This document shows positions 1-64,000 of a DNA stretch of 64,000 nt, piece by piece. The translations under genes were made by a program, and so were the position numbers. Every line of letters starts with the position of its first letter. The first letter of the stretch is position 1. Source of the DNA: Heterocephalus glaber (Eukaryota > Chordata > Mammalia > Rodentia > Bathyergidae); NCBI RefSeq assembly GCF_000247695.1, contig NW_004624801.1, positions 5,455,933 through 5,519,932 of the forward strand. Direction: 5' to 3'. The notes below the pieces were generated by a model. The model did no database searches. It was not told the origin of the DNA and saw only the letters and a program-made list of their open reading frames with translations.

Positions 1-90
1 CCCAGAGGAAGGGGCTTCCAGGCAGCCGTTCCACCTTTCCCACGCAAGAGAAAGGGGCTTCCAGGCCACCATACCACTGCTCCCAGTGCA
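1..90. repeat. minisatellite edge, two ~43-bp units
   Basis: Two diverged copies of a unit containing aaggggcttccaggc start near 5 and 48, and a third begins at about 91 (gagg). The array probably continues to the left of the window. Confidence 0.5.
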
Positions 91-202
91 GAGGAGGTGA
101 GCCATGTGGGCGCCAACAGCACACACACACGCTGCCCCCCATCCCCGTGGAAATGAGAACACACATAAACAAGTCTCAACTGGGATAAGAACTGTGAGCC
201 AG

Positions 203-290
203 GGCTGGGGATGTAGCTCAGTGGCACTGCACCTGCCTGACAAGCCCAAGGTCCTGAGTTCAATCCCCGATACCAAAAAAAAAAAAAAAA
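203..290 (+). mobile_element. ID-like tRNA-derived SINE
   Basis: It has A box tagctcagtgg, B box gttcaatcc and a poly(A) tail. The target-site duplication agaactgtgagccag is perfect at 188-202 and 291-305, which fixes both ends. Confidence 0.9.
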
Positions 291-305
291 AGAACTGTGA
301 GCCAG

Positions 306-500
306 AAGAGGGAAATCTAAATGGTGGCTCTTGGGAGGTTTGTGTGGAGCATTAGGATTACTGGAGGGGCTGGGTGAAGATGGGGTAAGAAGTGCAGGGT
401 TGTGGCCCAGACTCAGTGTGCAACGAGGCTAGAGGGGTCCCAGTGGGCTGTATTTCCTCAAGGCCAGTGCGGAGTGGATGGGGTCAGGGCTGAGGTCAGC
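306..500. other. no recognised feature
   Basis: Unique-looking DNA between a SINE and an LTR-like block. No gene seen. Confidence 0.4.
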
Positions 501-897
501 ATCATGCTTGACTTAAGTGAGTCCTTCATAAACAGGACAAAGCAAACAACTTGTCCACTTTGACAAAGCTTTCAGCAAACAACAGCTTCTCAGTAAATAG
601 GACAAATGGACTCAAAATGAAGTATACAACCCCCCTGGAGCCGAGAAGTCCAGTGATTGTCTACACACCTATGCAAACTGTCCTTGGATTCAGTCATAAA
701 CATCTCGCCCCAGATTCCTTAGCCCCTTTAATACCTACATAAGCCTAATTCCTTTCCCAGTGAGTTGCTAATCTTTCTCCCGGTGTTAGCCCATCCACCC
801 ACGGATGAAATCTTTCCCAGCTAGCTGCTAGAATCTCTCTGATTTTAGTCCCTGTCCACTGGAATAAACTTTTCTTTTTCTCACAACAACAACAACA
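500..897 (+). mobile_element. probable solo LTR (retrovirus-like)
   Basis: This AT-richer block ends in a polyadenylation-type stretch (gaataaactttt near 863) and short CAA repeats. It has the imperfect internal duplication typical of an LTR 3' half (tttcccagtgagttgcta / tttcccagctagctgcta). I cannot name the family or fix the ends, so the call rests on composition and layout only. Confidence 0.35.
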
Positions 898-1196
898 AAA
901 GCCTATTTTAACGAGTGTATTCATGTGCACCGTCTGTAACAGTCACAGAGGGAGAAGATGGAAGGGACCCCGGGGCAGGAAGGGCCAGGGACTCTCCAGA
1001 CCAAAGGTCTCAAGGCAACCAGGGTCTGGGATCACTCAGAGGGCAGAAAGCCCACCGTTCGTGTCCGCCCCTTCGCCTCTGCACTGGTCCTCACCAAAGG
1101 TGGTCCGGGAGCCGAACAGAGTGGTTCCAGCCGCTCATCCCCTTCTCCCTCTGAGGTGAATTTGCGGCCCCCCAGCCGTTAAAAAAACGAGTAACA

Positions 1197-1291
1197 TAGA
1201 GCCGGGGATTTAGCTCAGTGATTCCGGCGCCTGCCTCGCAAGCGCAAGGTCCCGAGTTCGATCCTCGGTACCAAACAAAAAACACCAAAAC
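1197..1291 (+). mobile_element. young ID-like SINE
   Basis: A well-preserved copy with CpGs still present (ccggcgcctgcctcgcaag). It ends ggtaccaaac plus an A-rich tail. The target-site duplication aaaaacgagtaaca lies at about 1183-1196 and 1292-1305. Confidence 0.9.
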
Positions 1292-1319
1292 AAAAACGAG
1301 TAACAGCTAAGCAGTGACT

Positions 1320-1560
1320 GACGTTTTCTCGTAGGCTCCGGGGTTCTGGTCACGCCCCCATACCGTGGAGCCAATCGCGGGGCCCAGAGGAGGGGGGGCG
1401 GGGGCGGCGGGGGTGGCGGGGCCGGGCCCACCCGCTCCCTGAAGGGAAGGTGGGGGCTAGGCCCGCTTTGGTAGAGTACCAGTGGCTGCGTACCGCCCGA
1501 CACTAGCAAGGGCCCGGAGGCGACTCATACCCCACCCCCACCTCATTGCGCTGGCCGATA
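1320..1560. promoter_or_regulatory. CpG-island promoter candidate
   Basis: A very GC- and CpG-rich segment stands out from its flanks. It holds a CCAAT box (gagccaatcgcgg near 1370), a run of GC boxes (ggggcgggggcgg, 1388-1420) and further CpGs through ccgatacgcgtcag near 1560. No TATA box and no convincing exon follows on either strand, so the transcript it would serve is unknown. Inference from composition only. Confidence 0.4.
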
Positions 1561-2240
1561 CGCGTCAGACCAAATCCTGGCTTCTGGATCTATGACTTCG
1601 CTGGGCCTGAGAACCAACTGTGCGGTCACTTCGCCTCCCTCAGCTGACGACTGTCCACTTGTGAGTGGCAGCAATACCGCCTGCCAGATCTTTGCCTCCC
1701 GAGGACATCAGCGTAGCCTTGTGAGCAGAGCTTGGACCCAAGCTGCAGCCTCTCCCCGACCTTCGGGAGCCACACACCTCTTTTCACTGCACCTTATACC
1801 GTGTGATCGCCTCAGGTGCCCTTGGGGACTCTGCTGTGTGTAAATCACCATTCGGCCGTGTTTTCCTCTTCTACTTCTGTCGTTTCTTTCCAAGGTAAAC
1901 AAATGTCAAAAATAGCAACTGTGCCAGTGAAGGGCATGTGTCATGCTGAATCATCAGTGACTGTGCTTTGGGCACTTTACACTTGCAGTCTTTGGTCGAG
2001 TGGGAGCCCAGGGCCTGAGTGTGGAGCACAGTAGGGTGGGGAGAGGTGTGCGCAGGTCCTAAGGGCTGGGTCCTAAAGGCAGGTCTGTGAGGGCTGGGAA
2101 TGGGCCAATTCTTGGAAGTGGGCTCCACTGAGCCCGGGTCCTCTTCTCCCTTGATCTCTGGGCAAGAAAGATGCCCTTCCTATTGTTACTTAGTGGCGCA
2201 GAGACCAGCAATGCTTTCCAGGCTCTTATTGTCTCGCTCA
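1561..2240. other. no recognised feature
   Basis: Only short open frames in conflicting directions. It may include transcribed sequence of whatever the CpG island serves, but nothing supports a gene. Confidence 0.4.
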
Positions 2241-2241
2241 A

Positions 2242-2709
2242 TGAATTGGACAGACCAGTTTGTGAATGTGAAAGATTAACATTTATTTAAGGCACAAAGA
2301 AGAAGAAAAGGAAAAGAAGCACAAAAGAAGTCCTCAAGGAGAAAAGGTTGCTTGGAAGGAAAAAAGAGAAGATATGTCCTGCAACAGAACAGAACTGCAA
2401 TAACTATACTCCAGTAGTGCAAAGTCATTTGCTGCCATCTTTTTATGTCTTCAGTAGTTGATGCAGGTGGTCCACTCAATCCTGTGCTGGAAGATTGGGA
2501 TCAGGTGCGAGGCTCAGCTTGTCAGAAGATTGATATTAGGTGTCAGGTTCAGCATGTTCTTATGTCAGAAGATTGGCACCAGGTGCTTGGCTTGGCTTGA
2601 TCTTGTGTCAGGCTCGGGAGCTGCTGCTCTGCCCATGGTAACAAGTCTCTTCAACTGGCTGGTCGTGCCAGTTGACAACCATGTTGTCATGCCCTAGTCT
2701 TCTGCCTCA
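2242..2709 (-). mobile_element. ERV 3' LTR (minus strand)
   Basis: Read on the minus strand, the block starts TGAGGCAGAAGAC and ends ...CCAATTCA, the TG...CA ends expected of an LTR. It contains the repeated caatcttctgaca motifs and a polyadenylation signal (aaataaatg, complement of 2279-2288). A second copy of the same LTR lies at 33519-33983 in the opposite orientation, which confirms the unit. A short purine run just inside (cagtgggaaa, minus strand) sits where the polypurine tract should be. Confidence 0.8.
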
Positions 2710-4908
2710 TTTCCCACTGAGAGACACAGATAAATCTCTATAATTCCTTCTGGAGTGCTTGAGAGAGTAGAGGTCTCTGTCTTCAGATAGCTACTTTCTA
2801 CTGAAAAGGACCATGGGCCCTACCTACTGGAGACTATGTATTAACCACCTTATGTGATGTGGGTTACTGGCTGGACTGAAACGTATAAGGAATTGGTGTC
2901 TATATATGAAGAAGTGTTGAGCTGCCCATTTAACAGAAGAGAGCTTGATGAACTTGTCAGGAGCCTGTCCTTGAAGCAGAACTGGGGTCCTGCTTTCTAA
3001 AGAGGAGCCTAAGGTCTTCCAGTGCTCCGCAGTACTACTCTGTCAGATGGTGTTCAGATACGGTATTAGAGAAGCTGGTTTTATTCTAGAGAAGTGAATC
3101 CAACTGTCTAGCTCTGCCACCTTCATTACAGTGCCCATGGCAAGGATCACTGAAAAGGGTCCCTTCCATTTTGGTTTTGATTTGTTCTTGGGAGTCTCTT
3201 CTTTCCAAGTTTTAACAAGCACCAACCACCCAGGTGAACATTAGATTGTTCCTCTGGGCCAGGAGCTGGCAGGACTTTGTTCCTGTGTAGTTGGGTGGCC
3301 TGCTGTACTTGGCTTAGATTGATAAGCTATCCCAAGAGTCCCATGGTCTGTGGATCTATTATCATATCAGAGGATAGAAAAGGCCTCTCATATTACATGT
3401 CAAATGGACTCATATTTAGTCTAGCCTTGCGGGGGAGGTTCTGAATCCTCATGAGGGCAATTGACAATAACCAGAGTCAAGATTCGGATATCTCCTGGCA
3501 AAGCATTGCCAAAGCTTGCTTTAGGATCTGGTTGACTCTCTCAACCTTTCCAGAGCACTGAGGTCTCCATGAAGAGTGGAAACGGTACTTTATTTCTAAA
3601 CCCTTTGACATCCCCTGAGTTATTTGAGAGGTTAAAAAAAAAAAAATGCCCATTGTCACTCTGAAGGGGTGGGGTAGTCTAAACTGGGGGATGATTTACT
3701 TATAAGGAGAAACTGACTACTCTGTAGCCCTTTCTGAATCAGTAGAGAAGGCCTCAATCCAGCCTATAAAAGTATCAATTAGAACTAAAATCCCCCACAT
3801 GATGACATATGGGTAAAGTCTAAATGCCAGTCCTCCCCAGGGTATGTCCCTCTTCTCTGTACAGATTCTAACAAAGGAGGTGGTCTGGATTTCCCAGGGT
3901 TATTGTAGGTGCAGAGTGAGCAAGCTTGGTAGACCTGTTGGGTGGTTGTCACTTGTGCTAGCTCTGTGAAAATTCAAGTGAGCTCTTGTAGCATCTCTTC
4001 CCATATGGAAAGAATCATAAATGGTTTTCATAGCTTTCTACTGTGCTCCCTGGGGAAGGACCAGTTTCCTCACTGAACTGCACCTCTTCGGGGTCTTGTA
4101 GGGGTAGGTCACTGATGTCCTGCCTGCTTACATAGGTCTGAGAAATCACTTGTTCACAAGAGTGACTAACCACTCAGCCTGTAGGCATTAATGAAGTAGG
4201 ATTAAGAATAGTGCAAGTCTTTAGGGTAACCTCAGGGTATCTAAGACCATGTCCTGATACTTAGCTGTTTCCCTATTGACCACAAGTAGCCTTTCATCTC
4301 AAGTACAGCCCCGACCTGGTGGGGAGTCCAGATTTACAGTTTTTGTCTCGAGGTTAGTTTTGTAGCTTCACCCATTAGCATACCTGTAGTTACTATTGCC
4401 CTAAGCCAAGGTGGCCTTCCAGCCACCACTCTTTGTTGAAAAGTAAGCTACGGGACAGCTTTCTTGTCCCAGTCTTTGGGTTAAGACACCCAAAGCAATT
4501 CCTCTCTTTTCTGATATGTAGAGGGAGAAGGATTTTCTTAAATCAGGTAGCCCTAATGCTGGAACCTTAGTGATGACATGTTTTATTTCTCAAAAGGCAT
4601 TGCCAGTCACTTTTGTCCATTCTAGGGGCATAGACTCAGGACCTTTGACAGCCTCGTATAAAGGCTTTGCTACTAGTCCAAAATTAGAGATCCAAATCTG
4701 GCAGAAGCTTGCCATTCCCAGGAAGTAATGGAGCTGTTGTTTGGTGGCAGGGGGCCCCAGATGACAGATAGCCTGGATCCAATACCTAGACAGCTGCTTT
4801 TTTCCTGGGTGTAAGAATATATGCCAGGTATTGGACTTTCTGGAGAGATAGCTGAGGTTTCTTCTTTGAGACTTTATATCCTTTCTCAGCTAGAAAATTG
4901 AGGGTTTG
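2710..4908 (-). pseudogene. ERV pol 3' half: RNase H/integrase remnant
   Basis: Minus-strand remnant of a class I (gammaretrovirus-like) pol gene. The clearest part is 3043-3659. It holds the end of the integrase core (WRPQCSGKVERVNQ-type motif) and the C-terminal beta domain (WKGPFSVIL ... WIHFSRIKP). These lie in separate frames broken by stops and frameshifts. At 4790-4896 a piece of reverse transcriptase is visible (FLAEKGYKVSKKK ... KVQYLAYIL). Only about 330 bases separate integrase from the LTR, so env is absent. The copy is not functional. Confidence 0.75.
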
Positions 4909-5023
4909 AAATTCTGGCAGGGCTATGGGGAAAAAAGAACTCTTCTCCACTGTTGGTGGGAGTGTAGACTGGTGCAACCACTGTGCAAATCAGTCTGGAG
5001 CTTCCTCAGAAAACTAGAATTAG

Positions 5024-5114
5024 GGGCCGGGGATTTAGCTCAGTGGTTCCAGCGCCTGCTGCAAAAGCACAAGGTCCGAGTTTGATCCCTGGTGCCAAAA
5101 ACAAAAACAAAACA
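5024..5114 (+). mobile_element. ID-like SINE nested in L1 (first)
   Basis: ggccggggatttagctcag start, degenerate B box and A-rich tail. It is flanked by aaactag(a/g)attag at 5011-5023 and 5115-5127. Confidence 0.85.
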
Positions 5115-5127
5115 AAACTAGGATTAG

Positions 5128-5207
5128 GGCCAGGGATTTATCTCAGTGGCACTGTGCCTGCCTGCCAAGTTCAAGGTCCTGAGTTCAAACCCCAGTACCA
5201 AAAAACA
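5128..5207 (+). mobile_element. ID-like SINE nested in L1 (second, same site)
   Basis: Diverged copy (ttatctcagtggcac, gttcaaacc) placed directly after the previous one. The duplication aaactaggattag occurs at 5115-5127 and again at 5208-5220, so both SINEs used the same target. Confidence 0.85.
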
Positions 5208-5867
5208 AAACTAGGATTAGAGGTCCCATCTAACCCAGCTATTCTCCTGCTGGGTATCTTCCCAAAAGAATTAAAAGCATCATACCACAGCGATATATGT
5301 GCACCCATGTTCATAGCAGCACCGTTTGTAATAGCTAAACCTTGGAAACAGCCCAAATGCCCATCAACTGGTGATTGGGTAAAGAAGATGTGGGGTTTTT
5401 TAATAAAATGGAGTACTACTCAGCCATAAGAAAGATAAACTGGAGACATTTATAGCTAAATGGTTGCACCTTGAGGCCATACTCCTAAGTGAAACATAGG
5501 ACACACATGTGTAAATACTGAAATGTTTCGCTGGTGTGAGAACCTGAAAGTGTAAATGAGGACCAAAATGTATAATCAATATTGTGAAATAGGACGAAAA
5601 TGTTCACGGGGGAGAGGCACCAGGGTGAGAGGGCAGGGGAAAGGAAAGAAGAGAAAGAAAAAATTTAAAAAGGAGAAAACAGAAACAAAGCTTTTATAAA
5701 CAGGGATGGAGGGGTAGAGAGGTTGAAGAGAGGGAAGGGGGATGGGAAAAAATAATAAAAACCAAGATATGTCATGTACAGGTACACATTCCCACTGATA
5801 AACGTGATCATAATGTATACCTAAAATGTACCAATAAACTTAATGAATAAAAATAATTGAGAGTTTG

Positions 5868-6260
5868 GATAGTAAGTAGGACCTTGGTTCACGAACTTGT
5901 TTTATGATTTGGGGGAAGATAGATATTAAAATCTACATACTATAGGGTAGTTTCCTGTTTAAACTCTAGTTTCCCCAAATCTTTTTCTAATGCCTGAACA
6001 AAAAGGTAAAGCCTGTCTCTAAAGCCCTGTGGAAGAACTATCCATGTATACTGCTGTTTTCCCTTGAAGTGGCAGTTTCCCATTCAAAAGTAAACAGAAA
6101 CTGGGAATGCAGGTGGAGTGGAATAGAAAAAGAAAGGATCTTTGAGGTCTAGGACTGAGAAACAATTTGTGTCCCCTGGAATCTGGGAGAGAATCATATA
6201 TGGATCTGCCACCAGAAAGTGGATTGGGATTACAGCCTCATTAATGAGGCAAAGGTCTTA
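5868..6260 (-). pseudogene. ERV reverse transcriptase remnant
   Basis: On the minus strand a conceptual translation with frame changes gives the retroviral RT palm pattern (LDLK ... SIPLH ... QFLF-FEW ... a degenerate Y-W-LPQGF region). Stops and frameshifts are frequent. This is the 5' continuation of the pol remnant at 2710-4908, separated from it by the L1. Confidence 0.6.
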
Positions 6261-6289
6261 TACCATTCTATATTCTCCTGAAGGTTTTA

Positions 6290-6973
6290 TTATGGGGAGA
6301 AGGGGAGCACAGCAGGGGGACTGGCAAGGCTGCAGAAGGCCATATTTAAAAGGCCATTTCTCAGGAGAAGGATGTGTTGTGAGTTAGAGAAGTAGGACGC
6401 TCCACTCTGAGTATGTCCTGTGGGATTTAAAGTTGTCTGAGGAGCACAACCAGAGGGCTGGGGAACACTGGGTCCCTCTGGGGCACTGGGTACTGGTAGA
6501 GTTCTTGATTTACTTGAAGGGGACTGTTTCACTGACCTGAGCATTATAAAGAGGAGGTCAAAGAGACCTCCAAGTGTGATTTCAAACAGGTGGGAAAGAT
6601 CCATATTCCCCTAAGAGACAGGTGAGGTCTGAGGGCAAGATCACCAGTGATATCAACTTCCTCTCCCTTAGGGGCCACTCCGGGCTTTTCTGGTGATTAA
6701 GAGTTACAAAAGCCTGAACATAGGGGCTTCACTCCACTTTCCATGCTTTTTGCAGAAACGGCCTATTAAATAGTATCATATTTCAAACTGCCTTTCTTTA
6801 CCCATCTCTCATCATTCCCTAGTTTGAACTGAACCCAAAGCATATTAAAATAGCGGATAAGCTGTTCCTTTCTCAGACTGTCAGGGTCAAATGTTTCCCA
6901 CTGTTGAAGGATATGACCTAATGGCAAGGTTGCTGGGATCTGCAGGGTGTTTGTTGCTCAAGATGATTCCCAT
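6290..6973 (-). pseudogene. ERV gag remnant
   Basis: A minus-strand gag-like stretch. The ATG at 6973-6971 is followed by GGA (Met-Gly), the usual myristoylation start of a gammaretroviral matrix protein. A proline-rich segment follows in an open frame at 6290-6604. Frameshifts and stops break it. The MORC2 retrocopy landed about ten bases upstream of the ATG and split gag from its leader. Confidence 0.5.
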
Positions 6974-6983
6974 GGCACATCTT
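6968..6983. repeat. target-site duplication of MORC2 retrocopy, left
   Basis: cccatggcacatctt here matches cccatgggcacatctt at 11298-11313 with one extra base. The left copy abuts the retrocopy's tail (a T run on the plus strand). Confidence 0.75.
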
Positions 6984-11297
<4,314 letters not shown>

Positions 11298-11313
11298 CCC
11301 ATGGGCACATCTT
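11298..11313. repeat. target-site duplication of MORC2 retrocopy, right
   Basis: cccatgggcacatctt, partner of 6968-6983. It marks the 5' end of the retrocopy and the return to ERV leader-like DNA. Confidence 0.7.
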
Positions 11314-11948
11314 GAAGCCTATGGAGAAAGAAAACTAGGTCCAGACTCTCCTTCAGAGAGCATCCCCTGCAGGAGGCAGACCCATGAGTTCATAAAGTGC
11401 ACCTTGTGACACTCACGTACTTATTTAGGACTACTCAGCCCTAGTATTAGTGTTTCCTTAGAAGCAGATGTCTGTGCTCAAAGCTCTAGTAGTGACACCA
11501 GTGTTTTAGCTTTCTAGTACTCCTTATCCCTAGAAGTCGCCATACTATGGCCCAGTAACTCCTGAGGGAGAAGGGTGGAGCCCTCAGGGGCTAGTTTAGC
11601 CACTTGAGAAATGGTGGATCAGGGTGGAGTCCTACAAGAGCTACCCTGAATGCCTGGGAAACAATCTTTTACATTCATCCAATCAATGACTCTTTTACTT
11701 TATTTAAGGCAGCAACGATGGAAATCTAAAGTACTTACCTGAATTTGAAACAAAGAGGAAATCCATCCTGAGTGCCCTATGTTCCCTGAAATCGAGGCTT
11801 TAGCTCTTATCTATAAAAGCACAAAGCACAATCCATGTCCATTCACAAGACTTACAAAAATAAAATACCAACTTTTCAAATTGGAAGAAAGAAAATAAAG
11901 TGGCTCAAGCAACTTTTCAAAATACTGTGACAAGATACTTCAAAATAC
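11314..11948 (-). other. probable ERV leader and unassigned DNA
   Basis: By position, the DNA just right of the MORC2 insertion should be the ERV 5' leader. I do not recognise a primer-binding site or a 5' LTR, although ttatttaaggca near 11700 resembles the R region of the 3' LTR. The 5' LTR is lost or too diverged to see. Confidence 0.3.
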
Positions 11949-12566
11949 TTCTCTCTCCAGGTGTCCTCGTGAGAGTGGCATCATCTTTAAATCCTGTGTG
12001 GCAATCCCTGACACACTGCGGTGATGCTCAGGGAAGACGGGGCAACCTGGAAATCCAACCAACCACTTCCTTAAGATCATCCTCCTTTTGGGTAATTATC
12101 CAAAATGCTTCTTTGTGCGAGCAGACAATGCAGATCTGCATGTCCCTCTGAGGGAAGGCTGTGGGGCTGATGGGCAAGAACACCATGATGTGCAACTCAT
12201 CTGGAAAACAACCCAGCTCTGGAGAAACTGTTCCCCGAGAAAATGTGGGCTTTGTGTTCACCAGAAAGGACCTCACTGAGATCAAGGATATGCTGCTGGC
12301 CAGTAAGGAGCCAGCTGCTGCCTGTGCTGCTGCCATTGCACCATGCGAAGTCCTGTGCCAGCCCAGAACACTGGTCTGAGGCCTGAGAAGACCTCCTTCT
12401 TTCAGGCTTTAGGCATCACCAGTAAAATATCTGGGGGTTGCTGGGGATGTAGCTCAGGGGCACAGCGCCTGCCTGGCAAGCATGAAGTCCTGAGATCGAT
12501 CCCCGGTACAAAAAAAAGGACTAAAATATCTGGGAGTATCATTGAAATTCTGAGTGATGTGCAGCT
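11949..12566 (+). pseudogene. RPLP0P: RPLP0 5' half, processed (part of chimera)
   Basis: A retrocopy of the 5' half of the 60S acidic ribosomal protein P0 mRNA. It starts at the pyrimidine-rich 5' end (ttctctctccagg, a 5'TOP-type start), runs through the 5' UTR and the degenerate ATG at 12024, and includes recognisable segments ([55 protein letters not shown]). Small deletions shift the frame. A SINE at 12436-12520 interrupts it. RPLP0 similarity stops just after the SDVQL codons, with no poly(A) tail, and MFAP1 sequence begins at once. Confidence 0.9.
12436..12520 (+). mobile_element. ID-like SINE in the RPLP0 part
   Basis: A box tagctcagggg, B box gatcgatcc, tail acaaaaaaaagga. The target-site duplication taaaatatctggg at 12423-12435 and 12522-12534 shows it arrived after the pseudogene. 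Confidence 0.9.
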
Positions 12567-14015
12567 AAAGTGGTGGGAGAAAGTGACTCAGAAGTAGAAG
12601 GAGATGCTTGGTGCATGGAATGAGAAGATAGCAGTGAAGAGGAAGAGGAAGTGGAAGAGTTTGATGATGAGGAAATAGAGCAGCACTGTGGCATGATGTG
12701 TCAGCGAGCACAGGAGAGAGAAAATGAAGAGACGGAAGTCATGGAGGTGGAGGAGAAGGACGTTCTGGGGAAGAGTCAGAGCCTGAGTCTGAGTAGGAAG
12801 AATACACAGACAGTGAGAGGAGATGGGCCTCTCCTTAAACCAGTCTTTATTCGAAAGAAGGACTGAATAGCCATTAAGACTGTGAGACTGAAGTACTGAA
12901 GCAGAAGGAGCTGGAGCAGGAAGCAGGAAGCTGAGGTACACACTCAAGATTGTAGAAGAGGAGACCAAAGAAGAGCTGGAAGAGAACAAGCAGGTGTTCT
13001 CAATAATGATGATGAAGATGATGAGGAGTATGAGACATGGAAGTTTCGAGAGCTAAACAGAATCAAGAGGGCCAAAGACTGAGAAGCATTTGAAAAAGAG
13101 AAAGCAGAAGCTGAGTGCAAGAGAAACCTTACTGAGGAAGAGAGGAGAGCTGAACTTTGGGCAAATGGCAAAGTCATTACCAACAAAGCTGTTAAGGGTA
13201 AATGCAAGTTTTTACAGAAGTGTTATCACTGGGGTGCCTTCTTCATGGATGAGGATGAAGAAGTATACAAGAGAGATTTCAGTGCACTTACCCTCGAGGA
13301 TCATTTCAACAAAACTATTCTTCCTAAAGACATGCAGGTCATGAAATTGGGACGTTCTGGTCGTACCAAATACACCCACCTTGTGGACCAAGACACTACC
13401 TCTTTTGACTCAGGATAGGGACAAGAGAGTGTAGAATACAAAGCTCTAAACAAAAGGTAGCAGGGGTATGAGACGTATTTGAGCAGCCATCGGCAAGAAG
13501 CAGAAAACTACCTAATATTTCACCACTTTTCCAACTATGGGACACAAGGAGGAATCTCAGCAGCTGGTCCTTGATTTTCTTTTTCCATTATGTACATGGT
13601 CCCAGCTGACTGGACTTACTGCCATACTTGTATTCCTGGGTGGCTCCATTTTTGAAGGTGCTTTTTGAGATTTGGACTCATATGGAGAAACTCACCCGCC
13701 ACACACATACACACACAAAAGCACTATCCAGGTAGGATTAGACTTCCCAGTTAAAACCATTTCTGAGAAATCCTAGATTTCTCCACTAGGGCTTCCCATA
13801 TTTACTTGAATCTCAGGAGTTTCTTTTTCCAGCCCCTTAGCTTGAGACAGAAATGTAGGCATGTAAACAGACAATGTGTTACCTCTACCTTAGCATTAAG
13901 AGGAAATTTAAGCTATTTGAAACCTGTTTTGCATTTTTGGTTGGAGTCAACTTTTCTAAGTAAATATATTTTTGATCCATTTATGTGTGTGTCAAGAAAT
14001 AAAATAATTACATCC
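12567..14015 (+). pseudogene. MFAP1P: MFAP1 3' half, processed (part of chimera)
   Basis: A retrocopy of the 3' half of MFAP1, a nuclear spliceosome-associated protein despite its name. Similarity begins inside the coding region (the [14 protein letters not shown] codons at about 12570-12611). It runs through the acidic region (SSEEEEE, DDEEIEQ), LKPVFIRKKD, TEEERRAEL, KVITNKAVKGK, FFMDEDEEVYKRDFSA and GRSGRTKYTHLVDQDTTSFDS, to a stop near 13520 and a 3' UTR. An aataaa signal is at about 13999. Stops and frameshifts are scattered through it. No introns are present. The 5' half of MFAP1 is missing and RPLP0 replaces it. Confidence 0.9.
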
Positions 14016-15734
14016 CCCCAAAAGAGAAAGCATATATATTGCTCTGATTGAAACATAGGAACCCTCTTATTCATGTACTATACAGGGCAAATATACGTTT
14101 TTACTTCATCAGAAGCACCTGGTTATCTACAGTTAATTTACAGTAAGATGGCATTTCAATGAACTTTTACATGTAAAATAATTATAGAGTAACTTAAATT
14201 TTGAAGCTTGAACATACCTAAATTAAACACTTGCTTTTTCAGGGAAAAGATTGCTATCTGGTCATTTGGGAGCTCAAGGTCATACCCTCAGCTAACAGGT
14301 GGCAGAGGTGAGATGCAAACCCAGGTCTTGCTAATGTGCAAGCCAGTGCCAGTATTTACTAGCTCTTTCTATCAGATATTCCTGGTTCTGGGTGCTGAGC
14401 AGGTTGCTAGCATGAATGTAGCTCATTCTTTGCCCTCAGATGTTAGTAACATGACTACAGAAACTATCACACACATGGGGATCTAGTGCTACCATCTTCT
14501 GTGCCTCAACTATTTCTTTCTGGGGTTGCCAGCACTAGGCAGTGGGGACAGAGTTCTGAGGGAACCTCCAGGCCAGTTCTAAACCCAGGATTCTCCTGGG
14601 GCTGGCTTTGCAGGAGAATGCCTCACAGAAACCCTGGGACACAGGTTCTGGATGTTGACAGTGATGGGCAGAGGCCAGCATCTGTCACCAATAGCTACTG
14701 TAGACATCTGGTTCCCTGCTGAATGGGGCCAGGCTGTGGGAGGCTGACAGCCATGGACTCTGTCTTTTACTCCAAAGCTGTAGTTCAGCAAGGGCTCTAC
14801 CAACCATGTGTGCATTCCCAGCACTATTACTGGTGACTTTTCTTGCCCCATGCTCTCTTGTCTTAGCCAAGAGCCAGGCCTCTGGGAAGGGATATCCTAT
14901 TCTAGCTGGACCAGAAAGCAAGGAAAGAGAGAGGGAGAGGAAGAGAGAAATGGAGTGGGGAAAGGACAGGAATATGAAGGGAGAGCAGTTAGAAGATGTG
15001 ATGGAGGGAAAGGCTAAGAGAGGAGGAAGAGGATGACATGATGCAAGGCAGAAGACCCAGGAGGAGGCCATGGTATCCCTCCCACCCCAGGGTCTGTAAT
15101 ACATTGCCTCTGAAAACCATATCCATCCCTGTGTCTTGCTTGCCAAGAAAATAGAGATAAAGCAGCAACGCTGAGGTTGGTGATGGTTGGGCTTAGAAGA
15201 AAACCAGGTACCTGCCTTGGAGTGGTCCCTCCTCTTCCTCATGGGGTCTGTGTCCTCTGCCACTCTTCAACTCCCAGGTCTTACTCTAAAGGTAAATTTT
15301 CCTTAAACCCAGGCCCTGGGCCCTGGGCCTCTCTATTTCCTGTAGCTTCACCCTCTGGGGGATCAGAGTTGCACAAGGGGTATGACCTAGGTCATAGAAC
15401 AGAAATGGGCACTCAGCAAATGCAGGAGGTAAGGATGGGGGGTTGGTAGAGGTGTGCACAGCAGCAGGGCTTGGACTGAAAAAAAGAGTTTCAAGACTGG
15501 ATTCAGGATCTTATTCCCACAGTTTCTAGTTGTTAGAGAAATTACTTAACCTCTCAAAACCTTAGTTTCCTCATCTGTAAAGTAGGGTACATTAATTGAC
15601 CTCTGTGGATGATTGGGAAATTTAGAAGAGAAAATATGTGAAAAGCTCTTGTTTGATAATGCAGTGAATTGAGTTAAAAATGCTTTGAAGTGTAAATGCA
15701 TCTCTGCCCAGATACATATGAAGTTTAATGTCAG
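14016..15734. other. no gene seen; MIR-like fragments
   Basis: About 14270-14350 resembles an old MIR (gctaacaggtggcagag ... aacccaggtctt), as does about 15500-15600 (cctcatctgtaaagtaggg). A purine-rich stretch lies at 14915-15030. The open frames here overlap each other on both strands and match nothing I know. Confidence 0.4.
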
Positions 15735-16075
15735 TGTGGCCATTAATCCAGATGTGTCAGTTTCACTGGAGTAAGAAATGCCTAGTAAATTAGTAGAACA
15801 TGCTCTTTGGTGTGTCTAAGTATATCATGGAGACATGGTGTTGGGATGGTTGGGAACTCACCTATTCCTCTCTGGCACTGTTTCCCTGCTCTGCTTCCTG
15901 ACCATCATCAACTAAGCAGCTTTGTCCTACCATATCCTTCCAGCATGAGGTTTCTGGCTTGGAGCCTGCTGACCATATACTGAATTTCCTGAAACTGTGA
16001 CCAATTAAACCTTTAATTTTTTAAGTCATGGCTGTTGAATAATGTGTCTCAACAACAGGAGGGCTGACTAATACA
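15735..16075 (+). mobile_element. MaLR-type 5' LTR
   Basis: It starts TGTGGCCATTAATCC and ends ...GACTAATACA. It is clearly homologous to 17667-18006, with a matching interior (aagaaatgcctagtaaattag, ccctgctctgcttcctg, ggtttctgg, tctcaacaacagg). Confidence 0.75.
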
Positions 16076-17666
16076 GAAAATTAGAACCAGAGAAATGGAG
16101 GCATTTCTGTGACTGTACCTAACCATGTGGTTTATAAGCCTTTGGAACTTGTTTATAGGAGAGGTTTAGAAAGCATTAGAGAAGAAGGCTAGAGAAGCCC
16201 TAGAATGCTATAAACAGAGCTTGATGAGTTATTCTCTAGATTAGAATACCAGGAATCCAAACAGTAAAGGCCAGGCTCAGGACGTTTCTATTGGGAAAAA
16301 GGACTCCACTGGAATTTGTCTACATTTTGCCCACGTCCTGAGACTTTTCAGGAGACTGAAATTAAGGGCAGTGGACTAATTAATCTGGTAGAGGAAATTT
16401 CAAGACAGTCCAAAATTCAGGCTGTGGCATGGGTACAGCTGGCTTCCTTTATCCAGATTTATAGTGAGAATCAGAGCCAAAAAGGAGAGCAGAAATTTCT
16501 GAAAAAGTTAAATTTGAGCCCAAGAAGGAACCACATGTAAAGTTGGGGCCAAATGAGATGTAGCTACTAAGGAGATTAGAACCACTAAAAAGAAACCAAA
16601 TAGTTTATAAGGGACAAAAAGAAAGATGCCTTGAGGGCATCTCAAGAATCAACAGGACCCCACTCATTGCAGGTTTAAGAATACAAAAGTGTCAGCCTTT
16701 CATTTGAGAAAACAGTCCAGGCACCCTACTTGAGAAGGGCTTCCAAGGGAATTAGTTCCCAAGGATTCATTTCACCATGCTTAACCATTCAGGCACTCAG
16801 AAGATACTGCAGCTATGGTCCAAGGTGGACCTGACTACTGCTTCCATTGACAGAAGACCTTCGTGTCATTCACATGATGCTGGTTTTACTGACATGCAGA
16901 ATTCAAGAGTTGTGGGGGCAGGGAGGCTTCCACTCTGATTTCAAAGGAAGGCCTGATAGGTCCGGCAGGGAGTCCCTGAGAGGGAAGTGCATGAAACTGT
17001 GGGAATGAAGCCAAAGGTGAAATGGAGACCACGGAAGTCAGAAGTTCAGGAATGTGAAACCTCAGCGGAGGAAAGCTGCAGGTCATGAGTGGAGCCAGCC
17101 CAGTAGAATGGCTCTGTGTGCTGCAACTAGCAAGACCATAGGTCTGTCCTTTGGAACTCACATTTTACCACCATGTGTTCCAGATTCTGGACATAGAAAT
17201 ACATGTTTGCCCTGCTTGTTTTCATCTTGCTTTGGTCCAGTTCTTTTCTATTCCCCCATACCTCCCTTTTGGATTGGGAGTGTTTACCTTGTGCTATTGT
17301 ACTTTGAGATTATCTATCCAGGATTTTAGTTTGTTTGTTTTTTACGAAGTTCATAGCTAAGAGTTTGCCTTGAGTCTCAGAAGAGACTTGACATGGGTTT
17401 TTGTTGTTTTATTTTTGGTACCAGGGATTGAACTTGGGTCCTTGTGCTTGTGCAGCAGGTGATGAAACCACTGAGCTAAATACCTGGCCCAACATGGACT
17501 TTTGGAAAAATGACAGAGCTGTTGAGACTTTGGTGAAGGGATTATTGCATTTCCAGTTGTACAAGGGATAGTTGTATTATATTAGGCAGAATTATGAACT
17601 TGCTATTGTCTCTACTTGGATATTAATATGATTTAGGATGTGTTTAGATGTGAAGTTGACAAGGGG
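16076..17666 (+). mobile_element. MaLR internal region
   Basis: Non-coding sequence between two related LTRs, starting gaaaattagaaccagagaaatgg, a start familiar from MaLR internal regions. Only short frames occur, as expected for a non-autonomous element. An ID-like SINE interrupts it at about 17402-17490. Confidence 0.6.
17402..17490 (-). mobile_element. ID-like SINE, antisense
   Basis: Reads ggtaccagggattgaac ... ccactgagctaaatacctggcc on the plus strand. The near-duplication acatgg(g/a)(t/c)tttt lies on both sides. Confidence 0.8.
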
Positions 17667-18006
17667 TGTATTGTGACTATTAATCCTGATATGTCAACTT
17701 CATTGGATTAAGAAATGCCTGGCAAATTAGAGCATGTTTTTGGGTTTGTCTGGGTGGGCCTTAGAGGTGTGGCCTTCAATACTGTATATGGTTCCTCATC
17801 TGTTCCTCTCTGGTGCTGTTCCCCTGCTCTGCTTCTTGGCCACTATGAACTTACCAGCTTTGCTCCACCATGTCCTTCTACCAGGAGGTTTCTGCATTGG
17901 AGCCAACTGACCATAGACTAAATCTCCTGAAACCCTGAGCCTTTCCTCCTTTAAATTGTGGGTGTCAGATATTTTGTCTCAACAGCAGGAAAGCTGACTA
18001 ATATTA
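17667..18006 (+). mobile_element. MaLR-type 3' LTR
   Basis: Partner of the LTR at 15735-16075 (tattaatcctgatatgtcaac ... tctcaacagcaggaaagctgac). Confidence 0.75.
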
Positions 18007-18167
18007 AAGCCAGCAAAGATGTAGTTAGGCTAGGTCATCATGAGATGCTGAAATACAGAGTATTTAATCTGGCATTAGGGAGAACCAAGCCATACCAGGT
18101 CCTTGAACTGAAGAAACCACAAGTTTATTCTCAGTGTGTTGTTTCTTCTACAATTATTATGTAAAGC

Positions 18168-18350
18168 CAGGCATGATGGTGCACTGCTGCAATCCCAATG
18201 CTTGGTAGGCTGAGAGAGGAGGACAACTGTGAGTTTGAGGCAATCCTGGGCTACAAAGTGAGTTCAAGGCCAACCTGACCTACATAGTGAGTTCAAGGCC
18301 AGCCTGAGCTACATAGAAAGACCCTGTCTCAAAAACCCAAAGGTTAATTA
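18168..18350 (+). mobile_element. B1-type 7SL SINE
   Basis: gccaggcatgatggtgca start, then ggctgagagaggaggac and gagttcaaggccagcctgagctacatag. It ends accctgtctcaaaaa plus (ttaa)n. Confidence 0.8.
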
Positions 18351-18359
18351 ATTAATTAA

Positions 18360-20330
18360 ACTATTATACAGGTAACTAACACTTAGAGAAACAAAAAAAG
18401 AAAAGGCAAAAAGTAGCTAGTAGGTCTTACAACCTAGGGAGAATTACTGCGAATCTTTTGGCATATATCTTTTCTTTTGTTTAGGGGTGAAGAGAGTTAA
18501 AATGGAGGTTTTTCTCCAAAAGCTATTTTTATAGTGTATGTACTGTTTTGAACCTACACTTAGTGGTACATGGTGATAATGTTTCACAACAGGAGCTAAT
18601 AGCCATGTGCACCATCATTTAAGGATTAAACAGTGTTCTTTTATGCATACACCACATGTTCTCTAATATATTACCTATTATTGAGCATTATGTTGTTTTC
18701 AGGTCTCTAAGGCCCTGTCCAGGTGAGTGGAACAGCTCCAGCACAAGGCTCTGCCTTGCAGATAGACTTTGGTGGAAAAGCATAGCTGCTGATTGATGAT
18801 AGTTGGGTTCCTCACGTCCCAGCTTCTCTCCCACTAGCGTCTTGGGATCACTTTTTCAGGAAGCATCTTCGTGCTTCAGAATAGAATCTGCAACCACTCA
18901 AAAGTGATGGAGGGTGAAAGGGGAAAGGCGGGAAATCGCTATCTATAGAATCCCATCTGTGAGCCATATGTGTTGCAAACACCTCATTATTTAATTCTCA
19001 CAGAAACTCTACATGTTTGGGTTCACAGATGAGACCGTGTCAGAGAGAGAGGTCAGTCACAGCCAGGCAGTGGCAGGCCCCGGATCTGGTCCCCCTGTGT
19101 CTGCCTCTACAGACTGTTTCTCTTGCTCCACCACAATGCTATCACCAGAGGGTCTGGGGCAGGAGTTGGAGTGGAAGGCCGCAGAGTGAGAGAGAGCTGA
19201 TATGAGGGGTAGGCAAGAGGGGCTGGGAAAGGTAAGAGCCACCTCTTCTATAAAAGGAAAGGAGCGGGACCTCACACCATCTTATAAATTCAAATTCTCA
19301 GGCCAGGCCTGGAAATTCCCACAGACTGGAGCCCACCTCTCTCTTTCTCACTTGCTTACCACCAAGCCTCTTTCATTATTTTTTGGCCTATAAACAATTC
19401 CATTTTAAGGCATTATCTACTGAACACCTTCCCCTTATGACAAAATTGAATTTTTCATTCCTACAACTGCTGAACTGAATTTCTGGCCATCAGGACAGAG
19501 CCTGATAACAGCTCAGGGTGGGGAAGGATAATAGTTCTGTGCATGTTCAGGGTCTCTGGGCACAGGAAAAAAGGTTAGAGCCCTCTGTAGGGTGGAGTTG
19601 TAGTTCCCATGTAGCCCTCTCACTGTGAAATGGAAGACACTGAGGCCTGGTGACTAGGGGTGGTGGAAACAACTTGGAAGGGTAGCTGTCCTTTTGGATA
19701 CTTGCCAGCAGCCCCCGGGGAGCCCAAAACTGAGATGCAGTGAACAAAGGAAACACAAGGGCACACCTGGGGTGCTACAGAGGCTACAGTCAGAAGGACC
19801 AGCCTCCTCCCTTCTTGTCCCAGCACTTCTGACCAACATAGGCAACACTAAGCCTTTGCCATAGGCAAGACACTAGGGAAGACACAAAAATGAGAAATTA
19901 TATGTGCCCATGATGGGCTTAACATGCACTGAAGTGTAAAGATTAGGAGAGGTTTGCACTGGCAATGAGAAGTCTCACATGTCCCAAAGACTATCTGGTT
20001 TTTTCTCTGTTTCACTCCAGAATGTGCCTTGTTATGCACCTGGCTGCAGACTTGAATATTGATCTACTTACTCCAAAAATATGAGTTTATTTAACTTTCT
20101 GTGGTGTACATATGGGCAGTCTCATGTGTACACACCAGAGGGTGAAAAACTAATGAATTTCCATAGGGATGAACACTGGAATTAGGTTTCCATGGTAACT
20201 AAATCGTTTCTGAAAGACCACATCACCATGGAGAAGTGGGATCCTGTCAAGAATTTGCAGTTAGAAGCCAAATCACACAAAAAGGAGAAATTATTTGTGC
20301 CCAGGGTGAGCTTAACATTGGAGCCGGGCG
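18360..20330. other. no gene seen
   Basis: Mostly unique-looking or very old repeat DNA. A MIR-like piece lies near 18960-19130 (cacagatgagac ... ggtcagtcacagccaggcagtggcaggcc). Confidence 0.4.
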
Positions 20331-20331
20331 C

Positions 20332-20408
20332 TCTTTCATTTTTGGGATTGAACTCAGGATCTTGCACTTGCAAGGCAGGCACAGCACCACTGAGCTAAAG
20401 CCCGGACC
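20332..20408 (-). mobile_element. ID-like SINE, antisense, degenerate
   Basis: tgggattgaactcagg ... ggcaggcacagcaccactgagctaaagcccgg. Confidence 0.75.
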
Positions 20409-20446
20409 TTCCTTCTTTTTCTTTACCTCCTCCTCCTTTTTCATAT

Positions 20447-20451
<5 letters not shown>

Positions 20452-20500
<49 letters not shown>
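20452..20500. repeat. (CT)n microsatellite
   Basis: About 24 uninterrupted CT units directly after the antisense SINE. Confidence 0.95.
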
Positions 20501-20501
<1 letters not shown>

Positions 20502-21530
20502 TCCTACTTATATGTATCAAGAGATTTTTATTTTGGAAATCTTAATTCGAGTTTTCACTGTGCCACTGAGCCATGAGGACCAGGTGTCTGAGTTGTGAGG
20601 AAGTAGACTCCCGACCTGCCTCCCTAGCTCTCTATTGACTGGGTGATCTTGTCACCTCTGTTTTCTCAGCTGGACTAGATGGTCTCTAAGGTTATCCCAA
20701 TACTTTTTGCCTGGCCCAGCAACCAATCTCCCACCTCCCACTCCTCAGTAGTAGAAGAACCTCAGAGCTGTCCGTGGTGCTGAACATCTAGACGCAAAGC
20801 TCCTAGTCCATGTACTGTTCTCAGCAGATCCTGACTGTTTTCCACACTTTTAAAGCTTGCTGCACTCAGAACACTTAGAGGCCCAGGAACCTATCTGAAG
20901 CCATAGAGGGAATTCTTCATGGCCTTGGAGTTCATAAAGCACTAGAGGAAGGATCTGGAGATGTGTCTTAGCCTGGCTGATAATTGCTACCAGTTTTTGA
21001 TGAAGCCGCACCGCTCGTGGGCCTCTGTTTCCTCATCTGGAAAAGTGGGAAAGTGATTCTGTGGGTCTAGTGATTCCTCACATCTGACAGGCTCAGAAGA
21101 GTCCTGGAAACTTTCCTGGAAGAGAAAGGAGAACTCAAAAGACACATCCCTTCCCCAGATGTCCCAAAACTTGGGCTTCTCCAAGTGGGGAACAAGGCAC
21201 ACTCCTTTGTCAGGAATATGCGTTCCTTTTTCAGAAGAGAGACATTGGACAGATATAGCATTTTCTAGTTCTCAAAGGACAAGTAAACAGAGAATTAGTG
21301 CTTGCTATGAAAAGTGTCAAAACTAAAATCCCCAACTATGTCACCCACCTACTTATCTGATCATCTTTCCAGAATCCACTTCTCTCCTCAGAATCACAGA
21401 ATGAACAAAGAAAGAGGGGAAATTGTGAAGGGAGCTCATACTAAGAGGGATGCAGATATCCTACTTTGCTCTGAAATGTGTTTTTCATACCTCCGTGTGC
21501 CCTCTTGGCCACATGATGCAATGGTTTGGA
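20501..21530. other. no gene seen
   Basis: A MIR-like piece lies at about 20615-20710 (gactgggtgatcttgtcacctctg). No coding signal. Confidence 0.4.
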
Positions 21531-21680
21531 GCGTGGAGTCCACAGCCAAGAGGCCCTTGACTCAAGCCCTGCTTCTGTTCTTTAGTAGCTGTGTGACATT
21601 TTCTCCAAGCTTCAGTTTCTCCATTTGTAAAATGGGAGTTAAGCATATATCTAAGTATTGTTGAAAGGGTTAAATAACAT
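21531..21680 (+). mobile_element. MIR
   Basis: Pattern of an old MIR: tagctgtgtgacattttctccaagc, then cagtttctccatttgtaaaatggga. Confidence 0.65.
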
Positions 21681-21729
21681 CATTTATGGAAATGATTAAT
21701 AACCACAGTATCCAACACCCATTGAAAGT

Positions 21730-22140
21730 ACTTGCTTTGGTTACCTATAGCTGAATAACAAACTGTCCCCAAAACTTTCTGGTTTAAAATTATAATTACT
21801 TTATTATCCCTCATGATTCTGTGGGTTGACTAAACTCAGGTGGGCAGTTCTGCTGCATGTGATATCAGCTGGAACTGCAGCCATCTAGGGCTCAACTGGC
21901 TGCAGTCCAACTCTGTCACCTGATAGGGACAGCTGGAAGGCTGAGCTCAGCTAGGATAGCTGAACCTCTTTCCTCTCTTTGGAGTATCATAGCATCACCT
22001 TCTCCACACAATCTGGATCTAGACAGTAATACAGTTGTTCTTACTACATGGCAGATTTCTTCACTACAGTGCAGAAGTAGAAGATCCCATCCCTTCACAC
22101 TTGGCCCAGAATTGGCATGTTTTATCTTCTGGGATATCCT
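21730..22140. repeat. ancient interspersed repeat
   Basis: The stretch ttacctatagctgaataacaaactgtccccaaaac ... gattctgtgggttgacta looks like a widespread old mammalian repeat. I cannot name the family. Confidence 0.4.
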
Positions 22141-22264
22141 ATTAATTAAAATGACTCATCAGTTTAGTCCAGATCCAAAGTGGGAGGAGAGTTTAAGGGT
22201 ATGAATACTGTGAGGCATGGCCCATTGTGGAGTATCTTTGGAAAGCAACTACATCAGTTAATAA

Positions 22265-22349
22265 TTTTTTTTTTTGGTACCGGGGATCGAACTCGAGTCC
22301 TTGCACTTGGGAGGCAGGCACCAGAACCACTGAGTTAAATCCCCGGCCC
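22265..22349 (-). mobile_element. ID-like SINE, antisense
   Basis: T run, then ggtaccggggatcgaac ... ccactgagttaaatccccggccc. Flanked by aataatttttt / aataatattttt. Confidence 0.85.
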
Positions 22350-22370
22350 AATAATATTTTTAGTATTGGT

Positions 22371-22754
22371 GTTATGGCTGTGTCTTGATGTCCCCCCAAA
22401 GCCTCATGCAGTCATGAGTGGGGCTTTTCCTGGAATTGATTCATGGTGCAATGCTAGGCTCAAGGGCACTAGAACTGAGGGTGTGAGTGCTACCTGCCCT
22501 AAGTAATCTGCATAAGATAAAAAGGGCAGAAAGATGCTACTGAGGGTCCCTCTTCCTTCCCTTGTTGCTTTTGTTACCTTATGGCCACCATGAACTCTTT
22601 CTCCTCTGCAAGTCCTGTCTGCCACACCACCCTGCCTTGGAGCCAGATGATTATGAACTGAAACCTCTACAAACTGAGTTAAATAAACCTTCCCTCCTTT
22701 AACTTTGAGTGTGGGGTATTTTGTCTCAGCAACGAGAAAAAAATAACTAAGACA
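22371..22754 (+). mobile_element. solo MaLR-like LTR
   Basis: It starts tgttatggctgtgtcttgatg, contains ccttatggccaccatgaac and cttggagccagatgattatgaactgaaac, then aaataaacct, and ends with the tttgtctcagcaacgag pattern. Confidence 0.65.
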
Positions 22755-22840
22755 TGGCTGGGGATTTATCTCAGTGTTTTTGCCACCTGCTGCACAACTG
22801 CAAGAACCCAAGTTCGATCCCTGGTACCAAAAACAAAAAG
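22755..22840 (+). mobile_element. ID-like SINE
   Basis: ggctggggatttatctcagtg ... agttcgatccctggtacc. The duplication a(a/g)taactaaga(c/t)at lies on both sides. Confidence 0.8.
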
Positions 22841-23220
22841 TAACTAAGATATTTGGAATTCCAAGTAGGTCCAAGTACTTTACCCTCTTTTTAGAAATAT
22901 CAACTTGTATTGGATTTGCACAGTTAATGAATAAATGTTTTGGACTAAAGTAATTCAGAATCATGTGGTCACTACTCTATAGTCATCTAGGATAGGAGTC
23001 ATGTTTCTGTTTCTCCCATATCATTCCCTACAGGCCTAGTAAAGGACTCTGTATGTAGTATTATTAAATAAAGGCTGCACATTTTTGTTGGATATTAATA
23101 TTTCCATACGAGCTTTACTTTTGTTAATGTTTTATTTGCATATATTTTCTTCAACCCATTCTCCTTGCATGTTTCCATATCATTTTGTTTTATATATAAC
23201 TGAAATTTTTTTAAAACAGG
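22841..23220. other. AT-rich DNA, no gene seen
   Basis: No recognised feature. Confidence 0.4.
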
Positions 23221-23462
23221 ATCTTTTTTATGCTACAGAGATTGAACTCAGGGGAGTATACAGTTAAGTATGTCCTTACCTGTTTAAGAAACTACCCTCC
23301 ACACTGAGCTACATCCCAACTCCTTTATTTGTCTGTCTATTTATTTACTGAGACAGGGTCTCAGTAAGTCACTAAGTTGCCCAGGCTGGGCTCAAACTTG
23401 AGATTCTCTGGTCTCAGGCTCCCAGAGTCTGGGATTACAGATGTACAGCACCATGCCCAGCA
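23221..23462 (-). mobile_element. B1-dID dimer, antisense, degenerate
   Basis: An antisense ID-like part (gagattgaactcaggg ... cacactgagctacatccc) is followed by an antisense B1 (gagacagggtctcagtaagtc ... gggattacagatgtacagcacc). Confidence 0.65.
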
Positions 23463-23734
23463 AAAGCATAATCTTTTTACTGGTGTTTTCATCTCTTTTC
23501 ATTTATTGTATCACAAATATATTTGGATTTATTTCCACCATCTTATTTAGTGGGTTTAGTTTTTAACCATTCTTTTTATTTGCTTCTTTTCTTCCTCCTC
23601 TCATTCCTGCTGCTAATTTGAAAGGTAAGGCATTTTGTCTTTTCTTAGCAGTTACCCTTCAACTTTGAACAACATTCTTGTTGAAAAGTCTGAAATTAAC
23701 CAATATTTCTACCCTCACCCTGGACAAAATCAAG

Positions 23735-23848
23735 ACTTCGGTTGGTCTCACTATGTAGCCCAGGCTGGCCTCAAACTCGTGACGATCCTCTTGCCTCAGC
23801 CTCCTAAGTGCTGGGATTATAGGCGTGCACCACCACATTCAGCCTTTT
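23735..23848 (-). mobile_element. B1-type SINE, antisense
   Basis: ctatgtagcccaggctggcc ... gcctcagcctcctaagtgct ... cgtgcaccaccacattc. Confidence 0.8.
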
Positions 23849-23859
23849 TAGTTCCTTTT

Positions 23860-26800
23860 TATTACTGAGTAGTAATTTTTCATCAGAGGCAGGCAATGTG
23901 GAGGTTTTCATTCAAAGCTCACTCACTGAATAAAACAGAACCCCGATGGAAACTTGTTTAGGTAAGAAAGGGATTTAGTAGCTCCCCAAATTGGGACATG
24001 CCAAAGCTCCAGATGTGGTTCAGTGTAGGGGCTTACTACATACTGCCATCTTTCTCTCAAACTCTCCCCATCCCACCAGTCTCTCCAGATCTATCTAGCT
24101 CTACCTCTTGTGGCCTTCATTCTCAGGCAGCTTGTCCATATAGCTGAAATAAAAGCCTCTAGATTACAGAGTCTTGATCTCAGAGGCAGTGATCAGTTAC
24201 GATTTGGGTGAAAGTGGCCCTGCCATCTCAGTGTCTAAACCCTTTTCCAAATGTCTCTCCCAGCAATTCTGCCCACATCTTATTGATCAGAACTCAGTGA
24301 CATGACAACCCCTAGCTACAAGACAATCTGGAAAGACAAGTATCTCAAACTAGTTTTGTTTGTGAGAACTAGGAGGAGAATGAAACCAGCAGTGTCTACA
24401 GAAATATCAGGGAAGGTTCTAATTGGTTCTGCATGGTCATATGATCATCCTTGAAGCAATCACTATAGCCTTTGGCCGATCCTCTGATTGGTCTGGCCTG
24501 CTCCAGATGCTTACCCCTGTTGGAGAAGGCAGACCTGGTTGAATCCCATGGCATGGCTTTTCCACAGAAAGGAGACAAGGACTCGTAGTCCAAAGAGGAT
24601 GCTGGGCAGATAGATAAAAGACATATGTGCACTACAAGAATTTTCCAGCATGGAAAGAAGACATACCAAAAATTAGCTTCAGGAATCTTCCCTCTCCCTG
24701 AGGAAACATATACCAAGTTGTGTTACAGAAACCGAAATAACCACTCTGACATGAAGCAAAGAAAAATGGTTTGGAAAGACTTCATGGTGGGAGTGAATTT
24801 GGAGCCAGGCTGTGAAAGAGGTGGTGCCAAGAGAGGAACAGGGAGGCAAAAACCCAGAGGAAAAGCAGCAGGCAGAAGTGGGAACAGGGCTGGCTGGGAG
24901 AGAGGGAAAGTAAGCCCTGACTGTCCCCATTCTAGAGCTGGTTTTCCTCTCTGAGGGTGTTTGGGGCCCCCAAAATTGGAGGCTTCCTTTTCTTCTTGAG
25001 TCAGTAACTGGCTTTGGAGTATCCCTTCTTGCATTTTCTTGGGCTGGGCATTTGGGCAAGGGGAATAGGGAAGATCTCCAATGCTGAGCTCCAGAGGACA
25101 GGAGGGCAGGGACTCCAACAGAGGAGCAAAAGAGATCCTAGTCCAATTAAGAAGCAATTGTGTGCTGGTTTTCAAGGCCAGCCAGTCACCACCCAGTCAC
25201 CACCCAGGTACTCCATTTGGCAACTCTGGGACCTGAATCGGTGGCCTAGAGAGGTAGACCCTTGGCAGCTGGATGAGGACCGGGGGACCAGATGAGGGCT
25301 AGGATATGGTAGCATGTCCCAGGTTAAGGATGTCCCTGGAAGCAGGGTAAAGCGGCAGGAGCTCTGGATTGGAAGTAGGCAGCACCCACTGTGATTCTAG
25401 ATCTGTCATCACCAACTCACTGGGTGGCCCTTGGCAAGTCACTGTCCCCCAGGAGGTCCTGAGACTCCTTCCAGGCAGCTTTTCCTCTCTTCTGGGATTT
25501 GGAATTGGACAGTTTGATCTCACCAGCTCTCTAGTTCAGCCCACTGCTGCACTACCACAGCACAGAGCACCCTGCATAGGCCAATCAAGGCCTTTCTCAG
25601 GTCACTGTGCAGGGTCCATAGCAGGCAAGGTGTTGGGCCAGCCCCTCTGCTGCACTCGGGTGTCTGCAGCTCACAGATTCCCCCTCCCACACACACCCCA
25701 GATGCTCCCAGAGATGAGTCTAAAAAGCATGTTTCAATTACTTTTCTATTTCCAATAGACGTTGTTTTAATTGGGTCTTTCCCAGGGATGAGCATGAAGG
25801 TAAAAGCAATTTACAGCATGGGATTCTAGCTCTGGCACTGAGGATGCACTTAACTATTGCATTTCCCCTGCCCTCTCTCTCCCTTTCCTTTTCTTCCTAT
25901 TATTCCCTTCCTCTGGCCCTGTCATCACCCCCTCTGGTTGACTCCTCCGCCAGCTGCCTCCTCCCCACTTCATAAAGCATAGCAGAGAGCATGGGCTGCG
26001 GTCTGAGAGCAAGCCAAGAGGACCCAAGAAGCTGGCTGGGGGTCAGGGACAGGAAAGAGAAGTGATTCCAGGGTGCCACTAGCTCTTGTGGAGTCTCAGA
26101 GACATTGGCACATATTGGAAAGGCAACAACCAAGGGACAGGACCTCAAGTTCCAACAATACGAAACTGCCTTCTGGTCTGTCTTCATCCATGCTGTCTCC
26201 AGGGGGCCCCACTGTACTCCCTGGGATACAGTTTCCTCTCTTCATCCCTGGCTGTTCACTCCAGTCTCCGTCAATGCTTATTAAGTGCTTGCTGTATGCA
26301 GAGGGACAGGGAATTGAGCGGGGCAGAGAGTAATGACTCCACTCTCTGGCACCCCATCTGGCCACCTCAGCCCCAAGTCTGAGCTCCCACCACAGCACCC
26401 TGAGCTTCCCAGAGCACACCCCTCCACTCAGACACTCCTTCTGCCTTCTGAGACCCTTTTTCTCAGGCTCCCCTGGCTCAGAGATTCAGCCTCCCCAGTG
26501 ACCAGGGTAAGGGAAGGATACTACTCCTGTCACATCCCTAAGCTCTTTGTACTTAGGGTGATGGCATTTGTGCATTTTATTGTTGTCTTCCAGGCTAGAC
26601 ACATGCATTGCTCAGGGGAGCATGGCAGGCTATGGAGCCTGCACCCATGTGTTCATTCCACCCCAGCTGCTCTTCTGTTCCCTAGCCAGAAAGAGGTGGC
26701 AGGGTCTTGTAACCCAGCCCAAGGGATATGGCAGGATGATGCCTCATAACATCCGAAGCTCGGTCATAAAAAGGATACAGATCACACATGCCTCTCTCCC

Positions 26801-28630
26801 TTGAACAGAGCCTGCATGCTTGGAGGAAGCCCTAGCCTCAAGGAGAATCTGCAGGCAGGTGTTTCAGTGACAGCCCTGGCCCAGGGCTCAGCCCACTTAA
26901 AATGCTGGACATGTTGGTGAATGTCCACATGATTCTTCTCTGCAGCCTTGGAATTGTCCAGCTGAGGTCCCAGACATCACAGAGCAGAGACACATTGTTC
27001 TAGCCAACCCCCATCCCAAACCCTGATGCTTAGAAACCATGAGATGTTATAACCAAGTGTCATTCTAAGCCCCTATATTTTGTGGAGATTTGTCATTCAG
27101 CAATGTGTCACCAACACAGGCAGGGCCTTGTTGAATCATGTTTGTCCTCCAAGCCCAGCACTATGACTTGTACCTAGTGAGTGCTCATTGACTGGAAGAA
27201 TGAACCCTAGCAGGTGATGATTCCAGTCTTGCCCTTTGGTTATCATTGTCATCTTTCCTACATCATCTCCCCATAATTCCACTGCTCATAGGGAAGCTAG
27301 GGAGGCCCAAGCCTGCCTCTGATGACATCACTGGGCCCTAGGTCAACCAATCCTGCAGCCCGTCATGGACCCACATGTTCTTAGTTCTGAAGCTGCTTGG
27401 AATTAGGGTTTCTGGTTCTTGGAGACCAGAACATGTTCTGCCATTTACATGCTTGGCCTTTTTTGTCTTCAGTAAAGTCCTGCCAAGTAAGCCATTAATC
27501 AGTATCCCCATTTCACACCCAAGAACATTGAGAAGGAAGGAGTAAGTACTAACAAGTAATAAAGTGGGAATTTTGAATTTGAATCTCCTGGGGCCCAACT
27601 CAATATCTTATGTCCACAGCATCGTTACAGCTCTTAACAAACAAAGCCTGACTGGTAAATGGCTTGTAGTGCTCTGTGTGCTTCCTTCGGGAGTGGCAGA
27701 TCCTTGATGAACCATCACACCAGCTCAATAAGAAGGGATTAGACCCAGATCTTGTGCAATCCTCATTAACAGCAGTGACAAAAAGTGACCACTCTTTTAT
27801 GTCCCAGGTCCTGCACTGAGCACTTAATGTGCACTGCAGCACTCACTGGCCACGGCCATGCTGTGAGGAGGCATCATTGATTCCCATGAGGTAAGAGAAG
27901 AGAGGCATGGGCCAGGTGGCATGCATGACTTGCTCAAATTCCCACAAGTAATAGGGGCAAAGCAGGTCTTTCTACCCAAGTTCACTTGAGCTCTTCTGCC
28001 CTTGTATAAAATCACTTCCATTGATTGTGCTCTCGGATACAGGCACATGAACCACTATTGTGAGGTAGTTTTTATTATTCCCATTATACAGGCCGGAAAC
28101 TGAGGTTCAAGTGATAAAGTCCTAGGGCTGGGCTGGTAAGAACTGGGAAGGTCAGGATTCTAAGCCATGCCTGTCACCCCCACCTTAACAACTATCCCAC
28201 ACCCCCAACATGCCATGTCCTACCTCCAAGCTCCTTGATGAGCCAGCTCTCCCAGGAGAGTAGAGTTTGACAGGGCCCCCTCGCCTGCCTCACTCCCCAT
28301 CTCTCTCCAGGCTCCCTCCAATCCTCCTTATTCTTCCCACCCCAAACCCAGGCCCTGAGACCAGAGCTCCTTCTCCTCCCCTTCAGTCCAACTCCCCTCT
28401 CCCACCTCCCCATGGCTCAGCCCCAAGCCCGAGAGGGCTCTTTGTCCTCTCCTGGCCCTCCTGATGGGCTTTCTACCCGCTGATGCCAATCTCTGGGGTT
28501 CCTGTCCCCTGGCAGCTCTTAAATTATTAACTTGACTTTTTATGTTAAAAGGAGGCAATACTGGGCTTGAACTATTTTTCCTTAAGAGACTATTCCAGGC
28601 CTCCCACATTTTAAGTGCAGTTCCCTCCAA
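23860..28630. other. no gene seen; old repeat fragments
   Basis: MIR-like pieces lie at about 25360-25470 (ctcactgggtggcccttggcaag) and, antisense, about 27860-27970 and 28050-28170 (cccattatacaggccggaaac). About 26880-27120 ends like an old MLT-type LTR (ttgtggagatttgtcattcagca). No splice-consistent exon set found. Confidence 0.35.
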
Positions 28631-28635
28631 AAGGA

Positions 28636-28776
28636 TTTTTTTTTTTTTTTTTTTGAGACAGGGTTTCACTTTGTAGTTCAAGCTAGCCTTGAACGCACTA
28701 TGTAGTCCAGGCTGGCCTCAAACTCACAGCTATCCTCCTGCCTCAGCCTCCCAAGTGCTGAGATTATAGGTGTGGC
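28636..28776 (-). mobile_element. B1-type SINE, antisense
   Basis: Poly(T), then gagacagggtttcactttg ... cctcagcctcccaagtgctg. Confidence 0.85.
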
Positions 28777-30430
28777 CTCCAAGATATCTTCTTATCCACA
28801 CTGCTCATTCAACTCTTGGGACTACCTGCCGAGGCCCCTAGACTTAGGTAAGGGAGGCTGCCCTCTGGCACAAGTGAGAAAAAATGCTTTCCTGGAGGAA
28901 GTCACCGGTACACTGAGTTTACACCACTCTGTGCGTATAGCAATGGGAATTCGGCCAGCACAGAGGAGAGATGCAATCAGATCTTCATCTGCAGGGCTTT
29001 ATCTTTCGATAATCACAATAATCCACGGAGCTTTCCTGCAGGGGAGGTGACTATATTTCCATCCTACCCCAGTTCTCTACTCCCTGCACTGGTTCCTGTA
29101 CAAGCCCGGGATACAAGAAGCTCTCAGCAGAGGATGTGGAAAACTCCCAGGAGGCGAGCAGGGGAAGAGCTCTGCCCAGGCAATGCCTGTTCCCGGGTTG
29201 GCAGGGGGAAGAGGGCATGGAATTGCTTCTCTTCTGCACACCCCATGCCTGTCCCTCTCCGGTGAGTTACCCCCGACCAGATTCAGCTCCTCCATTCCCT
29301 GAGCTGCAGCCATTTCTATTGTGGGCTCACGAGGTCAGCCCTCCCAGCAGCTTCCCCCACTGCCCCCAGCAGTTCAAGCCACCCCTCTTCTCAGCTTCTC
29401 CCACTCTTCTTCAAAGCTACCCAGCGCCCATTGCCTCCCTCTGTGGAAAAGCTCTTCCTAGGCACCGTCCCCACTAGGACAGCCGCTCTGAACCACCCCA
29501 AACACACACGACCTTGGAAACTGTGTTACTTTGTCCTCTAGTGATTTCCCAGGAAGAGGATGGGTCTCTACAGTTACACAAGAATAACAGCCTCTCACAC
29601 CTGGAAGGCACTTAGGGTGAGAGACTCCACGGAAGGTAACAAAAGCCCTGAAGCCCAGATCTTGCCCTAGACCACAAAGCTCAGAACCTTCCAGGCAGAG
29701 ACCCCAAATCTGGATTTCTAAACTCCAGGTGGTCCCAGAAATGACCATGGCTGAGAATTGCTGCTTCAGACCTCTGGAGTCTGCCATAAACTCGAGGTTA
29801 TTTGGGACTCTTGCCTCCTTGGGATGGCACAAGGGACAGGTGTTACCCAGTTCCAAGAGAAGAAAGCCGAGGCTGAGAGAGATGCATGTCATGTGGCTGC
29901 CACCAGCAGGGCAGGGTCGTGAAGACAGGCTCAGTCTCCTGGATTTGAGGGTTTTAGCGCTGACCCCAGCTCTGTAATCACTGCAAACCACAGAGTGCAA
30001 GGCAGCTTCCAGCCCTTGTGTGGCCCTACAGCTGACATGGGGCTGGACACATGCAGGGCCCTGGGAGCTGGGCACGGATGGACTGAACGCACAAAGGTGG
30101 CTGTCCTGCCTGGTGCTGTGGCCCACTCTGTGCTGGGCAGGATGGTGAACTTCTCCCCGGGGCCTGCTCAAGCCTCGACCAGCTCTCCAGGAGGGCCCCC
30201 AAGTCACAGGTGCCTGGAAAGAGAGACCAGGAGACCACGCCGCTGGAATGGCTGTTAGGAGTCAGCCTCCCAGGCCACCGATCCCTCAGCCCAGGTGCCC
30301 TGCCTTGGTCGTGACTGTGTTCGCCTTTAGCTTAGCTGGGGTGACCGACCGGCCTGTTTACTCTGGCCTCAGGCCTTTGCCAGGTTTCAGACCTTTCAGC
30401 TTCAAAATCCAGAGATGGTCGCCCTGCTAC
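28777..30430. other. no gene seen
   Basis: GC-moderate DNA with one 249-codon minus-strand open frame (29458-30207) that shows no recognisable domain or splice context. Confidence 0.4.
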
Positions 30431-30439
30431 CCTGTCCCC

Positions 30440-30860
30440 AGTTCTGGTTGACACGTTTGCTCTCATGTGGTCTGTTGTGCTTAAGGTCGAAATTGGCCCC
30501 CAACTATCTATGTGCCTTTTGGTAGGTGACTGGACCATGGGGTGCTGCATTCACCAGTGGATTCATCCACTGACGAGTTCATAACTGAATATGCTGTTAG
30601 GAGATGGGGCCTGGTTGGAAGAGATGCTTCACCGAGGGTGTGCGTTTCCCTGGCCCCTGCCTTCTTGCTCTGCTTCCTGGCTGCCCTGGATGAGCTTCCC
30701 TCCAATAGGCCTTTCTGCCATGCCATCCTTCCTTGGAGCCAGCTGACCATGGACTAAATCCCTTTAAAAAGTGAGCCAAATTAAAACTCTCCTTCTTTAG
30801 GTTGTGGTTGTGGGTATTGGATGTTTGATCCCAGCTATGGGAGAGCTCACTAACCTAGGG
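30440..30860 (+). mobile_element. solo MaLR-like LTR
   Basis: ggagatggggcctggttgg ... cttcctggctgccctgg ... cttggagccagctgaccatgg ... gtgagccaaattaaaactc matches the MaLR LTR layout seen at 15.7 and 17.7 kb. Confidence 0.65.
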
Positions 30861-33027
30861 CCCCACACCTCTCCCTTTTTCTCTTTGCCCACTGCTGCTG
30901 TTGAGACCCTATCCCCATGTCTCCCAGAGCACCAATGGCCTTGAAACTAGCTTCCTCCCTCTCAGCCTTCTCCACAGCAGCTTCACTGGGCCATCACATG
31001 CATTTCTGTCTTGCCTGCATGGCATGGGCTCACACGCCCTCCTGTAGGCCATTTATCCACTAGTTCCTGACCACCTGCTGTGTGCAGGGCATGCACTCAG
31101 GTCCCTGCAGTGAGGAGCAACTACCATTCCCTGGGAAAAGCCGGGCTAGAAGTATGCAGGGGTGGGGGCTCCTCAGAGGTGACATGGATTGTGGGGGTGC
31201 ATGTGACACGCCCAGAGGAAACATCCTGTGCAAAGCTGCAGCTATGCAAAAGGGTGTGGCACGTTCTGAGGCCAAGCAATCAGGGTGCACAGAGCACCGG
31301 GTCGGAGGTGCCCTGGAGCAGTAGAGAAGGGCTGGCCTGTCTCACTGGGGTGCTTTAGTCAGTAGACAGTGTCGTCAGTCACTGAGGATCTACCACTGGC
31401 CAAGGATCTGGCTCGTCCCCAAACAGATGGGAGAATTAGGTCTCGGGGTGACATTCCTGCCTGCTCTAGCCCATGCTTGAGCACTGCTGTCTCCTAGGCA
31501 ATTCCCAGTGCCCAGCTGCACTCCAGGCCAATTAATCAGAAGGAGCCGGATAAAATGTGCTCACATAGACATTTCTAAAAGCCCCCAGGGTGATCCAGGT
31601 GTAGAGGCAAAGTTGAGAACCTGGTGCTAGAGGACACAGGGATGACGCAGGGAGGAACCGTCACAAAGGTGCTGTTGTGTGCACTGATCAACTGCATTTG
31701 AGGGGACCACGCACCTGCGAGCCTCGCCCCCAGTCCTTTCCCTCCCATTTCCTTCCTCTCCTGTGTGCCACAGGAAATGAAAGGATATGAAAGGGGGAAG
31801 AACATGACTACCACACTTTGAGAAATGTTTTCCATGCTTTGTCAACAAGAGGAAGACTGAGAGGGGCATCTTAGAAATTGGAACTAGCTAAGTTTTCAGA
31901 AGTCTTTTCTGGCCACACTCCGACACCTCCAAAAGCAGCCCAGAGCCAGCAGGGAAGTTGGAATCTAAAGGGAACCCAACCAAATCTGCAGCTGAACCCT
32001 GTTCTAAACCCAACAGGCCTAAGGGACCAGAAAGAGGACCCTCCAAGCCAGACACAGATAAGGGCTGTGCTGCCCCTAGTGTCGAGGCATGGGTACAACG
32101 CCCACCCTCCATTTCCACAACCCACTTCCCATCCTCTCCCTCTTCTTCCCTTACAATTAAATACTTTAGAAGCAAGAGCCTATCATGCAATGTCGGAATG
32201 GTCGGCTACGAATGTCTTACATCTCTACGCCCAGCACTGACGGGCCGCGCCCCTCGGCTCCCACCCCAGCCCACCCCACCGGAGGGCATCCAGGGCAGTC
32301 TACGAGGCCAGCTGGTGCAGAGCCCAAGCGACGGTGCTGACCAGAAGGGGAGCCAGCTTCTCTGAGACACCCTGAGGGGCCTTCAGAGTTACTAAAGCTC
32401 AGCCCCTTGTCTGCACCGCAGGAATAGAGGACCTACTTCGGAGGGTTGGGAAAGATCACTGAAAATGCACGAAAACAACTTGGCCCGATTTCCTGTAAAG
32501 GGTAGTGGGAAGCCGGCAGTACTGAGGGTCTGGGTCTCCCTCTGAGCACTGGGGACACCCTCACCCCATCCGGGCAGTAACAGACCACACTTCTCAAAGC
32601 CACAAGAGGCGTTTCCCAGAGCATGTGCACAGGGCTTTATGACTTATATTTGTTTCCTTTTCTGCATATTGATGTTCTACTCTGATTTGACTTGTTTGTG
32701 GGCCTCACACTATATTTAACTTGTTTAGTTATTGCCTTATTTTGCCCAACATCCCCCAAACTCCTCCACCAGGTTCTGGGGACAGAATCCAGGGCCCCAG
32801 ACATGATGCAGTGCTTCAGAAACTGGCCTAAAGACACAAAAGGAGTCACAGTCATGCCAGTGAATGTCAAATGCTTTTACCAAATATAATTTTTTATATA
32901 AAATAAATCTCTATTCAGCTGATGATCCAAAAACAACTAGTGGAAATCCAAATTTACACATCAGATCTACTTAAATTCAACAGAGCAAGTGGCTTCAGGA
33001 AAAAAATGCAGCAATAAAACTTTCTAC
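30861..33027. other. no gene seen
   Basis: Short overlapping frames only. ataaaataaatctctattc near 32900 resembles a polyadenylation signal, but no upstream exon supports a gene. Confidence 0.35.
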
Positions 33028-33043
33028 AAAATCAAGGCTCTGT

Positions 33044-33128
33044 TGGGCTGGGGATTTAGCTCAGTGGTTCTGCCATCTGCCTTGCAAGTGCAAGGTCCCA
33101 AGTTCAATCCCCGGTACAAAAAAAAAAA
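33044..33128 (+). mobile_element. ID-like SINE
   Basis: ggctggggatttagctcagtgg ... gttcaatccccggtacaaaa. Duplicated aatcaaggc(t/c)ct(g/a)tt on both sides. Confidence 0.9.
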
Positions 33129-33284
33129 AATCAAGGCCCTATTTGGTCTTTGAGTTTGGCTTTTCTTAAAATGGACACTCGGCGAGCACACATCCCCATA
33201 ATAAGACATTCCAGGTTCCTGCCCACACCCCACCTCTGCCCAGCCAACTCCTGCTCCAGGTGGAGAGAACTCACACCCACCTCC

Positions 33285-33300
33285 ACCTCCAGAGGGCGCT
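33285..33300 (+). promoter_or_regulatory. CTCF-like motif
   Basis: acctccagagggcgct fits the CTCF core (CCAGAGGGCGCT), plus orientation. Motif only; occupancy unknown. Confidence 0.35.
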
Positions 33301-33518
33301 CCTCCCCTGGCCTAGGACCCTGGCCTGCCCTGGGGGCTGTGAAGACAGCGGCACCCAATGTGACCACAGTGTCACGGTGCCCCCTTGGCCTCCAAATGGA
33401 GTGGCTGCTACTCCCTAGCCCCAGGGAGGAATGTCCCACACGCCACCTCTGTAAGTTTTATTCCAAACTAGGACAAACTGGCTCTGAAGTGGTGGGATGA
33501 AGCTTCAAGTCCAGTAAT

Positions 33519-33983
33519 TGAGGCAGGAGGAGACTAGGGCATGGTAATGTGTCTGGAGCAATTAGGCACGACCAGCCAGTTGAAGAGACTTGTCAATCAT
33601 GGGCACAGAGCAGCAGCTCCCGAGCCTGACACGAGATCAAACCAAGCCCTGCACCTAGTACCAATCTTCTGCCACAAGAACACGCCTAACCTGGCACCTG
33701 ATATCAATCTTCTGACATGAGTGCAAGCTGAGCCTCGAACCTGATCCCAATCTTCTAGCACGAGATCAAGTGGGACCACCTGGACCAACTCTCAAGCTAA
33801 AAAAAAAAAAAAAAAAGGAAGCAATTGACTTGGCGCTACTGCCCTCTAGGTCTTGCAGTGGTCTGTTCTGCTTCCCAGACGTATCTTCTCTTTTTCCTTC
33901 CAAGCCTCCTTTTCTCCTTGAGCACTTCCTTTGTGCTTCTTTTCCTTTTTATTTTTTTCTTCTTATTTTTGCCCTAAATTAAT
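33519..33983 (+). mobile_element. solo ERV LTR, same family as 2242-2709
   Basis: Starts tgaggcaggaggagactaggg and follows the minus-strand LTR at 2.2-2.7 kb (cgaccagccagttgaagaga, cagcagctcccgagcctgac, caatcttctgacatgag, ccttccaagcctccttttctcc). An internal A run at 33801-33818 replaces some LTR sequence. The U5 end is truncated before the next L1 piece. Confidence 0.85.
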
Positions 33984-34004
33984 CTTAATCCCTGATACCA
34001 CACA

Positions 34005-34435
34005 CACACAAAAACTAGAAGATGAGCTTGAGACATTTCTAGCTAAATGGATGCACCTTGAGACTATAAAGTGAAATAAATCGGACACACATTTAAATAC
34101 CACACTTGTTTCTCAGGTGTGAGAAACTGAAAGTGGAAATAAGGACTAAAATGTGTAATAGATATTGGGAAATGGGAAGAAAATGTTCAAATGTGAAGGG
34201 GAACAAGGGAGGGGGTGAGGAGAAAGGAAGGAAGGGACAAGGAAAAAAGTAAAAATAGAAGGGAAAAATGAGGAAAAATACCTTTTGTATATGGAGAGGA
34301 GAGGGAGGCTTGAGGAAAGGGGGAAATGGGGAAAAAAGGCAGGCTATATCATGTACAGGTGCAAATTCCCTGTGATGAGTGTTAGCATCACGTATATCTA
34401 AAATGTACCAATAAATGTTTTGCTAAAAAAATTCT
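34005..34435 (+). mobile_element. L1 3' UTR fragment
   Basis: Close match in layout to the L1 end at 5430-5850 (catttctagctaaatggatgc, ggtgtgagaaactgaaagtgg, catgtacaggtgcaaattcc, aaatgtaccaataaatg). Confidence 0.8.
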
Positions 34436-34439
34436 TTTA

Positions 34440-35050
34440 AATAAACCTTAAGAGCCACCCATTTTACTGTTGGCTGGGGAAAATAAATCAGTGACTTGGG
34501 TCTTCAGTCTCCAGATTGAACATTCCCAGGACACAACACTTGCCTCGATTCAGGAAAGACAAATACCCAGCCACTGTAGCATAGAAAAGCTTACACATCA
34601 TCTGCAATGGCTTCACCATCTCTCCTTCCCCTGGTAGCTGCTTCTAGGGAAGTGTGACAAGTGTCCACATTTAGTCACCTATGTGTCCCTGAGAATGGGC
34701 GGCAAGGAGCAGTGGCATGTGAATTGACCAACAATAGGTGCAGGGACAGAAGGCTTCTGTCCTCTTTGCTTGTGCTCCAAGCCACCCATTAGAAGCCATA
34801 AAGGCCAGGTGATGACAAGATGCAAACAGCATGGACAGACCTGTAGGCGAGGCTCACTGTGGCAGCCATCCAGGGTGTGTACCAGCCGTGTGAACAAAGC
34901 CACCAAACCCATCCCTTCCCTGCTCTACGAGAGAGAGGGAAAGAACCAAGACTTCTCTCGTTTCCTAAGCACCATGCATCTTGGTGACACCCGCTCCCTT
35001 TCTAAGATGTCACAGAACACAGAGCAGCTTTGAAACTGGATCACCATTAC
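34440..35050. other. no gene seen
   Basis: No recognised feature. Confidence 0.4.
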
Positions 35051-35059
35051 TCCTGAGCA

Positions 35060-35580
35060 GCCTTCACTGTTGAGGTGGGCGTACATTGCAAAAGGTGGCC
35101 CCGAGACGGGCCCTCCTCTCTCTCATGAACACACACTCAGGTGGATGTTTTTACTCAGCAGCAATACTGGGCAGCCCCTGAGCATGGCTAGCTCAGGCAG
35201 GTACTGCACCAGGAGGTACTCGACCACCTAGGTCAGGGGCATCCTACCGATCATGAAGTCCTTGTCCTGGAAAGCCCACTTCTCAATGAGGCGCATCACC
35301 ATGTGGGACAAACCCAGCACATTGGCAATGTCAATGATCTTCTTTTGAGTCTTCTGGGGTAGGTGAGAAAGAAAAAGACCAACAAGTTCAGCCAAGGGTG
35401 GATGAAGGTCACCGTTAATGGAGCTCCTCTAGGGAACATTCTCTTGGTCATGCCTAGAGCATACAGAAAGAACATGGCCAGAAACACATGCACACTCCTA
35501 TGCTTAGTTGGTGTTTGATCTAGGTACCAGGGCAACGCAAAGCGTAAAGAAAGTCTTTTTCCGCAAACTGCTGGAAACAC
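35060..35580 (-). pseudogene. GOSR2P: GOSR2 fragment: last exon plus intron-like DNA
   Basis: Minus-strand copy of the C-terminal end of GOSR2 (membrin, a Golgi Qb-SNARE). From 35353 downward it reads [21 protein letters not shown], then [14 protein letters not shown] and the start of the transmembrane anchor. A TAG replaces the anchor cysteine, and substitutions continue to the natural end region. Immediately upstream (35354-35395 complement) a pyrimidine-rich run ends in CAG, exactly like an intron acceptor, and the sequence beyond does not continue GOSR2 coding. No poly(A) tail is visible. It is therefore either a genomic fragment or a copy of unspliced RNA, and it is non-functional. Confidence 0.75.
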
Positions 35581-35817
35581 TGATCTTGTTATAAATTATC
35601 ATACACATGTGTGCCATACACATATATTTCATATATATCATACATGTTATGTATAAAATAGAACCTTGATTCACATTCTATATAAAAACTAATTTGAGAT
35701 GGCTCGCAGGACTAAACACAAAAGCTAAAACACCAAAAAACTTCTAGAAAAAAACAATATCTGAAAATTGAAAACAATCAAGTATCCATCAACCAGAGGA
35801 TGTATAAACAAATGATA

Positions 35818-35870
35818 GCCTCACAAGAGCAAGGTCCCGAGTTCGATCCTTGGTACCAAATATCAAAAAC
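35818..35870 (+). mobile_element. 5'-truncated ID-like SINE
   Basis: Only the B-box half (aaggtcccgagttcgatcc) and tail are present. aaacaaatgat(a/g)g flanks both sides. Confidence 0.75.
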
Positions 35871-35931
35871 AAAAAACAAATGATGGTGTATGTGAATAGT
35901 TGACTACTGCTCAGCAATTTTTTTTAAAAAA

Positions 35932-36017
35932 GGCGGGTAGGGATGTAGCTCAGTGGTGCCATGCCTGCCTGGCCAGCACAAGGTCCTGAGTTCAATTCCC
36001 AGTACCACCTCAAAAAA
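35932..36017 (+). mobile_element. ID-like SINE
   Basis: gggatgtagctcagtggtgcc ... gttcaattcccagtacc. Confidence 0.8.
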
Positions 36018-36552
36018 GGACCTAAATACCACATGTAACCAAACATGTAGTGAGGATGACTTAACCTTGAAAATACTAGAGGAAGCAGCCACACACAAAA
36101 TAGTGGGATAAATATAGTTATACAAAGTTCAATAACACTGATTTACAGTGAGGTAAATTAGAGCAGTGCCTGCCTTCAGGCAACAGACAGTGAGATTAGG
36201 AAGGAGAAAGAGATCTTTCCTGGATGATGCAAACGGTCTATAATTTGATAGGAGTGTGAGTTACATAGCTGGGTGCTTTTGTTAAAATTCATTGAAATGC
36301 ACAGATAAGATCTGTATATACAATATACCTCAGTAAACAAATTTAAAATTAGGATATTTTAAGTTTTTAAAAAATCCACATTGGAGTATTTCCCTTTCGA
36401 ATACTCCCTACTCATCCAGAGTAGCTGTCTCTCTCAACTCTCTCTCTCTCCCTCTCTTCCCTCTTGTCCCCACTTTCAAATAAATGGTCTTCTTTTACTT
36501 GAAAAGTTTTTTTAAAAAAATAAAAAGACCACATCAAAAAATTCTCCTTTGG

Positions 36553-36636
36553 GCCAGGGATTTAGCTCAGTGGTTTTGCCGCCTGCTACACAAGCACAAG
36601 GACCCGAGTTCAATCCCCAGTACCAAAAGAAAAAAA
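36553..36636 (+). mobile_element. ID-like SINE
   Basis: gccagggatttagctcagtgg ... gttcaatccccagtacc. The 17-base duplication aaaaaattctcctttgg lies on both sides. Confidence 0.9.
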
Positions 36637-36768
36637 AAAAAATTCTCCTTTGGCTCCTTAGCTTCAATAATCCTTGATACTAACCTGTTCTCTTTGGTGT
36701 AAATGTGTGGGTCAAAGTCTGTATTTACCAGAGGATTTGAGGTGGAAAAAGATAGAAAGACAGAAACA

Positions 36769-36770
<2 letters not shown>

Positions 36771-36809
<39 letters not shown>
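36771..36809. repeat. (CA)n microsatellite
   Basis: About 19 AC units. Confidence 0.95.
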
Positions 36810-36812
<3 letters not shown>

Positions 36813-36896
36813 TGACACTACCACTGAGGCAGAAGAGTATTTTACTCCCAAACCGACAGTATACATCATCCAGCCCACCCTTTCTTACTGCTGTCT

Positions 36897-36988
36897 CTTT
36901 TTTTTTCTTTTTTTGGTACTGGGGATCAAACTCAGGTCCTTGCACTTGTGAGGCAGGTGCTGGAGCCACTGAGCTAAATCCCCAGCCT
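36897..36988 (-). mobile_element. ID-like SINE, antisense
   Basis: T run, ggtactggggatcaaac ... ccactgagctaaatccccagcc. Confidence 0.85.
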
Positions 36989-37627
36989 CTGCTTTCTCAT
37001 TTTTAAAAACATATTTTTTAAAAAACATATTTAATTTCTTATGAACTAATAAGTAAAAATGAATATGCAGCAGGTGCCAAGGTTCTTATACACTTACATA
37101 CAAGTCACCCACTGTGTTGGGTGGATAGATCTGGCCTACAGCCCCACAGGCATTTTTTTAATGAACACACATTAATTAGCAATAGAGGAGAAAAGGCCAG
37201 GGAAGGAAGAGCAGGAGGCATCATGGACCAGACAAGGATCAACAAGCCTTAGCACCCAAGACCTCAAAGGCTGGGGAAGGGGCTCAGTGGGAGAGAGAGA
37301 GAGAAAGCTCAAGTCAAACTTGTCTGTAGCCAGAGGAGACAAAAGGACGATTTTTCACGACCATGACATGACAGTGAAAATGAGACTTTTGCTAATGACC
37401 TTGCCATTGTCGTATGAGGCTCAAGGATCACGCTTCTAGAATCACCTGAAAGAGACCGTTAAATTTCAAAACATGTATTTTCATCCTCACGTTGACCCAA
37501 ATCAGGGCACTTCAGCCCAGTTCCTTCATGCCCTCTCCTGTGTTCCTTTCAGATGGTTTAGGCAGAAAACTCCCAGACAGAGGTACATGGAGGGAATCAA
37601 GAGGCAAAAGACAGGTACAGTAGTGAG

Positions 37628-37713
37628 GGCCGGGGATTTAGCTCAGTGGCACCATGCCCGCCTCACAAGGCCAAGGTCCTGAGTTCCATCCCCAGTACAA
37701 AAAAAAAAAAAAA
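37628..37713 (+). mobile_element. ID-like SINE
   Basis: ggccggggatttagctcagtgg ... gttccatccccagtac, long A tail, gtagt(g/a)ag duplication. Confidence 0.85.
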
Positions 37714-37944
37714 AGTAGTAAGTGAGCAAAGGAAATTGAGTTAGAAACTTCAAAGTTCAATCCCCAGCCACTTGGACAGGCTCCCAGTGCTCAGCTCTAA
37801 CCGAAGGTGCTGTGCCAGACTTCAGCAGGACGCTACCATTTGCTTTAGCAGGAAGCTAACCTCAAGTGCCCATCCTAAAAGCAAAGCTGACCCTTATCCT
37901 GAGATATGGAAGGGAGAGCAGCCATTTTCTACAGAAAGGGCAAA

Positions 37945-38110
37945 CTAAACTGGGCGTGGTGCTGCACACCTATAATCCCAGCGCTCTGGGAGGCTGAGGC
38001 AGGAGGATCATAAATTCAAGCCAGCCTGGGAAGCTAGATTTAAAAGACAAAAATGGCTGGGCATGTAGCTTGGTGCAAAGGCCCTGAGTTCAAAGTGCAG
38101 GTCGCTATTC
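37945..38110 (+). mobile_element. B1-dID dimer
   Basis: The B1 half (ggcgtggtgctgcacacc ... ggctgaggcaggaggatc) is followed after an A-rich link by an ID-related half (ggctgggcatgtagcttgg ... ccctgagttcaaa). Confidence 0.8.
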
Positions 38111-39339
38111 TGAAAGGGGAACACCAGACAGGCCACCTGCAACACTAAAGCTGTCAGCAGGAGGCGACTGTCACACCCAGTAAAGATGCCAGGGGCTGTT
38201 CAGAAATGTGCCAGAGTCCTGTGGAACTGACAGGCTCAACATGGTCCAACAAAAACTAAAATAAAGCATACATTTCTGAGTGACTGTTTCTCAAGCTCAG
38301 TGGCTGGGAGTGCTTCATTCCAGAGAATCACACCCTGATAGCAGGCAGAGCCCACACCCCATTAGCCATCAGAGCAGATTCAGAAAAAAGGATTGAGGCT
38401 GAAACAACACCTCCAACATCAGAGTCTGGGTAACGGTTCTGTAAACCACTTCTGGAGGTCACAGCCTCGGTAGTCTAAAGGGGCAGGGCTTCTAGGAATA
38501 CCTGCAACTAAAGGGGGATCTCTGGGGGTGACCTCCATGTGCTCTGGAGCCACCCACTGTGCTCTTAGCCAGCCCTGAGACCCCACCCATGGGGATTCAG
38601 CAGTCAAGCATGGAAAGATCCAGGTTGTAAGGCATCCCTGAGTTGGGACACTAGGCGAGAACCACTTTAGAGGGCACCCACATCTTCATCTTCATTCCTG
38701 ACCCTATAATGGATCTTCTCAGCTAACTCTTGGGTCCCTTGTCCTGGCAGCCAATTACCCATAGGTTCAGTACACAGGGAAAGATCTGACGAGAGAAGCC
38801 ACTGATGGCTCCTTTCAAGGACTTGCAAAGGGAATTGGGTTACTCTGTCCAGTGTCCAGTTTGGGAAGCCATGATCAAAATGGGAAGCAGGTTCCAGAGT
38901 GCTGGATAAGGTCTTCTCCCTATGCCCCGGCAGGGACCCCCTCAAGGTCAGCCCTCCTGCATACTGTGCCCACCCTCAATGAGGTTATCCATGGCGTGGA
39001 GAATGCTGTGGAGGGAGGAATTAACCACTGTGATTCACCCATTGGTGCGGTGGGTCACATCCTGAGGAAGGAACAGCAGGCACTTGATGGACCTGTCCTC
39101 CTAGTCAGCTGCTAAGGTCCCGCTGCATCGGACTGCTCTGCCTCTTGGCCAAGGCCAAGCCAGGACAGACATAGAATGATGCAGGAGTCAGAGACCCAGC
39201 AGAGAACAAAAAGGAGAGCAGGGGTGCGGGGAGGCCGCTGCTCACACAGAAGTAGCTGCCTCCAGAAGCCTTGCTCTCCAAATGCAGTCCATACGTAAGT
39301 ATCAGTCACTTCTGCCTCTGCGTCATTGCAGCGCTTAGA
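38111..39339. other. no gene seen
   Basis: Opposed short frames, none recognised. Confidence 0.4.
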
Positions 39340-39355
39340 AAAAAATCATTCTTTG

Positions 39356-39408
39356 GTGCCACCACCTGCCTCGCAAGCAAAGGTCCTGAGTTCGATCCCC
39401 GGTACCAA
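39356..39408 (+). mobile_element. 5'-truncated ID-like SINE
   Basis: The A-box half is missing. The remainder (cctgcctcgcaag ... gttcgatccccggtacc) is flanked by aaaaaatcattcttt. Confidence 0.8.
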
Positions 39409-39410
39409 AA

Positions 39411-40157
39411 AAAAAATCATTCTTTCAGGAGCTCATTGGGTTTCTCAAAAAAGCTTTCTCTGACTATGCACTGAGATAGCTGTTCCAAATGACCCTTCCC
39501 CTTACTATTTGCTTTTATTCTTTTCTTTTTTCTTTCTTTGTTTTGGTCTATAAGAACCTGAAGGCTGTTCAAGGTCATACAGGATGGAGATGGCATGGGG
39601 CAGCTGTCACGGGGCACCAAGGTTGTCTGGTTCCAAAGCTGATGCTCAGCAGAAGTCCTGGGGAGCCCCACAGCGTGAGCTCAGCAGAATGGTGAGAATG
39701 AAGGATCAAAGGACCTAGGTTTGGCCCGGACTCCTCACTTAACAGACTGTGTGTCCTTAAGTTCCTTAACCTCTCTGAGCCATTTCAGTATCTGAGAAGT
39801 GGATCCTATCTCACGCCTAGGTTTGGAAGAGGATTAAACGAAATATTTGGGGAGGAAAGCGAGCATCTGAGGGTAAGAAACCTGCTGCAACCACCCAGCC
39901 GGGTGAGATGCAGACCCTGACCTGGGTCAACAGGAAGGAAAAGAGGACACTCGAGAGGTCAGGAGATTGGAAGGGGACACAGCACTCTCTGCCTGCTCGA
40001 AGAGTTAGAAGAGCTCTGTCCCTAGAACTCGCAGGACACATTGCAACCAGGCCAGCAGCTGTTTGTAGTTGATGTTAGTGCCTCACACCCATGCTCCAGC
40101 TGGGCCTCTGGCCCCCACACTCAGTAGCTCAGGGAATCATCCCTAAAATGGTATCAT
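39411..40157. other. no gene seen; MIR-like piece
   Basis: About 39720-39850 resembles MIR (tgtgtccttaagttccttaacctctctgagcc). Confidence 0.4.
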
Positions 40158-40345
40158 ACCAGGTGTGGTGGCGCACACCTATAACCCCAGCACTTTGGGA
40201 GGCTGAGCCAGGAGGACCACAAGTTCAAGCACAACCTGGGCGACTTAGCAAGAACTTCCCTCAAAATAAAAAATTTTTAAAAGGGCAAGGGTTGTCACTT
40301 TGTGCAATGGCCCTGGGTTCAATCCCAGTACCAAACAAACAAACT
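40158..40345 (+). mobile_element. B1-dID dimer
   Basis: ccaggtgtggtggcgcacacc ... gcactttgggaggctgag, then an A-rich link and gccctgggttcaatcccagtacc. Confidence 0.85.
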
Positions 40346-40460
40346 GAAAAAGACACCTTTATAACAGCTATCTTTTCCAACGATTTCAAGGATTTATGAA
40401 TTCATAGTAAAGTGCTTAGAACTGTGCCTAGCATGCAAGAAACCATGAAGTGCTAGCTAC

Positions 40461-40546
40461 TTTTTTTTTTTTGGTACCAGGGATCAAACTCTGGACCTTG
40501 TGCTTTCCAGGCAGGCAGTGGCGCCACTGAGCTAAACCCCAGCCCT
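40461..40546 (-). mobile_element. ID-like SINE, antisense
   Basis: T run, ggtaccagggatcaaac ... ccactgagctaaaccccagccc. Confidence 0.85.
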
Positions 40547-41360
40547 ACTTATTATTTTTATTATAGTATGTCCAAGGCAAAACAGATCTTTCTCTGTGTA
40601 ATTTTCATAAAATATATACCAGTGGTGTCCTATGCATAAGTCAACTGCACAAATCCCCATGAACTGAAAACAGTGTTGCTGGCGTGCCGGAACACCACTC
40701 TACAGATTGTGCTCCCTGCTTCTGTACAACTGACAGATAGAACCCTAGAGTGGTTGGTCTTTCGTCCCTGGCTGCTTTCACTCACCACTAGTCACAAGAC
40801 TGTCCCTTTGTCACTGGTTCTCAGTGCTGCCTATTGATACACTGTGTGATGGCCTCACCCCATGTTCTGCTTTTCACAGGCAACACAGCCCTCTGGATCC
40901 CATCCCCCCACACCCACTCAGTATTGCGGTGGGCAGGGCAGGTTACAGCTTTTACAGACCGGCTGGTGTCTCCCATGAGCTTGTGGTGTCTTGAGACAGC
41001 TGCCCCCTTGAGATGCACACTGCAAAGGCCAAGTCACTTCTGAACTCACTGTGTAAACCACTCTGGGCTGAATGGCCCTCTGGCAATCTGAGTACATGTA
41101 ACAGCTCCACTAGGTCTGAGGCTGGGTCTAGGAGCCAGGTCAGCCCTGGAGTCAGGTCAGCCAACTGGAGAGCATCCTGAGGAAAAGGGCTGCAGTCTGC
41201 AATGTTCCTCCCCTGCTCTGGGGCTGCCTGGGGCTGTTGGTGAGAAGAGACCAGAGGAAGCTGGCCAACAGGGCCACAGGAGTCCGTGTGGGGCAGGTCA
41301 TGCCTGTCTCCATCGTGGGGCCCCAGAGCTACCCTTGCAGCAACTGCCTTGTCCCAGACC
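40547..41360. other. no gene seen
   Basis: A 151-codon minus-strand frame (40952-41407) has no recognisable domain and runs into a SINE. Confidence 0.4.
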
Positions 41361-41361
41361 C

Positions 41362-41520
41362 CATGGTGGTGCATGCCTGTCATCCCAGTATTCTGGGAGG
41401 ATTGCAAGTTCGAACCCAGCCAGACCTTGTCTCAAAATTTAAAAAATAAAAAAGTGGCTGGAGATTTAGGAGAATGTGAAGGCTGGGGATGTAGCTCAAT
41501 GTGAATCCCCAGTATGAAAG
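41362..41520 (+). mobile_element. B1-dID dimer plus ID fragment
   Basis: ccatggtggtgcatgcctgtc ... cttgtctcaaaatt, then ggctggagatttag and a partial ID (ggctggggatgtagctcaa). Confidence 0.7.
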
Positions 41521-41689
41521 AAAGAAAAGAAGAGAGAAAATAAATCTTCTCATGTTCAAGATGGAAAGGATAAGAAAAGACAGGTATCAAAAATGGAATC
41601 ATAGTAGCTCTAAGAGGAGAAAAAGCTGCTTGTTTTCACAGAGAGATGAATTTAAGACATTAAGATTTTAGTTGTCATATTTAAGAGTG

Positions 41690-42060
41690 CTGAAAATGTT
41701 GGACAATACTTGGCAGTAATGCTATGCAGGAACGCGTGGTCTCCTATCTTCTTGGTAGGACCCTAAATTAGCACAACCTCCATGGAGGAAATTTTGGAAA
41801 TGTCAAAATTGCAAATGCGCATACCCTATGGTACAACAAGTTTGCTTTTAGAAACTGATTCTACTGGGATACGAATGAAATTATATTCCAATGCTTATAA
41901 CTTTAGATGAAGTTAAGCAGCATCCACTTAGGACCCAAAATCTGACACTAAGGAATTGGTTAAACTATGGTATTACTTTGGGGAATACTACGCAATTGAA
42001 AGGGAAGAAAGAAAAGGAGGAAGGGAAGAGGGGAAGCTCTCTCAGTGAATTATAAAATTT
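41690..42060 (+). mobile_element. old L1 3' end (tentative)
   Basis: The pattern (caacctccatggaggaaattttgg, ggggaatactacgcaattg) resembles a diverged L1 3' end. Confidence 0.35.
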
Positions 42061-42292
42061 CCAAGTTAAACTGTTAAGTCAAGAAGGCATTGAAGACCCA
42101 TGAGCTAGATAAGCTTCCACCTGTGCTAAACGGGAAAATAAAAAAGATTCACTTTTCTCTGGATGGAAAGCTCTGAAAGGAACTACAGAAATAGGTAACC
42201 TCAGAGGGAAACAATAGCTGAGGGTCAGGAATGGGATTTTATCTTGTGGGTTTTGAACTGTGTGACTGTAGTAACAGTTCAAAAACAAGCAA

Positions 42293-42375
42293 TGGGGCTG
42301 GAGGTATAGCTCCATGGTAGTGCTTGTCCAGCACCTACCGGACCCTGAGCTCCAGGCTCAGCACCAAAAAAATAA
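42293..42375 (+). mobile_element. old ID/tRNA-type SINE
   Basis: ggggctggaggtatagctccatggt ... tccaggctcagcaccaaaa. Confidence 0.7.
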
Positions 42376-42559
42376 ACAAATTTTACAATACTTTAAATAC
42401 AGGGATTTATGAGGTCTCTATACTCCGTGACTACAAATGTGTACATAAGTATCTGTTTGACACCCATTCAAGATGTACATCCATACAGTGTGCCCTTCAG
42501 GTAAATTATATTTCACAATGGAAAAAGAACCCCACAAAACTGGGAGTCCCCAGGCGGAA

Positions 42560-42939
42560 GAGGTGACCCAAACAGGTTCACTAAGCCCCACCCTCACCCC
42601 GGGGTGGGGGAGGGATGGCAGAGCATGGGTTCCCCAGTCTGGCAGGGTGCCAGGCGGGCCCCGAGTCCAGCATGGTTGCCCTGTCCACGGCCTTCGTCCG
42701 CAGCTGCAGCGTCTCTTCTTTCCTGGGTCGCCTTGGCTCCATTGTTGGCCTAGGGGGTCAGGACCCGCCGATTCCTGCATTATTGATGCTCGCGCCTAAG
42801 GGGGGAGCCCAGCGTCAGTTGAGCCCGTATCCCCGCCAGAGCAGAGCCGGAGTGGTGCGCAGCCCGAGCTGAGGTCAGTCAGACTCCCCAAAAGGGAAAA
42901 GAACTGGGGCGTGTGAGGGCCGTGTTCTCTGGGTCGGCC
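42560..42939 (+). promoter_or_regulatory. MYO15B: MYO15B promoter/5' UTR CpG island start
   Basis: CpG density rises from about 42600 and stays high through the first coding exon to about 44750. No TATA box is obvious. An in-frame TGA at 42820 lies upstream of the chosen start. Transcription start not determined. Confidence 0.5.
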
Positions 42940-44879
42940 ATGGGTGGGAACAAGGGTAAAGCGCCCCGCTGCCGGGCGAGACCCAGGAAGCCGAGCTCGG
43001 CGGAACAGGAGTCCGAGTCGGGGGACCGCAGACCCGGCACGCGCAAAGCCCGCCAGGCGACACCGGCCTCGCAGCACGACACCGACGGGGACAAGGGGAC
43101 CGCTGGTGGCCGCAGGAAGCCCATCGCCGAGGGTATCGGAGGAAGCTGCAGGCCTGGAGCTGGGCCCCCACCAGAGGCCCAGGAGAGGCGAGGCAGCACG
43201 CGGCGTCGGGGACACCGCGCCACGGAGGGTTGCGCGCCCGGGGACAGCTGTGGGGCGCGCCGGGGGGACGGCGAGGGGCAGTCTGAGGAGAAGACGGAAC
43301 GGGGACAGAGCCTTCCCGGGGAGGAAGGGCGGACAGGCCACCGCGGCCGCCGCAAGAGGAGAGGGCACGGGGGATATGGGCGGAGAACGGCGGCTCGGAG
43401 GGGCCGCGGCTGGGACTCGTCGGGCGCGGACGGGGCCAGCTCGTGGGCCGACAGTGAACCCCGCGAGGTGTCGGAGCCGGCGGACACGGCCTCGGAAGGG
43501 ACCACAACCGGGCCAGAGCCGACCCTGGAGCCCGGCGAGCGCCAGAGCAGCGACGAGGCTCGGGCCGGGACGTCGGGGACCAGGGATCAGGGGGCGAGCG
43601 AGGATTCGGGGTCGGGGACGCACGCGGAGCTGGGGGCAGCCGAGGGCACCGCCAGCCCGGTCTCCGGCGCCCGCGAGGCGCAGGGCGGGCAAGACGAGGC
43701 CTCCCTCGCGCTGGAGAGCCGAGGCGCGCAGGTTCCCGAGAGCCCGCAGCAACGTCGTGACTCCGGGTCGCAGCCAGGAGATGTGGCAGAAACGGCGGAG
43801 GCCTCCACTGCCCGGGCGCAGGGCCGCCAGGTGGGAAAGGTGGTGGGGAAGGTGCAGGCTGCGGCTGACGAGAGCCAGGCAGAGGCCAGAGAGGGAGAAG
43901 GACCGGGGGACCCAGGTCCCGGGGACCCGGCACCGCTGGCCGCCCTTGTGGTGCTCCGCAGGGTCGGCGCGAGGCCCCCGCCCGACACCTCTCCCCAGGC
44001 GGCGGGCCTCAAGGCGCGGCTCCTCCGCGTGGTGCGGACCCTAGGCCTCCTGCGGTGGCTGCGGTGGGGGCTTCGACGCGGGCTGAGACAGCCTTCCGGC
44101 GAGGGGCGGGGGCCGGGGAGGGAGGGCGAGGGGCGGGGGCCGGGGAGGGAGGGCGAGGGGCGGGACCGCTCCTCTCGGCTGCGGCGCCGACTGGCTTTGC
44201 GCCTGACAGGCTTAGCCCGGTTTGGGGGACCGCCGATGGCGCCCTCTGGCGGCGGCTTGAGCCCTCCGCAGTCCCGGAACAGCCCAGTCCAGGACTCCTC
44301 AGACTACGAGGACCCGACTCCCGATCCCAAGTTCGCAGTCGTGTTCCCCAGGATCCACAGGGCGGGGAGGGCGTCGAGCAGCAGGAGCTCAGAAGCGTCC
44401 GCAGACGCCCCCAGTGGGGAGGGTCGCGTGTGGCCTCGTGCAGGGGCTTCAAGGGCCAGTGAAGGCCGCAGGGAGAGTGGGGAAGGAGTCAGCAGGTCCT
44501 GCGGCGCCTCTGTGGTCTCACCGACTCCACCCGACGAAACTCCGCTAGAGAACGGCTCCAGCAGCAAAGCGGAGCCGGAGACCTCGGAGGCCGTGCCCCC
44601 CGGGCACTGGGCGCTGGGTTCGGGGCCCTACGAGGACCCCAGTCCAGGCACCGACACGCTGCTGCCCCGACTCACCTTGGAGACCCGCCTGCGGCGCGAG
44701 AGGAGTTACTGCGGGTCCCCCGGGGGCCAGTGGGAGCTGGAGGATGAGACCGAGGCGGCGCTGGAGAGGGACCTGGAGCAGAGCCTTGGGCCCAGCCTGG
44801 AAGCGCCACCCTTCCCGGGTGTGGAGGACAGGAGCCCCAGAGAGGGTCTGGAAGACACTGAGGACCTGGCTAGGCTGCG
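42940..44879 (+). CDS. MYO15B: MYO15B exon 1 (N-terminal extension)
   Basis: 646 codons plus two bases, ending CG|GTGAGT. Rich in Gly, Arg, Ser, Glu and Pro and predicted disordered. Very GC-rich, so long shadow frames exist on both strands. MYO15A also has a giant first coding exon. Confidence 0.88.
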
Positions 44880-47800
44880 GTGAGTGCACGCAGCTCCTCA
44901 TATCCCACCCCACCCTCATCTTTATGAATGTATAGCCCCTCTTGGATCCAGAAGAGGTTTTTGCCCCACAGAAGATCTTCTGGCTGGAGGGGCAGGTGGG
45001 GAGTGAAAAGTCAGGCGTCCCTTCCGGGGGCATGTTTTCTAATTGGCAAAAGCTTCCCCCTGGATCCCGGCCTGGTGCGGCTAGAGTTACTGAACCCCCC
45101 AGGTTGTGTGTGTGTGGAGGGGTGGGGTGGGGGGGTGGGATACCGGGGATTAAAGCCAGGGCTCTGACTTACACTCACAGCCTTTTAATTTTTTATTTTT
45201 GAGACAGGGTCTTGCTAAGTCACTAAGTTGCTCGGGCTGAGGGCAAACTTGTGAGCCTCCTGCCTCCCAGAGCACTAGGACTACAGGCGTGGCCCTGATC
45301 TGGGGTGGTTGACCTGCCCCAGGTGTCCCTGCAGCCAGTGGCAGCCAGCCCAGGGCCTCCCTTATCCCCGGCTGCTCACCCCCACCCCTCCTGTGCCCAC
45401 AGGCTGGTGTGTGACAGTTCTGTCTTGTTGTGCCTCAAGAAGAGATTTCACCTCGGCCTCATCTACGTATGAAGGGCTCCAGGGAGGGATGGTGGGCTGC
45501 CATTCCCCCTCCTCTGGGCACAGAGGCTCCCCAGCACATCTGAGGGCTCTTAGGCCCTGGGCTGTGTGGGGAGACCTCTGCCTAGAGTGCTGCTGAGCAG
45601 AGCCAGGGCTGGGCTGGGGTCACCGGAGCCGCCCCCTTTGCAGTCCCCCTGCTCCCCCCATGTTCTGATGGGGGCTTCTGCTTTCTTCCCCAGACATTTG
45701 GCGGGCCCTTCCTGCTCTCTCTGAACCCCTACCAGCCGCTGCCTCTCTTCTCACCTGAGGTCTTGGCCAGCTACCAAGCAGGGAAGGCCCCCAGCACCAC
45801 CCCGTAGGTGACTTTGCCCCTTGGACCCTGTGCTCACCTCCCAGGTGGCCAGACCCCCAGCACATCCAGTGACAGGTCCCGAGGCCTGTGGGCACGTCCT
45901 GCCCACATCTGGGTCTGTCCCCAGATGCACCTCTCTCTCCTCCCCCAGACACCTCTTTGCCATCGTGGCGGCAGCCCACAGCCTGTCTCAGAGCCCAGGC
46001 CGGGACCCCTGCATCCTCCTGGGGTGAGTCCTGCTGTCCCGCTTGGCTGAGCCCACAGACTGAGGGCCTGCAGACTAGGCATTATGGGTAGCCGCTCTGG
46101 ACTCGACCAGGGCTGTGCGCCTCAGGTCCTCACACATCACCCCGGAGTGGCATTTCTCTTTGGTCTCCACACCTCAGGTCTCTCTTTCCTCAACTCTGGG
46201 GAGTTCCCCTAGGGTAGGTGTCTCTTCCGCATAGCACATCCCCAGTGCCCAGGCTCCTTGGGGCCATCACCTGTGCCCTTCCTGGAGACCTTCCAGGTGG
46301 CCTTCTCCCATCCTTAGCTCTTCCCTCCTGCAGGGGGCGCAGCGGCTCAGGGAAAACAGAAGCCACTAAGATGATCTTGCAGTTCCTAAGCAGCCTGGAA
46401 CAGGGGCAGACAGGGGAAAGAGGGTGCCAGGTGAGGCTGGGATGGAGGCTGTCTCCCTCCAGGGGGCAGCTGGCCACTTCCTTTAGGCCAGTAGGGTGGT
46501 GACTTCTCCTGGGTCATTAGTCACAGGCGTGGCCAGGTCTGGGATGGGGGTGGGGCTCGGGGCAGCAGGGGGCAGGAGGGGCGCAGAGGGAGGGCGGCAC
46601 AGGCAGCTGGCATAGAGAGCCCTCAGTGGGTGGCGGCACCGCTGTTGTCCCAGGGACACTTGAGTGACTCTCCCCCCACACAGCTGAGTGACCTGCTGCC
46701 AGTACTCAGTAGCTTTGGCCACGCTAAGACCATCCTCAATGCCAACGCCAGCCGTTTCGGCCAGGTCTTGTGCCTTCATCTGCAGCAGTGAGTGATGGGG
46801 TCCTGGTGGGCACAGGGGCACCTAGGGGGCATTATCCTTCCTGGGAGCCCTGGGTTGCTGCTCTTGGCCCCAGGCCCTGGTGGGCCCATTCTGAGAGAGG
46901 CCCCTTGGTGTGTGCCCTGGGCACCCAAATCTGTCTCCTGTGCCCACAGTGGGGTCATCTCGGGAGCCTCTGTGTCACATTATCTGCTCGAGGCTTCCAG
47001 AGTGGTGTTTCAGGTGAGGGCCACCCTCCTGTCCACCTCATCACCGCCCCAAGAGTGGGAAGGAAGAAGGGGCTGTGGCTCCAGGCACTGCTCCCCTAAT
47101 CCAGTCTTGCTCCCCAAGGCCCAGGCTGAGCGGAGCTTCCATGTTTTTTATGAGCTGCTGGCAGGGCTGGACCCCAGGGAGAAGGAGCAGCTCTCACTTC
47201 AGGGACCAGAGAGCTACTACTACCTCAACCAGGTGGGGCATGCCCTCGACCTCATGTGCGGGGGAGGGAGCTGCCCAGACAAGGGTCTCCGCCCACTGGC
47301 CCTCAGAGGAGCCAGATGGTGGGGCCTGCGGGAAGGCCATGCCCTACCCCTCAGCCCACTGTGCTTGCAGGGCCAGGCCTGCAGGCTCCAGGGCAAGGAG
47401 GACGCCCAGGACTTCGAGGGACTGGTGACGGCCCTGCAGGTGCTGGGCTTGTGCCCTGAGGAGTTGACCACAGTCTGGGCCTTGCTGGCCACTGTCGTGC
47501 ATCTGGGCAACATCTGCTTCTCTTCTTCAGAGGTGGGCTTCACCTGTGGTCAGGGCCAGTGGGGATGGGGATGCAGGGTCAGCCATGGTTGTTTGCATGA
47601 TCAGGGCAGTGACAGTGTTGCCAAGCCCTCGTGCATAGGAAACTACAAAGCTCTGGGCCAACCCGGAAAGCAGATATCCCCATTGTACAGATGAGAAGGC
47701 CACCCTGGTGCTTCTACATCTTCCTGATACCTCTTCCACTCAGCTGCCCTAAGAAGAGCACCTGGCATTAACTGAACAGCTATTATGTGCAGGGTACTGG

Positions 47801-50800
47801 AAGCATCACCTGACAAGTGTTTTCTAACTTAGTTCTTGTGACAACACCATGACTGAAGTGTGACCGTTTCTCCTTTAGCAGTAAGGCAGTAGGGGCTCAG
47901 GAAGGGAAAGAGACTCACAGATCTGCCTGGCTAGTAAGGTGAGAAGGTGAGGACTTGCACTCAAGGCCCTCAGACCCAAAGCGTGGCTCATGATGGCCCA
48001 GATTTCCCCACGTGCTATTATCCCTTTGTGTCACAGGGCAGCTGGGTCCCTGTCTCTGCCCTGGGGAATACGTCCACTCCACAAGCAGACCTCTCCCTGT
48101 CCCTTCCTCCACCCAGCGGGAGTCCCAGGAGGTGGCCTCCGTGTCCAGTTGGGCCGAGATCCACACAGCAGCCCAGCTGTTGCGGGTGCCCCCAGAGCAC
48201 CTGGAGGGGGCTGTCACCAGGAGGGTCATGGTGAGCCCAAGGGTCCTGGGGAGGTGGGGAACGGTCCTACCACCTTTGGCCTGGGTGCCTGCTGGGCCTG
48301 ACAGGCACCTCCCCTGGCCTCCAGGAGACACCCTACGGCCGGGTCTCGAGATCCCTGCCCGTGGAAAGTGCCATCGATGCCAGGTGGCCCTGGGGACGGG
48401 AGAGCGGGCCAGGCCGGTGCTCTGCTCTATGTGGCTGACTCCCAGTGCCTCCAGGGATGCTCTGGCCAAGGCCCTGTACTCTCGGCTCTTCCACTGGCTC
48501 CTGAGGAGGATCAACGCACAGCTGGCAGCCCCTGGGGAGGGAAGCAGCGAGGGCACCATCACGGTCGTGGACGCCTATGGCTTTGAGGTCAGCCCTCGGG
48601 TGGGACCCAGGATGGGGCACCCCACTTCATTGTGTTGTGTTTCTGGGGGTTGCCAGCTCCTCCTGAGCCACCTGCTTGTGGGGCCATGTCCCTTCTCTGG
48701 CTCCTTCTGCAACTACTGGGCAGCTGAGGGGTCAATGGCACCAGGATGGGGCCTGGCCATACGAGGATGGAGGCGAGGGAGCAGGCCCTGCCTCTGGGGA
48801 CACAAGTGATGCTGGCAGGTAACTGTAGGGTTCTCGCTTCACTCACCTCCCAAGGGTGTGACTGAGAGGAGGATGTCCCTGCCACGTGCCCATGTTCATT
48901 TCCAAGCAGGCCCTCTTCTGGCTTCTCTGGTCCCTCCTGGCTCCTCTCTGAGTGTCCGGCTAAAGAGCTGGGTCCCTGGAAGGTCCGAGGCTCTGGATAA
49001 TTTGTGTCCTGCTGCTCAGTAGCTCTGTGACCCATGCAAGTGAATTAACCTGGCTGAGGCGAGCATTCCTGTGTATAAGGTCGGGGTCACAACGGGACAG
49101 TCCCCGAGAGCTGCCTGCTCCATAGGTGCAGCCTTCCTGCCCTGCCCTGCCCTGCCCTGCCCTGTCCCGACATCTGCTCTGGAGAGTTCTGTCCTGCTTG
49201 GCCTTGCAGAGACCCGGGGAGGCCCCAGGCTAGGCCGCCCACAGCCTCACCTCCCACTCACCAAGGGGCAGGGAAGAGGGAGGGTCCCCCACACCTGCCC
49301 AAGTTCACATCGCCTCTGCACCACTTGCCGAAATCCCCCTCTTCGGGCCCAGGGGAGCTGGAGGAGAGGAAGTGGCCACCTTAGACCCTGAATGGCCAAT
49401 ATTCCCTGCCCGCATCTATGTCCTCCGTGACCTTGGTCCTTGGTGTGTGTCCTTGTGACCATCTGTCCTGCGGGATGTGGGATTCTGGTAGTCAGCAAGC
49501 TAAGTAGGCAAAGGCTGGACTCCAGCGTGGCTGAGACCAGGCTGTGAAGCCTCACAGCGGTACTGGAGCAGGGAACAGGACTGTGGGCAGCCGGAGGGAG
49601 GCCTGACGTGCAGTGGCCCTTGGCCTGTGCCAGGACCTTTGGGCTCGACCTTGTAGGCTCCGGCTCTTTGAGCCCTGGAGAGAAGGATGGGGAGCCCCTG
49701 GGGAGACAATGAAGGGCTCAGGCTCTGTGTGCAGCCCCACCGACCCTGTGCCCACCTCACTGCCCGCTGCCCCAGGCGCTGCGGGTGAACAGCCTGGAAC
49801 AGCTGTGCAACAACCTCGCCAGCGAGCGCCTGCGGCTCTTCTCCAGCCAGACACTGAAGGCCCAGGAGGAGGTAGGGACCTGGCCGTGGCCATGGCGGGG
49901 CCCTGGGAATTGCCCAGCAGAGGCCTCCTTGGTAGAGAGAGCAGTGCAGTAAGAGCTCAGCCTGAAAGCACCCTTTCCTCGGGGAGGTTCCTTCCTTCCA
50001 GGTCAAGGTTTACTGTCTATAAAGTGGAAGCTCAACCCTGCTCCAATTCAGTGAGCCCCTCGAGAACAGGAACTGTAAATGGCTGAATGCAGCCAGGTGT
50101 GGTGGTGCACAGCTGTACTCCGGGAGACTGAGACAGGAGGATTGCAAGTTCAAGCCCAGCCTGGGCAACTTAGTGACTGAGCAAGACCCTGTCTCAAAAT
50201 AAAAAAATAAAAAAGGCCTGGGGGTGGAGCTCAGTGGTTCAGCCCCCAATACCAATGGGAAAAAACAATAAAGGTTAGAAGCGGGCTATTTCAGGAGGAG
50301 TGTCGGCGAGAGCTGCTGCCCTGGGCGCCCACGCCCCAGCCTCCTTTCGAGTCCTGCCTAGACCTCCTGGTGGACCAGCCCCGCAGCCTCCTGAGTATCC
50401 TGGATGCCCAGACATGGCTGTCTCAGGTGAGGGCGGGGCAGTGACCCGTGTCAGGGATAAGAAGTGAATGCCCAGAGCCAGCGGGGCCCCAGAGCTGGGG
50501 GACAGGAGGCTATGAGTGTGGGAGACCCGGCCACAGCCGCTTGGCACAGCCTGGGGAGGACACCAAGGGGAGCCCTGGCTCTCGCTTGTTTCTGGGTGAG
50601 CTTAACCAAGGTCCCTGGCCTCGGGGCTCAAGTCCAAAGAGCAGGGTGGTGGGCCGGGCCAGGGCTCACAAAGGACTTCTGCGGGTCCTCTCTGATGGTG
50701 GCCAGGTGTCCCTCAGGCCTCCCACTGTAAGGGACAAGCCTCAGGGCCACATGCATCCATTCCGCGAATACTTTGTGCCTGCTGTCTGCTAGCTCTATCT

Positions 50801-53800
50801 AAATATTCCTCCTTACCCTTTAGCCTCGCCCCACTTCGTATTTTAACACTCACATCCAAGAGTGATTATGGAGCACATTTATTCATTCGCTCGTTCCTCT
50901 GCACTGGACTACGTTCTGTGACGGCCCTGTGTGAGGGTCCAGTTCTACCCCTAGCACATGTTCAGGGGTCCCTAAAGAAGGAAGGACAAATTTGTGTGCC
51001 TGGGACCATGCTAAGGATAAAAAGCGATCATAGACCCAGTCTATCCCTTCTTGAAGCCCACAGTATAGAAGGAGTGAAATGTTAATGTTTAAAAATGCCA
51101 GGGTGTGGTGTGTGACTCTAATCCCAGGATCAGGAGGCTGAGGCAAGAGGATTTCAAGTTTGAGACCACCCTGGGCTAAATAATGAGATTCTCTTTCAGA
51201 GAGAGAAAGAGAGAGGACACCAGGTACAGTGTTACACACCTGTAATCCCAGCACTCAGGAGGCTCAGGCAGAGCACAGCCTGGGAAATTTAGGGACTAAG
51301 CAAGACCTTGTCTCAAAATAAAAAGTAAACAATAAGCTAGAGATGTAGCTCAATATAAAAGTCCTAGGTTCAGTCCCCAGTACAGGGGAGAAAAATCAGT
51401 TTTCAACACACATATTTGAGATCCCTTACTAGATATAACAAGTATCAATTTGTAAATAATTGTTTTTCCCAGTTCACATTCCAGAAAGTTTTATTAAAAC
51501 TTGTCACTGGTGTCTTTGAGGTCCAGGGCTATTTTTGGAAACCTCTAGCAGGGTTTTCCAGGGCTTGGCACTGCCCCCATTGAGCAGGCTACTTGAAATG
51601 TAACACCATTTGGGTCAGAGGAGGTGCTGGCCCTAGAATTATCACCCCAAGCCACTGTTGTCACTTTGTAGCATTAGGGCATGTGGCCCCCAGCCCTTTG
51701 CTGCAATGTGTTGTTCATGAGCTCTGTGAAATGACCTCTACTGGGGTGACATTTTGAAAGTGACCTTTGGACCTAGAGATGTAGCTCTGTGGTAAAGCCC
51801 TTGCCCAGCATGTGTGAGACCGTGGGTTCCATGCCCAGCATAACGCGCCCCCCAAAAGAGAGAGAGATTTGAGAGTCTTGTAATTGTGGGACCATACTCC
51901 CAGGGGAGTGACATATACATCTATTCTAAAGCTCCCACTGCCATTCCCTTTAAATGGCTCTGTCCAGCCTCTTCTATAGCCACCAAATCTACTGTTGACT
52001 GAGGTGATTCTTGGCCCTAGACCAACATGTCTATCTCAGATGGTACTTGATTGTTCAAAATAAAGTCATTGAGAAAGAGGGCGTACCCTCTACAGGGACT
52101 CCGGCATAGAGTGACACATCCCTCCTGGGAGAGAAGCTGGGGGAACGGGACTGCACAGCCTTCTACTCAGGCTGCGTCCTGCTGGGTCCAGGACAATATG
52201 TACAAACCCTGAGGTTGCTTGACTCACCGCTTATCAGGCCACGGACCACACCTTCCTCCAGAAGTGTCACTATCACCATGGTGATCACCCAAGCTATGCC
52301 AAGCCCCAGCTGCCCCTGCCCATCTTCACTGTGCAACATTATGCTGGGACTGTCACCTACCAGGTATGGACCTCAGGGACAGACGCCAGGTGAATCAGTG
52401 AGGCAGTGTGACCTTGGTATCTCCTCCCAAACTGAGTCACTGAGCTTGGCCATGCGTCCCCGCCTAGACCAGGGGCCCCTCCCAGACCCCAGGGAGATTT
52501 AGTGATTCTGGGTGAGAATTACGAGGTGGGGGAGTCGAAGCCTGGGGACCTTCCAGATAGAAAGCAGAGCACAAGGCTGGGAAACCCCTCACTAACAGCT
52601 GGGTCTCAGAACTCCAGCTGTTTACTTTGCCTTCTGGGTCTCTTTCCTCATCTGTAAAATGGGCACAGAAATCTAGCCTACAGCATTGTCAGGAGCCTGA
52701 AATGCAGTAAGACCGAGAGGCCTGGCAAGTGCTCACTCCTCAGTGAGCATCCTTTCCCCCTTCTGAATTCCATGTCACCAGGACACCTGCTGAGGACAGG
52801 TGTCTGGCCCCAAGGAGGGACAGTGTGACTGGCAGGTTTGAGGTAGGGAGAGTGACACGGAGCAGATGGCACGCTCTGGTTATATGAGAAAAAACAAAAA
52901 CTATCCAGGAGTTACCCAAACGAGAAATACTAGGAGTTGGAATGAAGAAAACTAGAGCTGGGGTTGTAGGTCACTGGGTTCTATCCCCAGCACTGAGAGA
53001 GACAGACAGACAGACACACAGAGACATATTTCAGTGGAAACAGTGTGGTCTGTTCTTGCGTAGTTAAGTTATTCTAGAAAAATAATACAGTCCCTGGTGG
53101 AATTCTTTTTTTTTTTTTTCACTTTTCTTTTTTTTTTGGTACCGGGGATCGAACTCGGGTCCTTGTGCTTGCGAAGCAGGCAGCAGAACCACTGAGCTAA
53201 ATCCCTGGTCTCCCTGGTGGAATTCTTATAGGAGGGGAATGGGTTTTGGTAAAAATTATCATAACATGTGCATGGTGGCACAGACCTGTAATCAAAGCAC
53301 TCTGGGAAGCTGAGGCAGGAGGAGGATCAAAAGTTCAAGCTCAATCTGAGCTTTTTTTTTTTTTTTTGAGACAAGGTCTCCCTATGCCGTTCAGGCCACC
53401 CTTGAACTCACTATGTAGCCCAAGCTGGCTTTGAACTTGTGATACTCCTTCCTCAGCCTCCCTAGTGCTAGGATCACAGGCGTGCAGCATCACTCCCAGC
53501 TTCAGCCTGAGCAATTTAGACCTTGTCTCAAAAAGTAAGAAAGGGGAGGTTGGGGATATAAGTAAAGTGTAAAAACCCTAGGTTCAATCCCCAGTAGTGC
53601 ACACACTGTGTGAGAGAGAAAGAGAAATTCAAGCTTCATCTGGAGAAAGAATGCATGAGAGTCATCAATAGAATATTGAAGCAGGCCCAGGGATTTAGCT
53701 CAGTGGTTCTAGCACCTGCCTTGAGAGTGCAAGGTCCCAAGTTCGATCCCCGGTACCAAAAAAAAATTTATAAAATAAAATAAAATATTGAAGCAGAGGA

Positions 53801-56800
53801 TGAAGGAGGGATTTGCTGTGCCAGATAGGAAAATGTATTCTGAAGCCAAGGCCTAAATGCAGATGGCATGGATAAGCAGTGGACCCATTGGTGGATGGAA
53901 TAGAAAGTCCAGCCGCTGCGCCAGGGTATATGAGAGTACTGGCTTCATGACAAGGCAGTCTCGGGAAGCAAGTAGGAGAGGCTGCGCTCTCCCAAGAAGG
54001 AGTCGGCCACGTTGGCCTTCTCTCTGACTCCCCGTCCATCTCTGGCAGGTTCACAAGTTCTTAACCAGAAACCGAGACCACCTTGACCCCGCCGTGGTGG
54101 AGATGCTTGCCCAGAGCCAGCTGCAGGTGCCCCTGGCAGCCCTCCCATTCTGCCTTCTCCCCATAGTCTCTTGCCCAAGGGACAGCCCTGAACCCCCGGC
54201 GCCCTGGGGTCCTGGTTCCCCGGCCTGTGGGAAGGGTGGACAGGCCCAGGGCAGCCCCTCAGCCTCATCTTGCCCACAGCTGGTGAGAAGCCTGTTCCAG
54301 AAAGCAGAGCCCCATCGAGGGAAATCCACACTGGCCTGCCGCTTCCTGCAGTCCCTGGGGGAACTTCTAGAACAGCTGGGCCGGTAAGAACAGCGACCCC
54401 CAACTAGAGACCCCAGGGAGCTGGATGGGGGAGCTGGGCTGTGTCCAGTGAGCCCCCTTTACTCTGCAGGAGTCACATTTATTTCATCCAGTGCCTCAAC
54501 CCCAATCCTGGAAAGGTGAGGACCCCCCACCCCAGGTCCCAGGCCTCCCCACTCCCCTGGCTCCTCCCCTCATGCCTTGGCTGTAAGCCCATGACTGCTC
54601 CTTCATCAGTTCTCTCTCTGGCCATAGATCCCAGGCCTCTTTGATGTGGGACATGTAGCAGAACAGCTGCACCAGGCTGGGATCCTGGAGGCCATCAGCA
54701 TCCGCAGTGCCCACTTCCCCATGCGCGTCCCCTTCCAGGCCTTCCTGGCCAGGTAGAGCCCTGGGGCGGAGCAGCCAAAGGTCCAGTGCCTCTCGGCAGG
54801 ACAGACGGAGAGGGCTCCTTCCTGGTGGAGAGGGACCCTTCCCTTTTGCCCGGACTCTGGGCCTGGCTTCCAAGCCTCCCCCTCTCTCCTTCCTCTTTCC
54901 GAGTCACCCTCCTTTCATTATTTACCGTCCCTCCTGCCTTCACCTGCCCCTCCTCCACCCAGCAAGACTCTGCAGTGCTAAAGCCCAGTTAGAGGAAGGG
55001 GGGACAGTGCCTGCCCTGGGGGTCCCAGTGTGGTGAGGGGGTGAGTTAGTGAGTTGGGGATGGTGGGCCAGGAGCAGAGCCCCTCGGATGGCAGGAGGGG
55101 TGACCAAGCACAGCAGTGGGGAATGGGGCACAGTGAGAATGAGGGGCTCTGTGTGGGGATTTTGGAACCCCCCGGGAAAGCTGGTGGCCTTGTTGTGTTG
55201 TTGTTTGCGCATTTGGCTTCCCACTGGCTAGCAGCCTCTCAGAACCCCCTGGAGGGATGCCTCACCCCAGGCTCTGCTGGCCCTGTTTGGCATGATGGCC
55301 TTGGTAGTGGGGACACCCTGGCCGTGGGGCTGAGATTGAAGCAGGCAGCAGGTGTGTGTGCCCTTGTCCTTGAGCCTGCCTCTTCCCAGGCCAGGCCAGG
55401 AAGGTTCTGTCCCTGCCCTCTGGACACTCACCAGCTGCAGCAGTTGCCACCTCCCAGGAACCCTGAGCCCTGAGGCTGGGTAGGGGGAGCTTGGGGTGCT
55501 GTTGTCCCCCTAGCACTGACCAAGTCTGTTTAATGGTCTGCTGCCCTGTGCCCCCTCCCCTGCCTGCCTCCCTTCCACCACACCTGAGACTCACTGTGCT
55601 GGGCTGTGCAGGGTATCCAGGGCAGACAGAAGCTGCAGGACCACACTCCCACTGCTCCTACCATCCAGAACCAGCTGCATGGCCCCCTGCACACACACAG
55701 TCCTTCGAGCCCATCTCCTCTCCCAAGTGGAGGCCCCACCTCCCCAGTGCATGGCTGTAACCGGGCTCCCAAATTGTGGAATGACCACCAAACTGGATAA
55801 CTAGAGAGGGGCTCGGGGTGTCGATCAAGCATGAAAGGAGCCCTTGCTTTTGTGACCTCAGCTGTGTGTCCTTGGGACAGGTTCCAGGCTCTGGGGACAG
55901 AAGGACAAGGCAGCTTCTCTGACCGGGAGAGGTGCGGTGCCATCCTCAGCTGTGCGCTGGGGGCTGAGTCTCCACTTTGTCACCTTGGAGCCACCCAGGT
56001 GGGTTCCAGGGTCTGTGTGTGCAAGCAGTCAGGCATGGGTGGAAGGGAGAGGCACCTTCAGGCACAAACCAGGGACAAACTGCGTTGGGTGGTCCTGCAA
56101 GTGGTGGCACAATGGCGCGGGGCTGGGCAGCGGGCTGTCTGGGACAATCTGGGGTACACAGTTTGGCAGAAAGGCAGGAGGCTGAGGCCAGGGAAGAGCA
56201 GGCACATCCTGGCCCCTGCGCCTGTCCCACCTGCAGCCACACCTCTGCCCACAGGTCCTGCTGCAGGAGCAGGGCTGGCAGCAGCTGGAGCGACTCTGGG
56301 CCCAACGGCGCTCCCAGGCCTTGCTCACCCTGCGTCGTGGCCTCCGCGGCTGCATCTCCTCCCACCAGCGCCTCCGCCTCCTGCCCAGGCTGCAGGCCCG
56401 AGTGCGTGGGCTCCAGGCCAGGTGGGCGGGTGGAGCGGAGGGCTGAGGTGGGTAAGATGAGGCCATGGACTCCTCCAGGTGATGAGGCAGAGTTCAGGAG
56501 ACATCGACCCTCAAGAAGCGTCTCCCTGTCCCAGTGCCGTCTCATCAACTCTGGCCTCTCCTTGATAGCATTGCAACTCCTGCTCATGCAGCCTCTGCAT
56601 GAATATCCCCAGGCATGAGAACCTGACTGTCTGATGAGTCTGCCTGAACCTGCGGTTCTCACTCCTCCATTTTCTTTTCTAATGTTTTCTTCACCTTGAA
56701 GCAAGAACAATCATTTAGCCCCGAGTGGTGTCACACACCTGTATTCCCAGGACTCAGGAGGCAAAGGCAGGAGGATCTCCACAAGTTCAAGGCCAGGCTG

Positions 56801-58387
56801 AACTACAATAGGGAGATCCTCTCTCAAAAAACAAAACAAAACAACAAAAAAAACAAAAAGAATGATCATTTAAAAAAATGAATCAGGTTGTGTAAGGTCC
56901 TGCCTACCTCTCCAGCCTGTGTTTAAGTCAGACTTTTACACTCCAGCCACGTGGACTTCTTGGTCTTATAATGTGACCCTTCCCGATGAACTCCTGATCA
57001 GTGCATTAACTCCTTCTGACCCTTCCCAGCCTGTCTTCGTTCATCCAAGCAGCTGCTGCCAGATGCTGACCATCTGTGCCCCCCTGGCAGATGCTGGTGG
57101 TGCAGGGATGAAGTCAGCAGGGATAGTCCATTCCGGGCTAGTGGGGGAGTCCGATTCAGACAGCAGACCAGCCACTGATTGTGGCAAGGGTAACACAGGG
57201 CCAAGAATCAAGTAAAGACTGGGACCCTAGGAGAGGGGGGCAGCCATCACCACTGTCTGGATCCAAAACTTTCCACCACGTAAACAGATATTTGTAGCAT
57301 TAAGTCATAACTCCCTAGCTTCCACCCCAGCTCCTGGCAACTTTCAGTCTACTTTCTGTGTCTATGAATTTGCCTTTTCTAGATATTTCTTGGAAGCTAT
57401 CTTACACAATATTTCCTTTTATGTCTGGCTTATTTTACGTAGCGTAATGGTTTTGTCTTGGTTTGCTTTGGTTTTATGGTACTGGGGATTAAACTCAGGG
57501 TCTTTACACTGAACTACACACCAGCCCTTTTTTACTTTTTATTTTGAGACAGGATCTTGTAAAATTGCTAAATTGCCCTGGGTGGGTCCAAACTTTCGAT
57601 CTTCCTGCCTCAGTCTCCCGGAGTGCTGGGATCACAGGTGTGCACCACTACGCCCAGCTTAGCACAATGTTTTCAAATTTCATCTATGTTACAGCATGTA
57701 TCAGGACTTCATTTTTTTTTATGGCTGAGTAATTCTCCTTTGGTGGATTAACTACACATTATTTATATCTGTTTATCTTTTGGTTATTTGAATTGTTTCC
57801 ATTATTTATGAATAATGCTGCTATGGATATGGCTGTACAAGTATCTTCTAGTCTGTGCTTTCAAGTTTCTTAGGTCTGTAATCATTTGTTCTATGTTGAA
57901 CTTTTTGAGGAGCTGCCCAGCTGTCTCCCACATCACTTTTTGTGGTTGTTGTTGTTTGGTACCAGGCATCAAACTTGGGACCCTGCACTTGCGAGGCAGG
58001 TTTGGTGCCACTGAGCTAAATCCCCTCCCCACCCCCGAATCACTTTTTATTCCTACTGGCCATCTACCAGGGTCCCAGCTTCTCTGCATCCTTGCTGATG
58101 ACTTGTTATCTTCTGTGTTTTTAGTTATTGCCATCCTTGTGAGTATGAAGGAGGATCTCATGGTTTTGCTTTGCATTTCTCTATTGCCCAGGGATGTTGG
58201 ATATATTTTCATGTGCCTCTTAGCCATTAGCATATCTTCTAAGAGAAAAACGCCTCAAGTCCTCTGACTGGTTTTTTAAATTGGATTGTCTCTTTTTTGT
58301 TGGGCTGTAGGAAGCTCTTATATTTTCTGGATATTAAGCCACTATCAAATATGTGCTTTGCAAATATTTCCTATTCTGTGGATTGTC

Positions 58388-58426
<39 letters not shown>

Positions 58427-61400
58427 GGTTCTAGGGGTAGAATCCACGACCTCACAAATGCTAGGCAACACCCCCAGCCCTATTTTTTTTTTTTTTTTTG
58501 GTACCGGGGATCGAACTCGGGTCCTTGCGCTTGCGCAGCAAGCACTGAAACCACTGAGCTAAATCCCCGGCCCTCAGAGTCAATTTTTACATGAATGTCC
58601 AGGCGCAGAGGATTCAGGTACCAGGCAGGAGACGTTAGTTTGAACCCTCATCCCTTCATTACCCCCCACGGCCTCCAGGAAGCGATACCTGCGGCGACGG
58701 GCAGCTCTGGCACAGCTGAACACCGCACTCCTGCTGGCCCGGCCCTTGCTCCAGAGGCGGCAGAGGCTGAAGGTGACAGGGTTTGGGGAGGCTGCTGGAC
58801 TGGTGAGGCTTGGGTGGAACCCAGGCAATCTTGTCTGGAAAGTCGCTGAGCCCCGACGTGCTCAGCCTCTTAGCCCAGCCTCCCAGGGCCCAGGGCTCAG
58901 AGACCATTGCTCCCTGCACTCTTCCATCTGGCCAGGGCAGCCAGGGGCCCTAGGCGGCCACTGCTCCCTTCCCACACCCCCTTCTTCCCTGGGGTTCCTT
59001 CCATCCCCTCCAGCCCTCTGTGGGCCCCTACTCTTCCCCCTCTTGCCCAATGACTCCAACTTGAGGGCCATAAAGCTGCTCAAAGGTCAGTACCCACATG
59101 CTGCCCCCTCCCTGGCCTCTCCCTGGCTGGACTTTGTCCCCTGGGACCATTTCTTCCCTTCTTCCTGCCCTCTTCCCGGTACCCTGGCAGACGGGCAGTG
59201 ACGTCCACAGCAGAGGCTGGTGAGAGTTCAGAAGGCTGGGGGGAACCAGGGGTGGACTGCGCAACAGGCAGCTGCCCCTCTGGGTCTATTGTTCCTTTGT
59301 GGGTGCCAGGGCCTCCCAGGGACCCTAGGGAATAGCTGACCTGCAGAGCTGGGAGCAGCTGCCGGGAGGCCCTAGGTGGGTCTTGACGGGGGGCGCTGGC
59401 TCCTCCTGCATCTCCCCACAGCCTGGGTATTGGAGTGGCCAGCACAGCGGCGGGGCCTCAGGGAGCATGCCAAGCATGGTAAGTGGCCTGCAAGTGGGAG
59501 GGGCTTCGACATGGGCTCTGAACCCCGCACACCTGGCACAGCTTGGGGGAAGGTGGGAGCTAAGGGTGTTGCCAGGGGTCTTGTCCCTCATGTGCCCCCT
59601 GAGGGCAGGACAAGGTGCCCATGGCTCTGCAGTGCCCTTTTATCCCTAGGAGGGTTCTTGGGGCGCTGCTCGTTTAAATAGTCAGGCCCAGAGTCCTCGG
59701 TCTTCGGAGAGGATATTTATATCAACCAGGGAGTGAGGGAGAAGAGCGGGTCCCTCTCTCAACTCCTGGGAACTTGGTCCCGTCCACTAGGAGCTGGAAC
59801 ACTTGGAGATCCCAGCTGAGCTGGCAGCCTTGCTGAGGACGGCAGGAGGTGAGTCTCGCTGCCTCTCCTGCCAGCTCCTGCGGGCTCCCTGCAGATGGGG
59901 GCTGGTAGCCGACGAGAACAGTAGGGTTGGTGCCATTTCAGACATAACACACAGTGTCTCCTTTCCAGGCCACCAGGATGCCCTGGCTGGAATCATCACC
60001 GAGACTATGCCCCCTGAGGTTCCTGCCTGGCCCAGCCTGACCCTCCCACTGGACATAGACCTCTTCCCCTTCTCCAGCTTCATCTCCACCAGCTTTCAGG
60101 TGGGCCCCAGGCCTGTGCGCTTCCTGCCGGCCCAGCATTCCCTAGCGTTAGCACCTGCCAGGCAGAAAGAAGCTTGGCCTCTCCCTTTCTCCATCTTCTG
60201 CAGCTGTCAGGGCTGTGGATATAGCCAATCTGCTCTGAAAATATCCATTAAACTGAAATAGCTCATTGTGGACATTATTTCAGTCCGTGAGGCCACGCCT
60301 TTGTATACCTGTGGTATTGTCCTGCCCTTGAAGTCATCTCGTTAAAGAATGTTTGACACGGAAACTGTCCAGACTACAGTATGAAATACAAAAGCAGGAT
60401 TCAAAACTGCACATATAGTACAATCCCAGTTTTCTTTAAAAACAACAAGGGAGGCCAGGGATTTAGCTCAGTGGTTTCGCCACCTGCTGCGCAAGCACAA
60501 GGACCTGAGTTCGATCCCGGTACCAAAACAACAACAACAACAACAACAACAAACAAACAAGAAAGAAAGGCTAAAATGTTAACTACTTATCTCTGGCTGT
60601 GGAATGTTAATGGTAGTTCTAATTTTTAATCTTCTGCTTTCTGCATGTATGGTTAACAATCTCCTAATCAGAGAACTACTATGATGCATTTCTGAGCTGA
60701 GTGTGGTGCACATGCCTGTAATCTCAGCACTCAGGAGGCTGAGACAGGAGGATTGCCACAAGTTTGAGACCTGGGCTACTTAGTGAGTTCAAGGCCAGCT
60801 TGAACTACATACCAAGACCTTGTCTCAAAAAACCAAAACCAAAAGAGACAAGCAGAAAGATGCATTTCTAAGAGGGTTTTATGCCCCAGCCCTCCCCTTC
60901 TCCCAGGATGCATGCTCCGTGGGGGGTCCCCCGGGGGCTACCCTTCCCCGTTCAGCACAGAGAACAAGCTCTGTATCACCCTTCTCTGCAGGAGCCCTCC
61001 CTGCCTAGCCCAGGGCAACCTCTGGCCAGGCCACTGACTCGGCTGGAGGGAGAGAACCCCCAGCATGCCCTGGACATCAACAGGGTGGTGAGTAACACAT
61101 CCTGGAGGGGACAGGGGGCCTTACAGGGGCCGGACCGGCACAGGAGAGTCCTGCACTTCCTCCCCTGCCCTGGCTTTGTGTCACAGATGCTGCGGCTGCT
61201 GGGAGACGCATCCCTGCAGTCCTGGCAGGAGCAGATTATGGGCACTTACCTGGTGCGGCTGGGGCAGCACCGGCCAGGGCTTCGGGACGAGCTCTTCAGC
61301 CAACTTGTGGCTCAGCTGTGGCACAACCCAGATGAGCAGCAGGGCCAGCGAGGCTGGGCCCTCATGGCTGTCCTGCTCAGCGCCTTCCCCCCAATGCCCG

Positions 61401-64000
61401 CCCTGCAGAAGCCACTGCTCAAGTAATGGAACCAGCCGGAGGGGACCTGGTGGGTGGGGTTCATGCAGTGCCCTACCTCACAGTGGCTCTGTGCTGTCCC
61501 CACAGATTCGTGTCTGACCAGGCCCCCCAGGGCATGGCAGCGCTGTGCCAACACAAGCTGCTGGAGGCCCTGGAGCAGACCCCACTGGCCCCAGGGTTTG
61601 CCCGGGCCCACCCCCCGACCCAGCTTGAGTGGAAGGCCGGATGGCGGCAGGGCCGCATGGCACTAGATGTCTACACCTTCAACGGTGATGCCCACCTCCC
61701 CCAAAAGCCTCCCAGGCCCACAGCGGAGCCAGGCTTGCCCCTACCCTCCCTGGCTCCTTCCTGCCTCTGCCTTCCTGCTGCCCCCTTCTGTGACTCTGTT
61801 CTCCTTTCTGTCCTGTGTCTGGGACCCCCAGGGACAGCTGCCCCTTGCTGTCAGGTGCATCCTGCTGCCCCTTACCCTGCCCCACTCCCTCCCCTCAGAG
61901 GAGTGCTACTCAGCAGAGGTGGAGTCCTGGACCACGGGGGAGCAACTTGCTGGGTGGATCCTACAGAGCAGGTACGGAAAGTCTGGGATAGGACAGTGCA
62001 GCCAGAGCCTACTGTCCTCCCACACACCTCCCGGAGTCCAGGGACAGAGGCTGCTCTACAAGGGCCAGCAGGTGTTTTCAGGTAAGTGGGTGGATTCCAA
62101 ATGGAGAGCAAAGAGCAGTCTAAACAAGGGGCCGAGTGAGCCCGGTCCAGATTCTAACAAGGAGAGTGGTAGAGCTGTAGGGTAACCAGGGAGGTCTTGA
62201 GGCACTGGCTGAGTGGCCCCAGCACCTCACAGACTGTGCCAGGGCTGCAGGGGCCTCTAGGGCTCCCTTCCCAGGTCCCTCTCCTTGGCTCGGTGTCCAT
62301 TCCTTGTCCCGGCAGGATGGTCCTCTGCCTCACTGACCACCCTTCCGCTGCACCTTCTTGTCCCATCCAGAGGCCTGGAGGTGCCCTGCCGTGGCTGGTC
62401 CGTGTCACTGCACTCTGGTGATGCATGGCGAGACTTGGCAGGTTGCGACTTTGTGCTGGACCTGATCGGCCAGTCCGAGGATCTGGGGGACCCAACTGTT
62501 CCACGCAGCTACCCCATTAGCCCCCTTGGCTTGTAGGTGCCACCCAGTACCCCTGTCCCCCACTTGCCCCTGCCCAGGCTCACCCCTGTGGTGTATAGAT
62601 GCTACTGCAGCGCCCCCCCAGCCTCCTCCCACCTCGTCCCCATGGCAGCCTCTGCATTTTATGCCTGCCTGGGCTTCCCTCGCAGACTCAGCAGCCCCCT
62701 TAGCCAGACCTACTCTCTCCTCCAGACCCGAGGACATCCCGCCTGCCCCTGGTGTGCAGGCCCCCTCTCTGCCCCCAGGCTTTCTTCCAGGTCCAGCCCC
62801 AGCATTGTCCAACAGAGGCCACACAGGTAAGGCACACTGAGGCGGGCAGAGTGACAGGATGGGTGTATGGGCAGCCCTACCTCCAGCTGGATCCACCAAC
62901 CTGTCCCTGCCCCACAGGGGAGGCCCAGACATCAGGGAGCCTGAATGGCTTCCTGGACCACCTCTTTGAGCCTGTGCTTGCCACAGGCTTCAGTGTAAGT
63001 GTTCCCCATACACCCCCAGCCTACCCTGCCCCCTTGGGCCTCTGCTGCCCCTTCTGACTTTCCCAAGCTCTGGCTCTCACAGTGTGACCATGTCCCTTCA
63101 GGATCTGGAACAAGGCTGGGCATTGAGCAACCGCATGAAGGGAGGGGGCTCCATTGGGCCTGGGCAGCAGAGCTACCCCATGGGTGAGTGTGGGGCTGAT
63201 TCTGGTCCAGGGCCCTCCAGGCCCAGCAGCAGAGGTGAGCATGATCTGGGATCCCTCGGGCAGCTGAGATGGGATGGGAACTCCAGCCAGCACCCTGGGG
63301 CCAGTGCTCTTGCCTTTGCTTGGGCTGGAGGGAGGTGGCCTGGGAAGAGACTCACCTGTCCCCTTAGTGTACCCAGGGATGATGCAGATGCCTGGATACC
63401 AGCCAGCCATGATCCCTGCACCCATGCCCATGATGCCAGCAATGGCCACAGTCCCTCCTGCCATGCCAGGTAGGGCTGAATTGAAGTCACCAGGGTCCCT
63501 TCTCAGGAGAGCAGCTGCCAGCCCTGAGACTAGGAGGGCCCTAGCAGGAGTCCACAGGCACAGGGCACTGAGGGCCTCGAGTGTGACCATGGTGCTCATC
63601 TGCTCCGGCCCACCTGCTGCCCTCACAGCCATGATGGTGCCACCACAGCCACAGCCCCTGCTTCCCAGCCTGGACACGAGGGAGCTGGCGGTCCAGCAGC
63701 AGAACTTCATCAACCAGCAGGCGCTGCTCCTGGTAAGGGTGGCAGGGCCCGGGGCTGCTGGGGAGGGCAAGGCCGTGGCACAGGGCCAGCCAGCCCTCTA
63801 ATGTGGCCCACTACCCATCCCCCTTAGGCCCAGCAGATGACCAATCAGGCCATGAGCCTGTCCCTAGAGCAGCAGACACGCCAACGCCAGCGCCAAGCCC
63901 TGGCCTCTACAGCTGCCTCCTCAGCACCACCTGCTGCCTCCCCAGCGCCACCTGCTGCCTCCCCAGCGCCACCTGCTGCCTCCCCAGCTGTCACACCCAA
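42940..64000 (+). CDS. MYO15B: MYO15B, unconventional myosin XVB (36 exons, 3' partial)
   Basis: A MyTH4-FERM-class myosin; relatives such as MYO15A, MYO7A and MYO10 act at tips of actin protrusions. The start is ATG 42940 in strong context (gccATGG), the first in-frame ATG after a TGA at 42820. Thirty-six exons join with compatible phases into about 1,917 open codons, then the window ends. Layout: low-complexity N-terminal extension (1-646); motor (about 647-1247, shorter than the usual ~680) with P-loop GRSGSGKT (731-738), switch [10 protein letters not shown] (781-789) and switch II DAYGFE (1007-1012); IQ-like basic helices (about 1288-1374); MyTH4 (about 1413-1600); FERM-F1-like segment ([15 protein letters not shown], about 1612-1710); then a Pro/Met-rich linker. 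The SH3, second MyTH4 and FERM regions would lie beyond the edge. The human gene was first reported as a transcribed pseudogene; here no break is seen. Exon calls were made by eye and lack RNA support. Confidence 0.9.
44101..44163 (+). repeat. 27-bp tandem repeat in MYO15B exon 1
   Basis: Two identical 27-bp units at 44101-44127 and 44128-44154, plus a partial third. Each encodes a [13 protein letters not shown] nonapeptide. G runs make the coding strand G-quadruplex-prone. The length is a multiple of three, so copy-number change keeps the frame. Confidence 0.9.
44235..44255 (-). promoter_or_regulatory. CTCF-like motif in exon 1
   Basis: The complement reads GCCGCCAGAGGGCGCCATC, a strong match to the CTCF core, in minus orientation. 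Motif evidence only. Confidence 0.35.
44880..45402 (-). mobile_element. intron 1 with antisense B1-dID remnant
   Basis: About 45130-45295 holds accggggattaaagccaggg (antisense ID-like) and gagacagggtcttgctaagtc ... ctacaggcgtgg (antisense B1). Otherwise ordinary intron. Confidence 0.65.
45403..45466 (+). CDS. MYO15B: MYO15B exon 2 (motor start)
   Basis: cccacag|G...ATCTAC|gtatga. Encodes [16 protein letters not shown] and then HLGLIY, the usual myosin motor opening (LKxRF...IY). Confidence 0.9.
45694..45803 (+). CDS. MYO15B: MYO15B exon 3 (motor)
   Basis: Encodes [20 protein letters not shown] and on to VLASYQ, the xxG..L.S.NPY motif before the P-loop. Donor CC|gtaggt. Confidence 0.9.
45949..46023 (+). 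CDS. MYO15B: MYO15B exon 4 (motor)
   Basis: Encodes [14 protein letters not shown] ... PCILLG. Donor GG|gtgagt splits the glycine before the P-loop. Confidence 0.9.
46334..46430 (+). CDS. MYO15B: MYO15B exon 5 (P-loop)
   Basis: Encodes [20 protein letters not shown]. The Walker A pattern GxxxxGKT is intact, but Arg replaces the near-invariant Glu of GESGSGKT/GESGAGKT. Confidence 0.92.
46684..46787 (+). CDS. MYO15B: MYO15B exon 6 (switch I)
   Basis: Encodes [19 protein letters not shown], then ANASRFGQ. Switch I has Ala in place of the first Ser of NxNSSRFG. Confidence 0.92.
46950..47013 (+). CDS. MYO15B: MYO15B exon 7 (motor)
   Basis: Encodes [22 protein letters not shown], strongly myosin XV-like. 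Confidence 0.92.
47119..47232 (+). CDS. MYO15B: MYO15B exon 8 (motor)
   Basis: Encodes [14 protein letters not shown] ... YYYLNQ. Acceptor is aag rather than cag. Confidence 0.9.
47371..47532 (+). CDS. MYO15B: MYO15B exon 9 (motor)
   Basis: Encodes [17 protein letters not shown] ... VVHLGNICF. In-phase, 54 codons. Confidence 0.92.
47533..48116. other. MYO15B intron 9
   Basis: Contains MIR-like DNA (ctattatgtgcagggtactg ... ctcatgatggccc). No exon seen. Confidence 0.5.
48117..48230 (+). CDS. MYO15B: MYO15B exon 10 (motor)
   Basis: Encodes [20 protein letters not shown] ... RRVM. 38 codons. Confidence 0.9.
48325..48383 (+). CDS. MYO15B: MYO15B exon 11 (motor)
   Basis: Encodes [19 protein letters not shown](R), the T.ETI...PL..ESA.DARD region. 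Confidence 0.88.
48455..48587 (+). CDS. MYO15B: MYO15B exon 12 (switch II)
   Basis: Encodes [20 protein letters not shown] ... [11 protein letters not shown]. The switch II D..GFE pattern is kept. Confidence 0.92.
48588..49775. other. MYO15B intron 12
   Basis: MIR-like at about 48990-49080. (CCCTG)n pentamer run at about 49136-49165. No exon seen. Confidence 0.5.
49776..49871 (+). CDS. MYO15B: MYO15B exon 13 (motor)
   Basis: Encodes [20 protein letters not shown] ... AQEE. The usual NSFEQLCINYANE is changed to [13 protein letters not shown]. Confidence 0.9.
50088..50270 (+). mobile_element. B1-dID dimer in intron 13
   Basis: gccaggtgtggtggtgcacag ... accctgtctcaaaataaaaa, then gggggtggagctcagtggttc. 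It ends 25 bases before the next exon. Confidence 0.85.
50295..50426 (+). CDS. MYO15B: MYO15B exon 14 (motor)
   Basis: Encodes [20 protein letters not shown] ... [11 protein letters not shown] (the relay-region xxILDxQ pattern). Confidence 0.88.
50427..52237. other. MYO15B intron 14 with SINEs
   Basis: B1 copies at about 51095-51210 and 51220-51390 (the latter with a dID tail). A classical ID copy at 51772-51855 (gagatgtagctctgtggtaaag ... gggttccatgcccagca). No exon seen. Confidence 0.7.
52238..52363 (+). CDS. MYO15B: MYO15B exon 15 (motor)
   Basis: Encodes [20 protein letters not shown] ... [13 protein letters not shown], highly conserved in the family. Confidence 0.93.
53108..53211 (-). 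mobile_element. young ID-like SINE, antisense
   Basis: Long T tract, then ggtaccggggatcgaac ... aaccactgagctaaatccc. The perfect 16-base duplication ccctggtggaattctt lies at 53092-53107 and 53212-53227. Confidence 0.95.
53262..53615 (+). mobile_element. B1-dID dimer split by an antisense B1
   Basis: The sense B1 half (tgcatggtggcacagacctg ... caagctcaatctgagc) is interrupted at about 53351-53501 by an antisense B1 (poly(T), gagacaaggtctccctatg ... cacaggcgtgcagcatcac). It resumes (agcctgagcaatttagacc ... ggttcaatccccagt). A tca(a/g)(t/c)ctgagc duplication borders the insert. Confidence 0.8.
53685..53782 (+). mobile_element. ID-like SINE
   Basis: gcccagggatttagctcagtgg ... gttcgatccccggtacc. 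aatattgaagcag duplicated at 53672-53684 and about 53784-53796. Confidence 0.9.
54049..54126 (+). CDS. MYO15B: MYO15B exon 16 (motor)
   Basis: Encodes [20 protein letters not shown], then AQSQLQ. Confidence 0.92.
54280..54383 (+). CDS. MYO15B: MYO15B exon 17 (shortened loop 2)
   Basis: Encodes [20 protein letters not shown], then [15 protein letters not shown]. The actin-binding loop 2 region is shorter than in MYO15A-type motors. Confidence 0.88.
54470..54515 (+). CDS. MYO15B: MYO15B exon 18 (motor)
   Basis: Encodes [15 protein letters not shown], the xFxRCLKPN site, with Gln replacing Arg and Asn replacing Lys. Confidence 0.9.
54628..54752 (+). CDS. MYO15B: MYO15B exon 19 (motor end/converter start)
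   Basis: Encodes [20 protein letters not shown], then [20 protein letters not shown]. Acceptor is tag. Confidence 0.92.
54753..55880. other. MYO15B intron 19
   Basis: GC-rich intron. Several open frames on both strands look like composition effects. No exon supported. Confidence 0.5.
55881..55998 (+). CDS. MYO15B: MYO15B exon 20 (converter)
   Basis: Encodes [20 protein letters not shown] ... LCHLGATQ. Phase agrees with both neighbours. Confidence 0.85.
56255..56421 (+). CDS. MYO15B: MYO15B exon 21 (lever arm, IQ-like)
   Basis: Encodes an Arg/Leu-rich helix ([20 protein letters not shown]) with degenerate IQ motifs. Confidence 0.85.
57250..58385 (-). mobile_element. old L1 3' end, antisense, with SINE insertions
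   Basis: Antisense L1 pattern (gtctatgaatttgccttttctag, atggctgagtaattctcc, gaataatgctgctatggatatgg, ggagctgcccagctgtctccc). It carries antisense ID-like/B1 inserts at about 57466-57660 and an ID-like insert at 57950-58028 flanked by atcacttttt. Confidence 0.75.
57950..58028 (-). mobile_element. ID-like SINE, antisense
   Basis: ggtaccaggcatcaaac ... gccactgagctaaatcccc. Confidence 0.8.
58388..58428. repeat. (GT)n microsatellite
   Basis: About 19 GT units. Confidence 0.95.
58483..58574 (-). mobile_element. young ID-like SINE, antisense
   Basis: T tract then ggtaccggggatcgaactcg ... aaccactgagctaaatccc. It ends about 100 bases before exon 22. Confidence 0.9.
58679..58772 (+). CDS. MYO15B: MYO15B exon 22 (lever arm)
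   Basis: Encodes [20 protein letters not shown], then [11 protein letters not shown], a basic helix. Confidence 0.85.
58773..59421. other. MYO15B intron 22
   Basis: No exon seen. Confidence 0.5.
59422..59478 (+). CDS. MYO15B: MYO15B exon 23
   Basis: Encodes [19 protein letters not shown]. Weak protein signal, but splice sites (cccacag, ATG|gtaagt) and phase fit. Confidence 0.7.
59479..59790. other. MYO15B intron 23
   Basis: Nothing recognised. Confidence 0.5.
59791..59848 (+). CDS. MYO15B: MYO15B exon 24
   Basis: Encodes [19 protein letters not shown], the conserved lead-in to MyTH4 (IPAELAxLL). Acceptor is tag. Confidence 0.9.
59969..60099 (+). CDS. MYO15B: MYO15B exon 25 (MyTH4 start)
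   Basis: Encodes [20 protein letters not shown], then [12 protein letters not shown], a typical MyTH4 start. Confidence 0.92.
60100..60991. other. MYO15B intron 25 with SINEs
   Basis: ID-like SINE at about 60452-60557 with an (AAC)n tail, and a B1 at about 60695-60840 (gagtgtggtgcacatgcctg ... ccttgtctcaaaa). Confidence 0.8.
60992..61087 (+). CDS. MYO15B: MYO15B exon 26
   Basis: Encodes [20 protein letters not shown], then [12 protein letters not shown]. 32 codons. Confidence 0.88.
61187..61422 (+). CDS. MYO15B: MYO15B exon 27 (MyTH4 core)
   Basis: Encodes [18 protein letters not shown] and [14 protein letters not shown], the central MyTH4 helices. Confidence 0.93.
61506..61684 (+). CDS. 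MYO15B: MYO15B exon 28 (MyTH4 end)
   Basis: Encodes [29 protein letters not shown] and LDVYTFN. Confidence 0.92.
61899..61971 (+). CDS. MYO15B: MYO15B exon 29 (FERM-F1-like)
   Basis: Encodes [20 protein letters not shown], then ILQSR, a ubiquitin-like F1 strand-helix pattern. Confidence 0.9.
61972..62370. other. MYO15B intron 29
   Basis: No recognised feature. Confidence 0.5.
62371..62532 (+). CDS. MYO15B: MYO15B exon 30
   Basis: Encodes [20 protein letters not shown], then [14 protein letters not shown]. Donor TT|gtaggt. Confidence 0.9.
62726..62826 (+). CDS. MYO15B: MYO15B exon 31 (Pro-rich linker)
   Basis: Encodes [20 protein letters not shown] and on to NRGHTG. Confidence 0.85.
62918..62994 (+). 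CDS. MYO15B: MYO15B exon 32
   Basis: Encodes [19 protein letters not shown]. Confidence 0.9.
63102..63183 (+). CDS. MYO15B: MYO15B exon 33
   Basis: Encodes [20 protein letters not shown], then GQQSYPM. Confidence 0.88.
63368..63469 (+). CDS. MYO15B: MYO15B exon 34 (Met/Pro-rich)
   Basis: Encodes [20 protein letters not shown], then [13 protein letters not shown]. Acceptor is tag. Confidence 0.88.
63629..63732 (+). CDS. MYO15B: MYO15B exon 35
   Basis: Encodes [21 protein letters not shown], a Gln-rich helix also seen in MYO15A-type proteins. Confidence 0.9.
63828..64000 (+). CDS. MYO15B: MYO15B exon 36 (cut by window end)
   Basis: Encodes [20 protein letters not shown], then QRQALAST and an Ala/Pro repeat. 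No donor before the window end. Confidence 0.88.
63923..63985 (+). repeat. 21-bp coding repeat in exon 36
   Basis: Three copies starting at 63923, 63944 and 63965, each encoding the heptapeptide APPAASP. The copies are nearly identical, and the array may be polymorphic. Confidence 0.9.

Follow-up and report, generated by a model that had tools for sequence, protein, structure and literature searches.

An RPLP0–MFAP1 fusion in Heterocephalus glaber, best read as a chimeric retrocopy from one insertion

Structure of the Locus

The DNA analyzed here (the window) is a stretch of 64,000 nucleotides from contig NW_004624801.1 of Heterocephalus glaber. Between positions 11950 and 14019 it carries the 5′ half of an RPLP0 mRNA joined directly to the last part of MFAP1, in the same orientation and without a spacer. 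The parental RPLP0 and MFAP1 genes contain introns. The copies contain none and are colinear with the messages apart from small indels and one inserted SINE, and the RPLP0 stretch (codons 1–160) takes up 444 bases while the MFAP1 stretch, from codon 111 through the stop, takes up 948. The features of the locus are as follows.

11950–12566, plus strand: 5′ part of an RPLP0 mRNA, from the 5′UTR to the second base of codon 160, a processed pseudogene interrupted by a SINE (tblastn, degenerate-codon alignment, DNA alignment to a stretch of human mRNA)
12423–12438, plus strand: left copy of the SINE target-site duplication, approximate bounds (repeat family D7, 15 of 16 bases identical)
about 12437–12519, plus strand: ID-type SINE, a later insertion into the RPLP0 part (12440–12504 against an ID consensus, 82%, E = 1.5e-13)
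12522–12537, plus strand: right copy of the SINE target-site duplication (repeat family D7)
12567–12573, plus strand: RPLP0/MFAP1 junction zone (sequences and alignment ends, with proposed readings that use a human RPLP0 mRNA stretch)
12568–13515, plus strand: MFAP1 coding sequence without introns, running from residue 111 through its stop codon and broken by in-frame stops and frameshifts (tblastn, alignment, Pfam, PDB)
13516–14019, plus strand: probable MFAP1 3′UTR (contiguity and AATAAA at 13998–14003)
14020–14029, plus strand: A-rich stretch of 10 bases (sequence), possibly a tail

Frameshifts and in-frame stops are present in the RPLP0 half and the MFAP1 half alike; the unit is a dead copy, and no function is suggested for it. 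Alignments and tblastn searches of both parts bear out the preliminary description of the locus, which had proposed an intronless RPLP0 copy fused to MFAP1 in the same orientation. A Pfam scan of five reading frames returned MFAP1 on one, a sub-threshold match on another (RL10P_insert) and nothing on three, and an Rfam scan of the whole window at gathering scores gave 0 matches. Searches of viral contigs with the MFAP1 piece and the two human proteins produced 17, 8, and 145 pattern matches, none of which was upheld by tblastn.

The RPLP0 Part and Its SINE

The human RPLP0 and MFAP1 proteins used as queries are identical throughout to PDB chains 28ln_Bs (317 residues) and 5o9z_K (439 residues), respectively. 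With RPLP0, tblastn aligned residues 38–121 (E = 1.1e-20), 11–150 (E = 3.4e-14), and 1–80 (E = 0.024) in three frames over 12024–12438, the start codon being at 12024. A piece of this part also matches RPLP0 in the PDB (E = 1.1e-17), and the RL10P_insert match reached 20.6 bits against a cut-off of 29.1. A stretch of human RPLP0 mRNA, of which the coding part translates to the checked protein and the 5′UTR part is provisional, aligns from its second base (11950) to GATGTGCAGCT (12566) when the SINE is omitted and five gaps are allowed. Provided that this 5′UTR is correct, the RPLP0 copy starts close to the 5′ end of the message. Of the 5′TOP-like start proposed earlier at 11949, the RPLP0 match stands; the copy begins at 11950, and its identity as the cap region depends on the provisional 5′UTR. 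The other boundary, placed at about 12566 inside the coding region, is exactly where the alignment stops, in codon 160 of 317. The part carries five indels, including deletions of 20, 11, and 7 bases. Just upstream, the 11 bases TTCAAAATACT occur twice in 11916–11949, 23 bases apart, and the second copy ends one base before the RPLP0 match; this repeat may be due to chance or to a small duplication, or may be a trace of the insertion.

The ID-type SINE that interrupts the RPLP0 part is a feature absent from the preliminary description. In both copies of its target-site duplication the sequence is ATATCTGGG, against ATCTCCAGG in the human RPLP0 mRNA. Three differences separate the two sequences, one replacing arginine with glycine and two being silent, and because one of them changes an amino acid, the RPLP0 part had probably already begun to decay in sequence before the SINE arrived; the two silent changes could be lineage differences. 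Matches to the ID consensus in the window number 24 at E ≤ 0.01, some of them only 16–29 bases long, and are suggestive of a rodent genome.

The MFAP1 Part and Its 3′ End

The MFAP1 part is recognized by tblastn as residues 111–412 at 12567–13436 (E = 4.8e-102) and residues 418–437 (E = 8e-4), and a frameshift-tolerant alignment to back-translated codons carries it from residue 111 through the stop at 13515. Within it, 13083–13418 matches MFAP1 in Pfam (E = 1.5e-39) and in the PDB (E = 1.4e-56).

Downstream of the stop, 13516–14019 is probably the MFAP1 3′UTR, as its contiguity with the coding sequence and the AATAAA motif suggest. At the end, AATAAA at 13998 is followed by just a 10-base A-rich stretch at 14020, which is possibly a worn poly(A) tail. 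The proposal that the MFAP1 sequence runs into its 3′UTR and an aataaa signal is sustained for the coding sequence to 13515 and for the signal at 13998, the 3′UTR between them being assigned by contiguity. Farther along, about 14260–14370 resembles a MIR element when compared by eye with the consensus; if it is one, this part of the 3′ flank is ancient genomic sequence that bounds the insertion.

The Junction

The RPLP0 sequence closes with CAGCT and the MFAP1 sequence opens with AAGTGG. Between them stands an A at 12567, on the simplest reading the only base that lacks a direct parental match. No poly(A) or spacer is visible in the sequence between them, and the earlier statement that MFAP1 follows RPLP0 directly holds to that single base between 12566 and 12568. 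Two readings of the joint can be put forward. The parts may share GA (12567–12568), the G having later become A, where the G on the RPLP0 side is taken from the human mRNA. Alternatively, they may share AAGTGG (12568–12573), with a loss of 16 bases from RPLP0 beside it, because AAAGTGG occurs 16 bases farther along the human RPLP0 message; such a loss can be set beside the other deletions in the RPLP0 copy (7, 11, and 20 bases). Both readings would fit a template jump and end joining equally well.

Divergence of the Two Parts

The age of the two parts was compared through substitutions at first and second codon positions that are fixed by the protein, with the SINE and one copy of its duplication excluded and each part cut at the junction. 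In this final count RPLP0 has 19 substitutions at 260 sites and MFAP1 35 at 553 (Fisher p = 0.65), an odds ratio of 1.17 (95% interval 0.65–2.08). The count uses human proteins in place of the parental ones, and age gaps below about twofold would escape it. Indels number 5 in 444 bases of RPLP0 and 13 in 948 of MFAP1. Earlier counts, now superseded, gave 18/244 vs 35/553 when the stretch after the SINE was omitted and 16/210 vs 25/465 (p = 0.30) at sites away from gaps; a count that extended past the junction gave 22/272 for RPLP0 (p = 0.38) and, away from gaps, 19/231 vs 25/465 (p = 0.18). RPLP0 is slightly more diverged than MFAP1 in every valid count, never significantly. The halves had been predicted to be equally diverged, and so they are (19/260 vs 35/553) within an error of about twofold. 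Equal age is also compatible with two retrocopies joined by a deletion.

Insertion Scars and Missing Parts

A single pair of target-site duplications around the whole unit, which the preliminary description expected, was not found by ungapped or gapped searches of the flanks. The ungapped comparison of 11880–11965 with 13990–14110 gave nothing above chance at the right place, and the gapped comparison of 11919–11952 with 14012–14065 gave a best score of 5, which was reached by 891 of 1,000 random pairs drawn, as in all these scorings, from the window. One candidate, an A-rich 14-base match between 11885 and 13994 (score 12, a level that 4 of 300 random pairs equaled or surpassed), was rejected as misplaced: one end falls some 50 bases before the RPLP0 start, and the other within the AATAAA region. 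At the age of the unit, a 15-base duplication could have worn past recognition. One survey, confined to duplications of 5–30 bases, finds that short duplications seldom accompany mRNA retrocopies (PMC2912911).

Separate scars were sought with 20 bases to either side of the joint. The 20 RPLP0 bases to its left have no repeat in the 3′ flank (144 of 1,000 random pairs score as high), and the 20 MFAP1 bases to its right have none in the 5′ flank (551 of 1,000). Over these short stretches, then, neither half has an insertion scar of its own, in keeping with what had been anticipated.

The missing 3′ half of RPLP0 and 5′ part of MFAP1 have no convincing tblastn match within the 64-kb window. Beyond RPLP0 residue 160 the sole row covers residues 211–228 (E = 7.8); before MFAP1 residue 111 the rows cover residues 23–78 (E = 0.33, a match that falls within the MFAP1 part) and 26–59 (E = 3.8). 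These belong to the eight rows left besides the main matches, with E from 0.33 to 7.8, all taken as chance.

Origin of the Unit

The best reading, to which a probability of roughly 70% is assigned, is that the unit is a non-functional chimeric retrocopy produced by one insertion, in which reverse transcriptase jumped from MFAP1 mRNA to RPLP0 mRNA. The LINE-1 machinery would have started target-primed reverse transcription at the tail of an MFAP1 mRNA. After some 1.45 kb, on reaching codon 111, the enzyme would have jumped to an RPLP0 mRNA, either at an internal position or at a 3′ end left by breakage, and copied that message to about its start. A few bases common to both messages (two or six, depending on the reading of the junction) may have aided the jump. 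Afterwards the unit would have decayed neutrally and received the ID-type SINE. The fusion, the order and orientation of the parts, their intronless colinearity, their equal decay within error, and the inserted SINE are observed directly; that the enzyme came from LINE-1, that it jumped, and which way it did so are what the single-insertion reading adds to them. The order of the parts, with a 5′ partner that reaches the mRNA start and a 3′ partner that is 5′-truncated and runs to AATAAA, is a prediction of a jump from MFAP1 to RPLP0. The layout proposed earlier for such a jump is supported by the equal divergence, the lack of an own scar for either half in the flanks compared, and the unmatched missing parts in the window, and it falls short in the duplication around the whole unit; that none was found is what weakens the case for a single insertion most. 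Against a jump also stand the position of the acceptor site, internal to RPLP0, and the fact that a short shared stretch at a junction can be left by deletion as well. Internal switching has been reported for U5 and, according to the same source, was never seen for U6/L1 (PMC4476161). It is fairly likely, on balance, that a single LINE-1 insertion with a mid-synthesis jump from the coding region of one mRNA into that of an unrelated one, and with no LINE or snRNA part, accounts for the unit.

The strongest rival, itself unlikely, holds that RPLP0 and MFAP1 retrocopies of similar age lay side by side on the same strand until a deletion took the 3′ half and tail of RPLP0, the spacer, and the 5′ part of MFAP1. 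End joining suits the short overlap at the junction as well as a jump does, and the failure to find a duplication around the whole unit also favors it. It needs two adjacent insertions of nearly equal age and a deletion ending inside both, and the ages of the halves do agree within error. A rough guess from assumed figures (10,000 retrocopies, 3 Gb, same-strand neighbors within 5 kb, a deletion chance of 0.1–1%) puts such events at about 0.1–1 per genome, so this history is not negligible.

It is improbable that the two messages were joined as RNA, by trans-splicing or read-through, and that the fused RNA was then retroposed once. Splicing was favored for several of 17 mRNA/LINE-1 chimeras, 6 of which end precisely at splice donors (PMC13174262), and the RPLP0 side here reads GTGCAG two bases before its end, so that an exon end nearby is possible. 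The joint CAGCT/AAGTGG would nevertheless be unlike a usual exon–exon joint if the CT comes from RPLP0. The adjacency of the parts would also be explained by the insertion of one retrocopy into, or exactly against, the other, which is very improbable: MFAP1 inserted into RPLP0 would leave the 3′ half of RPLP0 after 14019, for which the window has no convincing match, and the stretches compared yielded no separate duplication for either half. Least credible of all is an assembly error joining two unrelated retrocopies, a misjoin being unlikely between sequences that share only a few bases.

Relation to Known Chimeras

Chimeric retrogenes with messenger RNAs among their transcripts have already been described, some with the transcripts fused directly to each other and more often with fusion to a LINE (PMC2104539). 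This neither bears out nor contradicts the preliminary remark that a chimera of two mRNAs is less usual. That article gives five common features of bipartite chimeric retrogenes: a full-length 5′ part, a 5′-truncated 3′ part, truncation sites scattered at random in the RNA, a direct joint in the same orientation, and short flanking direct repeats (PMC2104539). The present unit resembles them in its direct, same-orientation joint (12566/12568), in the 5′ truncation of its 3′ part (MFAP1 from residue 111), and in a 5′ part that reaches the RNA start; it differs in that the 5′ part is not full length, RPLP0 stopping at codon 160 of 317, and in the lack of a LINE part. Flanking direct repeats were not found here, and age could hide them. 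Because two of the five features are present and a full-length 5′ part is not, the unit works like a chimeric retrogene and is a variant of the class, not a plain member.

Two other groups offer partial parallels. U5/U3 chimeras with internal switching likewise have a 5′ partner truncated at its 3′ end, but they join a small nuclear or nucleolar RNA to a retrotransposon, whereas two mRNAs are joined here (PMC4476161). The mRNA/LINE-1 chimeras also place the 5′ end of an mRNA upstream in the sense orientation, but what follows in them is a LINE-1 sequence, in most cases close to full length, and 6 of the 17 end precisely at splice donors (PMC13174262); here MFAP1 takes the downstream place. Ordinary RPLP0 and MFAP1 processed pseudogenes are similarly intronless and decayed and differ in having one parent, where this unit has two. 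An RPLP0/MFAP1 fusion was not encountered in the open-access literature among the matches listed, as judged by titles and the beginnings of abstracts, and the available texts of PMC5408686, PMC7488140, and PMC11259980 give no further case of such a chimera. The event would be an accident of a known kind, a copying enzyme switching between two messages. If it was one insertion, the unit records a jump from mRNA to mRNA at a site internal to the acceptor, adds a further chimera that has no LINE or U6 part, and indicates that retroposition could fuse two coding regions in a single step.

Neighboring Features

Elsewhere in the window, on the minus strand at 8483–9169, an open frame matches residues 359–548 of MORC2 over a single run of 190 residues (E = 1e-99), with zf-CW and Morc6_S5 domains; this copy is likely a processed pseudogene or retrocopy. 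An open frame at 7134–7781 on the same strand has no Pfam match, nor has a 686-residue open frame at 42823–44883. The latter may be a large first exon of an unconventional myosin gene, parts of which lie on the plus strand at 46792–61426 (myosin head at 46792–47694 and 47994–48809, MyTH4 at 60872–61426) and which presumably resembles MYO15A or MYO15B.
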